The position numbers were made by a program, and so were the translations under genes. The notes below the pieces were generated by a model. It was not told where the DNA came from, searched no databases, and worked only from the letters and a program-made list of their open reading frames with translations. A stretch of DNA of 64,000 bases, from the NCBI RefSeq assembly GCF_000003815.2, contig NC_049987.1, forward strand, positions 13,632,378 to 13,696,377, in the 5' to 3' direction. Of this stretch, positions 1-64,000 are shown piece after piece (position 1 is the stretch's first letter; each line of letters starts with the position of its first letter). This DNA is from Branchiostoma floridae. Taxonomy: Eukaryota; Chordata; Leptocardii; Amphioxiformes; Branchiostomatidae.

Positions 1-415
1 TTAGCCTACGTCAATGTCGATGCCACGAACGATCGGAAAGAGTATCTTAGAAAGATATCGAGCGTGCAAGTTTGAGTCGGTGAAGGACAACTTATATGAC
101 ATGTGTGCGTACATTCTATGAATCTATGAGACATTCCAGCTACGGTATATTTCAAATACATGTCTCTATGGGAAAAAGGCAAATCATATAAGCTATATAA
201 CAGGTCAAAAGTCAAATTCATGCTGGCCATTGTATCATTAATGCTGAAATAGAAATGGATTTGAATACCGGTCACGGTATTCACTAAAACAATATAATAG
301 CCTCTATATTGACGAATAAAGTACATGTTGAACCGAGAAACCGCCTGTATATGCTTGCATTTATAACATTTGTGAAGAATGATATAGGACAACACATGGT
401 AAAAAATCACCTTTT

Positions 416-615
416 GAAAATCTGTGACTGTGTGCGAAGTTTTTCAACTTTGGAGTGGGAGAGAAAAATCTGTCGATGTGTGCGACCTTTTCCAACGGTT
501 GTGTGAGAGAGAAAAATCTGTCAATGTGTGCGACCTTTTTCCACTGTTGTGTGAGAGAGAAAAATCTGTCTGTGTGTGAGACCTTTTTCAACCCTTCTGT
601 GTGAGAGAAAATTCG
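416..615. repeat. Minisatellite, about four copies of a 47-49 bp unit
   Basis: The core GAAAAATCTG recurs at 463, 511 and 560, with a diverged version at 416. Each copy is followed by a TGTGCGACCTTTTTCCAAC-like stretch and GTGTGAGAGA. The open frames across it only reflect the repeat, so I do not call a gene. Confidence 0.75.
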
Positions 616-1877
616 TTCTATGTATACGTTTAATTTTGCAACACTTGGCCCCCAATAGTCGTCCAACTATTTTGTTCTCAAAAACAAGTTTACATCTATC
701 AACAGTTTAGTGCCATTAAACACAAATGTATGGACACTTACTCCCAGAATTTCAGTGTCATTCCGCCCATTGAAAATGACCACTTCTTGTAAAGTTTCAA
801 GTTTGTCTATTGGCTAATGTTGTTGATACAAGTCGTCGTCTGCTTGAAACTTGAAACTGCTCCGGACTGCTAAATTTAGACTACCTTCCATTCAAGCTAC
901 CCAATATCCCCTAGCATCACGACTAGTAACCAAAGACCATGTAATTGACCAAAGAAACGCGTAGAAAAGTGTGATATTTTTGTCAGCAGTCAAACGAATC
1001 AAATATACCTTAACGGGTACTCCCTATGTTCGGTTGAATACCTGACCTAAATAAACGCGTTGATTCGGAAATAAGAATATAAACCCTTATCCGAGTATGA
1101 AAGGGCAACCATTAAATGGGTATCAAAGCTCCCTTTGATGGCCTTTATTGGATAGAATCGATCTCAAATATTTGTTCTGGGCTGATTCTTTTCTAAACGT
1201 TTGATTGACAGGGAGAACAAAAGATCCCGTGTAACGTATATCCGCTGCACCTGTTTAATACGACCAGATGCGTGGAAGCCATTCACGGCGTCAGTCTCAT
1301 CTCCTCAGCCATTTAGCATATCCATGGTTGATGGCAAACATTTCATATTTGCAGCCCATTCCAAACATATACACAGTAGTCACGAGAAGTTATGGTATTG
1401 ATTTCAAAATCCATAAAGCTCATAAAGGCTTTGAAATATGTATGAAATATGTAAACTGAACTTGAAGAAAGCCTGGTTGCACAACAAATACGGTTTTGCG
1501 GCTGATTTGTATGGTTTCCACATAATATAAAAACACAGATACACTATTCATTCGTAGGTTTTATGGTGTTTTTTTTACTACGAACAGACTACTTTTAGTA
1601 TGAGCACGAATACTATTTCCTGCACAGCCTACAACTAGAATGTATCGATTTGTCTTTGCCACGAATTTGTGAACACAATATCTTTCATCGCGTAGAGTCC
1701 CGGTTCATATCCCACCATTTAACACGGGGTCGTCTGTTCGTAAATTGTGCTGGCGTCTTCCCGCCAAGGTTGACTGAACCCCTCATCACAGCACAAACGA
1801 TATCTCCGCTGGTACCGACAACCGTACCGTCCGGGTCGTGTTCCCGGGACCACAGCAAGGAGATATTGTGGATTACA

Positions 1878-2311
1878 TCAATGAATGAATGAAGACCTTT
1901 ATTGCACATTTTTGTCACACCGGGCTAAGTACAGGTCGCAACAAGACATGTTGAAAAGATGCAGTTCACAGATACAAAATGAGACTATTGCTGGATAAAT
2001 TCAACTTCTCTTCGCTTTTCTATTATATTGGAGGTAAAAGAGCAGATATGTTTTATTATCGATGGTTTGTCCAGTTGCATTAGGAATATCAATTTTTCTA
2101 CAGAACTTAGGCGCATGAAATAAGGAAATTGGTTTTGTATAACCTTATACAGTTCGTTCCTCTCTAAGGTATGACGTACAAAATGACGTCCGTCAATGTG
2201 CATTGATTTTCGTGATTTTGAAAAAAAAACTACAAGAAAATTTGTCACTCTCCGGAGATGGTCAGCATAACAAAAAAGTGTCGACAATGGGAAAATATGA
2301 ATTGAGTGCAT
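1878..2311 (-). mobile_element. 5'-truncated non-LTR retrotransposon (LINE) 3' end
   Basis: Read on the - strand, a 108-codon open frame (2311 down to 1985) ends in a stretch containing LSSVEKLIFLMQLDKPSII. I read this as like the C-terminal tail of reverse transcriptase ORFs of CR1/L2-like LINEs. It is followed by about 100 bases of 3' UTR, an AATAAA (complement of 1898-1903) and a terminal tetranucleotide run (ATTC on this strand, 1878-1891). An open frame, a polyA signal and a terminal short tandem repeat in that order are typical of LINE 3' ends. No endonuclease or RT catalytic motif is present, so the copy is truncated and inactive. The family assignment is from memory of the motif style, not a search. 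Confidence 0.55.
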
Positions 2312-2328
2312 GATATGGCAACCTTGAA

Positions 2329-3775
2329 TGTACTTGAAGAAGGGACACTACCGAAGTCGCTATAAATATGTAGTGAAGGTAGTTCGATCGGTAGTTGTAA
2401 CTTGTAGAAGTGACACTAGCGTGGTAGTCTGGAGCATACTTACTATAACCTACTTTGTGTACTTCTTGAATTCAATTCTTGTTACAAATTTATGGTCTCT
2501 ATTTAGGCATCTTTCTTGTTTCCCCATCTTGTTTCTAGCTCTCGCTTTAAATATGGAGTCTGCAGAGGATGTGTTCCATACAATTGATTTGTTGTGGCCT
2601 AATCCTACAGACCAGCTAGTCAGTACGGGAGCCCCTGCTCTATGTTGTCAAAATTTGATTACTTTACCTACAGGTCGAAAACTATATCGTACTAACATCG
2701 TCCTATGTCAGATCTTATCAGCACGTAAATGGCACATACGTTTTGGTACATCAGTAGGAAAAGAAGTGTGTATGTGTACATACAGGCTGTCGGTGAATTT
2801 CCCATGTCAAGTCAATATTTGAACGTGTACTTCTTTAACGGATTTGTTTATCCTATACCTCCACTTGAAAGCATTTGATTGAGCATTTGTTTACACACGA
2901 CAGTCATTCGCCTAATTACTTTTTACGCGTTACGATTTGCTTTGAGAAATACTTGAAGGTGCATCGCATGAAATAAATGGGGAAACTTCACTTTCAAAAT
3001 GTCTCCATAGACACAGTAAAAATCATCTCCAACCCACCCACCACCCCCTAGTAAAAACAACGTCGAATTTCTAGTGTGAAATAAACCACTTATTCGTCGA
3101 CCGCTCATTCACGCATGTTGCTTGCATGCGTTGAGTAATAGAAATGGGCCAATAGTGGGAGGCATATCAACACTTGTAGTTGATTGCATATTGACGGCAC
3201 TTTCATCCTTTGAAACCCTTTCCCAAATTGCCTTCTGACTACATATTGGACCAGAAATTGGGTGTGGATTGGTTCAGGGAATCCAAACGACCGCACGTAC
3301 GTTTCTATCGTCACCTGGAGACGATTAGGAGTGTGAAATGACCTTGACAGAGTGTCGAACCGTTACCCGTCCAGTACAATCATTAGCTTTTAATTAAAAA
3401 CCACCGCAATTACAAAGGCGCGATACAGCCTGTCATTGATCAAAGTTGATCCGTATTTAACTATCGTTCAATACTCTGATGTCTGGACTTGAGGAAGAAT
3501 GATATCTTTAGAAATAGACTTACTTTGCATAGAAACTAGTTTATTGAGAACCGTCACGTCTTTAAACACAAAGGAGGGATCAAATTAAAATTGGTCCGAG
3601 CCAAATATAGCACGTAGTGATATATTCATCGCAGTTAATTTCTTTCATGCCAAATCTCATATCCAAGCTACATTGAACACCGGTCTCTTTGTCTACCTTG
3701 CTCTTATATACATGTTATAAACTGTTCGTTACCAAGTTGTACCCTGCCCGTCGAACCATTGAGAATGCTTACCAA
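2329..3775. other. No recognisable gene
   Basis: The longest open frame is 2328-2822 on the + strand; it opens with a non-ATG codon and matches no family I know. No splice-bounded exon or RNA gene stands out. Confidence 0.5.
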
Positions 3776-3864
3776 ACCGGTGTAACAGACCTAATTGTAC
3801 CCCTCATCAAATTTACCCCAGGTGCAATATAATCAGGGGGTACATCTCTGACTGTTACACCGGT
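3776..3864. repeat. Short foldback element
   Basis: The ends are inverted copies: ACCGGTGTAACAG on the left and CTGTTACACCGGT on the right, followed inward by weaker pairing that includes a GTACCCC/GGGGTAC block. It may be a small inverted-repeat element or the remnant of one. Confidence 0.5.
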
Positions 3865-3923
3865 CCATGTCTGACCTAATTGAAGACTGGACGACAGCCC
3901 TGAGAAAAGGTTGTGCTACTAGT

Positions 3924-4072
3924 ATCTCTAAGCAGATGTAGAAAGACTAAAATCGCCACGTAACGTGAACCTCACAATCTTAAGGTTTAAGCCCCTGTCA
4001 AAACCGAACAGCGGATATTTCTAGGAGCTTGAGAAATGGTACGATTTTTCTTTCTAACATCTGCTTGGAGAT
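3924..4072. mobile_element. MITE-like element with about 30-bp terminal inverted repeats
   Basis: The left end ATCTCTAAGCAGATGTAGAA pairs with the right end around 4043-4072, which reads as the complement with few mismatches. The interior of about 90 bp has no open frame. A single similar arm (CATCTGCTTGGAGACT) occurs near 28305, so the family is repeated in the window. Confidence 0.65.
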
Positions 4073-6218
4073 TAAGGTTGTGTTGAGCGCTGCAGAGTAT
4101 GTCGGCCCGCCCCTTTCATGTGTAATAAAGCTGATCACGGAGACATTCAGGACGGAGAGCGATCGAACCCATTCTCAAAGCGACCGACGAATTGGATAAT
4201 TTCGCCAAGGAGACGTTAATGAATTGGATCAAAGTATTGACTAACACTCAACACACCATGTTAGATGTGCTAGAATTGTCCTTAGAGCGTTCCGTGCTGT
4301 GTGCAATGGTTAATCTTTGAAGAAGATAAAAGTATCCCCCGTCGACGCTCTCGGGCGATGTTTTCTATGATCAATCAATGTACAAAACTATTATAATGAC
4401 GGCCTAATTTCCCTTGCGGCTTGTTCTTTTATCCCACCTTCTCAGTAATCATCGAAAATCTAATTATGCTCCTCACTAAGTTCTCTTTCTTCATTTGATA
4501 TCTACATGTAACGTTACGTTAGGTAACCTTTATCCGTGGGGTAACCTATAACCGTTGTATTAAAAAAAATGGGTATTTTGGAATCGTTAAGTTGAAAGGC
4601 GGTTCTTTCACACTGCAATATTTTGAAATATTTCAATTTGAACCCACGTAAGTTAACCTGAAATCCCTAGATACACAGTTTTTTTAATCAACGAATTAAG
4701 GCTACCCCACGGATAAAGGTGAACGAGCGTTACATCAAAAATAGAGCTTTCTATACCTGTTTATCTTGATAACGACGTCCCTGGTTCTATTCGAAAATAC
4801 AAGTATTACGTATGTCGTAATACAGCCTTCCGTCGTGTGTAGACACTATACAGCTAAAGACTGGAATAGTGAACATAAAACAATGAATTTGACCCTACAT
4901 GTGTATGTACGAGTATGCTGTATAGATTTTACAGAAACAAGAACCCGGTTACCAAGCCCCTCCTAAGGAGAAGTCCTACTGCCCTAACAAAAATGTACAC
5001 CCTTTCCAAATCGCAATGAAAGACACAGATAGATAACAAATATCGAACTTTGTGCTATGCTTCAATGAAGATATATACGCTAACCCAAGCCTACAGAAAG
5101 ATCTCGACATTGACGGAAGGGGTCCAGACTTCACAATACACACTATCCCTATATCAACGTCCAAAACATAAAGGTGGCGAAACGCATTACCATATATATT
5201 CCACTGAAAGCCTTACCTGACAAAGTCTACATAACATCACATACTTCACTTCACCAAAAGAAATTCACAGTCCATTGTTCACCTTGCAATTTTAACATAG
5301 CAACAGCCACCATTCAAGAGAAGATAAAATGAACACAATAATCCCCACGCCTTTGATATATCGATTTTTTTCTCTGGTGGTATTATTAATGGATGACCAT
5401 CACACAATGGGTTCTGTTTGGTCAGTTTTGTCTGTGTCAGAGTAGTTTTTGTCTCCGGTGTTAGGCTATATATCGGCCATGTTGGCACACTCCCATAAGT
5501 CAGGGGCGTTGCGTAGCAACCGGGCATGTAACCTAAACGCAGGCAAACCGTTTGCGAGTAATTTTGATACCGTACGATAAGGTAGTATGAAATGAGGAAA
5601 CGCGTTTTCGTCTTCTGCTTTTGCCAAGACATTAAACAGTGCTAGTAACACATTCTCTCACATAGAAATATTTACTAACAGTATAGGGCAATATATATAA
5701 CACAATATGGTACATCATTCCTAGCTCTAAATTCTTTCACAAAACATTTCCAGCATTTCTTCTCTTTTTCTTCAGTGACCTTTATTGGACAACTGTATCC
5801 TATCTTTTATTATTCTGTGGGAGTAAACTGACCCCTGTAAGGGTAAGGCATCATTCTATTGTGTAACATAGAAGGTTCTTTCTTAGTCGAAGAGAGTGAG
5901 AGAGTGCCGAGTTTGGAGAACAAATTTTATTCAGAGGGACATGTTGTTGCAACAACCGCACCTGTATGTCTATTGCACTGTAATCCAATAATATCCTGAC
6001 CCTAAAACACCTGAGTTAACTTAAGAGATTGCAAACACCACTAAGCCAAGGTAATCTATGCATACGTGCCTATGCACAAAGGGGGTAGGCAACAAGGGGG
6101 CTAAACGGACAACCAGTTTTTCTCTTTTCTTCAGGAGTTAGACCTAATTTTCTATCCCAGTAATTAATCACAGTCAGGTCTTACACACAGGGTGCTTATT
6201 AAAGAAACAATAGATCTT
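4073..6218. other. No recognisable gene
   Basis: AT-rich sequence with only short open frames, none with coding-like composition or convincing splice borders. Confidence 0.5.
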
Positions 6219-6318
6219 NNNNNNNNNNNNNNNNNNNNNNNNNNNNNNNNNNNNNNNNNNNNNNNNNNNNNNNNNNNNNNNNNNNNNNNNNNNNNNNNNN
6301 NNNNNNNNNNNNNNNNNN
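6219..6318. other. Assembly gap (100 N)
   Basis: A run of exactly 100 N. The round length suggests a placeholder gap of unknown true size, so features across it cannot be joined. Confidence 0.99.
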
Positions 6319-9300
6319 GCCATAACACCAAGTTTGCACGAAGCTTAAGCGAAGTTAGGACTTATAATTTCTTATTTGTTTTACACAAGCGTCTTGAATC
6401 GTTGTAGCAACAGGTTACTGAAGTGCGTAGCGTCACAATTACGCGAAGGATATAGACATGTGTACTACAAGGACGCGATACCCAGTCGAGAGCACAGGCG
6501 CTGCGCTATCGGAGTAAAACTCTCAACATAGTCTCAAGTAGTGTTGTGTTTGACACGAGTTTAGTGATTTATGTGGGTGATAACGGTCATATCTTTGCTT
6601 CCAAAACACCTGAAACTCTGAAGACCAACCACTTCGGCAGGTGAAGCAAAAGGGGTGTCTCAAGTGCCTTATACGCGGGAAAATATACCCCACACGCGGG
6701 GAGTACAGCATACTTTGTCCGAAGTTTGTCGTTTATAAATGTTATCACAAAGACCACCCTGGCGTGTGTGTGTACATATATACGAGCGAATTCTATATAT
6801 GGTGTGTCATAAACTTGCAATATATTGTACGGTATTGTGTCGTTGTTTATACATATCTCAATGTTGACCCGCTTTTTTGCTTTGGGGGTATTTTATGAGT
6901 GCTATATTTGGCGTTGAACTGGGGTAATATACCACTTGTAGTATTTGCAGGTGATATATTGTTTCCTGTGTTAAGATTATATTTGTTTGTTTTGGGGACC
7001 TCGAATGCGGCAAAGGCCGACCTCCCGCCGTGTTATAACCTTGACTACCCCCATGTAGACACAAATCTGTCTTCCCCAACAACTAACGTCTTAGCTAAAG
7101 ACTGTACCCTTGCATTGTAGCTATCTTTACGCTGCAACTTTCCTATCCCTCTCAAGTACTTTTGCATCTACAGTATACAGTTATATTGTGTAACTTTATT
7201 GCGCAACAATTGTACAAGGTACAAAGCATGGCATCTACTGGTACATAGCTACAGTTCTATAAGGCTAATCTACAAGGATGCATAGTATGGGATGAAAATG
7301 GCCTTTTATAATATACAATATACGTGTTATATCATAAATGTGTATTTCTCTCTCCCCCTTTCTGTCTCTCTCTTCCTCTCTTTCTTTGTCTCCCTCTCTC
7401 AAGTCTCTCTCTGCGCGCGTGTGTATACGCGCACTCGTGTGTGTGTGTGTGTGCATGTGTGCGTGTGCATATGCCCGTATGTGTACTTACGTTCCGTGTG
7501 TGCAAGTGGCGAGATGTTGCTGCCGCTCTATCTCCTGCAAAGCGCTCGGAGTCCGCATAGGGTGTCCTGGCGGGTTCGCCCAGGGGTCTCACTGGTCTGC
7601 GAGCAGACCTACGGCGACAACCACGAAGAAAAATATGCAAAGGTCAGGATACAAGTTTTGCCATAAACACAAGAAGCGTTCCAACTTTAGCTAGAGTTAC
7701 AGAACGCTTATCACTCCAAGGTGACGTCTAGAGGATTGTATGACATGGGTACTATTAAAGTCCACTTCTTACTTGCGTGGGAAGCACGCTTTAGCAAACA
7801 CGAGCTTACAAAACGGGTCCGTACTCTGACGTGTAACATGGGAGGGTGCAGCCACGACTGTGTACACCGTACCGTTGTGCCAACACTGCCCACCAAGTCT
7901 GACCATCACACCCCCAGACACCTGCTACCCGTTGCTATGCACAAAGCGTCGTTAGCAACAACCTCGTCCCAACCTCCTGTCAATCCTGACAAACCCGTTT
8001 ATATGCCCCTTGTCTGTCTGACTCTACCGTCACTTTGCAAAATGAGTCCTAAAACAGGAATTTAGGAGAGAAATACCTTTTGCCTTCTGCAAACACAAGG
8101 CGGGTGTCAGCGTCTGTCAGTTGCCAAACTCCGTCTGGCCGGTAAACATATACCTTTACTAAAGGCGGGCTCGGAGCATTGTTGGCGTGTTGACACAAAG
8201 CGGCTAATTGAAAAGAGGCCCGGGGCTTAACAGCGGCAAGGTGATCTTGCCGTCGGCCGGGCTGGCATTGGTAGCTTACCAACGAAATCTCCTCTAGCAT
8301 TGTCTGCTATACTTATAAATCTAGACGAATTTCAGAAATCTACTATCTGGTCATTTTGCTATACATTTACCACACATATACACAAGAAAGATATTTTCAT
8401 TTATAAGATATTTAGATAAAAACTGCTCGACCTAAATGAAAAAAAGGTCTGTCAACAAAACCTTTAAGGTTGTCAGATCAACAAAGGACCCTGTTTGTTG
8501 TTTAATTACATTCAAACGTTCTGCTTATTGAATGTAAATAGAACACTCGAGTCTGTAGGGCAATGTCAATCAATGCAACACATCATGCTTTAGCGAAGGC
8601 ACAGCCTCTTTGTCGCTGAAAAATTACTTCTCTAATAGGACGGCAAGACGAAAATACAGTATTAGTGTTAACTAGCTTTATCGCTTTTCCGCGACCCTAA
8701 AATTTGTTTGACCGTAACTAGGCTATACAGCATAGTGGAGATAAGATAAGATGGGTTGAAATAGTGTTTGGTCCGTTCAATTAAGCTGTTGATTTTGTCC
8801 CCAGCGTAGCGGAATGTCATCATAGATTATGAAATATTGTCCCTAGCAACGGACAGGTATACCGGTCATAGGTTTTTAACAAGGGCACTAACATACTACA
8901 AAAAGCACAACAGTGATTTTATAATAATTCTTATTTTTATAATCTTATATGAAAACGCTCTATCCTTACAACTTCTCTAGTTATTTGTACCGCTTATTTG
9001 GCAGTGTGTGTTCCGCAGTGTGTATGTTTGCCCCTGCTGTTAGTGTACGGTTAAACAATATTGGCTATATGAGGCAATGCATAAACAGATATTCTTACAA
9101 TGTTTGTGCTACGGACCCGTTTCAATCATCTGCTCTTATTTCAGAACCCATTATTTTAACAAATTCTTTCGCTGGTAAGTAATTCACAAATAAGCCCTCA
9201 GGTCGCCGGTCCAACCATTTAACGTTTAAGTTTGAATTTTGTGAAGCGTGCTATGCTTGAGTATTCATACTCAAAATAGCAAATGATGTTTTCTTTAGCC

Positions 9301-11260
9301 GATTCTAAAACGTAAAAGCCTTTACTTGTAGCCAAAATCCATGCAACGTAACAAAAGTTGAAAGTATTTGCATGTAGTTAGTTCCATCCGGAGTGGGCAG
9401 GTATCTTTCAATCAACATTCTTTCGCCACAAAGGGGACCGGTAGCTTTTACTTATACAGACGGCAACGAACAAACTACGCAGGACAAAAAGTGTTGCAAC
9501 AGTTCCGGACAACAAATCCTCGGGTCAAAACATGTGCTTGAAAAGAAAAGAAACCCCGAAAAATCCTAGTCTTAGAAAAGATGCTGTCCATGGGGAATAT
9601 CGTATTGTTCTTTATCTGTATTCTGTCTCGTTTTTTTTTTCTCTAACAGCCGACCCTACCGACAGCATGTCCCACTTAACAAAAATAACTAGGGCATGCC
9701 AACAACAAACACAACGAGCCAATTAATTGCCCATCGCTGACCGTTCAATACTCTCTATGCCTCGCACCATCCTATTATACCAGGGAATATAAACTGTCTA
9801 AAGCACGAATGGTTTTTAGTGGGACAATACAAATCAATGGGAACAACAAAGCCAGAAAAACAGGTCCGCACCCTAAGGCTTTGCACAAATCTATACTGCC
9901 TCAAATAATGTCTTCAAGCAACCGTAACATACGGCGCAGCCTTCACAAAGGATTTGAAGTAAACCGACTTTGAAATATAACGATTTTTTTCCTCAGCGGA
10001 TGTCTTAAGATGTTTAACGATGTCTTACCTGTGAGTCCAGGCGGAACGATGAAGAGAAAGTGTGACGAGTTCCGCAGACAGCGCCCTTAAGGCAGGAGTG
10101 TTTGAACACGCTTGTCCACTTCTCTCTCGGGGGCCCCTCTTGTCCGAGATAGTTAACTTTGCAAGGAAAATGTATCCTACAAAAATAATTTAGGATAATA
10201 GCTAGCGTGCGATGGTGCAAAATTACCTAGGCCGAGGGTAGAAACGCGATCTCAAAACACGGTGTAGAGATACCGGTGGTATTGTTGGGCCTGCGGGCAC
10301 CTTTGTGTCGCCTTAGGTCACCTTGGCTGGTCGCTATGGGAACCAACTTTCGCGACAGGTAATCCATTGAAAGGTACGATGGATATCGTCACCTGACGCC
10401 TTTGTTCGCCACGCTCGCTTGTGCGGAGTTATTCTAAGGATATTGTGACTGCATGGGCGCGCGTAGAAAAGGCGCTTTCACTTGTGTTAATTGTTTTGAT
10501 GAGGGTTTTAACATGAACTAGTGGGCGTTGGGTGGGCACTTGAGTAGGTTTTAACGGATTTAAGTGTACTGTCCTGCCATCTCAACACTTCAGAGGCTTA
10601 AGATTAATAGCACTACGTGTTATCTATCCTTTGTCTGTCTTGTTTCGAGAAAATGCTTTTTTTAAGACCTTGGACCCTGAATACCTGTAACGCGATACAG
10701 AATACAACCCCATAGCGTAGCTACACGCATAAAAACACCGTATCCTACCTAATAAGGTTACCTGTAATCAAAGTCATGTTTTTCTATACTTCACGGCTGA
10801 TTAAAACGTTGCCGTTACAGTGTTCCAGACAGCTACCCAAAGGAAGTCTTGCTTGGATACCCCTACGCTTATCTGATTTAGACGGTGGCACGGTGCAATT
10901 CAGAAGCGCCTCCAGGCGACCTAAAACTGTAATTCAGCCAGGGAAGGACTACAGAGAATACATGTAGCCGTTAAAAAAAGGCAATGAGTTTTTTTTTTGC
11001 TTGACAGGTGGAAGTACAAAACAAAAGCTAAATGCGGAGGCACGTGCAGAGTTCTACAGGTATGTTAGGACAAACGATTTATATATATTGTCTCGCATGC
11101 AACTCGCACCCCCACTAATACTGTACTTAGAATTACAAATGCACCCGATTTTGATACATAGGCTTTCTTACTTTGAGGTTTAGAGGATACGTTATTAGTC
11201 ATAAATGCATATTACAACTTGCATATAACAAGATCTGTTAAGAAAAATGGGCTGAGCAGC
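6319..11260. other. No recognisable gene
   Basis: Many short open frames but none I can assign. Two weak candidates: an ATG-initiated frame at 8949-9173 on the + strand that runs into a GTAAGT-type donor (start of a signal-like peptide, unrecognised), and a - strand segment from about 7597 down to 7493 bounded by a CAG acceptor and a GTAAGT donor and open in one frame. Neither has a homologue I recognise, so they are not called as genes. Confidence 0.4.
7347..7473. repeat. CT-rich tract followed by GT/CG-rich microsatellite
   Basis: A pyrimidine-rich run of TCTC-type repeats (7347-7411) is followed by an alternating purine-pyrimidine GT/GC stretch to about 7473. It explains the long overlapping open frames seen there on both strands. 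Confidence 0.85.
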
Positions 11261-11419
11261 TAGCCTCTACCAGGCTCCGTGGATCGGTAGAATCATTATC
11301 CTCACCACGTGGTGAGGAAACGTACTCTTCTGGCCGGCTAACTCCCCTAGCGTACTATAGATTCTATTTGTCCAATTTCGACAATTAGACCACCGATCCA
11401 CGAAGCCTGGTAGAGTCTA
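11261..11419. mobile_element. MITE with 28-bp inverted ends and 9-bp target duplication
   Basis: The ends 11261-11288 and 11392-11419 are inverted copies with two mismatches (TAGCCTCTACCAGGCTCC against TAGACTCTACCAGGCTTC). They are flanked directly by the 9-bp repeat CTGAGCAGC at 11252-11260 and 11420-11428. A 9-bp duplication suits Mutator-like elements, though the superfamily is inference. The interior of about 100 bp codes for nothing. It sits about 140 bp upstream of the T1 start codon. Confidence 0.85.
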
Positions 11420-11452
11420 CTGAGCAGCCACCATCCCAGAATCCTTGCGTCA

Positions 11453-11498
11453 TGACGTCATATACCTGTTTTTGACCGAGACCCACCCATATCACGTG
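11453..11498 (+). promoter_or_regulatory. Putative T1 promoter sites: CRE octamer and E-box
   Basis: A full palindromic TGACGTCA lies at 11453-11460 and a CACGTG at 11493-11498, 65-110 bp upstream of the T1 start codon. These are the classical CREB/ATF and bHLH-type sites. The position fits a proximal promoter, but function is inferred from motif and place only. Confidence 0.4.
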
Positions 11499-11562
11499 AT
11501 GTCATGGTTTCGCTTCCTCATTTAGTGGTTAGACTTCGCACTACAGTCCATACATGTACAAT

Positions 11563-13848
11563 ATGGAGGGTTTAGAAGACGAGCTGACGTGTCCCGTGTG
11601 TCTGGAGTTGTACACCTGTCCGCTCCTGCTGCCCTGTCATCACAGCCTGTGCCGCAGGTGTGCGGAGGCGTTCCTCGAGACTCACCCCGATAAAACAGCG
11701 GGGGCACAGGCCGCATGCTGCTCGGTACCACCAGCCCCTCCTTCCACCGAAGGAAAACTGGAAAGTTTCGCATGTCCAACCTGTAGGAAGGAGGTTGGCT
11801 TGGGTGACCGTGGGGTACACGGGCTGGGGAAAAATCTGCTACTTCAGAACATCATTGACAGGTAGGTTTCTCACCTTTACTCCCTTCCTTGTCTGCATGT
11901 CTACCTCAAGTGTTGAACACATACTCGCATTGTACTCGCAAATGCAATTGATTATGTATATTTCCATAGTGCACAGAGTCTATGTCCGGATCTTTAACCG
12001 AGAAATGTGTAAAATTTGCCTTTATTTAAGTATGTGGGTTTTCTACTAAAGAGAAAAGACTTTGAACTTTAAACGGTCTTGCCCTTCGTAGATGCTCAAT
12101 TCTTAATTTGTAACTTAATAACCAGCCCTTTCGTCCAGAGTTCATGGCAACCAGTCTCAAACTCAACACAGAATGTACAGATATGTATGCCAAAAGGTTC
12201 GAATAATCCTGGAATAACCACTTTATTGTTTTATCTTTACTGTAAGGTCTCATGATAAATCAAAGCTAAAACCATATCCTCGTCACCAGGTTCAAACAGG
12301 CGCAGTCGCAGTGGAAAAGGGACGCCGTGGCATGTCTGGTCTGCGACGCAACGCCACCTAGAGATGCAGTGAAGAGTTGCACCAATTGCAAGCTGTCTTA
12401 CTGCAGGGACTGTTTACCGTTGGTGCACCCATCCCGCGGTGTGCTAGCCAACCACCAACTGGTGGCACCCGTGGAGTCTTTTGATTCCCTTCAAAAGGTG
12501 AGGAGAAGCACTGCCTGTATATGAAGTCTAAAAATATCATTCCGGCCCTGTAAAAAACTCAAAAAGTACATGTAAGGTAACACTAGTACTGTAATGTATA
12601 TTCTTGTTATTGTTAACGCTACTCACGCGTAGTTGTTTATAGCCTTTCCATCCACGACTTTACTGTCGGTACAGCTCGAAGGTGGAGAAATGAATTGAAT
12701 ATTTTTTTCCTGTCTCTTTTCATTTTCAGACTGTGATGTGTCCTGACCACAAAAACAAGCCAGTCGAGCTTTACTGCAAGAACGACAAGACACCAGTTTG
12801 TTCTCTCTGCAAGCTGGTCGGCAAACACAAAGAACATGACGTCGCTGCCTTGGAGGAGGTGTTTGAGACCAAACAGGAAGAACTACAGAAAGAAATCAAA
12901 AAGCTAGGGCGAAAGACCGAAGAAGAGACAAGAAAGATCAAAGAACTTGAAATCAGAAAGTCAGCAATGGAGAGACACGGATCTCAAGTGAACAAAAAAA
13001 TCAAGACAGATTGTGACACAATGATAAACATTATCAGAGAACGCGAGGTCGCTATGATGGCGAAAGTAGACAATGTAGTAAGAGACGATACTGCCAAGAT
13101 ACAAACCCCCATTAACAGTTCTCAGGGAAAAGTGAAGAATGCAAATTCATGTTTGGCGTATGCCAAGGAGGCTGCAAAAGAAACCGATCCAGCTTGCTTC
13201 CTACAAACTGAACAGCTTGTCACAAGTCGTGTGGAGCAAAGTGCCAACAAGCTTCGTCGTTATGAAGGGTACCCACTCAATCCCACCGACCGGGTCTCTG
13301 TGGACCTGAGCTCTGTGAAGAGTCTCCTGGAGGGTCTAGATTTGCCGCATGCCCCGGTCATTTCTCCAGAAAAGTGCAAAGCTACAGCGCATGAGGCGAC
13401 AGTGTCGTGGGACACTGGTGACAGCAAGGGTTATAAGTTCGATGTTTTGTGCTCCTCTGTCGGTAATAACCCAATCAGCATGCTCAACGTAGAAGGCAAC
13501 TCGTGTGAGGTGAAAGGCCTGAAGGAGAGCGAAGTTTATAGTGTCACAGTTATTTCAAAAACTAACAGTGGTACAGCTAAAAGTGACAGCTTTAATATGA
13601 AAACAAAATGTGTACCCGTACTCCCACCTACTTTGCCTTCAACATTGTATGAAAAGAAACCCAAGGGAAAGAAACGTGCATCGCAACCTGCTGAACCTTC
13701 AACTCAGACGGCAATGCAACCCAATTATCCATGTTTTTTCAGTGAAAAAATAAGACGGCTGATGGATGACATCACTACACACAGCGCAAGTCCAAAAATA
13801 AGAAAAGGCATCTCGACCAATAGAATGAAAACGGGGAAAAAGCCCTAA
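11563..13848 (+). CDS. T1: MID-like TRIM E3 ubiquitin ligase lacking SPRY
   Basis: Three exons by GT-AG borders: 11563-11861, 12290-12497 and 12730-13848, giving 541 residues. RING ligands are C10, C13, C25, H27, C30, C33, C71 and C74. B-box1 starts at C115 and B-box2 at C173-H205 (CKLVGKHKEHD). A coiled coil covers about 212-330, then a COS-box-like FLQT stretch and an FN3 domain (about 375-461). The order and motifs ([22 protein letters not shown]) match MID1/MID2-class TRIM proteins, which ubiquitinate substrates and bind microtubules through the COS box. The SPRY domain is absent; instead there is a basic tail of about 80 residues. The start at 11563 is preferred because it has a strong Kozak context and all paralogues begin MEGLEDE; an in-frame ATG lies 9 bases upstream. 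A probable polyA signal is AATAAA at 14410. Confidence 0.88.
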
Positions 13849-13996
13849 TGTTCCTGCTCCACATTAGCAGCGAGAGGTGTTGCTGAACTTCCAGCCTATA
13901 TGTTCTGCTGGCTTATTATGAAATTCAATTGTTATCCATATGATGTATTTCATTATGCTATGCGGACTTCATAGATCAATAAGTGTCTTTTTAAGT

Positions 13997-14106
13997 CTGG
14001 AATCCAGCCGTAAAAGCGATAACTGACTCCCTTCTACCCCGCACTTCCATGACATCGGAGGTACATTGTAGATTATTATTAGAGCTCTCACGACTGGGTT
14101 CCAGGC
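13997..14106. mobile_element. MITE-like foldback in T1 3' flank (family member 1)
   Basis: CTGGAATCCAGCCGTAAAAG at the left pairs with the right end near 14085-14106. The same element type lies downstream of T3 (22573-22674) and T4 (27735-27854) with similar flanks, so it probably predates the gene duplications. Confidence 0.55.
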
Positions 14107-14514
14107 TAGACCAATAGGAAAGGGGACACACACACACACAACGAGATAGAATCACATATCTGTCTGGAGATTATATCAAAATTGCCTTGTATTCCAAAAT
14201 CAAAAATGTAATGACTTCCATGCATGTTTAGTTTATCATTATGTATACTTTGTTATCACATGGCTCTATGGGTTACATCTGCAATGTAAAATATCAGTGA
14301 GCTTTAGTGAACTTTCTGTAGTGCACATGTGTTTTCCGCTGATACACCATCCTTAATGTGTGCATTAAGGAGAGCATGCTGCAGGTAGGGAATGAATTTG
14401 TGTATAGTTAATAAACTTTCATAAATCATATTCATTCAAGACCTTTGCAATCTCAAATGAATATTGTTGTGATGGAAGACTAGTCTTTAACATTCCCTGC
14501 TGACCCATTTTGTG

Positions 14515-14890
14515 GGGGTACTTGCAGTTCTAGCTTAGTCATTTGTAATGTTGTGTTCCCTGCACTATAGCTAAGTAAGGTTAAGTGCTAAGATTTCAGC
14601 CGATAGCAATGAAAATCAAATAAAATCACCTTTACATGGCGCTTTGTTGTGATGAATGAATAGTTAGTACTTCTTAATCAGAGTCTCGACATTTTGATTA
14701 AGGTAAACAAACTGTTTTGGGAGAATACACAAACGTGTACTTCTAAACTGTTCTTCTGTATACACTAGGCCCTAAGCCATTGCATTCTTATTGCATATGG
14801 ATATATAGGACAGAGAAAGAGAGAGAGAGAGAGAAGGAGAACAGGCTTCTCAAACCCCATTCGATACACTTGCTGTCCAAAAACCAACTT
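14515..14890 (+). repeat. T2 upstream block shared with T4 (copy 1)
   Basis: About 375 bp immediately 5' of T2 aligns along its length with 23695-24080 upstream of T4. Shared landmarks are TACTTGCAGTTCTAGCTTAG, a CCGATAGCAATGAAAAT segment, AGTACTTCTTAATCAGAGT, ACACAAACGTGTA and a GAGAGA run. It probably holds the promoter and 5' UTR that were copied with the gene. T1 and T3 have different upstream sequence. Confidence 0.7.
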
Positions 14891-14960
14891 GACAATGGCG
14901 TCATTGGATGGTTTCCGCCCCACCTGTTCACTGGAATGTCACCTGTGTCGCGGCAGAAAC

Positions 14961-17289
14961 ATGGAGGGTTTAGAAGACGAGCTGACGTGTCCCGTGTGTC
15001 TGGAGTTGTACACCTGTCCGCTCCTGCTGCCCTGCCATCACAACCTGTGCCGCAGGTGTGCGGAGGCGTTCCTCGAGACTCTCCCCGATGAACCAGCGGG
15101 GGCACAGACCGCCTGTTCCTCGGAACCAGCCCCTCCTTCCCCCGAAGGAACACCGATAGGTTTTCCTTGTCCAACGTGTAGGAAGGAGGTTCGTCTGGGT
15201 GACCGTGGTGTAGACGGGCTGAGCAGGAATCTTTTGCTTCAGAATATCGTTGACAGGTAGAAACAAAATGTCAAGAAGATCTGAATAGTCTGTTACGGCA
15301 TTGTGTGACGTCACAAAGATAGATAGATATAATTCCTCGCTTTAGTAAACAATACGTTCAACGCACATACTTGTACGTGTGTTTTATAAGATATGTATGA
15401 AATACAAATCCCTTTAGCGTGTCTAGGTCGCTGCTAAGTGTTCTGATGCCTCTTCTGGTATAGACATGTTGGTATGACGAAGTCTTGTTTACAGAATTTT
15501 TTACACACCAACAGGTTCAAACAAATCCATGCACCGTCGAACTTGAAGAGAGCAGTGGCATGTCTGGTCTGTGATGCAACGCCACCTAGAGATGCAGTGA
15601 AGAGTTGCACCACATGTAAGCTGTCCTACTGCGACGAGTGTCTGAAACTGCTGCACCCACCCCGCGGCGGGCTAGCCAAACACAAGCTTGTAGCACCTTT
15701 TGATGAGTTACAGGCAGTAAGTATTGGGCAGAACATTTACTGTTCTTTGCCTCTATAGAAGGAGGATCAGCTCCGACGGTGGTACTGTTTTTGTGTTCGA
15801 AGTACTTCGAACCTATAACTCAATATACCATTAATGGATTCGTTTGAATTTTGGTATGTAGGTAGTAATTGAGATTTCGAAAAATTTGAGTCCCCAAGTA
15901 GCATTTTCATGTACTGCTACATCACAGACCGACATCCCTTTCCAAAGATTACTGTAGTGTAGGCCATGGACGGCTGGTTAGCCGTCCACGGTGAATCACT
16001 GATGGGATACGAGTAGCTGTGATTGGTTAAAGGAAGAAGAGAAGGAGCAATAACATCCGCTGATGGGCAGGGTTAGCGTTGTTAGTTTGGTTGGTTGTTT
16101 GGTTGTTTATTTATTTGTTTGTTTGGTTGGTTGGTTGGGTGGTTGGGTGGTTGCTTGTCTTGCTGACGTTGTCATTATGAGAGGCAAAGTCACTGTAAGC
16201 CACAACCTATGCCAAGAAAAAGTAGAATTAGATTTGACTGACTTTCGTGTTCTGCAGCTTGTGGTGTGTCCGGAACACAAGGATAAACCCGTCGAACTTT
16301 ACTGCATGCAAGACAGTACCCCGGTCTGCTCGCTCTGCAAGCTGGTCAGCAAGCACAAAGACCATGACGTAACTTCCTTAGATGAGGCATTTGAGAGCAG
16401 AAGGGTGGACCTGCAGAAAATCGTCGACGAAGTTTCTGAAAAGACCGAACTAGAGACGAAGAAGATCGAGGTACTCGAAGCAAAAAAGGCAGCAATGGAG
16501 AATCACGCAGCTCAACTGAGATTACAAATCGAAACCGAATGCGATGAACTGATAGACATTATCCGGCAACGCAAACATGCTATGTTGGGGAGGGTGGATA
16601 CGGTAGCGCAGGCTGATACTGCCAGGATGAAAACTTTTATAGATAGCTGTCAGGATGCGGTCAAGGCTACAAAGTCTTCACTTGCACTTGCTAAGGAGGC
16701 TCTCAAAGAAAGCGATCCAGCCTGCTTCTTACAATCAGAACAAGCGGTCAGGAGACAAGTCGAACAAAGCAAAGACACCCTTGTACAAGATGAAGAGTAC
16801 ACACGTATCCCCACTGATCGCCTCTGTTTGAACATGGGCCCGATAAAGACTTTGCTGAGGGGTCTTGATTTGCCAAGTCCCCCGGTTATCTGCCCAGACC
16901 AGTGTACTACGGCAATGCCCGTGCACGAAGCAAGGGTGTCGTGGGAGGCCGAAGACAATGCAGGCGTTAAGTTTGACGTCATCTGCTCACGAGTCGACAA
17001 CAACACCCAAGCAGTCAGCGTGAGGGATGTATGGACCAAATCTTCTGAGCTGAGAGGTCTGCAAGAGCGCACAAGCTACGAGGTCGCTATTCTCGCTAAA
17101 TGCGATGGTGGTGTAGCAAGAAGTAACAACTTCCTTTTCAAAACGTCAGACCAGCCCTCAAACAGTGGCCGGGGGGGCCGGGGGGGCCGGGGGCGGGGCG
17201 TGGTGAGGAAAGGGACGAGAATGGCGGATATGTGTAAGACGCGTCACCCATCATGCCCTCGAGAGTTATATTATGATTATCCGGAGTAG
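14961..17289 (+). CDS. T2: MID-like TRIM E3 ubiquitin ligase with Gly/Arg tail
   Basis: Exons 14961-15256, 15515-15716 and 16258-17289 give 509 residues. Domains in order: C3HC4 RING (C10 to about C73), B-box1 with [14 protein letters not shown]-box2 with VVCPEH and [11 protein letters not shown], coiled coil, COS-box-like region and FN3. The last about 40 residues include an [10 protein letters not shown] stretch near 470-480, unlike the other paralogues; such Gly/Arg tails often bind nucleic acid, but here that is inference. No SPRY follows. The intron before exon 3 happens to be open in frame back to 16063 and would encode a hydrophobic GGTT-repeat peptide if retained; the CTGCAG acceptor and paralogue alignment argue for splicing. 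An in-frame ATG at 14895 could extend the N-terminus, but T4 has lost it, so MEGLEDE is taken as the start. Confidence 0.87.
15967..15988. repeat. Perfect 9-bp hairpin
   Basis: TGGACGGCT, loop GGTT, then AGCCGTCCA. It lies in intron 2 of T2; significance unknown. Confidence 0.6.
16078..16157. repeat. GGTT/GTTT low-complexity tract
   Basis: Irregular repeats of GGTTGGTT and GTTTGTTT in intron 2 of T2, just upstream of the exon 3 acceptor. Confidence 0.8.
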
Positions 17290-19528
17290 AAAGAGAGAGT
17301 CACACAAAAAGAGAGCAAAATACGCATCTAACAACCAAGGAAAACGATAAGCGACATTTTGTCGTAGATTTTTAGTATTCAATAAGTGATAACTGGACTG
17401 TGCACGTGCTAGCTTTCACATGTAAAGGTTTTTAGTTTGAAGAAAGGTCACGAAACCGTCACATCTTAAGACGGATTTGTATCGAGAGGACCAGCAGGGA
17501 TTTTATGACGATCTCGAGGAGTTCACAACTGATTAGCTGTTTTCCGGACGAAACGATAATCGAAAATGATAGGTTATGAGAGCATTTAGCATTCCTTACA
17601 AAGTTATACTGCGCACTGGACACCAGTTCGTGGCCATTAGTTATGCTTCCTGCAGGGAAAATATATTGTTTTTGCTGGTTATGTTCTTCTTCTTCATTTT
17701 CGGCTACACCTCAGAAGTTTTTTATGTTGGTGATGCTTAAGTGGCGAGCCTAATGGTATAGTATTGTGTGTGAGTAACTTGACAAAAGGCAAATTACTGG
17801 GAGGGAAACTTCCTGCATTTTCTTAAAAATATAGCCTTTCTAGTTTGCACTTGTATGACAAGCACAAACTAATAGCCAGTGTCCAGTTGGTACTCCTTAT
17901 ATTGCACTAGTCCATGATCCTTTCTTCTCACTGTGTGGTGGGTGTTTGTGCTCTTCAAGAGTTCTTTTATACATCAGTCCATACATGCAGTTTTTAGTTA
18001 TCTTGCCCTTGTACTATCACTCGTTAAGACGTAGGAAGATGTATTCAACATGTTAACATAGTGAATAGCCATGTTTTTTTTTTCATTTTTGGATACACGT
18101 ATACGTTTGGGTTTGTTATATACACGGATTTCTAGCCCACTAGGCTGAAAGGAGCAGTGATGAGAAGACGAACCTGACAATATTATTCGTCATGTGATTT
18201 GGTAAATTGTTCTTTCAATGGACCCCATACCGTATTTTGCAGGATTTCTCTTCAGGAGAAAATAAAGCCTATGCTCCACTAGGTCTAACGACAACCTGTG
18301 TTACATTTTTTTTTATATTTAGAGCCAGGTGACTATAGTTTGGTACATCCAAATTTCTGTCAATATTATAGTTATGTTGTATAAGTTACTTTTTTTAATT
18401 TGCTTATAAGCAGTTTCCATGATTTATTGGGTGAGAAAAATCTTTTCTCTGTAATGGATGAATAAATGCGGCTCTGCTCAGCAAGCAATAGTTGGTTAAT
18501 TTCTCAACCAAACAAGTTTACGCTTTGAAAGCTACAATGTCGTCAATAATACCATAACAGTTTGAAGCAATATATGTAATCAATCGCTTTAAAACAACTC
18601 TGGTAGGCACAACATATAAGTATAAACATCACAAGGTACAATTTCCCTCTGTGTGCATTAAACTCTTCCATATGACGGAAGGTACCGGGCTGAGAAGAAA
18701 CAGTTAAGTGCTTTTAAAAAAAGCTGGCGTTTCGTCTACGTTTATGAGTGTGAACTGTCTTTTTCTTGAAGTAAAATCTGTTAGAAAAAGTCACTCAAGG
18801 GCTGTTGCGTCTATAAGAAAAATTGTTATTTTGGAAAGGAGTACTGTTTAATAGCTGGTCTTGGCTTACAACTTTATTTTAAATGTACAATAAGTTCATT
18901 ATAAAATCTATCAATATACTCAGGTACTTATGTACACTTGAAAAAGCACCATCAGCACTGTGACAAGATTCTATCTAAATTGACTACCAAATGTCAAACA
19001 AATATCCAAACCAATTACCAGCTACCTCATCTCTATTATACTGGTTTCCACATTTACAACATTTCTTCCTTGTTTTCCTGGATAATTTTGCTAATATTCA
19101 TGAAAATTTCCATACTTTTGTGTCGAGCGGTGTGACTTTCCACATCCGTGTTGTCTGAAAACTTCTGAATGAAGTCGATACTGAACAATGGAGCATTTGC
19201 TACTGTAAGAAAGGATCGCTGTTTTTGATGGAGTTTCATGCAAACAACATCAAGAGCCTCTGTTTACATCATGAATAGTAGTTTAGTGGCGAGTGTTTTG
19301 CGAGAATCATCTTACCGCGCATAGGAGCCGCTACACGGTATTTTCCATTACCATGAACAGAAAAATTCGAATGCCGGGTTTGGAATCTATGAAGTCCTGT
19401 TCATAAAACAAATGCCTTGCATATATGAAATGAATACTAAAATTTAAAAAAATGATATATAAAAATATAATATCAATAAATAAATAGAATATTTATATAT
19501 TATCTTCAATATTTAAAAAGAAAAATAT
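17290..19528. other. T2-T3 intergenic region, no gene seen
   Basis: AT-rich sequence with a candidate T2 polyA signal (AATAAA at 18261). Only short unassignable open frames. The stretch 19436-19530 is strongly AT-rich. Confidence 0.55.
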
Positions 19529-19600
19529 CCACTCTCGGTTTCGAACCAGGGACTTTCGGATCCGAAGGCCTATGACTTTACCGATTGAGCTTTAGTTGTT
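19529..19600 (-). pseudogene. tRNA-like relic
   Basis: On the - strand a B-box-like GGTTCGAAACC is preceded at tRNA-like spacing by an A-box-like AGCTCAATCGGTAAAG. The D stem does not close, the anticodon arm pairs poorly and no acceptor stem forms. It is more likely a degenerate tRNA or the head of a tRNA-derived SINE than a working tRNA. Confidence 0.3.
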
Positions 19601-20215
19601 ACGTGTATTGTATGTGAGTGTACATTATGCTTTAACCTCACTACATAGTATTATTTATGTCGATTTTCAGTCGCTTTCTTGATAAATTTTTTTTTTTCTT
19701 GTGCAATCTTGTGGAATAAATGTTATATGGCCATTTTCCAGGATATTGAAGTCCGAAACCACAATGCAATGGTATTTCCGAACAGTTGTAGCAGTTGCAT
19801 GCGGTCGCATGTGTATCGTAAAAATCAAGGCTGCCTGGCTTTTCTTGCTCCTTTGCCATATAAGGCAAAGCCTGAACATGAAATGTTGCAGGTCTTGCCA
19901 TATAAGGCAATGGTTGAACAACAAACATGGAAGGTCTTCATGCTGTGCGACACAGTGTTGAACCAAACCAAGCACCATGCATCCATGCATCCATGCATCC
20001 ATATGCATGCATCGAAACAAGGAGCGAAGCAAGCACTGAAGGTAAAACCCATCACATCAAAAAAAATCACATGATACATTCGAGTCCGAAGTTTGCCCCA
20101 TATTTTGTCGATCCGGATACCACCTGACTATTCATGGCGTCAAGGTGAAAAGTCCACCAGCTAGTTCCGTTCCCGATTGCCTTTGCTCGGTTGTTAGCTG
20201 TGTCGCAGCAGAAAC

Positions 20216-22494
20216 ATGGAGGGTTTAGAAGACGAGCTGACGTGTCCCGTGTGTCTGGAGTTGTACACCTGTCCGCTCCTGCTGCCCTGTCATCACAACC
20301 TGTGCCGCAGGTGTGTTGAGAAGATCCTGAAAACTCCCTCCAATGAGCCGGAGGGGGCACAAGCCGTCTGCTCCTCGGAACCAACCCCTTCTTCCCCCGA
20401 AGAAAAAACGGGAAGTTTCCCATGTCCAACTTGTATGGAACATGTTTGTCTTTCCGACCGTAGTATTGATGGACTGAGGAAAAATCTGCTGCTTCAGGAC
20501 ATCATTGACAGGTAGGGTTGACATAGAAAGCTTATACTGAATCTTTCCTGTACATACGAATTCGAAGAAGTACATGTACACGTATACTTGTACGACAGAC
20601 ATTGGCACTACAGGCAACTGGCATACCAACAGAGTCAATGCTATTCCTATCGAGTCATATTTTGATGATCAATGCAATGAGACATTTTCCATAGCATGCC
20701 CAGCCAATGCCCTGACTAGTAGCCGAGAAAAGTGTGAAATGTGCGTTTCGAATAGTCAAGGATTAATCCACATCTCCGGAAGTGACCGAACTTTGAACTG
20801 ATATTAAGTTTGAGCCCAATTCCCAACAACTTGTAACTTTAGTGACCCTAGCGCCCAGAGATGTCTATTCTTCCTCAAACTTCATACAAATATAACGTTA
20901 CATGTCAAAAGCCCTTTTAAACCGAATAACCTGCTATTGTACTGTATTGTTATCGTTCAGTCTCATGACAAAGTTGAGAACTCGTGACAGATCTGGAACG
21001 GTCGATATTTGCTCACTAAAATCATATATCACGCCACCAGGTTCAAACATGCGCAGTCGCAGTTGAAGAAGGAGGCAGTGCCATGCCTGGTCTGTGACGC
21101 AACGCCACCTAGAGATGCTGTGAAGAGTTGCACCAAATGCAAGCTGTCTTACTGCAGGGACTGTCTGTTACTGCTGCACCCATCCCGCGGTGTGCTAGCC
21201 AACCATAAACTCGTAGCACCGGTGGAGTCTTTTGATACCCCTCAAAAGGTGAGCAGAATTCTAGAAGCATGTAGCTGTTATTTCTGGCCTGTATACGCAG
21301 TCTTTAAAAAGATACAAAAAATCCCTGTACATAAATACAACAATATTGGAAGTCTAATTATGAACGTTATTGTTACTCTCACGTTGTTGGTAGGCCTCGC
21401 CATTTTTGCAGGTACAGCTTGAAGGTGAATTGAGTGTTCTTCTGGCTCTTGTTATTTCCAGACTGTGATGTGTCAGGACCACAAGAATAAGCCTGTCGAA
21501 CTGTACTGCAAGGAAGACAAGACACCAGTCTGTTCTCTCTGCAAGCTGGTCGGCAAACACAAAGAACATGATGTCGCTGCCTTGGAGGAGGTGTTTGGAG
21601 TAACAAAGGAGAATCTTCAGAAAGAAGTCAAAGAGTTTGGGCGAAAGATCGAAGAAGAGACAAGAAAGATCAAAGAACTTGAAAGCAGGAAGGCAGCAAT
21701 GGAGAGTCACGGAGCTCAAGTGAAATCACAAATCAAGACAGATTGTGACGCACTGATAAACACTATCCGCAAACAGGAACTCGCTATGGTGGAAATAGTA
21801 GAGGAGATTGTGAGAGATGATACTACCAAGATACAAACCTTCCTCGACAGCTCTCATGAAAAAGTGAAGAGTGCAAATTCATGTCTGGCGTATGCCAAGG
21901 AGGCTGAAAAAGAAACCGATCCAGCTTGCTTCCTACAAACGGAGCAGCTTGTCACCGGTCGTGTGGAGCAAAGTAAAAGCATGCTTGTTCATGATGAACA
22001 GTACAAACATATTCCCACCGACCGAGTCTCCGTTGACCTGAGTCCGGTGAAGAGTCTATTGGAAGGCCTTACTTTGCCGCATGCCCCGGTCATTTCTCCA
22101 GAAAAGTGCAAAGCTACAGCACATGAGGCGACAGTGTCGTGGGACAGTGATGACGGCAAGGCCGGGTTATAAGTTCGATGTTCTGTGCTCCTCTCCCGGT
22201 GAAAACCCAGTAAGGATGCGCAACGTACAACACAACTCATGTGAGGTGAAAGGCCTGAAGGAGAGCACAAGTTATGGTGTGACAGTTATTTCTAAAACTG
22301 ATAGTGGTGCAACGAAAAGTGACAGCTTTCCTGTGAAAACAACCTCGGAGTCAGTGACCGAGTCAGTGATGGAATATTCGGGGTGGCAAGATCTCATGGA
22401 TCTAGAGGACTTGCATCGACGTGAACGCAAAAAGAAAAAGAAAAGTCAGGTCGAGAGAGACAGTCTACTACGCCTTATAAAGGGCTCCCAGTAG
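20216..22494 (+). CDS. T3: MID-like TRIM, interrupted by a frameshift in FN3
   Basis: Exons 20216-20511, 21041-21248 and 21462 onward have intact splice sites and follow the T1 plan: RING, B-box1 ([13 protein letters not shown]), B-box2 (CQDHKNKPVELYC, CKLVGKHKEHD), coiled coil and COS-box-like region. Near 22159-22163 there are four extra bases relative to T1 and T4 (GGCAAGGCCGGG where they read GGCAAGGG), so the frame ends at 22172 after 404 residues, at the start of FN3. After the insertion the original frame is open again to 22494 and encodes the rest of FN3 and a Lys-rich tail. Either this is a young pseudogene, a truncated RING-Bbox-coiled-coil protein is made, or the assembly has an error. 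The remaining sequence shows no other lesion. Confidence 0.75.
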
Positions 22495-22572
22495 ATCCAC
22501 GATTTTTGGCTTGTTTTCTACAGAAACTTTCTTGAGTTTTGTACAATTAGGTCGTATGATAACCGGAAATAG

Positions 22573-22674
22573 CCTGAATTCAGTCTCGCGCGATCGAAAA
22601 AGATAACTGCTCCCTTGTACCTGCCATTTATTCGGGAGTAGATCGGATCGTGCTTTCATGGCTGGATTCCTGGC
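22573..22674. mobile_element. MITE-like foldback in T3 3' flank (family member 2)
   Basis: A diverged copy of the element at 13997: AGATAACTGCTCCCTT and a right end GGCTGGATTCCTGGC are recognisable, and the outer flank (CTATACCAGTGGGAAAAG) matches that beside the T4 copy. Confidence 0.45.
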
Positions 22675-22862
22675 TATACCAGTGGGAAAAGGGATCAAAA
22701 GTATCAAAATTAATTAGTATTGCCTTTAATTTGAGAAACAAAAGTAACTACTCTCATGGCGTCAACATGCGCATTTAGTTTAACTATACTCTGATTTAGT
22801 GTTAATAATTGTTATCAAATGATTCTATGTTGTGTAAAATATTAGTACGGAGCAAAAATCCC

Positions 22863-23225
22863 TATCTCACAGAGCAGAGGTACTCTTGTGGTATACTGTT
22901 GATTTCGATAACGCAAATGTACCTTCACCGTGCCTCCGATTGACTAACTCCAAACTTGCAAAGGCATTGTATTTTTTAAATTTGAAAAATAACGCAAGTG
23001 GCAAAATGCATTCGCCGTGCCTCGTCAGTGCCTCCACAGTGCCTCTATCATTCCACCACCATGCCGCGAACTTGTTCTGTTGTTAATCTGGACTTGAAAC
23101 ACAGCAGTGCCTCACGTCAGTGTGAGTGCAAGAGAAAATCGGCTAAAATAGGACGAAGGTGCCTCAGTGAACAAGCTCCAATGTACTTCAATAGTATCTC
23201 AAGAGTACCTTCGCTCAGTGAGATA
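22863..23225. mobile_element. MITE with about 30-bp inverted ends
   Basis: The left end reads CTATCTCACAGAGCAGAGGT and continues ACTCTTG. The right end (to 23225) is its inverted copy with a few changes (AAGAGTACCTTCGCTCAGTG on the + strand). The interior carries several GTGCCTC repeats, in both diverged and exact form, and explains the open frames there. Confidence 0.75.
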
Positions 23226-23694
23226 GAGGATGAAAAGTGACTTTTCTGCTGATACACCATCCTTATTTTGTAATGATCAATGAAAATGAAAAATATGTTG
23301 ATATTTGAATAGTTACAAGATTTCTGTGTAAAGAATTTTACTGATGATCAATGCAAGTCATTTTTGAGAAAATGTTCAATATGAAATGTTAGATCTAATT
23401 CAACTTATATCCAGGTATAAGAAATAAGTAAACTTTTCTGGAACTGTTTGAATAACTGCTATCATATAAGATAGAATAGGATAATAATTATGTTTTTAAG
23501 TTGTTAATGGGAGATTGTACAATAGATTCTCACATAGTTCAGGTATTTACACATGTACATGTGTTTGCTATACTTTTAGATAAAAGTTAGATTGTTATTA
23601 TGATCACTATGATATACTTTTATCAGAGATGTCCGAGATGAGTTTTAAATCATATATATATAATGTTACATGTAAAATACCTTATTGTGGGTGT
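23226..23694. other. No gene seen
   Basis: AT-rich intergenic sequence between the T3 3' flank and the duplicated T4 upstream block. Confidence 0.6.
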
Positions 23695-24080
23695 ACTTGC
23701 AGTTCTAGCTTAGCCATTTGTGTTGCCTATACTAAGTAAGGTTAAGTGGTAAGATTCCAGCCGATAGCAATGAAAATAAAATAAAATCACCTTTGCCTGG
23801 CGTTTTGTTGTGACGAATGAACCGTTAGTACTTCTTAATCAGAGTTAGAAAATTTGGTCAAAGCTTAAGTAAACAAACTGTTCTTGGAGAATACACAAAC
23901 GTGTAGTTCTAAACTGATTTTCTAGATGCAGTAGGCCCTACAATTCAAAGACACTGCACTCTCATTACATATAGATATGTAGGACAGAGACAGAGAGAGA
24001 GAAAGAAAGAGAAAAAGAAAACAGGTTTCTCAAGTTTCATTCAGGTCTCTTCGGTACACTTGCTGTCCAAAAAACACCTT
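23695..24080 (+). repeat. T4 upstream block shared with T2 (copy 2)
   Basis: Counterpart of 14515-14890, ending in a GAGA/GAAA purine run and ACAGGTTTCTCAAG before the RING exon. The distance to the start codon matches that of T2, so this is the likely promoter region duplicated with the gene. Confidence 0.7.
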
Positions 24081-24150
24081 GACAAAGACGTCATTGGCTT
24101 GTTTCGGCCCGGCTCATTCACTGGAATGTTACCAGTGTCGCAGCAAAAAC

Positions 24151-26938
24151 ATGGAGGGTTTAGAAGACGAGCTGACGTGTCCCGTGTGTCTGGAGTTGTA
24201 CACCTGTCCGCTCCTGCTGCCCTGTCATCACAACCTGTGCCGCAGGTGTGCGGAGGCGTTCCTCGAGACTCACCCCGATGAACCAGCGGGGGCACAGGCC
24301 GCCTGCTCCTCGGAACTAATCCCTTCCCTCGAAAACCTGGGAAGTTTCGCATGTCCAACATGTAGGGAAGAGGTTCGCTTGGGTGACCGTGGTGTACACG
24401 GGTTGGGAAGAAATCAAATGCTGCAGAACATCGTTGACAGGTAGGTTAACGGTGATTAAGTCTAAAGTTTTGCCAATCACACACGGTAAGGGAAATACAG
24501 AAAACAGATATAGCCACATTGCATTGAAACGTTGAATTTCTGGTAATAGCCATACTTCGCTGAAAAGTTTGACGTGTATATTCTGTCCCGGTGCATGTAT
24601 ATGCGACAATGTTCAACATTTCCTCACCAACATCATACATCACTACCAGGTTTAAACAACTCCATGCGCAGTCACAGTTGAAAAGTAGTACAGTGGCATG
24701 TCTGGTCTGTGATGCAACGCCACCTAAAGATGCAGTGAAGAGTTGCACCACCTGTAAGCTGTCCTACTGCGGAGATTGTCTGCAACTGCTGCACCCATCC
24801 CGCGGCGGGCTAGCCAATCACCAACTTGTATCACCTGTAGAGTCTTTTGATAACCAACAGAAGGTTAGAGCATACCGAAATTATTACTTAAGTTGTGTAA
24901 TTTTAACTCTGTGCAATAACACTTGTCCTGCTCGGATTTTTTTTTACTAATTTAACCTCCCTGAGCTGCTTGCTTCATCAGATCAGTAAAACTTGACTTC
25001 TTCTGTGCTGCTACTTCAGATTTATTTCCCCATTCGATGCGCTTTGCTGTGGTATGCTACGTTCAGTTGAGAAATACTCCATATTCCACAACCTATAAAA
25101 ATACGGGACCCACAAACAAGCACATCATGTGTGTCCAAACTACTAGTATGTGCATATGGTCCCAACAGGACAAGAATTACTCGGTTATATCGAATTAAAA
25201 TTTCAACTCTGGTCAATTGTTTCTGTAGACTGTGATGTGTCCGGATCACAAGAACAAGCCGGTAGAGCTTTACTGCAAGCTGGATAAGGCCCCAGTCTGC
25301 TGCCTCTGCAAGCTGGTCGGCAAGCACAAGGAACATGACGTCGCTGCCTTGGAGGAGGTGTATGGTGACAAAAAGGATGATCTACAGAAAGTCGTCGAAG
25401 AATTGAAGGGGAAAATCGAAGAAGAGACAACAAAGATCAAAGAACTTGAAAGTAGGAAGGCAGCAATGGAGAGTCACGGAGCTCAAGTGAAATCACAAAT
25501 CAAGACAGATTGTGACGCACTGATAAACACTATCCGAGAACGCGAGGTCGTTATGGTGGCGAAAGTAGATGCGGTATTAAAAGATGACACTACCAAGATA
25601 CAATCTTTCATTGACAGCTCTCATGAGAAAGTGAAGAGTGCAAATTCATGTCTGGCGTATGCCAAGGAGGCTGAAAAAGAAACCGATCCAGCTTGCTTCC
25701 TACAAGCCGAGCAGCTTATCACAGGCCGCGTGGAGCAAAGTACCAGCATGTTTGTCCATGATGAACAGTACAAACACATTCCCACTGACAGAGTCACCGT
25801 AGACCTTAGTCCGGTGAAGAGTCTATTGGAAGGCCTTGCTTTGCCGCATGCCCCGGTCATTTCTCTAGAAAAGTGCAAAGCTACAGCGCATGAGGCGACA
25901 GTGTCGTGGGACAGTGATGACGGCAAGGGTTATAAGTTCGATGTTCTGTGCTCCTCTCCCGGTGATTTCCCAGTCAGGATGCACAACGTACAAGGCAACT
26001 CATGCGAGGTGGAAGGTCTGGAGGAGAGCACAAGTTATGGTGTGACAGTTATTTCTAAAACTAACAGTGGTACAGCGAAAAGTGACATGTTTCCTATGAA
26101 AACAACTATGGAGCCAATGGGGATCGTGCAAGAACTTCCACATCTTTCGGAGCCAGAGGAGATCATACAAGAACTTCCACAACATCCGGAGCCAGTGGAT
26201 ATCATGCAAGAACTTCCACAACTTCCGGAGCCAGTGGATATCATGCAAGAACTTCCACAACATCCGGAGCCAGAGGAGATCATACAAGAACTTCCACAAC
26301 TTCCGGAGCCAGTGGATATCATGCAAGAACTTCCACAACATCCGGAGCCAGTGGATATCATGCAAGAACTTCCACAACATCCGGAGCCAGTGGAGATCAT
26401 GCAAGAACTTCCACAACATCCGGAGCCAGTGGATATCATGCAAGAACTTCCACAACTTCCGGAGCCAGTGGATATCATGCAAGAACTTCCACAACATCCG
26501 GAGCCAGTGGAGATCATGCAAGAACTTCCACGTTCTAACTATTTCACAGAGCGCTCAAATAGTGACGTGCCAGGGAGACGTGCGTCGAAACCGGCGGGAC
26601 ATTCAACTCATGATCAACCGGCAATGCAACACATCCCCTTGTTTGGAAACCCCGGCCCCAGTCGTATGGCTTTGAAGCCAGTGCAGATCTCAGAAGAACC
26701 ATGCACAAGAAACGTGCGTCGAAACCGACGGGACCTTCAACTCAACCGGCAATGCAACCCATCCCATTTTTTGGGAAACTCCAGTCCTATGCCTTTGGAG
26801 CCAGTGCAGATCTCAGAAGAACTTCCACCTCCTAACTATTGCACGCCTTCAAAGAAAGCCATGCACAAGAAACGTGCGTCGAAACCGACGGGACCTTCAA
26901 CTCAACCGGCAATGCAACCCAACCCTTTTTGGGATTAA
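24151..26938 (+). CDS. T4: MID-like TRIM with a 13-residue repeat array
   Basis: Exons 24151-24440, 24650-24863 and 25229-26938 give 737 residues, the longest of the cluster. RING, B-box1 ([13 protein letters not shown]), B-box2 (CPDHKNKPVELYC, CKLVGKHKEHD), coiled coil with COS-box-like region, and FN3 (about 373-461) follow as in T1. Residues about 467-601 are ten to eleven tandem copies of a unit like IMQELPQHPEPVD, encoded by a 39-bp minisatellite. The tail to 737 contains basic RRA/KKRASKP segments and GPSTQPAMQP, present as partly repeated blocks, one of them read in a shifted frame. No SPRY follows. Predicted role by family is ubiquitin ligase on microtubules; the repeat may form an extended multivalent arm, which is inference. 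A broken zinc-finger exon lies 560 bp downstream. Confidence 0.87.
26123..26526 (+). repeat. 39-bp coding minisatellite in T4
   Basis: Starts of the unit (ATC ATG CAA GAA CTT CCA) fall every 39 bases from 26123 to 26513: ten full units plus a partial one. Units differ mainly at His/Leu after PQ and at Asp/Glu before Ile, in an interspersed pattern. The reverse strand stays open in two frames through the array; those frames are shadows. Confidence 0.95.
26577..26933 (+). repeat. Three partial copies of the T4 C-terminal block
   Basis: A segment centred on CGTGCGTCGAAACCG and CAACCGGCAATGCAAC occurs around 26580, 26716 and 26876. The middle copy is preceded by a deletion relative to the last one, so the same bases are read in another frame there (RNVRRNRRDLQLNRQ against KKRASKPTGPSTQPA). 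All lie inside the open frame of T4 exon 3. Confidence 0.75.
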
Positions 26939-27495
26939 CAGTCCTACAAGTACGTATACATCACAGCACCACATTCTATGTAAGTCCAAAAGAAGGTCAT
27001 CTCGACCAATTAAATGGCAACGAGGAAAAAGCCCATTATGACATGCTCGACATTTAATAGCGGCATGAGATGTTGGTCAACTTTCAGCCTACAAGTTCTG
27101 ATGGCTCATTATGGAATTTGATTTTAAGTTTTTTCGACATATTGTATTTCATCCTATGTGGACATAGGTGTCTTTAGATTGGGGTAGACAAAATATGATA
27201 TAGATGACATGATTCATCATATTTACGTCCTTGTTTGCAATCATATTTTCCTTTCCGACCATTATACATTGTATGAGGGAAAGGGGTTTGTCCGCCCATA
27301 CAAGTAAAAAGATGAATAGTCCAAATGGCAAGATCAACAAATTGGGAGGGAAATATTTGGTGCACTTGCTTTCAAATATTGTCTGAGTCCTATCAAAATG
27401 CAAAATGTCTGAGCCTTTTACGTGTATAGTGACTTTGAGATCACCATTATCTATCAAAAGCAATATTAATGTTTTGAACATATCTTTCTCTCCAG

Positions 27496-27654
27496 CCCAC
27501 AAAGGCCATACCGACAACTGAAGAGAAGAGCTGTTCCAAATGCAACAAGGTGTTCCCAGACTTGGACACACTACAGATCACTACAGATCACTACAGACTC
27601 ATGTCATGGAGTGTCTGTCGACGTTCCGATGGAGAGGCTACCACACCTTAGCTT
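27496..27654 (+). pseudogene. Broken exon of a NEMO/optineurin-type ubiquitin-binding zinc finger
   Basis: A pyrimidine-rich acceptor (TTTCTCTCCAG, ending 27495) leads into an open frame encoding CSKCNKVFPDLDTLQ. It is followed by two extra copies of ATCACTACAG (27576-27595) that shift the frame; past them the other frame reads THVMEC. Without the 20 bases the spacing is C-x2-C-x12-H-x3-C, that of the C-terminal zinc finger of NEMO and optineurin, with the same DxDTLQ-HVMxC signature. As it stands the frame ends in a stop near 27650. It lies on the same strand 560 bp behind T4 and could once have been an alternative last exon of T4, or a fragment of another gene. The match is from memory of the family motif. 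Confidence 0.6.
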
Positions 27655-27734
27655 CTAGTAGATCAGTGGTTTGGGCATGTTTTCTACAGCTTTTGATACT
27701 TTCTTTTGTGCTCTAAGTTTAGGTAGTATGATGA

Positions 27735-27854
27735 CCAGTGATCCAGCCGTGAGAGCGATAACTGACTCTCCTCTACCCCCGCCCTGCCATCACACCGAGG
27801 GTAGATAGGAGCGTGCACACGTGTATAGAATCCAGCTTTCACGGCTGGATTCCA
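27735..27854. mobile_element. MITE-like foldback in T4 3' flank (family member 3)
   Basis: GATCCAGCCGTGAGAGCG at the left pairs with TTCACGGCTGGATT at 27838-27851. Same family and similar flanks as the elements behind T1 and T3. Confidence 0.55.
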
Positions 27855-29847
27855 AACTATACCAGTGTGAAAAGCTAAAAACGAGATAAAATCACATATC
27901 AGTATGAAGGTTGTATCAAAATTGCCATTCATTCCAGAATTTAAAACGAAATGACTTATCTATACTTTAATGTAGTACTATCGAATGATTCTATGCTGTG
28001 TAAAATTTTGATATTGAGTTTATTTGCAAAATCAGGCCCGAAGGCTAATTGCACGTACAGTCTCAAAATAATTCAGTACATAATTATAGTGGCATGGAGC
28101 TTTAGTAAGCTTTCAGTAGAGACTTTTCTGTTGATATATCATCCTTATTTTGTGCATTAAGGAGAACTTACAAGTATGGAATAAGTTTGTGTATGGTTTA
28201 TAATACTTTTTATTGATCATTTTCGTTCAAGCCCTTCACAATCTTAAAGCAGTATTGTTGTGATGGACTTTAACATTTCCCTACTGATACTTTTTTGTTG
28301 GCAGACATCTGCTTGGAGACTATTATTAGATGTACAGAAATATAGAGATATAAATATATGAATGATCGAAATACAAAAAAATATGTTTACACATTGATAT
28401 CTAGATAGTTATACCATTTCTGTGTGAATAATTCATGGACAGTATTTTGCTGTCGTCAACTGTGAGACGTTTTACTTTGTAAGCATGGTCAACAGTGGTC
28501 CCCAAACGATTTATAAGTTGAATATGGAAGCTAAAGGTGAATACAAAGGTGGAGTAAAAGATTGACAACATTGTCGATATGCATGCATCATTTTATAGTT
28601 CAACCCTAAAAATTGTCACTCTGTGCAAAATTGTCGCTGAATGACACATCATGTTGTAACTTCACAAATGACACGAAGGTGTATTGTAATTTCATTTGGA
28701 GTAGTGTGCATGTATACGTCATTTATTTTGGATTAACAGCAATATCTGACGTTCCGCAACTGACACAAGTCATCATCTAAAATATTTAAAATAAAATGGT
28801 CGACCTGTAAGAGATAAGTAAACAGTTTGATCCAACTTTTTAAAAAATGCTACCATATAAGGTAGAATATGATAATATGAACTTAATGTGTTCATTAACG
28901 ATTGCACAATGGATTGTCACATACAAATGTAGTTTACAACTATTAATACATATGTGCTTCACAGAGCTTGTCATATTAATTTTGAAAAAAAGTTATATTC
29001 TAATCACGCCTGTAGCCCACATCATTGTTCATGCCAATTTAAAGTGAACGTACCATAGTCTCCTTGTAACACTTGCATATTCACAAAACCCTTCAGAATG
29101 TGTTATGGATAAATAGCGCCTAAAAATATTGTCATAGGAAACTGAACATTCTAACAGAAAACTCCATTATGTAGTATTCTTTTATGATATTGTGTCCTTT
29201 CCACTGGCACACATAAGCGGGGAGGACAGGTGCCCTTGTAGTCACGTAATGTGACGTCACGTTGCTAGGGAACAGGTCATCAGAGGGGCGGTACACACAC
29301 CTGCGCGGGTCACCACCAGGTTTCGTTTGCAGGTAGATATAACATTACCTGTGAAAGGTGTACCTCAATGGATGACTGGTCACGTTTTTGATAAACATCG
29401 TTTGGGACACTTGAAGATTTCAGTCTTTTGGAGGCTTTCTCTGCTTTGACTTGGACAGCATTGCTAAACAGGTAGATCGTAGTGGACCGTGACAGGTGAC
29501 TTGAAACGTTGTGTGGGAGGGGGGCGAAATGTTTGTTATGTTTACCGTGTACTTGTACCACCCCGAAACGTTATTGTAGTGCAGTCTGAAGTTGTCAAGA
29601 GTCGGTTATGGCCTATGCTTGAGGCCTTTTTTCCACTATGTACAGTGTAGCATAATGTGCCACATGTAAATATTTTGTATCGTCGGTCGGAGGTCTGTGT
29701 TTAAGGTCAATGTCTCGCTGTAAGTGGCTGATTGGACCCTCTCTCAACCAACAGGACTACTGGAAGCTTGATTTAGCTGATAAATATAACATAATACAAT
29801 ACTCTTAATGACCGTTTCATGAGCCCCTGTAGAGTTATCAGAAAAAA
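27855..29847. other. T4-S5 intergenic region
   Basis: No gene seen. AT-rich to about 29150, then more balanced. It holds one MITE-like arm near 28305 (see 3924-4072) and a promoter-like segment around 29220-29330. Confidence 0.5.
29252..29259 (+). promoter_or_regulatory. Palindromic CRE octamer upstream of S5
   Basis: TGACGTCA lies in a locally GC-richer segment about 600-700 bp upstream of S5, next to a second half-site-like TCACGTAATG. A promoter role is inferred. Confidence 0.3.
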
Positions 29848-29954
29848 ATGGAAGATGATATTATGGGTAATAACAAAGGAACACAAAATCATCAACTAAT
29901 AATAATAATCAACATTCATTGACCCATCTCGCTACAGGACTGCCGCGGTGCTAC

Positions 29955-30920
29955 ATGGGATGCTCCGTTGACAAAATAGCTGCCACAGATAAAGATCACG
30001 TGACCCCCAAGGTGAGCAACGCAAAGATGGAGGACTTACAGCGAAAGGTCGAGGAACTAGAGGTCAAGACGAAGGAGGAGAAGGGCAAAATACAGAAATC
30101 ATCCCTGAGCGCTCCATCGATAGATAAAGAAAAGTGCAGGACAAGTTTCGATATGGCGTACATAGAATGGCAGTCACCAGGCGACATCGGAGTCTTTGAA
30201 CTTCACTGTTCTTGTGCCGATGAGTCCTCAGATGACCCCCCAATCATTATTCAGAACATACGGGGGAACTCTTCTGTCGTTCGAGGCCTCAGTTCTGACA
30301 CAATGTACAAGTCTCAAGTCTGCGCAACTGACGGTAACAGAGTGTGTCCCAGTGCAACCGTTACCATGGAAACCATACCTTTCTTCTTCCGCTTCGACCC
30401 AGAAACGGCGGGAAAACGGCTGCACCTGTCGGAGAGAAACACGAGGGCGGTGAAGGGGGATGAGATCCCTTCTCTCCCCGAGGTCCCGGGGAGGTTCAAA
30501 ACATCCACGGTGTTTGGGACCGCGGCTGTGTCAGGGGGGAGGCACTACTGGGAGGTGGGGACGGAAAACGCCAGGTACTATTTGTTAGGGGTGGCGTATG
30601 GAGACGTGTCACGGGAGGTCAACATCGGTGAGTCGCCCGGAGGATGGGGCATCGAGCGGACATCGGGCGACACCTACAAGGCGCACGACCAAGGCAACTC
30701 TCATGACATAACTTTCTCTCCCCACCCAGACAAGATAGGCGTGCTTCTTGACTACAAAGCCGGGTTTGTGACCTTCCAAGACGCTGAGAGCAAGAAGGTC
30801 ATCCACACCTTCAAGGTCAAGTTCGAGCGGCCAGTTTACCCAGCGTTCTCTTTGTGGATCGGGTTGGGAGGGATATCGTCAGTTCTGAAACTACACACTG
30901 GGGTTTCCATACCTCAGTAG
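29955..30920 (+). CDS. S5: FN3-SPRY (B30.2) protein, TRIM-derived
   Basis: From the ATG at 29955 the frame gives 321 residues: a short coiled-coil-like stretch (about 18-50, LQRKVEELEVKTKEE), an FN3-like domain (about 52-140) and PRY-SPRY (about 143-315, with FRFDPETAGKRLHLS, GRHYWEV, IGVLLDYKAGFVTF and YPAFSLW). The first 40 residues align loosely with the B-box2/coiled-coil start of the neighbouring TRIMs but the zinc ligands are gone. SPRY domains bind protein partners; without RING it is not itself a ligase by sequence. A possible fuller model adds a 19-nt first exon (29848-29866, M-E-D-D-I-M) spliced over a 71-bp intron to 29938, which keeps the frame and gives 333 residues. No intron interrupts its SPRY, unlike S6. 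It could also be the last exon of a larger gene. Confidence 0.75.
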   Translation: MGCSVDKIAATDKDHVTPKVSNAKMEDLQRKVEELEVKTKEEKGKIQKSSLSAPSIDKEKCRTSFDMAYIEWQSPGDIGVFELHCSCADESSDDPPIIIQNIRGNSSVVRGLSSDTMYKSQVCATDGNRVCPSATVTMETIPFFFRFDPETAGKRLHLSERNTRAVKGDEIPSLPEVPGRFKTSTVFGTAAVSGGRHYWEVGTENARYYLLGVAYGDVSREVNIGESPGGWGIERTSGDTYKAHDQGNSHDITFSPHPDKIGVLLDYKAGFVTFQDAESKKVIHTFKVKFERPVYPAFSLWIGLGGISSVLKLHTGVSIPQ

Positions 30921-33900
30921 CAAGGAAACTTTCAACAGCAAACGAACATGAACAAAGCTTTGGCAGTTGTCCACAGAAGGAAACATTACACTTGAAAACT
31001 TTAAAGGTTTATGTAACGTTTAACGAAGATTGTGTTGTGAGAGCTTGCTTAATTCCTGTTGAAAGTCAATACTCATCTGTAGATCGACTATATCAAATGC
31101 CACGGAGCTTGCCTTTTCGTTCTAAAATAGTTTTAGGAATAAAAAATATATCAAATGGTGTATAAAAGACTTGTCTACTTTTTTTGCTCGCTTCAGAAAG
31201 ACAGTTCTTTTGATAAAAAATGACTACAAAACGTTTTCCCCAAAAGTACACTGATGGTCACGAAAGTGTCGAGCCACGATCAACTGGTACCAAAAAGGGA
31301 ACTCTCCCTTAACACTATTCGGGCTATACATTATCAACAGAAAGAATTAGTACGTTTTGCCAAGATGGGTGTGTCTCTCCCAGCGGGCTAGCAACTGACA
31401 TGTTTTCTGTACCTGTATATCAATGATGATGGTTTGGAATGAATCAGTTCCTGAAACCTAAAGATAAGTTGCTTATTTTTCCACGCGTTCTGTGACGTCA
31501 GGTACTGTTTGGGTAGACGTGACACAGCTATAGCTGATTCACTCAAAGTTGGTCACTCAAAGTTTTCACAGTCAGGGTTTACCCGATAATTCCGACGTTT
31601 AAGTTCACACCATCCGTATTATGTTCGGACGCGTTGACTGTTTATATTCTTTGTCAACGCTACATAACATTTCACGGTATGTTTCCTTTGTGTTCCTTGC
31701 TCTTTCAAACTCTTTCTGCACGTATAATTTACCGTTTCTGATATCGTAGGTATGTGCCTGGTTAAAATCACTGTCAGTGATGTTGGACTTCCTCACGTAC
31801 AACTGACGTCATATCCTCTTCCGGTAATCCTTGTTTTACACAACTAACGTTACAGTAGTTGTTTCATGGCCTTGGCTTTGTCGTCAAAATCACAGACCAT
31901 CACAGGCATCGTCTCTAAAAACATTAGCGTTAGATCCTACGCTAAACTTAACGTGAGGCTACCTTTGCATCGTAAGTGATAAAGTTTTCTTTTCTTTCTT
32001 TTTAATTTGTTTATTCCAGTATTGGTAGCAAATCAAAAGCATCTTGTTGATAGCGGAGGCAATGAACTCTAGGTGACCTTTTTTTACCCAAGTCTTACGG
32101 AGCACGTTCGTACGCGCCATTGACGTCACGAGGCTTTAGAATCAACGTTGCTACTGGCGATCCACAGTAGGGACTTAATTTGTCTCTGTCAGGTCGTGGC
32201 TCAAACAGCAAATAGTAAAACAAGCGGAAGGATATGTGGGCGGAGCTCACAGCCTTGGGTTTTTCCAAGTCGCAAGTCAACGGGGGAGAGGCGCAAATAG
32301 ATTAGCGGTGAAAAAACGATATTTTTGTTTGCTATTTTGATCATGAGGTACAAATTTAGTTCGATTCAAGGGTACAAATATCTTGCGCTCTGCGAAATCC
32401 AGTGAATTCCCTTTTTCTCACACATACATTATACTTTCCCTAGATGGAAAATGGTCTCGCCCAAGTGTAATTGATCACGTTAAAAATGACCGATGACCCT
32501 CGGTACAGTAACCTTAAGTTAAAAGCACACATCAACGACTTCCTCTAGACGTGCTACCTTAAACCAGTCTGCATTATTGATAGACTTAAGCACAAATCTG
32601 CTCGAGGAATGCTTCAGAGAACACTTAAAGAAACGCTGGAACCGTGAAGACGTCTGACAATTCGAGGTAAGACGACTAAGGTAGTTCTTAAGAAATTAAG
32701 CCTCAACTCGTTGGCCAATTGGGTAAGCTTGGCAAGTATTGGATCGTCATCTTTCTGTGGGGGGCCGGAAGAAAGGTATAAAGCAGCTGTATGCTCAAAC
32801 TCTTTCCATTGTCATTGTCGACAACGTGGTCTTTGGGAGCGTTTAGTAGGCACCCATTTCAACATCCGGTACACCTACAAGTAGGTAACCTTCACGTTCA
32901 TATAGTCGTTGAAGCATAACCACTGCAAGAATTTCGGCCCCGGTTATCTTTAAGAATGTTTGAGGCATACTTGAGCCAACTTAAAGATGTCACCGTCATC
33001 ACCAATGCACAGTTATGACTTATGTGTCGTTTGTTTGTGTGTTCGGTGCGAGTTAGTCGTGTGTTTGGCGTTCTGACTATACACTACGTATTTGATGTTT
33101 GTTCGTGTCTCAAATGTGTTACTTTATGTTTACCTAAGTAACCGTTCTTGGGGCCAACGTTTCGAGGTTGTTTTGTGGGTCCAGTGATGGTGAACTTCGT
33201 AGCTGCGCACACAACTTTAACCTATATACGTATAACGTTTCAACCGCGCTCTGAAGACTGGCAAGCATGTCTTATGCTCATTCCCAGCACACAAGGAAAT
33301 TGTTGAAATGCCCCGTTCTATTTTTGGTGTGCAGCTGGACAACCTGAGGAGAAAATGTCCCTGAAATGTCAACGGCCATTGACTCTACTCATTTACAAAT
33401 CAAAGAGGGGTTTTGTGTCTTCATTTTTGCTGGTAGTTCAGACATATCAAGTCACATTAAAAGTTAGTCTAAACTACAAACAACTGTAAGAGATTTTCAG
33501 ACAAAATTGAAAAAACAAAATCTAAATCTGCCATATTTAAAAGACGTACAGAGAATATAAAGTAAAGTTTGGGGTGCTTGCTTTTCTTGTGGAGGATATT
33601 GACTCTCTTTACTCTTGGTTTAATATTTAACATTCAGTTCACAATAAATGGTCTGAATTGATGTAAACAGCTGTGGTAACTAGCTTGAAAGACATTTCAA
33701 GGTGAATATTGAAATAGCCCTTAAGAGCAAATGTCTGTACGGGGATCAAACATTGGTGGCAGGGGCAAAATTTGGTATTACTGGGTCCACAACCCCCACC
33801 CTAACTTGATGTCTTCACAGAGGCTTTGCAGTGGGATTTTGAAAACACCAAAACCACTGCAAATATGCCATGATTTATAGCATACTTTAGTTGAATGGTG

Positions 33901-36900
33901 AGAGCAAAAGAAACCAACCTAAAACGACAAGACAAATTGCATTAGATTTTGGGTTAACGGGGGCCGCCCTAAGACGGTCCCCGTCGTAAGACGGAACGGA
34001 TTTTTTGCTGACCTTCTTATCCATAAGTACACCGTGTTTGTTGCCACTGACTATGCTGATTACAAAGGTAAATAAACCAAGTCCATGCACACAGCTTTAA
34101 TTTGCATTCCAAGTATACTTTAACATATTCACTTCATGTTTTTTAAAAACAGAATTCTAACAGTAATGTTGACAGTGCTGAATCACTGCGGTCACCGGCC
34201 TCTGCGTATTGGCGGCTCGTGTCGCTAACTATACGAACTCTTTCAAGCAGTCACACAACTGCCATGATACACATAAATAAAGCTCCATAAAACACTATGA
34301 ATATGGGTCTTCAAATGTCTGTTGAGTAGAAAAGCAACCAAAAGGAAGCGACATAAGCATTGCCACCATTGTACTCCCAAGGGAGTGTGGCCGTGAAGGT
34401 GACAGACTAGAGAACGCTCCAAAGATTTATTTGACTGTAACAAATGATTCGTGCTGTCTATGAAAATAAGACTTGATAGAGAGATGTAGATGATATTTTC
34501 ATATAATCAGACCGAGTTTTGTTGATGTTAGCGGTGTCTTTTTTTCGTAATGGTTTTTTTTAGTTGGGCATTCACAATCAGTGCATTCAGCCCATTGCCC
34601 GTAAAAACATGAGCTGGATTGTTCTAGGTACAGCCTTCCTCATGTGAGACAAGAAGTACATACAGTCACGATTTTACTGTCAAAAGAAAGCTAAAATATC
34701 ATATTATTAATTCTTTTCTGTGTACTTAAATTTACCACTTACTTCTGAAGAAAGCAAAATGTAAAAAAAAAAGCGTACCGAGTTAGGCACACTGTCCAGC
34801 GTAGCACAAAATTGGAAGGTTACATACACGAAATTGTCTCACAGTGTTTGCCGCTTGTAACATGCAGTGCGAAAGGTTCATGAACCACATGAATGCATTT
34901 CTTATTCAAGTATGTTGTTCAAATCTATGTGTAAAAAATTCAGTCATCAAAATTTGACCACTCTCAGGCAACTAGCGATGGAGCGCCATGAGTTTGAGCG
35001 CAAGAAAAAGCGTACCGTGTTGGGGCACCTCCCGTTAAAACCATAAAATTTGCAACAACCAATTAACTCTCTCCCCTCTGCTTTTACCTGTAGTACATAC
35101 AAATTTGGTGCTAAATGGCCCGGTAACCCTAGTAGATTTAAGGTTAAGGTATATTTTCTAACTTGCACTGCCGCATTAAGTGTGTGTTGGCCAAACATGC
35201 ATGCCTTGCAACCATGGTATCTCCACGGTACACTTGAACTCCTCAGTTGACTTAGCAGGAATAATCCACCGTTGTTGTCGTGCATGCATAGTGTCAAGCT
35301 GCCACCAAGTCTTTCCTGTATGTTCATGAAAAAAACTTTTGTTCCAAATTACAAATGTTTTAATTATTCTTTTATGGCTTCTATTATTGACTCCATGTAT
35401 AGAGTCTATGTTTTCCGTGTGTGTGCTTTGCATTGATGTGTGTTCATACTTATTGGAATGCACTGCCAGTAGAGTAACAGAAAGTGAGTGGAAAGATGAC
35501 CAGAGTGACAGAAAGTACAGCTCAGAGGTGGTAAAACTAGCCAATAATCAGACCCTGACTGTTAGACAACAGATGTGTTATATGTATCATCTTTCTACAT
35601 TTGTGTCCTATTTTCCTATATGGGATTCTTCAAAATTTTTAAAATATTAGACTTCATTATGTACACAAACAACAACAAAGAAAACAACAATATATACGAA
35701 AAAAACTTTTTAAAAAACAAAACTACCTAAAATCCAGCTGGAACACAGCACTGCAATTGTTCTGGCACCTCGACTGTCTTGTTGTGTCTGAGAGGGGAGG
35801 TATTTACCAGGTTCAGGTTTCTAAATACTGCAGGCAAGTCTGGCACATGACTCTGTATGGGTGTGAGCTTACAGTTGTGTTAAGAAAGGGGCTTCAAATT
35901 TCTGTGTGAACATCATTCACTGAGCTACAAATGAGCCATTGCGAAATTTAAGAATTTCTTTTGCAGTTTTCTCTCAGACTATTTTGGCTTGAAAAAAAAT
36001 CACTTGTAACAGTGTACTAACCTTAGATTTTCAAATGTTTCAGAACTGTTATTTCAATAATGTTGTTTGTATTTGACATGTTTACCATACTTAACAACAT
36101 CTTAAAAACATTGTATACTCTTAAAACGTACATCAGAACTGATATACATCAATATGGGCACCAGCTGTTGTTACAGTACCCTACAACAGCTTTAGTTCAT
36201 TACAATGGCAGACAGAAAAGTAACATTATGCCAACTTAAGACAAGCCACACTGCCTTGCATCACCATTTTTGGCCAATCAATCATGTATGCAAGTAGCTT
36301 TCTTTTGTCTTTGTTTTAGTTATCTACATACCAGGACCTAAATATGTCAACTCTAGGATATATCTCTAGTACTTTAGTTTCTCTGTATAAATTTTCCATC
36401 CTACAGCTTTCTAATAAAACATGATATCACACAAACACTCACTATCCGTTTTAATGTCTGTTAATACCACGTTTTTCTTACCACATGTTCAAACTTTAGC
36501 AGACCATTACAGTTGTTCCTTTAAAATCAACATCTTAAAATCCTTTTTGATGTAACTCTATTATATATATCTCACTAGGATGGACAGTTTATTTCTCTTT
36601 TATATGTTCTCGCATCCTTTGACCCCAATTTTATTTTAAATACAAAATTGCTGACTTAAATTCATATACAGTTTATATACTGCATAAAATCAATTAGTGC
36701 TTTTACTATGATATTATGTTACATATAACATAAGTCTTGTAACAGTCAATACAAAATTTGGAAACAGAATTTGCACACTACATGTACTGTACTTGTATGA
36801 TCTGAGACTTGAGGCCTTTCCACAGGTACATAGTGCACAGGACAAAGTGTACCGGTAATGGTTTTCGATTACTGATGCAATGTGGCTCTCCTACCAATAG

Positions 36901-37048
36901 CTTTTATAGCCAAGCATTTACATACTTGCATATTGACCTAAAAACAGACCAACCTGTCACGATTGTCCCTTACTGTAGATATAAATAGAGCCATATGCCA
37001 GCATTGTATCACCTGAGGGCTTATTGCGACCTAAAAACAAATAAACTC
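30921..37048. other. Long region without a recognised gene
   Basis: No domain-bearing open frame seen. Three palindromic TGACGTCA octamers occur at 31493, 31804 and 32121. A 65-codon frame on the - strand (31802 down to 31605) has protein-like composition but begins with a non-ATG codon and matches nothing I know. Short repeated AAAAGCGTACCG segments occur near 34773 and 35005. Unseen 5' exons of S6 could lie here. Confidence 0.45.
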
Positions 37049-37195
37049 TCAGTCCTTGACCTGTTCTATAATGCACACTTTCCTGTAATCATCTACAGCT
37101 GGACAAATCCCACACTGCAGCACAAACAGCTGAGTGGGACATCGTCTGTTAAGTGACCACTCCATGACAGTGATACCGTGTCTTCCATCCAAGCA
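37049..37195 (-). CDS. Candidate terminal exon of an unidentified gene
   Basis: On the - strand a pyrimidine-rich acceptor (CTTCTGTTGATTTCTCAG) opens into 48 codons then TGA. The peptide starts CLDGRHGITVMEWSLNRRCP and ends YRKVCIIEQVKD; its balanced composition and codon pattern look coding. I do not recognise the family and cannot place upstream exons, so this may be one exon of a gene running leftward or a chance frame. Confidence 0.25.
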   Translation of the reverse strand, partial: CLDGRHGITVMEWSLNRRCPTQLFVLQCGICPAVDDYRKVCIIEQVKD

Positions 37196-38746
37196 CTGAG
37201 AAATCAACAGAAGCATGCAGTACCTACAAATTGAGCCACAAATGCAGAGAAGTGCTTCGTCCAGTGGTCCATTGTGTGGCCTACCAGAGGTAGGTAATAT
37301 GTACATGTAAACACATTTGTATATTTACGCAGGGACTTTCAAACTTTTGTGATATATTAAAATGGAGATTTCTGGAGTGTTCACAGTTGAAACAATTCTG
37401 TAGTAGTTGTAATACATGGAGACGCATGTTTGCAGAATTGTGAATTTGCCATGGACAGGTTACAGTGAAAATAAAACATATGCAAACATTTCCACTTCCT
37501 GACCTACAGTGACAGCACTACAGTGGTAAAAGCACCCAATGTCTGTAGTTTGTAGGGATTGTTTGTCATTGTATTTAACTCTTTTCTGTTATCCTTTCTG
37601 GAAGGCAGGCTACTAACCAAGATTTGTCAAAGAAAGGCATGCAGTTTTTCTAGTTCTTGAACAGACAAGCCAAAAGTATAACAAGATGATTCACGACATG
37701 CACTTACTCTAAGTTACAGCATGTCAGTAGGACTATAGGGTTAAAGCGATATACATGTAATTCATTGTAAAGCGATTGCAGTATAAGTGGACTTTTTTTA
37801 AAAGTACATCTGACACATAAGTTGGTGTCTTACAACTAGGTTAAAGTTATAGGACTGCCTCGTATTCTATCAAAATTTGAAAGAAAATTGTCTCTTAAAT
37901 ATGTTTGTCTGTACTTACAATCCAAGACACATTGACCTCTGATAAGACCTTGAAAGCTGTCAAAGGTGCTATCATCAGACTTAATTTGGGGACAACCTGG
38001 TCATTCTTAAGGTCATTACACGAATCTCCAAGGCTAACAGTGGTGCACTTTAATTGGAGAAAAAAGCTGGTATGACACCAGACGCAAATACAGGGATTTA
38101 AAGATACGGAATAATGAGATACTGGTTACTACTAATGCCTGGTCCAAAGGAGACCAGGTGATTATGTTTGTTTTATTGATTGATTGGTCCCAAAAACTTG
38201 TCACTGGACAAGGCACCGTTAATGTCATTAATTCGGACACACAAACTCAATGTCTTGATGGTCAGAATTTTTTTCTCAATTGAAAAAAAATTCAAAATCA
38301 CATTCAAGTCGCAATCAAGAAATTACAGTCAAATCCTTTTGAATCAATCCTAAATTCTCATATTTTGGTACCAACAGTTGAATTATTGACCATATTCCTA
38401 GTTGATACAGTTTTACCGTTTACAGTAGAAACCAGTTAATGGCACAACAGATTACCCCACACTTCTGTTAATTGTGCAGAATCCCCAAATCCCAAACCGG
38501 TTAACTTTGTATTGTTGCACTACCCGGATAATTGCACAAACTATGCTGGCAAACTAAGTATGCAGTTAAATGGCTTCTACTGTATTTGTAATAAAAAATC
38601 AAAACTTCTTAGGTTCTTTCACAGAATATCTGTTTCTCTTTTATTTCTATCTCATGTGCCCACTATTATAATATTACTGAAAACAAATCTAAGAACCAAG
38701 ACATTACATTGGTGTTGCTTTCAGCCTGCGATGTTTCAAAATCAAT
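37196..38746. other. No recognisable gene
   Basis: AT-rich sequence with only short open frames. Upstream exons of the candidate exon at 37049, or 5' exons of S6, could be hidden here, but none could be identified. Confidence 0.45.
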
Positions 38747-38954
38747 TACTGTAAATGCATTTAAGTTTGTGGGATCTATTTTCGCGGTACCAGGGAAAGG
38801 CAGTTTGCGGTGGTTTTAAGTTCGCAGTAGCACCATGCACTGCTGTCTCTTACTGCCATGGAAAAATGTTCGCGGTGGTCTTAAGTTCGGGGTAAACTTG
38901 CAACGCGAAAACCTCGAACATAAAACCACCGCCAACATTTCTGCATTTACAGTA
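38747..38954. mobile_element. MITE with TACTGTAAATGCA ends
   Basis: Left end TACTGTAAATGCA and right end TGCATTTACAGTA are exact inverted copies, with subterminal TTCGCGGT-type repeats in both orientations inside. It lies just upstream of the first S6 exon. Confidence 0.8.
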
Positions 38955-39006
38955 CGACATTGATATGGGACATCTTTGCTGATGACAGTTGTTATTTCCT
39001 CCCCAG

Positions 39007-41380
39007 GTTGTTTCCTGTTCGGTGAACAAAATGAGGGGTAATTTCCAGTTCCAGTTCGACCCCCACAGTGCAGGCAGTTACCTGCACCTCAGTAAGAACA
39101 ACACCAAGGTCACCAAGGGGAAGATGCAGAAATGTAACTCCCTGCCAGACCTCATAACTGCAAAGTCAAAGACACATTCCAGGTAACCTTAACCTTCTGC
39201 CTACCAAGGTAGCCATCTGTTAGCAAATTTGCAGGCCTAGGAAAACTATGTTGTGTTTCCTGTTTCCCTACCTACCCTGGGAAAACCTGCAGACCCTAGA
39301 CTTTTTGGGTCACATAGTTTCCACATAGAATTTTTATTCAGCCTGCTTTCCTATTGAAGTAAAAACACTGCTTGTCCTATCTAATGAAGGATAAATGTAT
39401 CTATTATGCCAGACATTCAAGTTTGACATTGCAAGGCACTTAGTGTCCTCATGCATTTCACTTTAATTTGTTCAACTGTATTGTAAAATGTTACAATAGA
39501 GTTTTGGCCAGCCTAAAGAAATTACCCCCGGTATAAGGAAAAAAGATAATCCCTACCTACCGACCCTAATTTTTTCAGGATTGAAACGGGAAACACAACA
39601 TTTTTTCCTAGGCCTTACAGAGTCAGGCAATGGGGAGAAAGTTAAGGATGTTATCTTACATGTGTATATCATAAGCTTTCTACACCTGCACCACATTTGT
39701 GCTGAAGATAGCTTTAGGGCAGACATCAAAGTTGGGTCTTCCCACTGGAATAAGAAGCCTCAATTTTGACCCCAGTTTTTGCCAGCATCCATCTGCAGGA
39801 TTTCAACAACTCAAATCTGTCCTTACTCCAACTAAACTAGTGAACTGAACAAACCTCCTTGGTTTGACCAAAATAGGAAAGCTTGGTCTCTACATGTTTC
39901 TTCTGACCCCAAAGGTCTCCAGATTGGGCCAAAATCTACAAGACAAAGATAGAATTTTCAAGGATTTGAAGTGGCACTACAATCATATTCCCATTCTGAT
40001 CGCTCCACTGTGGAACACAACACTGACATCTGCCCTCTAGGTAGCACTCCTGGACTTAGGATTAACCATGGGTTAGAAGGGAATGAAGCATATTTAAGAC
40101 ATTTTAACCTTCTACATAGTAACTAATGTACAATCAATACAGATTTGGTATCAAATGGCTACCTTTAATACCTGAAAGTTAAAAAACTTAAATGACTTCA
40201 TCTATTGCCACCTCTTGATTGAAGCAAGGACAGTAGCTGCATTACAAGGTTTTGTGATCATCTGGAAAAGCTCAATCCAAGGATAGAGTTCAGTATTTCC
40301 ATCCGGAAGAACTCTATTCCACACAAATAGTTCTATTGAAACAATAAACAGCTGGATTGTTACTAAAACCAAAGTGACACTGTTAAGCCAGCAGGAAAAT
40401 AGCTTGGCCAACAATGGACATTTCTGTCAGTATTGTGACCAGTGTACCATCGATCACTGTACGTTTTTCAGAGTTCGGCTGATGTTTGCAGGTCTCCAAG
40501 CTCCTCCATTGTGGCCAATAGATTTTCAGGCAAAAAATACACTCTACTCTTTGACGATTTCTAATTTCAGTAAAGTTCAGGTGATCAATAAACCGAAGCT
40601 TGTTGACAGTGTGACACTGGCGTTCCACATATAGATAGCTCATGAGGTATTCTTGCGTCTGTATAGTGTTACTACTGATATTTCTTATACCTCACCTATG
40701 CCTAGGTCACATTTCCAAACCGGCGCCCGACCTGACAGCTAATTTGGGAATGAAAAATATGATACAAAAGAAACAAAAATACACAAATTGTAAAATGGAG
40801 AGTTGTAGGTATGATTTGTGTTTCTAGGTATTCATTTCTATTTTTCGTTTTCTTAAAAAGCCCGGTCGGGCCCTGGTTTGGAAATGTGACCCTAGCATTA
40901 GCAGTATATCTACTACTACTACTACTAAAATTTAAAACAGTTTAATAAATACTTTAATATTTGTTTTCCAGAAATGCCTACACAATCCTGGGAAACCGGG
41001 CGATATCAGAGGGGAAGCACTATTGGGAGATTCAAACGGGGGACGGCTCTTTCACCATCGGGTTTGCGTACAGAACGGTGCGAAGGGACAAGGACATCGG
41101 CTGGACAAAGAAGTCCTGGGGCTTGGAAAAACAGAAGTGGATCCCGTTAAAGCCTCACGATTCCATTTTCAAAGCTCTGGCTCAGGGAGAACAAACTGAG
41201 GTACACATTTCCACATGTCCAGAGAGGATTGGCGTCCATCTTGACTATGACCTTGGGAGCGTGACCTTCACAGACCCAGCAACCAAGGAGGTCATTCACA
41301 CCTTCAATGTCAAGTTTGAGGAACCAGTTGTCCCAGCATTCTCTCTGTACAAGGGGTCCTTGTCCATCTGCAGTGACTAG
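39007..41380 (+). CDS. S6: PRY-SPRY exons of a MID-like gene
   Basis: Two exons, 39007-39182 and 40972-41380, join in phase 2 to encode 194 residues and a stop. Exon one follows a TCCTCCCCAG acceptor and has FQFDPHSAGSYLHLSKNN, the PRY start; exon two has GKHYWEI, IGFAYRTVRRDKDIGW, IGVHLDYDLGSVTFTD, HTFNVKFEEPVVPAFSLY. Both resemble the SPRY of MID1-type proteins and of S5. The first exon opens in phase 0 after an acceptor, so earlier exons (FN3 or the whole TRIM) should exist to the left, but I could not find them. If the protein starts here, the first ATG is at 39031. The gene ends about 780 bp from the converging 3' end of MBTPS2. The 40972 exon boundary sits in the PRY/SPRY linker. Confidence 0.7.
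40702..40895. mobile_element. MITE in the S6 intron
   Basis: CTAGGTCACATTTCCAAACC at the left and GGTTTGGAAATGTGACCCTAG at the right are inverted copies, continued by GC-rich CGGCGCCCGACC / GGTCGGGCC blocks. Confidence 0.75.
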
Positions 41381-42161
41381 TTATCCTAAATAGCTGGTTT
41401 ATAATTTTATTCGGCATTCGACAATGTCTCAAAGTTTTGAGAACAATGAGAAGTCTGCTTGTGATCATATTTGATATTTCCAATTGCTAGGATTTGTAAT
41501 GTCAAATCAAAATGAGACATAGGGATAATCCCTTCATAGACTTTAGTGAAGAAAAATAAACTAGAATTTGTGAGCAAACGAGGAATATTTCCCTTTGCAA
41601 TGTCACAGATATTGTCACAGTTCTGCTTTTCATTTGTTTAATGTTTACCTAATAGATGGTTACCCAGACAAAAATGCCTTGTATTAGAATAGATAGATTA
41701 CTGAGTTTTTAAGTGTGAAGTCAAGTTTTTTTTTTAAGGAAAGTACAAAAATGTATCCTTGCTTGGATACAGTTACAGAATTTTTATCACAGTTACATAA
41801 CTGTTACCAGAAGCAAAGGATCCAGTGAAAACAGACTATTGTTAATCAGGAAAGAAAAGGCAAGACATGTTATTTGACAGCAATATTTTATGTACAGTCT
41901 AGATATACAAATACTTGAAATAGAATAGTTTTGTCAAAATGGGCAGCACAGCTGCCAAAAATGTTTCAATAAAGAATAATTCTGTGCTATTTGCTGACGT
42001 TTTCTCATAATGTTTGCTTCTCGCCTTAACAAATATTATTCTAGCATACATGTATATCTGTAATGATGTTGACTTGTGGCATGCCTCATTTTGCACTGTA
42101 GCACAATTACTATTGACCAATCTAAATTGTAAGAGTCTAAAAATAAAAGAATAAGACAATA

Positions 42162-45100
42162 TCATCTAAATATTAGGCTCCATAATGCTAATGCTATGTT
42201 AGCCCCGAGCAACACAGTGCCAAATAAGGAAACAAGTGTTGCCACAGTGTCTCTGTCTCTCCTATTGGGTAGGAGTTTTCCCAGTTGTAAGTCGACAAGA
42301 GCTGAGAGAATCCACTGCCCATCCAGGGCGTGGCACGGGACAACATTCAGCACTGCCAAGGCTCCAGATAGCGAGATGAGGTATCTGTCACAGCTGTTAA
42401 GGAATCTTGAAGAAAATGGCTCTTCTTACATTGTCAAAAGACATTGTCAAGACTTAAGTAGCCAAAAATACAACTTCAGCTACCTTTTCAACTCTTGTTG
42501 TCCCCAGTAGACAATATTAAGTAGTTTTTACATGGATTCATCGTTCCAACTGCATATGCACAGAGTGATGCATTTTGGGTAATATGTCAAAGTTGATGGC
42601 CCCTTAGAAATAAACAAAACATTTACAGACATGGTCTAGGCAAGAACCTGTTACAGGGGTCTTCACCTTGGACCTCAGTTCATGTGCAGATGGAGCCATC
42701 AAACCGCTTATTGCAGATTTTCTTTGTGGTAACTGTCAAAGAAAAAATAATTTCCCTTCCTTTCAAGTCACTCTCCAGTCCCGAAAAACAGCACTAAGTC
42801 TTATGACATCCATGGCACAGAGGGTGAATGTAATGTTTTGATATGCCTTAACCATATCCTTGAAGTGAAATTATAGGCTGACCTTATATTTATGTGCAGA
42901 TTCAAAAGAAGGATACTTGCAGAAGGTTTCCAGCACCTCTGGTAACTCCAACAGTAGGAAGTCAAACCTGGGCATGTAGCTGCTCACCTTGGCTGGAAAA
43001 GATATCAGAAGTTGCGAAAAATTTTTTTTGTTTGCTACTGAACCAGTAAACCAGATCTGAAAATAAAACACCATTTACGTACAGTGGGCACAAGACCAAA
43101 CTGTTTGGTCCACTGACACTCAGATTGACAACAAATTTTTCCGATAAGACTTAATGCACCTGAGCTGAGGACTTCCAGCTTTACACATAATCAACGAGGG
43201 CGTCCCTGACCATTTTCACCTGAACCAACTCACCATGATAAAACAGTTCCCATGGATTTCCAAGGAACAGCATGGGAGGATCTCTGCCCTGTGTGACCCT
43301 GACTAGCCGTGTGTTGTTGTCCAGGGCAGGGAACAGACAGAACACACTGTGTGGCTGGGACAGCTTGTGATGTCCTGATGTCAGACAGTCAGAGTTGGTC
43401 CTACACACAGGACCAGAGGCAGTCGTTCTGGCAGGCAGACACGCATGGTTCTGTGGGGAAAATGACAATCACAACAAGGAAACAATTAACTCATACTTGA
43501 TGATCTTGTGAAATATTTTTATTTTCCTTGTTTTATTCATTATTGTGAACTTATTGCAGATCTGTCTAATGCATTTCACAACTGGTTCTCGTGAGACTTC
43601 AGACATACCTATATGAAGAAATTAAAGACAGAAAATGGGATACTAGTAACCTATTCTGGGACCTTTCTGGGATTTTTCATCTAACTTCCTGCCGTTGTTC
43701 CCAAGCTTGTGAAAACCAGGCACTCTACTGCATTCAGATAACTACAGACACAAAAGCAAACAGACACACTGAAAACAGAGGGCTTATCTCACCTGTGCTG
43801 AGAGGTTGGAGCGTTGATAGGTGAAACACAGCTCACTCAGACTGGTGTTGGTGTTACAGCACTCTACTACACCATGTACTGTCTTGTCAACTGAAGCATA
43901 GAAGTGTGTTACAGCTAGATAAGAAACATAGAGTTTTGAATGAAACATTTTTGAATGAAATATTTATGAATGCCTGTATTTAAAATATGGAGACCTTATT
44001 GTTGATGTTGATATAGAGAAGATATCGTTAATGATGATGAAACACAGGGTGAATCCCATCTGGATTCTTTTTTGACAGAATAATCCTGAAAACAAATATC
44101 ATCCAAATCCATTATCAGTATTGTCCTTTTCGAAAATGGCCATGTGAAGCTCAGTTTCTGTCCTGGTTGTTTGCTTTATTGCAAGCTTTCATCAAATAAA
44201 AGAATACAGGTCATATATTTGTATCTTAAGAAGGCAGGCTTTCCTATAGATTTGATTCAGAGTTATCTTTTGTCAATTGGTGCCTTCTTCAAGTTCTTGC
44301 TATCTTTGTGCGTAATCAGACTTAACTGCAAATCTTTAAATGGCTACGTTTTTTATCTTTGTGGTTTTCATGACCTCTTTCCAAGAAACAATGATACTAC
44401 AAATATGTGTTTTATATTTCTCCTGTACCACAGAATTGTTTTAAATGCAAAGTCCTCTCTGATCACAAAATTAAGTCCCCATGTAAAGAATTTACAGTAC
44501 CTTTAACAGCTGTGTTGAAATGTTCTATGTGATCTGCAGACTGACAGAACCCTCTGTGTGGTGAGTGAAGAACACCCAGGATGCACTGCTCCCAGTCCTC
44601 CTTGCTCTTGATTGGACAGTCATCCATCCTGGTCACATGATCACCCAAAAGAAGTCCCCTAGGTCCTGAGACAGCAGTTCCCTACAATAAACAACAACAC
44701 ATCCAACTTATCTACCGGTAGGACTGCATTTTGAGAAATTACAAAACTTTCAGTCAGCATACAGGAATTATAACATAAAAACCATGGCAATTTTGCAAAG
44801 TAAAAAAATATCTAGGAGATAACAAGAAGGCTTCTAAAAAGTTGTAACATCAACTGTCATAATTCCACTGGATGCCATGATACAAATGCACTACCACAAG
44901 AGAAAAACATGCATGAAGCTAAAGTGATTGAAAGAGATGTGTGTGTTAATGCAGCATCAGTAATACTGAGGTAAATTTCAGATATTTAGGTGTTCGGGAC
45001 AATCTTCAAAAAGCCTCTATAACAATTCTTGATGTGGCAGTATCACGGCATCCAGTGGAATTATGAGAGACGATGTTAAAAAAAAATTGGACATATCTTT

Positions 45101-48100
45101 ATTTCATTAATTGTTGCTAATGATGAGTTCAATATGAATAGTATTTTTGTATTTTGGACTAAGCTAATTTGACTTTCACTACACCTTTATTACAGTTGCA
45201 TTGTATGTTATTGTTTGTTTATGTAACATCTATGTTCTTTCCTGACAGGACACCATGCTAAAAATGCCTTTTAGGCTACACGTCTTTCTTCTCTCTTTAC
45301 TTGCTTGCAGCATAAAGATACATAGATGTTAATACTAACTCACAGAATAAAGCTGATCTATCACACAAATATGATCGTTGAGCCTACCTCCACTAGCCCA
45401 GTGACCACAGCAGCCTGCCCTGTGCTGTACAGTGGGAGTAGCAGGTACGGCATGCACATCAGTAGAACCAGTGCCATAAGAACCAGGACAAAGTTGTGCC
45501 ACACACCCGCACAGAAGATTCTCAGTTTTCTGCAAAAATCAATCACAAGTTTTATAAAGCCAGTCCATCAAACAAAACACGTTTCTCTATTTGAAGTTAA
45601 ATTTCTTCCCAGCCTTTCTTTTCCCGTTCCGTTATATATTTTTTTGAACACCACCACCTACTGCAGAAAAGAAACTGTTGATATCATGTAAGAGTTGTTG
45701 TAGCATGCCCAGGAACCCCCAGGACCCCCACACCTGAGGTGCTCCACATGATGAAAATTATGTCAGCAACACTTTGCCCCCCCATAAGAAATTTGCTGCC
45801 GCCATCTCTGAACTTACTGTTTAGCTGACACACTGTCCAGGTGTTCTGTAGACAGGTCCACAAAGGCTCCAGGGTAGATGATGAAACAGAAGATCCCAAA
45901 TCCGTTCACCCGGACCTGTTCTCTGTATGGATACAACAGAGTGTTGGTTATTATTGGTTATTGGGTGCGCCGACTACTCTCTCGTAATAGCCAGGGGCTG
46001 CGTAGTGAGAAGCTTACGATAGACGGGCTAAATCACAAGGGTCTGGAGAGAGCTGAGATTTGCTGCTAACTCAGGTGACCTCAATATGACTGTAAAATGG
46101 TGTTAGAGAACAAGGTACAGGGAACACTTACAACCTTAAATGTTGCACTTAAACAGACATGGACAACACACAATTACGATAGCCATTGAGTCTGATAGAC
46201 CGCTTTCAGGATACATCAGTATCTTATGATATCCCACCCTTTTATCTCTTACCTAATTGCAGCAATGGCATGGCCAAGTTCATGCAGTACCCCAGCCAGC
46301 AGCAAGGTGGCAGCAAAGTACACCATGTGGTTCCAGGGCAAGTTGACACCTGGCATCTGAAATGTATAGAAGGACTATATATTGGCGGGAATGCGTGTTT
46401 GATTCAGAACAGAGCAATCTTGAGTTCAAATCCTGCCATGTCACCGATCTTGCACTCTTTGGAAAGGCACTTTACACCGCTTTCCTCACTACACTGAAAA
46501 TGAGTACCTTGCTTCTGCAAGGGCTGTCCCTCGGATAGGACATTAAATGTAGGTCCCATGTTTGGGGAGAGCCACACTAGGGGGAGTTCCAAGTACCTGT
46601 ATGGTGTAGTACAAAACCATTTTTTCTTACTGTACCAGTCCGGAAAAACCGAACCTGAAAAAGTTTGGTGGACCGGATGTTGGACCTATTGGAAAATGAA
46701 CAGATTATATGAGCAGGCATTCACACGGAAACACAATTGTTTTACTTCTAATCAAACAAAGGATAACCCTTACCACAGGCACCAGTATCTGTTGTGTCCT
46801 TTCCTCAGGAGCCCTGGTTAAGTTCCTCACACTTTGCACCAGCGTACCAACCAGCAGTACGATAGACCCGACCATCGCCGCGTAAGCGAACCACACCCCT
46901 GCGGAGAACCACGTTCGCTGCCAGTGTGACTGCCAGCTGGCGAGGCGTACAAACGTCCGGTTCAGACCGGCGGTGTACCAGCGGACCTGGCCCGGTGACA
47001 CAGACAGACCAGAGTGATGGAGGAAACGTTCATATCTCCTGCTGTAACTGGAGGACTAGAGAATATTGGACATCTTCAGTTACAAATATCTTTAATTAAT
47101 ATTTGCAAAATCATGCCCGAGGGCTAGCTGCATGTACAGTCGCAAAGACTAAGAGAAGTGAATAGTGTGATACATATAACACTAGTGTGTAGTGTCTAAT
47201 TACATGTAACTATAAGGTACAATGTATACTATTGTGGAGTTTGACTTCTTCTTTGAAGGCAGTGGTTAATGAACTGGTTACTAGTATATATATATAAGGT
47301 CACACAAGTGTGATACTGTAAATCTTGAAATGTTCATGGACGTTTTATTTGTGCAGGTTAGTGAATACAGTGATTTGAACTAATCTTATAGGCTATCGAC
47401 TATGCCTCAACAGAGGCGGGGGACGGTACTGCCGAGCACCTTTGACCCGTTGCTGACGTCACATTTCCGCTCAAATTCAAATGACGCAAGCTCTAGTGAA
47501 ATCAACTTGACAAGGTCCGGCTTGTTGGGTAAGCGCTTCACTTTGTGTACTATTATACACCTTTCCTCACGCGGCGGCCATGATAGATCTAAAACGAGTC
47601 CAATGTAGCAAACAGACAAAACTTATTTCTAAAATCAGGTCCCATTTAGTTTTCCCCAAAACCACACAAATTTTCATGATATAAGATAGAATAATAAATA
47701 TTACAAGAAGTGTTATGCACCGAAAGATGTAGCAATTCAGAGTAGTGTAGACTGACCCCATAGTCCCTTAAGAGATGCAAAATAAAAACATAATAATGCA
47801 AATTTATAACGAATTTGCAGCCATTCACTTATTGGTCGATTTCCTAATTGGCAGGCTACCATTGGTCGAACTGCTAATTATGATGGACAGCCTTTTGTTT
47901 GCCACATTGAACTCGTTTTAGATCTATCATGGCCGCCGCGTGAGAAAGGTGTATAGCGTGTAAATTTCTTACAGATTCTAACTTGACACGTTATAATATG
48001 GGGGAGGGGGGCAGAGGGAAACTTACCAGAATCAGAATGTCGGCGGCGTAAACAGCTCCCCAGAACAGGAACAGCAGCGCTACTGCACTCAACTGGATCA

Positions 48101-48101
48101 T
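42162..48101 (-). CDS. MBTPS2: Membrane-bound transcription factor site-2 protease
   Basis: Ten exons on the - strand: 48101-48027, 47055-46774, 46356-46253, 45922-45818, 45529-45388, 44681-44501, 43890-43793, 43450-43234, 42992-42917 and 42384-42162. All borders are GT-AG, phases agree, and the sum is 1503 nt, a 500-residue protein close to the vertebrate length of about 520. It is the intramembrane zinc metalloprotease that makes the second cut in SREBP and ATF6 in the Golgi after site-1 protease. The zinc motif HELGH is in exon 3 ([13 protein letters not shown]) and the third ligand in exon 10 (CHALDGQW). Other matches include [25 protein letters not shown] and the Cys-rich luminal segment CLPAR...CRTNSDC. 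Multiple hydrophobic segments are present. The vertebrate Ser-rich loop is missing. A SINE and a MITE lie in introns. Confidence 0.95.
46376..46600 (+). mobile_element. tRNA-derived SINE in MBTPS2 intron 2
   Basis: A B-box-like GAGTTCAAATCCTGCC is followed by TTGGAAAGGCACTTTACACC, CCTCACTACACT, a TGTCCCTCGGATAGGACATT block and GGAGAGCCACACT. This order is that of a SINE type widespread in marine deuterostomes. Not transcribed by its host gene in the same sense, since it lies antisense to MBTPS2. Confidence 0.65.
47554..47955. mobile_element. 402-bp MITE with about 63-bp inverted ends in MBTPS2 intron 1
   Basis: The left arm (47554-47616) starts TATACACCTTTCCTCACGCG and includes GGCCATGATAGATCTAAAAC. 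The right arm (47893-47955) is its inverted copy with about five differences. The ends abut TA, which suggests a TA target as in Tc1/mariner-related elements; that assignment is inference. Confidence 0.85.
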
Positions 48102-48892
48102 GTTATTCTCCTGTAGCTGGTGCCTCTCATGAATCTCTTATGACTTCTAACGTAAGGCAAATCACTAAATGCTACGTGTAAAAACAAAGACGATGCGATG
48201 CCATGTGCGCCATACGTAACTTATGCAGCTGACGAATCCGCTCTGGCAGCTTATTGAGCCACAGTCGAGTTCAAGCTAAGAAATAGCACTTTTCCTTCCT
48301 TTACTTTGCTGTCTCGTTTTCTCTGTAATATTTGGATCACTTTGATGCAAACTCCAGCACCATTTCATAGTAAGAACATTGACTCGACACTACGAAATCC
48401 GTGCGTGTTTTTTTTGTTTCCGGAAGTGAGACTACTCACATATCCCTGACCTGTATCTATATGCGCGTTATAAGAAATATTTCCAGATGGAATCTCTTAC
48501 TCCTGAATATAAAATGAACCGAAAAGGTGCACCGAGGAATGCATGTTCATTAAGTTATACTTTCAGTATTGAAAGAACGCTGATATGGGAATTTTTCTTC
48601 ACGTTATTGTGTCTTCTTGCGGAGTGATACAGTTATGACCTTTTGGGAACTATCTTGAACAAAGGGCTCCTAGCGAATGGCGACAACACTGCACTCCTAG
48701 CAGCGTCTCGAATGTCCCAGTTCCGCTGGAAGAAAGTTACAAACCACCGACATTACATGAAAACGTTAAGAAATCTATTCAACCAACAGCTAGTGCTTTG
48801 TAACTTTACTGTTACTTTAACGTCTAAGATCAAGACAATGGTTAAAAAGCAACTTTCCGGGTCCCCGATTTTCGCGGTTAATCCAATAGTTA

Positions 48893-49968
48893 CCTCCATG
48901 AAATGTCATGGAGGTTATATTTTACCCTGTGTTTGTCTGTGTGTCTGTGTGTCTGTCTGTCTGTGTGTAAACAAAATAACTCAAGAACGGCTTGGTGGAT
49001 TGGTTTCATACTTGGTGTGTTGGTAGGGTGTGATGAAAACTGGAAATGATTAGATTTTGGTTCCCCTAGCGGCTTCTCTTGGTACTGCAGCGCAACTTCC
49101 GGGTTTGCTATCTCGTGTTCTGAGCAAGCTATGGTCACGATTTTAAAGTTTTAGATAGCTCTTGTGCTCAGAAATAAGTGACATGAGTTTGGGCCCCATA
49201 GCGTCTAGTTTTGGGAAAGCAGGGGCATTTTTGTCAAAAACTTCTGAAGACGATAACTCAAGAAGGGAACAACGGATTTTCATCATTTTTGGTATGTAGG
49301 TACCTTAGACAATGTTTTACAAGATAAGATACTAATTATGCAAAACAGGAGTACATTTGCATAATTAATGAGAATATTCTATCATAGCATTTTTTTCAAT
49401 GTATCTCTTGTTCCAGACATGCTATGGTCTTGATATTTTGGTGGTAGATAGTTTTTGGTGTCATAAAAAAGTAGGGCAAGTTTCAGCCCCCTAACATTTA
49501 ATTGTGGAACTGCATAGGTGTTTTTGTCAAGACACTCCGAAGAGGATAACTGCAGAAAGAAACGATGGATTGCCTGCATTTTAGGCATGCGGGTAGCTTA
49601 GGCAAAGATGTTCATAATGATATACATGTTATGCAAATGAGGACTTAATTTGCATAATTAATGAGGAAATTGTATAGTTCCATTGTTTTCAATAACTGGA
49701 CCTCAATACATGTAACACATGTTAATTACGATAGGTGGAATATAATCAGATACCAAATATGGTAATGAGGAACTTATTTGCATAATTGATGTAAAAATTG
49801 CAAAACCGCTTTATGATTAATAATGGGAATTTCATAACTGTGACATGTGTACGTTAGTCAATGATGAACAACACCATGCATAAATTATGTTAATTTGTTA
49901 GTCAATTGCATGAAAGTTACGAAAGCTCTAAATTTTCATGGAGGTATGAGGTCGCCGAACTCTAGTTA
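48893..49968 (+). mobile_element. Interspersed repeat, copy 1
   Basis: Begins with the foldback ACCTCCATGAAATGTCATGG, then a GTCTGTGTGTCT microsatellite and ACTCAAGAACGGCT, and ends with TTTTCATGGAGGTATGAGGT followed by CGCCGAACTCTAGTT. Start and end share the inverted core ACCTCCATGAAA. No protein of a transposase is encoded, so it is a non-autonomous element. Confidence 0.75.
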
Positions 49969-50004
49969 TAATTATAAAGCATTGTAGAAAAGCAACGAAG
50001 TAAT

Positions 50005-51615
50005 TACCTCCATGAAATGTCATGGAGGTTATATTTACCTCCATGAAATGTCATGGAGGTTATATTTACCTCCATTTACCTCCATGAAATTTCATGGAGG
50101 TTATATTTTATCCCGCGTTTGTCTGTGTGTCTGTGTGTCTGTCTGTCTGTCTGTGTGTAAACAAGATAACTCAAGAACGGCTGGGTGGATTGGTTTGATA
50201 CTTGGTGTGTTGGTAGGGTGTGATGAAAGCTGGAAATGATTAGATTTTGGGCCCCCTAGCGGCTCCCCTTGGTGCTGCAGCGCAACTTCCGGTTTTGCTA
50301 TCTTGGTGTTCTGAACATGCTATGGTCACGATTTTTGAGTATTAGATAGCTCTTGTGCTCAGGAAGAAGTGACATAAGTTTGGGCCCCCTAGCGTCTAGT
50401 TTTAGGATAGCAGGGGCATTTTTGTCAAAAACTTCTGACGAGGATAACTCAAGAAGGGAACAGCGGATTTTCACGATTTTTGGTATGTAGGTACCTTGGA
50501 CAATGTTGTACAAGATGAAATACTAATTATGCAAAATAGGAGCAAATTTGCATAATTAATGACAACATTCAATCATAGCAGTTTTTTCTATGTATCTCTT
50601 GTCTTGGACGTGATATGGTCTTGAAATTTAGGTGGTAGATAGCTTTTAGTGTCATGACAAAGTGTAGCAAGTTTCAGCCCCCTAACATTTAATTTAGGAA
50701 CTGCAGGGGCGTTTTTGTCAAGACATTCCAAAGTGGATAACTGCAGAAAGGATTGACGGATTGGCATCATATTAGGCATGCGGGTACCTTAGGCAAAGAT
50801 GTTCATAATGATATGCATGTTATGCAAATGAGGGCTTAATTTGCATAATTAATGAGGAAATTGTATAATTCCATTGTTTTCCATAACTGGACTTCAATAA
50901 ATGTAACACATGTTAATTATGATAGGTGGAATATAAGTAGATACTAAATATGGTAATGAGGAACTTATTTGCATAATTTATGTAAAAATTGCAAAACCGC
51001 TTTATGATTAATAATGGGAATGTTATAATTGTGACATGTGTACGTTTGTCAATGATGAACAACACCATGCATAAATTATGTTAATGTCTTAGTCATTTGC
51101 ATGAAATTTACAAAAGCTCTAAATTTTCATGGAGGTATGAGGTCGCCGAACATTTAATTTAGGAACTGCAGGGGCGTTTTTGTCAAGACATTCCAAAGTG
51201 GATAACTGCAGAAAGGATTGACGGATTGGCATCATATTAGGCATGCGGGTACCTTAGGCAAAGATGTTCATAATGATATGCATGTTATGCAAATGAGGGC
51301 TTAATTTGCATAATTAATGAGGAAATTGTATAATTCCATTGTTTTCCATAACTGGACTTCAATAAATGTAACACATGTTAATTATGATAGGTGGAATATA
51401 AGTAGATACTAAATATGGTAATGAGGAACTTATTTGCATAATTTATGTAAAAATTGCAAAACCGCTTTATGATTAATAATGGGAATGTTATAATTGTGAC
51501 ATGTGTACGTTTGTCAATGATGAACAACACCATGCATAAATTATGTTAATGTCTTAGTCATTTGCATGAAATTTACAAAAGCTCTAAATTTTCATGGAGG
51601 TATGAGGTCGCCGAA
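50005..51615 (+). mobile_element. Interspersed repeat, copy 2, with triplicated head
   Basis: The 5' foldback (ACCTCCATGAAATGTCATGG) is present three times within 50008-50105, then the body runs as in copy 1. The 3' part is doubled (see 50684-51615). Inner short open frames are shared with copies 1 and 3 and have no recognisable function. Confidence 0.75.
50684..51615 (+). repeat. Apparently exact 465-bp tandem duplication
   Basis: The unit starting AACATTTAATTTAGGAACTG at 50684 restarts at 51149, directly after GGTCGCCGAA. Comparing the two units by eye I find no difference over 465 bp. The junction has only a 2-base overlap (AA). It is either a very recent duplication or an assembly artefact. 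Confidence 0.85.
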
Positions 51616-52548
51616 CTCTAGTTTACCCTGTGTTTGTCTGTGTGTGTGTCTGTCTGTCTGTGTGTAAACAAGATAACTCAAGAACGGCTGGGTGAATTGA
51701 TTTCATACTTCGTGTGTTGGTAGTGTGTGATGAAAGCTGGAAATGATTAGATTTTGGGTCCCCTAGCAGCTCCCCTTCGTACCGCAGCACAACTTCCGGT
51801 TTTGTTATTTCGGTGTTCTGAACATGCTATGGTCACGATTTTTTAGTATTAGATAGCTCTTGTGCTCAGGAAGAAATGACATAAGTTTGGGCCCCCTAGC
51901 ATCCAGTTTTGGGATAGCAGGGGCATTTTTGTCAAAAACTTCTGAAGAGGATAACTCAAGAAGGGAACAACGGATTTTCATGATTTTTGGTATGTAGGTA
52001 CCTCGGACAATGTTGTACAAAAAGAAATACTAATCATGCAAAATTGGAGAAACTTTGCATAATTAATGACAACATTCAATCATAGCAGGTTTTTTCTATG
52101 TATCTCTTGTCTTGGACGTGATATGGTCTTGAAATTTGGGTGGTAGATAGCTTTCAGTGTCATAACAAGGTGGAGCAAGTTTCAGCCCCCTAACATTGAA
52201 TTTGGGAATTGCAGGAGCGTTTTTGTCAAGACATTCCAAAGAGGATAACTGCAGAAAGGATTGACGGATTGGCATCATATTAGGCATGCGGTACCTCAGG
52301 CAAAGATGTTCATAATGATATACATGTTATGCAAGTGAGAACTTAATTTGGATAATTAATGAGGAAATTGTATAATTCCATTGTTTTCAATAAATGTAAC
52401 ACATGTTAATTATGATAGGTGGAATATAAGCAGATACCAAATATGGTAATGAGGAACTTATTTGCATAATTTATATAAAAGTTATATATATATCGATTTA
52501 CGAAAGCTCTAAAATTTCATGGAGGTATGAGGTCGCCGAGCTCTAGTT
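51616..52548 (+). mobile_element. Interspersed repeat, copy 3 (5' and internally truncated)
   Basis: It starts at TACCCTGTGTTTGTCTGTG directly after the end of copy 2, lacks the 5' foldback, and lacks part of the 3' interior (jump near 52484), ending in the same GGTCGCCGAGCTCTAGTT terminus. Confidence 0.7.
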
Positions 52549-53424
52549 TTAAGCACTCAAATGTCATTCTGCCTTCTGTTCACGGGTTTTTACTATGCAA
52601 TCCAAGTAATAAAAGTAACACACACTTTGTAATGTTGACGCCATAGCGTTTGAAAGTTAAAAATATACAATGCCATCTATGTTATTTCAACACTGTGTAT
52701 CTCCAAGACATTAAACGCGTTGTAACAAGGTAACTAAGTAATTTTTGAAGTCCAAACTACTTTTACAAATCACTGAAATACTTATATTGAATCAGATTCA
52801 AGCATCGGATCAGAACAGAGATAATTAAGCACACTTGTTCTTGAGATAACTACTGGAAATGATACTATGGGTACTGTGGAGATGACAGAGTACAAAAAGT
52901 CCAGTCAGAACTGTTTTTTTTTTTTTAATATTTAAGAGCAATGATTTCACATTTCAGCCTCAAATGGCACTGCAGCCTTATTTGATTGGGGAGCGTGGCT
53001 CTTTGAGATAATTAAGCACACTGGTCTTAAGATAACTGCAGGAAATGATAGCGTGGGTATTGTGCAGATTGGTACAAAATATCTAGTGATGCCATTTTTA
53101 GCTGCACGGTGTAGGAGAAGAAAAACTATTAGGTTGTCCCTTTTAATCTTTATTTTTAAATCTCACCATAATTAACTTTTATGGACATCATGGAAATCAG
53201 CATTACTGACTGCTAAATACACACCATCGAATTTTTCGGAAAAGATAACATGCTACCAAAAATAACCAAAAACGCTGCCCTACATTAAAACTACATCATT
53301 CGTCAAGAGTGTAAAGTAAATCATATAAGGATGTTACATTATGTTCTCAGGCCGACTAGTCATATATGCCTAACTCACTGTGCTTTGATATATAAAAAGT
53401 AACATGGTCTTCTTACGACAAAAG
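52549..53424. other. Intergenic region with a 187-bp-spaced direct repeat
   Basis: A segment of about 65 bp beginning GAGATAATTAAGCACACT occurs at 52818 and again at 53005. From about 53100 the sequence matches, in inverted orientation, the 3' flank of RTK-A (near 62900-63050), so the RTK duplication reaches this far. No gene seen. Confidence 0.6.
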
Positions 53425-53565
53425 TTTATTCTTATTGGTAAAATGTTCCTAAACAGAGTCACTATCGTAGTATATGCTGCATAAAAATACGCACATTTCC
53501 TTCATTTGTAAAGGTAACTCTTTTGTAACATGCTCTTGTCAGTGCTTGAACAGTTCTATTGGTGT

Positions 53566-56222
53566 TTACAAGTTAAAATTGACCAGTTTCTCTTCAATCG
53601 TGACGGCAGAGGGCCGACGGTGCGGGTTGGCGTGCCAGCACTTTGACATGAGCCTGTACAGCTCCATGGGGCACCCGTCAGGCCTCTCCAGCCTGCCGCC
53701 TTCCTTCAGAACCCACACAAGATGGCGGCACGACGGCCGTGCCACGTCCGAATAGTGTGGCTCCTCTCCACGTGTGGCGATCTCCCACAGCAGCACGCCA
53801 AACGACCACACATCACTCTGACAGGTGTACTCGCCGTCACGAAGGGCCTCTAGCGACATCCACTTCAACGGCAGGGGCTCATCGCGCCCGGCCTGGCGGG
53901 TACGCACGTACATCGTGTCCGTGTAGACGTCACGGGCTAGACCGAAGTCTGCCAGCTTGGCCACATTGTCGTCCGTCACAAGGACGTTCCTGGCGGCCAC
54001 GTCGCGATGCACGATTTGTAAGACTTCCAGCTCCTGTAGCGCGCGTGCCACACCGACGGCCAGGCCCACTAGATCCTTCAGCGTTATGTTGGGATTATCT
54101 CGTGACTTCCTCAAATAAGCCAAGAGGTCGCCTTGGGCAGCGTACTCCAGGACGATACGCTTGGGTTGTGACTCGGTGATCACTCCGTACAGCCGGACAA
54201 TGTTGGTGCGCTCCTCACCGTCCGTCACCTCAGCGTGCTCGTGTACGGTGATGAGGATGTCGGCTTCCCGGTAAAAGTCGCGGTGCCACTGGGTGTCTCC
54301 CTCCTGCTCCAACCGGGCAGCAGACACGGACTTAGCGGCTACCATGACTGGTCCTGCATCAGGAATGTTCAGTCGGGCTAAAACTACGTTTCCGAAACAT
54401 CCCTGTCCGACCAACCTCTCCAAAACCAGATCGTCTTCCTTCAGTTCCCATCGTGACACTTTGTCGATCATATCGCGACTTATGTTAAGAAGAGTGTGCA
54501 TTTCTTCCGCCTGGTCAGGCTGTTTGAGGAGATAGGTTCCCATTTCTTCCACTGCCTGTCTGTATTTCTTCCTGCGAATAATTACACCTGCCATAAAAGC
54601 TATTGGCACAACAAACAACACTGACAGTGCATACAGTTCATTTAATGTCCCTGTGCCAGTGGATCTTCCCGTTTTCGTACATTTCTCTCCTTCCTGACAC
54701 CTGCACGTTCCATTGACAGGATCACACAGTTCTGTTCCGTTACATCGACAGTGTTCTTGACAGTCCTGTCCAAATGTGCCGGCAGGGCATGAAGTGTTAC
54801 ACCTGACATCCGTCCAACCAGGAACACACATGCAGCCCTTCAACCGGTCACACCGTCCGCCATTCTCACAGTCACAAAGTTTCTCACAATGTTCTCCGTG
54901 TCTGTTCGGGGGGCATTCAGCCGCATTCAGTACATACCTGTCCTGTAAAGTGGTTCCATCCTGTGTGGTAACAGAACACACGTACACGCCATTGCTGCTC
55001 GAGTTCAGGAAATGTATCTGATATTCTGTTGTGTTAGCCGTGTCTTCAACTAGCGTTTCGGTTATGTTGGTGTATGTCGAGCGAAATGTTATGGTCATGA
55101 TTGAGATGTTCTCCACATTGACAGCCGTACAAGCCAGGGTTAGGTTACCACTGATGAAATTTCTTTCCTGCGGTATGGCGCGTATGAAGACGTCAGGAGT
55201 TGGGATATCACAGGCCACACCTTTCCAGCCAGGTGTGCACAGACAGGCTCCGTTGAAACTGTGACACCGCGCGCCGTTCTTACAGATGCAGTCCTTCTCA
55301 CACCTCCGTACCGTCCTGCTGCACAGCCGGCCACTACTGCATTGAATGACACAGAAATACTTCCACCCCTAAAACTATGAAAGATAAAGATGGTTGATTT
55401 TGATGGTACATGTGCGACACAGTTGAAGTCCAAAGGCAGTCTTGTATATATATTTCTTACGTGTCCTATTATCAGATATGTGTCTTTCCCACCCTGAAAT
55501 AGTGCTGCTTGTGAGGAAAAATTAGATGTTTTAGTCAGTTCAACGTCAATGGTCGCATCTGAGGTGGGTGAAAGGCATTGTATGCTTGTTATTCCTGCAT
55601 TGTACATCCTCTTCAAATCCTCTACTTTCCGTGGAGTCTCTAAAATGACCGTAAACTGCATTTCACAAACGTCATTGTCAATTTTGAACTGAAGTAGATC
55701 GTTGTGATGTAATTCGAAGTCATAATTCTCGTTAAGGTTTGACGCAGAACTGAGGACCGGTGATCCAGTCGAATCTCGTCCGATCCAGTCCGAAGATTCG
55801 GTAATGTTTATCAATCTGTCCGAGACCAGGTTGCTTTCGTCAGTTTCACAGCTTTTGTTGTAAACAGGCGGATACCCGCCGACGTCCAAAACATGAATAA
55901 TCGCGACGGCATAAGTGTAGTTTTCTGTAGTACCATCTTGGTAGCCACCGATCTGTATCTTTAGTTCGTAGATCGACTCTACTGTATGGTCTAGCGGATT
56001 CGCCACCCGGATAGAACCGTCCCGGCCTGATATGTTGAACCGTCCATATTGGTCGCCTGAGACGATCCTGTGGTCCCGTCCCTGTACTGTATTGGTCACG
56101 AGCCAGCCGACAGTAGTATTCTCAGGAATGGATACATTGAAGTGCCGCTGTGCATCAGCAGACCGGTATAGAAGTAGTGACCATAATACTGCATGCCAAA
56201 CACGACACAGTATGACAGCCAT
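53566..56222 (-). CDS. RTK-B: intronless cadherin/EGF/Ig receptor tyrosine kinase, frameshifted
   Basis: A close paralogue of RTK-A on the opposite strand. From ATG at 56222: signal peptide, cadherin-like domain (SIPENTTVGWL, IHVLDV) and the unique ectodomain region run in one frame to about residue 305. At about 55307 four bases present in RTK-A (within GGTGGGAGGTGT) are missing, so that frame ends at 55140. The original frame is open again from the first EGF to the stop at 53566: Ig-like domain, EGF repeats, transmembrane segment (LFVVPIAFMAGVII), and kinase with GQGCFGNV, AAKSV, HRDVAARN and DFG. Three residues of RTK-A in the N-lobe (in the PVHP stretch after GEER) are also missing in frame. 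The kinase half shows no damage, so recent inactivation or a base-call error is likely. AATAAA on this strand is at 53430-53425. Confidence 0.75.
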
Positions 56223-56262
56223 TACAACATCTACAGTTACTGTGCTTTCTTGGTAGGATATA

Positions 56263-56670
56263 AATGTGCAAAGGCGCCAAAAGGGGAAGTGGGTGTTGTC
56301 TTGTTCTGCTTCTGACCTTCAATCACTTGACGTACTTGTACCTGTCCCTTCATAGACCAGCATTGCCTTCAGGCTTTACCTCTTTGTTGTTTTGATCCCC
56401 TTCTTATCTCGTCCTGCCCCATTGTTCACTCCTTTCATGCCCAATTCGTGTTGTCGCTATAAACAAGCATTGCCGCGGTACTTCAGTTCGTATCAAGAAA
56501 CGTGTACGTACGTCTTACTTACTCCATGGATTGGACAGTCGGAAAAGAAGGACGTCTGGTCAACTGTCCTGCTTTGGTCAACGTCTGCTCCAAAATGTTA
56601 CCGTCACAGGGAAGTAGTTTTTTGTGCATGTGCAATGGGATCATACCGAGCCAGCTGACGGAAGTAGAGG
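56263..56670 (-). repeat. RTK 5' flank, copy beside RTK-B
   Basis: Contains TGTGCAAAGGCGCCAAAAGG, a CTGTCCC...CCAGCATTGC stretch and TGGACAGTCGGAA, all also present upstream of RTK-C and, inverted, upstream of RTK-A. Probably the shared promoter region. Confidence 0.7.
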
Positions 56671-57240
56671 TTAGCCCCAGGTTCATGATTTAGTAGAATG
56701 GTAACTTTGTCATTTAAATAGTTCCATGATAAGTCTGGCACCTCTTAACACTTACCTCTTTGGAAGAACTATCAGATTCGCTGTCAGTAAGTTTCGCTGT
56801 TTGATGTTGCCCTTCCCCCATACCCTGATACATGTATAGCAAAGAATAGTTTATGGACGTCTTACAAATATATATGTTGGGTGATGCAATACTTATCCAG
56901 TATCAGTAGTTAAACTGCATTGCTCTGTACAATCAGTAGGATGTGCAGTTGCAAAGGATAGAATATGTGCAGTTAGACATCACATAAAGACGTAAAGAAA
57001 TCGAGTCAACAAACCATGAGTACTATTAGTTGTCATTCTACCTTTGTCCAATAGCTACCTACTCTTTCGATGTTATGATAGGTTTGAATTGTTATTGCCT
57101 GCATGAAAATGCAGGTTTAGTTTTCACTTTCGTTTGTCTGTGTGCGTGTTTTGGTGCGTTTTCGGCGATATATTTTCAGAACGCAGCATGCGATTGCCTT
57201 GATATTTGGCACATGGCTTGGTGGTGGTGGTGACTGATGG
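56671..57240. other. RTK-B to RTK-C spacer
   Basis: No gene seen. RTK-C ends abruptly at 57241 against this sequence, which shows no EGF, transmembrane or kinase remnant. Confidence 0.6.
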
Positions 57241-58182
57241 TCAGGTGACGCAGTCCTTCTCACACCTGCCTCCGCACCGTCCTGCTGCACAGCCGACTAC
57301 TTTTGCTGTGAAAGACATTGTGAAATTTCCACCCTCGGGAGGAAGAAAGCCCACGGAATCACGTGGCACATTAATGATACAATCAAAGACTAAATCAAGC
57401 GATGATTGTAGATTTCTCCAGTATGCCAGCAAAAGAAATCTACCTCTCTCACCTTGCGTACGTAACGGTCCTTAGGTCCTTTTATGAGATGTTTTTATCA
57501 ACATAACCTGAAATGTCGTAGCCGATGAAGGGGATATGCACCACACGCTTTTTATATCTCTTTCGTATAAGATATCTAACATTTCTTCATCTCTCTCATA
57601 ATCTGTAATGGCCCTTACTTCTGCTTCGCATGTATTGTTGTCCGTTTTGAGCTGAAATTGTTTGTTATGTTTCAATTGAAAGTCGTACACATCTTCAAAA
57701 TTGCTTGCCTGTTTAGATATGATTTTGCCGAGAGAGGTACCGACCACGTCGGATGATTCGGTAATGTTTATCAACCTGTCCGAGACCGTCTTTCTGCCGT
57801 CAGTTTCACAGCTTCTGTTGTAAACAGGTGGATATCCGTCGACGTCCGAAATGTGGATAATCACGACGACACCGGTGTTGCTTTCTGACAAATCATCTTG
57901 ATCGTTGCTGACGTCAACTTTCAACAGGTAGACAGACTGCACTGTGCAGTCTAGCGGATTTGCAACCCGAATAGAGCCGTCCAGGCCTGATATGTTGAAC
58001 CGTCCATATTGGTCGCCTGAGACGATCTTGTGGTCCCGTCCCTGTACTGTATTGGTCACGAGCCAGCCGACAGTAGTGTTCTCAGGAATGGATACATTGA
58101 AGTACCGCTGTGCATGAGCAGACCGGTATAGAAGTAGTGACCATAATACTGCATGCCAAACACGACACAGTATGACCGCCAT
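57241..58182 (-). pseudogene. RTK-C: truncated ectodomain-only copy
   Basis: ATG at 58182 opens a frame of 236 residues with the same signal peptide (MAVILCRVWHAVLWSLLLY), cadherin-like domain (NVSIPENTTVGWL, IHISDVDGYPP) and part of the following region, then a stop at 57472. Homology resumes in another frame (about 57432 to 57241, SVGFLPPEGGNF and GCAAGRCGGRCEKDC) and ends in a stop at the start of the first EGF. There is no transmembrane segment or kinase. The sequence is far more diverged from A and B than they are from each other. Most likely a decayed fragment; a secreted 236-residue product is possible since the first part is intact. Confidence 0.75.
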
Positions 58183-58216
58183 TACTACTGTTACTGTACT
58201 TCTTTGGACACTGGTA

Positions 58217-58620
58217 AATGTGCAAAGGCGCCAAAAGGGGAAGTGGAGATTGTCCTTATCTTCACTTGTACTGTTCCTTTTTTCTTAGTTCAAACACGTG
58301 TTGTTTGTATACGTACTTGTCCCGTCATAAACCAGCATTGCTTTTACCTCTGGTCTGGTTGTCTTCTTCCGATTCTTACCTTCACTCATGCTGTTACTTC
58401 TTTTTAGCTCACACTCATGTTGTCTATATCTAGACCTTATAACCAAACCAGCATTTCCAGTACTTCTGATGCCACTAAACATGTCCGTTTTTCCGTGGCC
58501 TGGACAGTCGGAATGAAGGGCGTCGGGATACTAATCCTGCATAGGTCGGCCGTCTGCTTCGCAATGTCTCCATGTCTAGAAAGTTTGTTTACGCATGCCC
58601 AATGTGGTTATAATGGTGAG
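58217..58620 (-). repeat. RTK 5' flank, copy beside RTK-C
   Basis: Matches the flank of RTK-B, with the same TGTGCAAAGGCGCCAAAAGG start and TGGACAGTCGGAA-type block. It faces the inverted copy at 58995-59525. Confidence 0.7.
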
Positions 58621-58994
58621 TAGAAGTACCACACGTTGGCGTGAGGAAGTGTACTTTATTTGATAGTATACGCATATGCAATGACCGCCCCAGGTTTGAA
58701 TATTGGTAGAAGGTGTGGTAAATAATCAGACACATATCTCTTGGTAATATATAGCAGATTTGCTGTTGGCAAGTTTCGTTGTTTCGAGGCCCATTATCGA
58801 ACTTGACCTTCATTTTCTCAACCCTTACCTATCCACTAAATATCATGCAAAGCCTTCGCAATGTCTAGAGTTATGCTGTCCGAAAGGCTCTCACACCAAT
58901 GACATAACTGGAAAGATAACCTTCTTGGTGAAGGTAATTACAAAGTTACCTTCTACTTAATAATAAACCTGAGACTTAGCTTGTATTTCACTCA

Positions 58995-59525
58995 AGTCTA
59001 CTTCCGTCAACTCAATATGATCCTGTTGCACATGCACACAAAAAACTACTTCCTTGTAACATTATGGAGCAGATGTTGACCAAAACAGGACTGTTGACCT
59101 GATCATGACGTCCGAATGTCTACGGAATAACGTACGTACACGTTGCACGTATTATGACACTAAATGTACTGCTGCAATGCTGGTTTATAACATGTATGAG
59201 CATGCCAAGCTGACGACCTGAAGTGTCAAGAACAGTCCACCACAGTAGTCTACTCCTCCCTCGACTGATGATGGTGTGCAGGTATGCAGGAGTTGGACAT
59301 GGACATGAACGGAGTAAACAATACGACAGGACGAATGAAGCCGGCAAGAAGCGGATCAAAACAACCAAGAGGTAGAGGTAATGCTGTTTGATAACGGGAC
59401 AGGTACAAAGATACGGTTGTTTGAACTTAAAAGAGAGAGAGCAGTACAAGTGAAGGCAAGAAGCAGAACAAACAACATCCACTTCCCCTTTTGGCGCCTT
59501 TGCACATGTAGTAGTATCCAAAGAA
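58995..59525 (+). repeat. RTK 5' flank, inverted copy beside RTK-A
   Basis: Read on the - strand it carries the same blocks (TGTGCAAAGGCGCCAAAAGG near 59507-59488, and an ACTTCC...GTGCATGTGCAA-like block near 59035). Together with 58217-58620 it makes a head-to-head arrangement with its centre near 58.8 kb. Confidence 0.7.
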
Positions 59526-59537
59526 GCAAAGTAACAG

Positions 59538-59910
59538 CATCCTCCTAACGCCCGGTCCCCAACGGCACTACCTTATGGGGCCCTGCTGTCCCAGGGCCTA
59601 CCTACGGGTATTATGATTGTCGCCACAAACAAGCTGTCAACCAATCAGAGAACAGGCCTTCCTTGGGCTTCATTTTGTCGGAAGCTGTCTCGCAAAGGCC
59701 CCTGGGAAGCTATCAGCCAATCATGTTACGTATTACCATGACTTTGTTTGCTCACCATGCCAACGCCCGATCCCCAACGTCTGACTGCCCATACAAGGGC
59801 AAGCTCATTAATATGTAATAAGTAGGGCGGGTAATACCGCCGGCAAAAGGGAAGGAAAGCAGAGTACAGTCAGGAATAAATGACTGACGGTACTCTGCTG
59901 TAGGAGAATG
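59538..59910. mobile_element. 373-bp hAT-like MITE inserted before the RTK-A start codon
   Basis: The 8-bp AGTAACAG occurs at 59530-59537 and 59911-59918. Between them the ends are imperfect inverted copies (CATCCTCCTA and TAGGAGAATG). In RTK-C the same place has AGTAACAG once, directly before the start codon region, so the empty site is seen in the paralogue. An 8-bp target duplication fits hAT elements. Internal repeats of CGCCCGGTCCCCAACG type occur at 59549 and 59763. Confidence 0.8.
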
Positions 59911-59923
59911 AGTAACAGTAGTT

Positions 59924-62593
59924 ATGGCGGTCATACTGTGTCGTGTCTGGCATGCAGTATTATGGTCACTACTTCTATACCGGGCTGCTCATGCACAGCG
60001 GCACTTCAATGTATCCATTCCTGAGAACACTACTGTCGGCTGGCTCGTGACCAATACAGTACAGGGACGGGACCACAGGATCGTCTCAGGCGACCAATAT
60101 GGACGGTTCAACATATCAGGAAGGGACGGCTCTATCCGGGTGGCGAATCCGCTAGACCATACAGTAGATTCGATCTACGAACTAGAGATACAGGTCGGTG
60201 GCACCCAATATAATACTTCAGAAAACTACGCTTATGCCGTCGCGATTATTCACGTTTTGGACGTCGAAGGATATCCGCCTGTTTACAACAGAAGCTGTGA
60301 AACTGACCGAAGCAACCTGGTGTCGGACAAATTGATAAACATTACCGAATCTTCGGACTGGATCGGACGAGATTCGACTGGATCACCGGTCCTCAGTTCT
60401 GCGTCCAACTTTAACAAGCATTATGACTCCGAATTACATCACAACGATCTACTTCAGTTCAAAACTGACAGTGGCATCTGTGATATGGAATTTACGGTCA
60501 TTTTAGAGACTCCACGCAAAGTAGAAGAGTTGAAGAAGATGTACAACGCAGGATTAAAAAGCATGTCATGTCTTTCACCCGCTTCACATGCGACCATTGA
60601 CTTTGAACTGACTAAAACATCTAATCTTTCCTCACAAGCAACACTATTTCAGAGTGAGAAAGACACATATCTGATAATAGGACACGTAAGAAATATATAT
60701 ACAATACTGCCTTTGGACTTCAATTGTGTCGCACATGTACCATCAAAATCAACCATCTTTATCTTTAATAGTTTTAGGGGTGGAACCCTTTCTGTGTCAT
60801 TCAATGCAGTAGTGGCTGGCTGTGCAGCAGGACGGTACGGTGGGAGGTGTGAGAAGGACTGCATCTGTAAGAACGGCGCGCGGTGTCACAGTTTCAACGG
60901 AGCCTGTCTGTGCACACCTGGCTGGAAAGGTGTGGCCTGTGATATCCCAACTCCTGACGTCTTCATTCGCGCCATACCACAGGAAAGAAATTACGTCAGT
61001 GGTAACCTAACCTTAGTTTGTACGGCTGTGAATGTGGAGAATATCTCAATCGTGACCATAACATTTCGCTCGACATACACCAATATGACCGAAACGCTAG
61101 TTGAGGACACGGCGAATACAACAGAATATCAGATACATTTCCTGAACTCAAGCAGCAATGGCGTGTACGTGTGTTCTGTTACCATAATGGATGGAACCAC
61201 ACATCAGGACAGGTATGTACTGAATGTCTCTGAATGTCCTCCGAACAGGTACGGGGAACATTGTGAGAAACTTTGTGACTGTGAGAATGGCGGACGGTGT
61301 GAACGGTTGAAGGGCTGCGTGTGTGTTCCTGGTTGGACGGATGCCAAGTGTAACACGTCATGCCCTGCCGGCACATTTGGACAGGACTGTCAAGAACACT
61401 GTCGATGTAACGGAACAGAACTGTGTGATCCTGTCAATGGAACGTGCAACTTGTGTAGAGGAGAAACGTGCACAGAAACGGGAAGATCTACTGGCGCCGG
61501 CAGACGGAATTCAGATGAACTGTATGCACTGTCAGGTTTGTTTGTTGTGCCAATAGCTTTTATGGCAGGTGTGATTATTTGCAGGAAGAAATGGCGACAG
61601 ACAGTGAAAGAAATGGGAACCTATCTCCTCAATCAGTCTGAACAGGCGGAAGAAATGCACAATCTGATAAGTCGTGACACGATCGACAAAGTGTCACGAT
61701 GGGAACTGAAGGAAGACGATCTGGTTTTGGAGAGGTTGGTCGGACAGGGATGTTTCGGAAACGTAGTTTTAGCCCGACTGAACATTCCTGATGCAGAACC
61801 AGTCATGGTAGCCGCTAAGTCCGTGTCTGCTGCCCGGCTGGAGCAGGAAGGAGACGCCCAGTGGCACCGCGACTTTTACCGGGAAGCCGACATCCTCATC
61901 ACCGTACACGAGCACGCTGAGGTGACGGACGGTGAGGAGCGGCCTGTCCACCCCAACATAGTCCGGCTGTACGGGGTGATCACCGAGTCACGACCCAAGC
62001 GAATCGTCCTGGAGTACGCTGCCCAAGGCGACCTCTTGGCTTATTTGAGGAAGTCACGAGATATTCCCAACATCACGCTGAAGGATCTAGTGGGCCTGGC
62101 CGTCGGTGTGGCACGCGCGCTACAGGAGCTGGAAGTCTTACAAATCGTGCATCGCGACGTGGCCGCCAGGAACGTCCTTGTGACGGACGACAATGTGGCC
62201 AAGCTGGCAGACTTCGGTCTAGCCCGTGACGTCTACACGGACACGATGTACGTGCGTACCCACCAGGCCGGGCGCGATGAGCCGCTGCCGTTGAAGTGGA
62301 TGTCGCTAGAGGCCCTTCGTGACGGCGAGTACACCTGTCAGAGTGATGTGTGGTCGTTTGGCGTGCTGCTGTGGGAGATCGCCACACGTGGAGAGGAGCC
62401 ACACTACTCGGACGTGGCACGGCCGTCGTGCCGCCATCTTGTGTGGGTTCTGAAGGAAGGCGGCAGGCTGGAGAGGCCTGACGGGTGCCCCATGGAGCTG
62501 TACAGGCTCATGTCAAAGTGCTGGCACGCCAATCCGCACCGTCGGCCCTCGGCAGCCACGATTGAACAAAAACTGAACAACTTTAACCTGTAA
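59924..62593 (+). CDS. RTK-A: intronless cadherin-EGF-Ig-EGF receptor tyrosine kinase
   Basis: A single open frame of 889 residues. Signal peptide 1-24 (cleavage after AHA); cadherin-like repeat about 27-119 (SIPENTTVGWL, GSIRV, IHVLDVEGYPP); an ectodomain stretch I cannot assign (120-304); EGF about 305-340; Ig-like domain about 343-435 with C366 and C417; EGF/laminin-EGF-like repeats about 438-517; transmembrane helix about 533-553; kinase about 600-885. Catalytic features are all present: glycine loop GQGCFGNV (607-614), K632 (AAKSV), HRDVAARN (743-750), DFG (763-765). The P+1 segment reads WMSLEAL (792-798) rather than the usual WMAPE-type. It should be an active surface receptor kinase; the ligand is unknown. 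The kinase resembles FGFR/RET/Tie-group RTKs in general style. Lack of introns suggests a retroposed ancestor. AATAAA lies at 62694. Confidence 0.92.
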   Translation: MAVILCRVWHAVLWSLLLYRAAHAQRHFNVSIPENTTVGWLVTNTVQGRDHRIVSGDQYGRFNISGRDGSIRVANPLDHTVDSIYELEIQVGGTQYNTSENYAYAVAIIHVLDVEGYPPVYNRSCETDRSNLVSDKLINITESSDWIGRDSTGSPVLSSASNFNKHYDSELHHNDLLQFKTDSGICDMEFTVILETPRKVEELKKMYNAGLKSMSCLSPASHATIDFELTKTSNLSSQATLFQSEKDTYLIIGHVRNIYTILPLDFNCVAHVPSKSTIFIFNSFRGGTLSVSFNAVVAGCAAGRYGGRCEKDCICKNGARCHSFNGACLCTPGWKGVACDIPTPDVFIRAIPQERNYVSGNLTLVCTAVNVENISIVTITFRSTYTNMTETLVEDTANTTEYQIHFLNSSSNGVYVCSVTIMDGTTHQDRYVLNVSECPPNRYGEHCEKLCDCENGGRCERLKGCVCVPGWTDAKCNTSCPAGTFGQDCQEHCRCNGTELCDPVNGTCNLCRGETCTETGRSTGAGRRNSDELYALSGLFVVPIAFMAGVIICRKKWRQTVKEMGTYLLNQSEQAEEMHNLISRDTIDKVSRWELKEDDLVLERLVGQGCFGNVVLARLNIPDAEPVMVAAKSVSAARLEQEGDAQWHRDFYREADILITVHEHAEVTDGEERPVHPNIVRLYGVITESRPKRIVLEYAAQGDLLAYLRKSRDIPNITLKDLVGLAVGVARALQELEVLQIVHRDVAARNVLVTDDNVAKLADFGLARDVYTDTMYVRTHQAGRDEPLPLKWMSLEALRDGEYTCQSDVWSFGVLLWEIATRGEEPHYSDVARPSCRHLVWVLKEGGRLERPDGCPMELYRLMSKCWHANPHRRPSAATIEQKLNNFNL

Positions 62594-64000
62594 ACACCAA
62601 TACAGCTGTTCAGGCATTGACTAGAGAATGCAACTATGACTTACCTTCGCAAATGGAACAAATGTGAGAACTTGTACATACAGTATATACTAGAATAAAG
62701 ATTCTATTCAAGAACATTTTAGCAATATATGACTTTTTGTCGCAAGAACGCCATGTTAATTCTTATGGCACAGTTTGGCGTATATAACTATTCGACCTGA
62801 GAATATCAAGCAATTGTCTGACATGATGTATTTAACGTACACTGTCAGCAAATATTAGACTTTAATTTAGGAACAATGTTTTGCTATCTTTATGAAACAT
62901 GTTATCTTTTCCGGAAAATTCGGTGGTGTATATTTGGCAGTTTCCAGGATATCCGTTCCTTTCTCCATTAAGATTTATTATGGTGTGATTTAGATGTAAA
63001 GATCAAAAGGGACAACCTTATAGTTTTTCTTCTACTATTCTTTTCAGCTATGACATTTCTAACATTGCTACTTTTTTATCAATCTTCCCAGCACATAGCA
63101 ATGACTGGCATCAAAGCAACCTGTGCTAAGGAAATTATATTCTGATAAATAAACAAGTGACCATAGGTAACATATTCTGTGTCATATTTATGGTTTCCGC
63201 CGCATCAGTTGCAACAATATATATCATGCCGATGACAGTCTCAGACAGACAAATAACGACGAACAGGAAAGAAAACGAAGCCCTGATATTACTGATAGCT
63301 TACCAGGACAAAGTATGTACATGTTTATCATAACTCTTGCACTGACCAATGCAATAGGTATTCCTCTACCACCACAGCTGTTCTCTGCACAGTAGAGAAC
63401 ACATAACCCCATATCTGCATCACGCAACATCTGCTTTGCAATATCCAATTACCGCAAGGCCTTACGCGCGGAGATAAGGCAGACCTTGAGAAATATACCG
63501 AATGACGTAGGGGTGATATCTGAATTATTACATAAATTATAAGAACAGCCACCGGGCGCAACAACGTACATCATCGCGCAACTGAGTGCAGACGACATGC
63601 CAAACTACATACGAATGCGGCAAACGGAATATAACGTTAGATATACAGATGCGAACACTCATCACATCCACCGATCACAATACTCTGTCGTCGGAGGTTA
63701 CCCTCCGTCACAGAGTAATTACAGAAACTTATGATTTGGGACCATTCAGTCATGTTTGGACAGCCGCAATACCTTTCTTAACTGCTAGAGGTCGTGCGCT
63801 TGTTATTCGCCGGTTGCTTCATCAATTAATCTGATCATCAAAGGTAACCAATGGCAATGGATTTTTTCCCATTGGCTGCCCAAAGTGAGATGGACAAGAT
63901 TTCAGACATTATATATGAATTTGAATATAAGTCTCCTCCCTGTAACCGTATGGGACCGTTTTTTGACGACAATGTCGAGGAGTTGCACGACCTTGCATTT
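62594..64000. other. RTK-A 3' flank and intergenic sequence
   Basis: Contains the AATAAA at 62694 and, to about 63050, sequence that matches the RTK-B 3' flank in inverted orientation. Beyond that no gene is seen. Confidence 0.6.

Follow-up and report, generated by a model that had tools for sequence, protein, structure and literature searches.

Receptor tyrosine kinases (RTKs) are usually few, conserved and multi-exon. In the lancelet Branchiostoma floridae, a 64,000-nucleotide stretch of contig NC_049987.1 (the window) carries an RTK frame that is a single exon, that joins extracellular domains in an order for which the initial annotation knew no vertebrate RTK, and that lies beside further copies. 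What kind of receptor is this, how are its copies related, and which of its parts vary?

The frame was exactly as annotated, running from ATG to TAA at 59924-62593 on the forward strand and encoding 889 aa with zero internal stops (copy 1). Its description as a single exon also held, as a property of the genomic frame, which is uninterrupted; a spliced 5' leader may lie upstream. Everything that defines an RTK was found in copy 1, namely an ectodomain, the catalytic K, HRD and DFG, with the signal peptide and transmembrane helix recognized by eye. Its parts are listed below.

59924..62593, + strand: copy 1, single-exon receptor tyrosine kinase; intact ORF, kinase PF07714 1.3e-70
59924..59998, + strand: signal-peptide-like start, residues 1-25; hydrophobic N terminus, by eye
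59999..60280, + strand: cadherin repeat, residues 26-119; PF00028 in 32/41 members, CELSR1 profile match
60281..60820, + strand: hypervariable module, residues 120-299; family alignment
60821..60946, + strand: EGF1, residues 300-341, the family's most conserved segment; mean conservation 0.82, median dN/dS 0.07
60947..61231, + strand: Ig-like domain, residues 342-436; Ig_3 in 39/41 members, Tie2 alignment
61232..61468, + strand: two further EGF units, residues 437-515; other members carry more
61526..61594, + strand: putative transmembrane helix, about residues 535-557; hydrophobic stretch by eye, family alignment
61703..62578, + strand: tyrosine kinase domain, residues 594-885; GxG loop, VAAK, HRDVAARN, DFG, DVYTDTMY, PLKWM
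62694..62699, + strand: AATAAA polyadenylation-type signal, ~100 bp past the copy 1 stop

The initial annotation held that an ancestral gene was "then copied". Copies do exist, and the phrase far understates them, with at least 78 kinase matches, spread over 14 contigs, in frames that reach at least 830 codons. We searched 513,431,437 bp of genome with the kinase as query and obtained at least 134 matches, all counts from this search being lower bounds. Among the best 113 of these, 107 span 240 or more residues, with identities of 44-100%, and their open frames are of at least 830 codons in 78 cases, of 400-829 codons in 17 and shorter in 12. The best 113 are also clustered, 78 of them lying within 60 kb of another. 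The family probably numbers about a hundred single-exon RTKs.

Since single copies are too diverged for reliable domain calls, we tested the domain parts across the family. In copy 1 itself, the kinase is unambiguous (PF07714, E=1.3e-70, residues 601-884), the cadherin segment scores 26.3 bits against PF00028, below the curated cut-off of 28.8, the EGF match is weak (hEGF, 0.0034), and the Ig stretch has no Pfam match when copy 1 is searched alone and aligns with the Ig of Tie2. We therefore sampled 46 different genes, of which 41, all distinct and including copy 1, were aligned. Cadherin PF00028 was found in 32/41 members at E<=0.1 (best 5.9e-14), Ig_3 in 39/41 and EGF_laminin in 35/41 (both E<=0.01), and the family N-terminal profile matches single CELSR1 repeats (domain E 1.3e-10). 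The annotated order of cadherin repeat, ~180-residue module, EGF, Ig, EGFs, transmembrane helix and tyrosine kinase is therefore real. It is shared in one frame by 44 of the 46 genes: three of these, beyond the aligned 41 (L045, L046 and L048), were placed by inspecting their sequences and by full-length blastp against family members, and two of the aligned 41 have a stop within the kinase (L006 and L025). The remaining two are the second window copy, split by a frameshift, and L047, which reads N. The cadherin-repeat consensus ends in DVxGYPPxYN; the DxNDN-type linker motif of calcium-binding cadherins was not found in it.

Catalytic patterns are conserved across the 41 rows (P-loop in 40, VAxK in 39, HxDxAARN in 40, three of them with HGD, DFG in 41 and PLKWM in 39), and among the misses are single changes, HRDVATRN of L034 for example. 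Because these residues are conserved and the kinase dN/dS is low (median 0.30), we infer an active kinase. In one subgroup (L037, L039, L040 and L045), HGD replaces HRD in the catalytic loop. Twenty of the 41 members, copy 1 not among them, end in a C terminus that we take to be of the class I PDZ type.

No intron was found in the frames examined. In contrast, the intron-bearing gene of VCBP3 (PDB 2fbo) matches the genome exon by exon, its three main pieces at 96, 86 and 97% identity. In four distant relatives, an ectodomain frame of 639-675 aa and a kinase frame of 318-329 aa lie 729-823 bp apart, compared with 366-420 bp in three other relatives measured. The extra bases between the EGFs and the kinase, about 300-460, are possibly one intron, or an insertion.

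C18:15414942-15417240: gapped relative
C18:15419499-15421821: gapped relative
C13:12712043-12714262: gapped relative
C1:28319821-28322058: gapped relative

Matches to EGF1 in short frames, at up to 69% identity, also occur at C6:18275070, C6:18269635, C200:614099, C3:2.85-2.87 Mb and C8:23.5-23.7 Mb, a pattern that genes with introns and a related EGF exon should give.

We further compared the family with known receptors. No PDB chain matched the cadherin, EGF-Ig-EGF and kinase blocks together among the best 60 matches per search, which agrees with the annotated claim that this order is known from no vertebrate RTK. The EGF-Ig-EGF stretch has Tie2/TEK, the angiopoietin receptor, as its best PDB match (2gy5, 9lv4; E 1e-20 with a single sequence, 3e-27 with a profile), whereas the family differs from Tie2 in adding a cadherin repeat and the module and in its single exon. 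Tie carries fibronectin III repeats before the membrane; no fn3 match was found in copy 1 at E<=1, nor among the 17 Pfam families listed for the EGF-Ig-EGF of the 41 members, and Tie was absent among the 60 best PDB kinase matches. RET shares a cadherin-type repeat outside the cell and stands among the best 60 kinase matches (258 bits). It has four cadherin-like repeats and a cysteine-rich domain, while the lancelet family has one such repeat plus EGF and Ig, and the RET ectodomain was absent among the best 60 of 166 matches to the N-terminal profile. By domain composition, the family is thus neither Tie, with no fn3 match, nor RET, with one cadherin repeat. FGFR3 is the best kinase match among the best 60, scoring 270 or 257 bits depending on the construct, on a par with RET. 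The FGFR ectodomain contains neither cadherin nor EGF and shares only the Ig fold. EGFR (9p9u) scored higher and was rejected as nearest kinase, its score being summed from two stretches. The profile matches to PDB chains thus mark the family kinase as FGFR/RET-like.

An expanded TIE/FGFR/PDGFR/RET group of amphioxus tyrosine kinases, arisen by massive duplication, was reportedly described by D'Aniello et al. 2008 and is said to share intron positions in the kinase domain. By that account, the group and the present family would have in common the animal group, the kinase kinship and the massive duplication; the kinases read here offer no introns for comparison, and part of the family may have been catalogued in that work. 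A search of literature titles and abstracts found no such family among the entries listed, yet D'Aniello et al. 2008 lay outside its scope, so a claim of novelty would be unsafe. The available portions of PMC6071037, PMC4967905, PMC4284660, PMC3136929, PMC5041008, PMC8662651 and PMC5979338 give no account of it.

On the family alignment, the module is the deepest variable part of these receptors, a point missed by the initial annotation. The mean share of the commonest residue across the 41 members is 0.33 in the module, compared with 0.50 in the cadherin repeat, 0.82 in EGF1, 0.50 in Ig and 0.64 in the kinase. The other 40 members match the module of copy 1 at 15-23% identity, alignments of distant modules being uncertain (blastp E<1e-3 in 245/820 pairs). 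Cysteines 125 and 186 are present in 41/41 members, and 216 and 268 in 37/41. Between some close paralogs, the module is 40-60% identical while the adjoining cadherin repeat and EGF1 exceed 90%, synonymous sites included. In 30-codon identity profiles of L031 against L043, the cadherin repeat stands at 91-100%, the module at 43-62% and EGF1 at 96-98%, and profiles between close paralogs have the shape of a block with sharp edges on both sides and no slope. Comparable drops occur in the C18, C8/15 and C1/4 groups, and shallower ones in C5, C17 and C10. The module is not the sole variable part, since identity falls in the Ig and in the membrane and juxtamembrane stretch as well, reaching about 70-85% in many C12 pairs. 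Four genes (L031, L033, L034 and L041) have nearly one common module.

What the module is related to was sought in several ways. Pfam on the 41 N-terminal segments gave no recurring family save Cadherin, and the best match of the module profile in PDB was unrelated (E 0.096). A second cadherin repeat was not supported (hhalign probability 0.6%), and AlphaFold2 with a 4-row alignment of window sequences gave a mean pLDDT of 31.5. A single-sequence search with the module matched the three window copies only, because the module changes fast and not because it is absent elsewhere. Median dN/dS in the 40 closest pairs was 0.30 in the kinase, 0.07 in EGF1 and 0.47 in the module. General positive selection on the module, with its dN/dS of about 0.5, was not supported; Ig dN/dS exceeded 1 in 9 of the 40 pairs, all from one group.

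The two neighbours of copy 1 and the DNA upstream of it are as follows.

53566..56222, - strand: copy 2, same domain order, frame interrupted close to codon 307, where EGF1 starts, by a 4-nt deletion
57250..58182, - strand: copy 3, N-terminal fragment only, with an in-frame TAA
59480..59537, + strand: promoter-proximal or leader block, CACTTCCCCTTTTGGCGCCTTTGCACAT..., common to all three copies
59538..59910, + strand: insert of ~373 bp, separating the leader block from the copy 1 ATG, absent in copies 2 and 3

Copies 1 and 2 are 90% identical in nucleotides over 3.1 kb, including 457 bp past the stop, and patches of upstream DNA, 70-73% identical, are common to the window copies. Because of these shared upstream patches and, for copies 1 and 2, the shared 457 bp, the window copies are, on their flanking DNA, duplicates made at the DNA level. 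Copies 1 and 3 are 92-99% identical over codons 1-60 and mostly 50-62% identical in the module, with a dS of 0.02 over codons 1-60, 0.6 in the remaining cadherin repeat and 1.1 in the module; the edge of divergence thus lies inside the cadherin repeat, dS already being 0.6 there past codon 60. Between copies 1 and 2 there is little module effect (dS 0.11 in the module, 0.06 in the kinase).

The ends of the insert are short and inverted (CATYCTCCTA), and it is flanked by a target duplication of 8 bp, AGTAACAG, at 59530-59537 and 59911-59918. It is MITE-like, and presumably hAT-like, going by the length of the target duplication. Within the leader block, TTTTGGCGCC (window 59480-59510), which we take to be an E2F-like sequence, is conserved upstream of all three copies. 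Elsewhere in the window, a TRIM-like gene array at about 11560-26940 contains several copies, 68-88% identical, of RING, B-box and fn3 or coiled-coil pieces. At 26110-26531, 78-bp tandem repeats, 91-94% identical, encode PEPVDIMQELPQ-type units within a B-box/fn3 frame. SPRY-domain frames lie at 29919-30920 (with PRY) and 40961-41380, and a direct-repeat block at 48890-52483 holds many repeats that are 87-99% identical. Neither Rfam, at its gathering threshold, nor a tRNA scan gave a hit in the window.

We then asked how a variable block comes to lie between such similar flanks. In the 40 closest pairs, median dS was 0.52 in the module, 0.07 in the cadherin repeat and 0.12 in the kinase. The same was seen at four-fold sites, compared in 48 pairs of 39 intact genes with a kinase four-fold divergence below 0.15: differences numbered 669/6285 in the kinase, 179/2078 in the cadherin repeat and 585/2190 in the module. 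Module divergence exceeded that of the kinase in 42 of the 48 pairs, six showing no excess; the pairs are non-independent, as 32 of them come from one nine-gene group. Similar 3' flanking DNA, starting within 100 bp past the stop, was absent in 30 pairs and present in 18. The dissimilar flanks of the 30 suggest old genes whose constant parts were overwritten. In L034/L035, L034/L038, L035/L038 and L032/L041, 3' flanks are 92-96% identical over about 470-600 bp and the modules differ, which is fitted as well by replacement of the module after a recent duplication.

Trees of 11 genes, eight of them located at 0.6-1.0 Mb of C12 plus three more, conflict between the two parts. The kinase tree joins L034 with L035 (100/99), while the module tree joins L034 with L031, L033 and L041 (100/99). 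Either grouping is rejected by the data set that yields the other (AU p 1.9e-4 and 6.9e-6), the groups having been chosen after viewing the trees. In both trees L033 falls together with L041, and branches of the module tree are long. GC3 stands at 0.44 for the module and 0.60 for the kinase, and the module lies below the kinase in 41/41 members, the cadherin repeat in 40/41, EGF1 in 39/41 and Ig in 32/41. This contrast and the low dS could come in part from codon selection in the conserved domains. In the portion of a fugu protocadherin study available to us, the same GC3 contrast is used as evidence of conversion (PMC1852091). Clustered protocadherins, as that portion describes them, resemble the lancelet family in their large single exons and in regional conversion with raised GC3 beside diverse recognition domains; unlike it, they are not kinases, and their diversity lies in the cadherin repeats rather than in a separate module. 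From synonymous divergence, flanks, tree conflict and GC3 contrast, we conclude that the paralogs recombine, probably for the most part by conversion of their constant parts.

Could tandem duplication with fast module evolution, under relaxed or diversifying selection and without any recombination between paralogs, produce the same pattern? The clustering of 78 of the best 113 matches within 60 kb of another and the similar 3' flanks in 18 of 48 close pairs are in its favour. However, selection on the protein alone does not raise synonymous divergence, and in the same pairs four-fold sites differ by 27% in the module and 11% in the kinase; dS reaches 1.6 in the module against 0.14 in the kinase (L033/L043), and kinase and module trees conflict. 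We therefore regard birth and death alone as distinctly unlikely. Repeated retroposition from an expressed parent, each copy being a processed gene, would explain why the frames examined are without introns, but it is contradicted by the upstream patches common to the window copies and the 457 bp past the stop common to copies 1 and 2, by the genomic clustering, and by the dissimilar DNA past the stop in 30 of 48 close pairs, where a retrocopy should carry the 3' UTR; we consider it very improbable. A retroposed ancestor of the whole family, to which the initial annotation attributed the single exon, is possible; no parent gene with introns was identified.

Another way to place different modules between similar flanks is to move whole modules by recombination in the conserved flanks, these being little homogenised themselves. 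The module edges are sharp on both sides, the four genes with one module type have kinases that do not group together, and several pairs combine 92-96% identical 3' flanks and similar kinases with different modules, all of which fits such an exchange. Nevertheless, the constant parts show the raised GC3 that conversion should leave, and the 3' flank is dissimilar in 30 of 48 pairs despite a similar kinase, so that we hold exchange as the main process to be unlikely, if less so than birth and death alone. We lean, with some confidence, towards a large lancelet RTK family in which recombination between paralogs maintains a common frame around one hypervariable, probably ligand-binding module.

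In the reading we favour, the common frame consists of the cadherin repeat, a Tie-like EGF-Ig-EGF stalk, the transmembrane helix and an FGFR/RET-type kinase, with the cysteine-bearing module placed near the tip. Recombination, mainly gene conversion, would keep the cadherin part and the parts from EGF to kinase alike while the module diverges, and in some pairs the module itself may have been replaced. The Tie-like stalk would act as a constant spacer, and no part is freer to differ than the module. The module is probably ligand-binding, with ligands that would differ between members. Ligand binding would dimerise the receptor and lead to trans-phosphorylation on the DVYxxxxY loop, so that a single signalling output would be reached from many different inputs, much like a germline repertoire that recognizes microbial, allogeneic or chemical ligands. 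The PDZ-type C terminus of 20/41 members would place those receptors at a membrane scaffold. That the about one hundred RTKs form such a germline repertoire, a hypervariable cassette in a conversion-kept frame turning many ligands, be they self/non-self, microbial or chemical, into one growth-factor-type signal, is a tentative proposal, which we consider possible rather than likely.

Single-exon RTKs that probably number about a hundred and vary most in an outer module would be an unusual employment of this receptor class, to be set beside recognition repertoires like the clustered protocadherins. The family is also a clear case of sharing and diversity on neighbouring parts of one exon. If the proposal is true, it would describe an animal recognition system with RTKs as its variable receptors, and the family offers a concrete candidate, open to testing, for how an invertebrate chordate might recognize non-self or chemicals.
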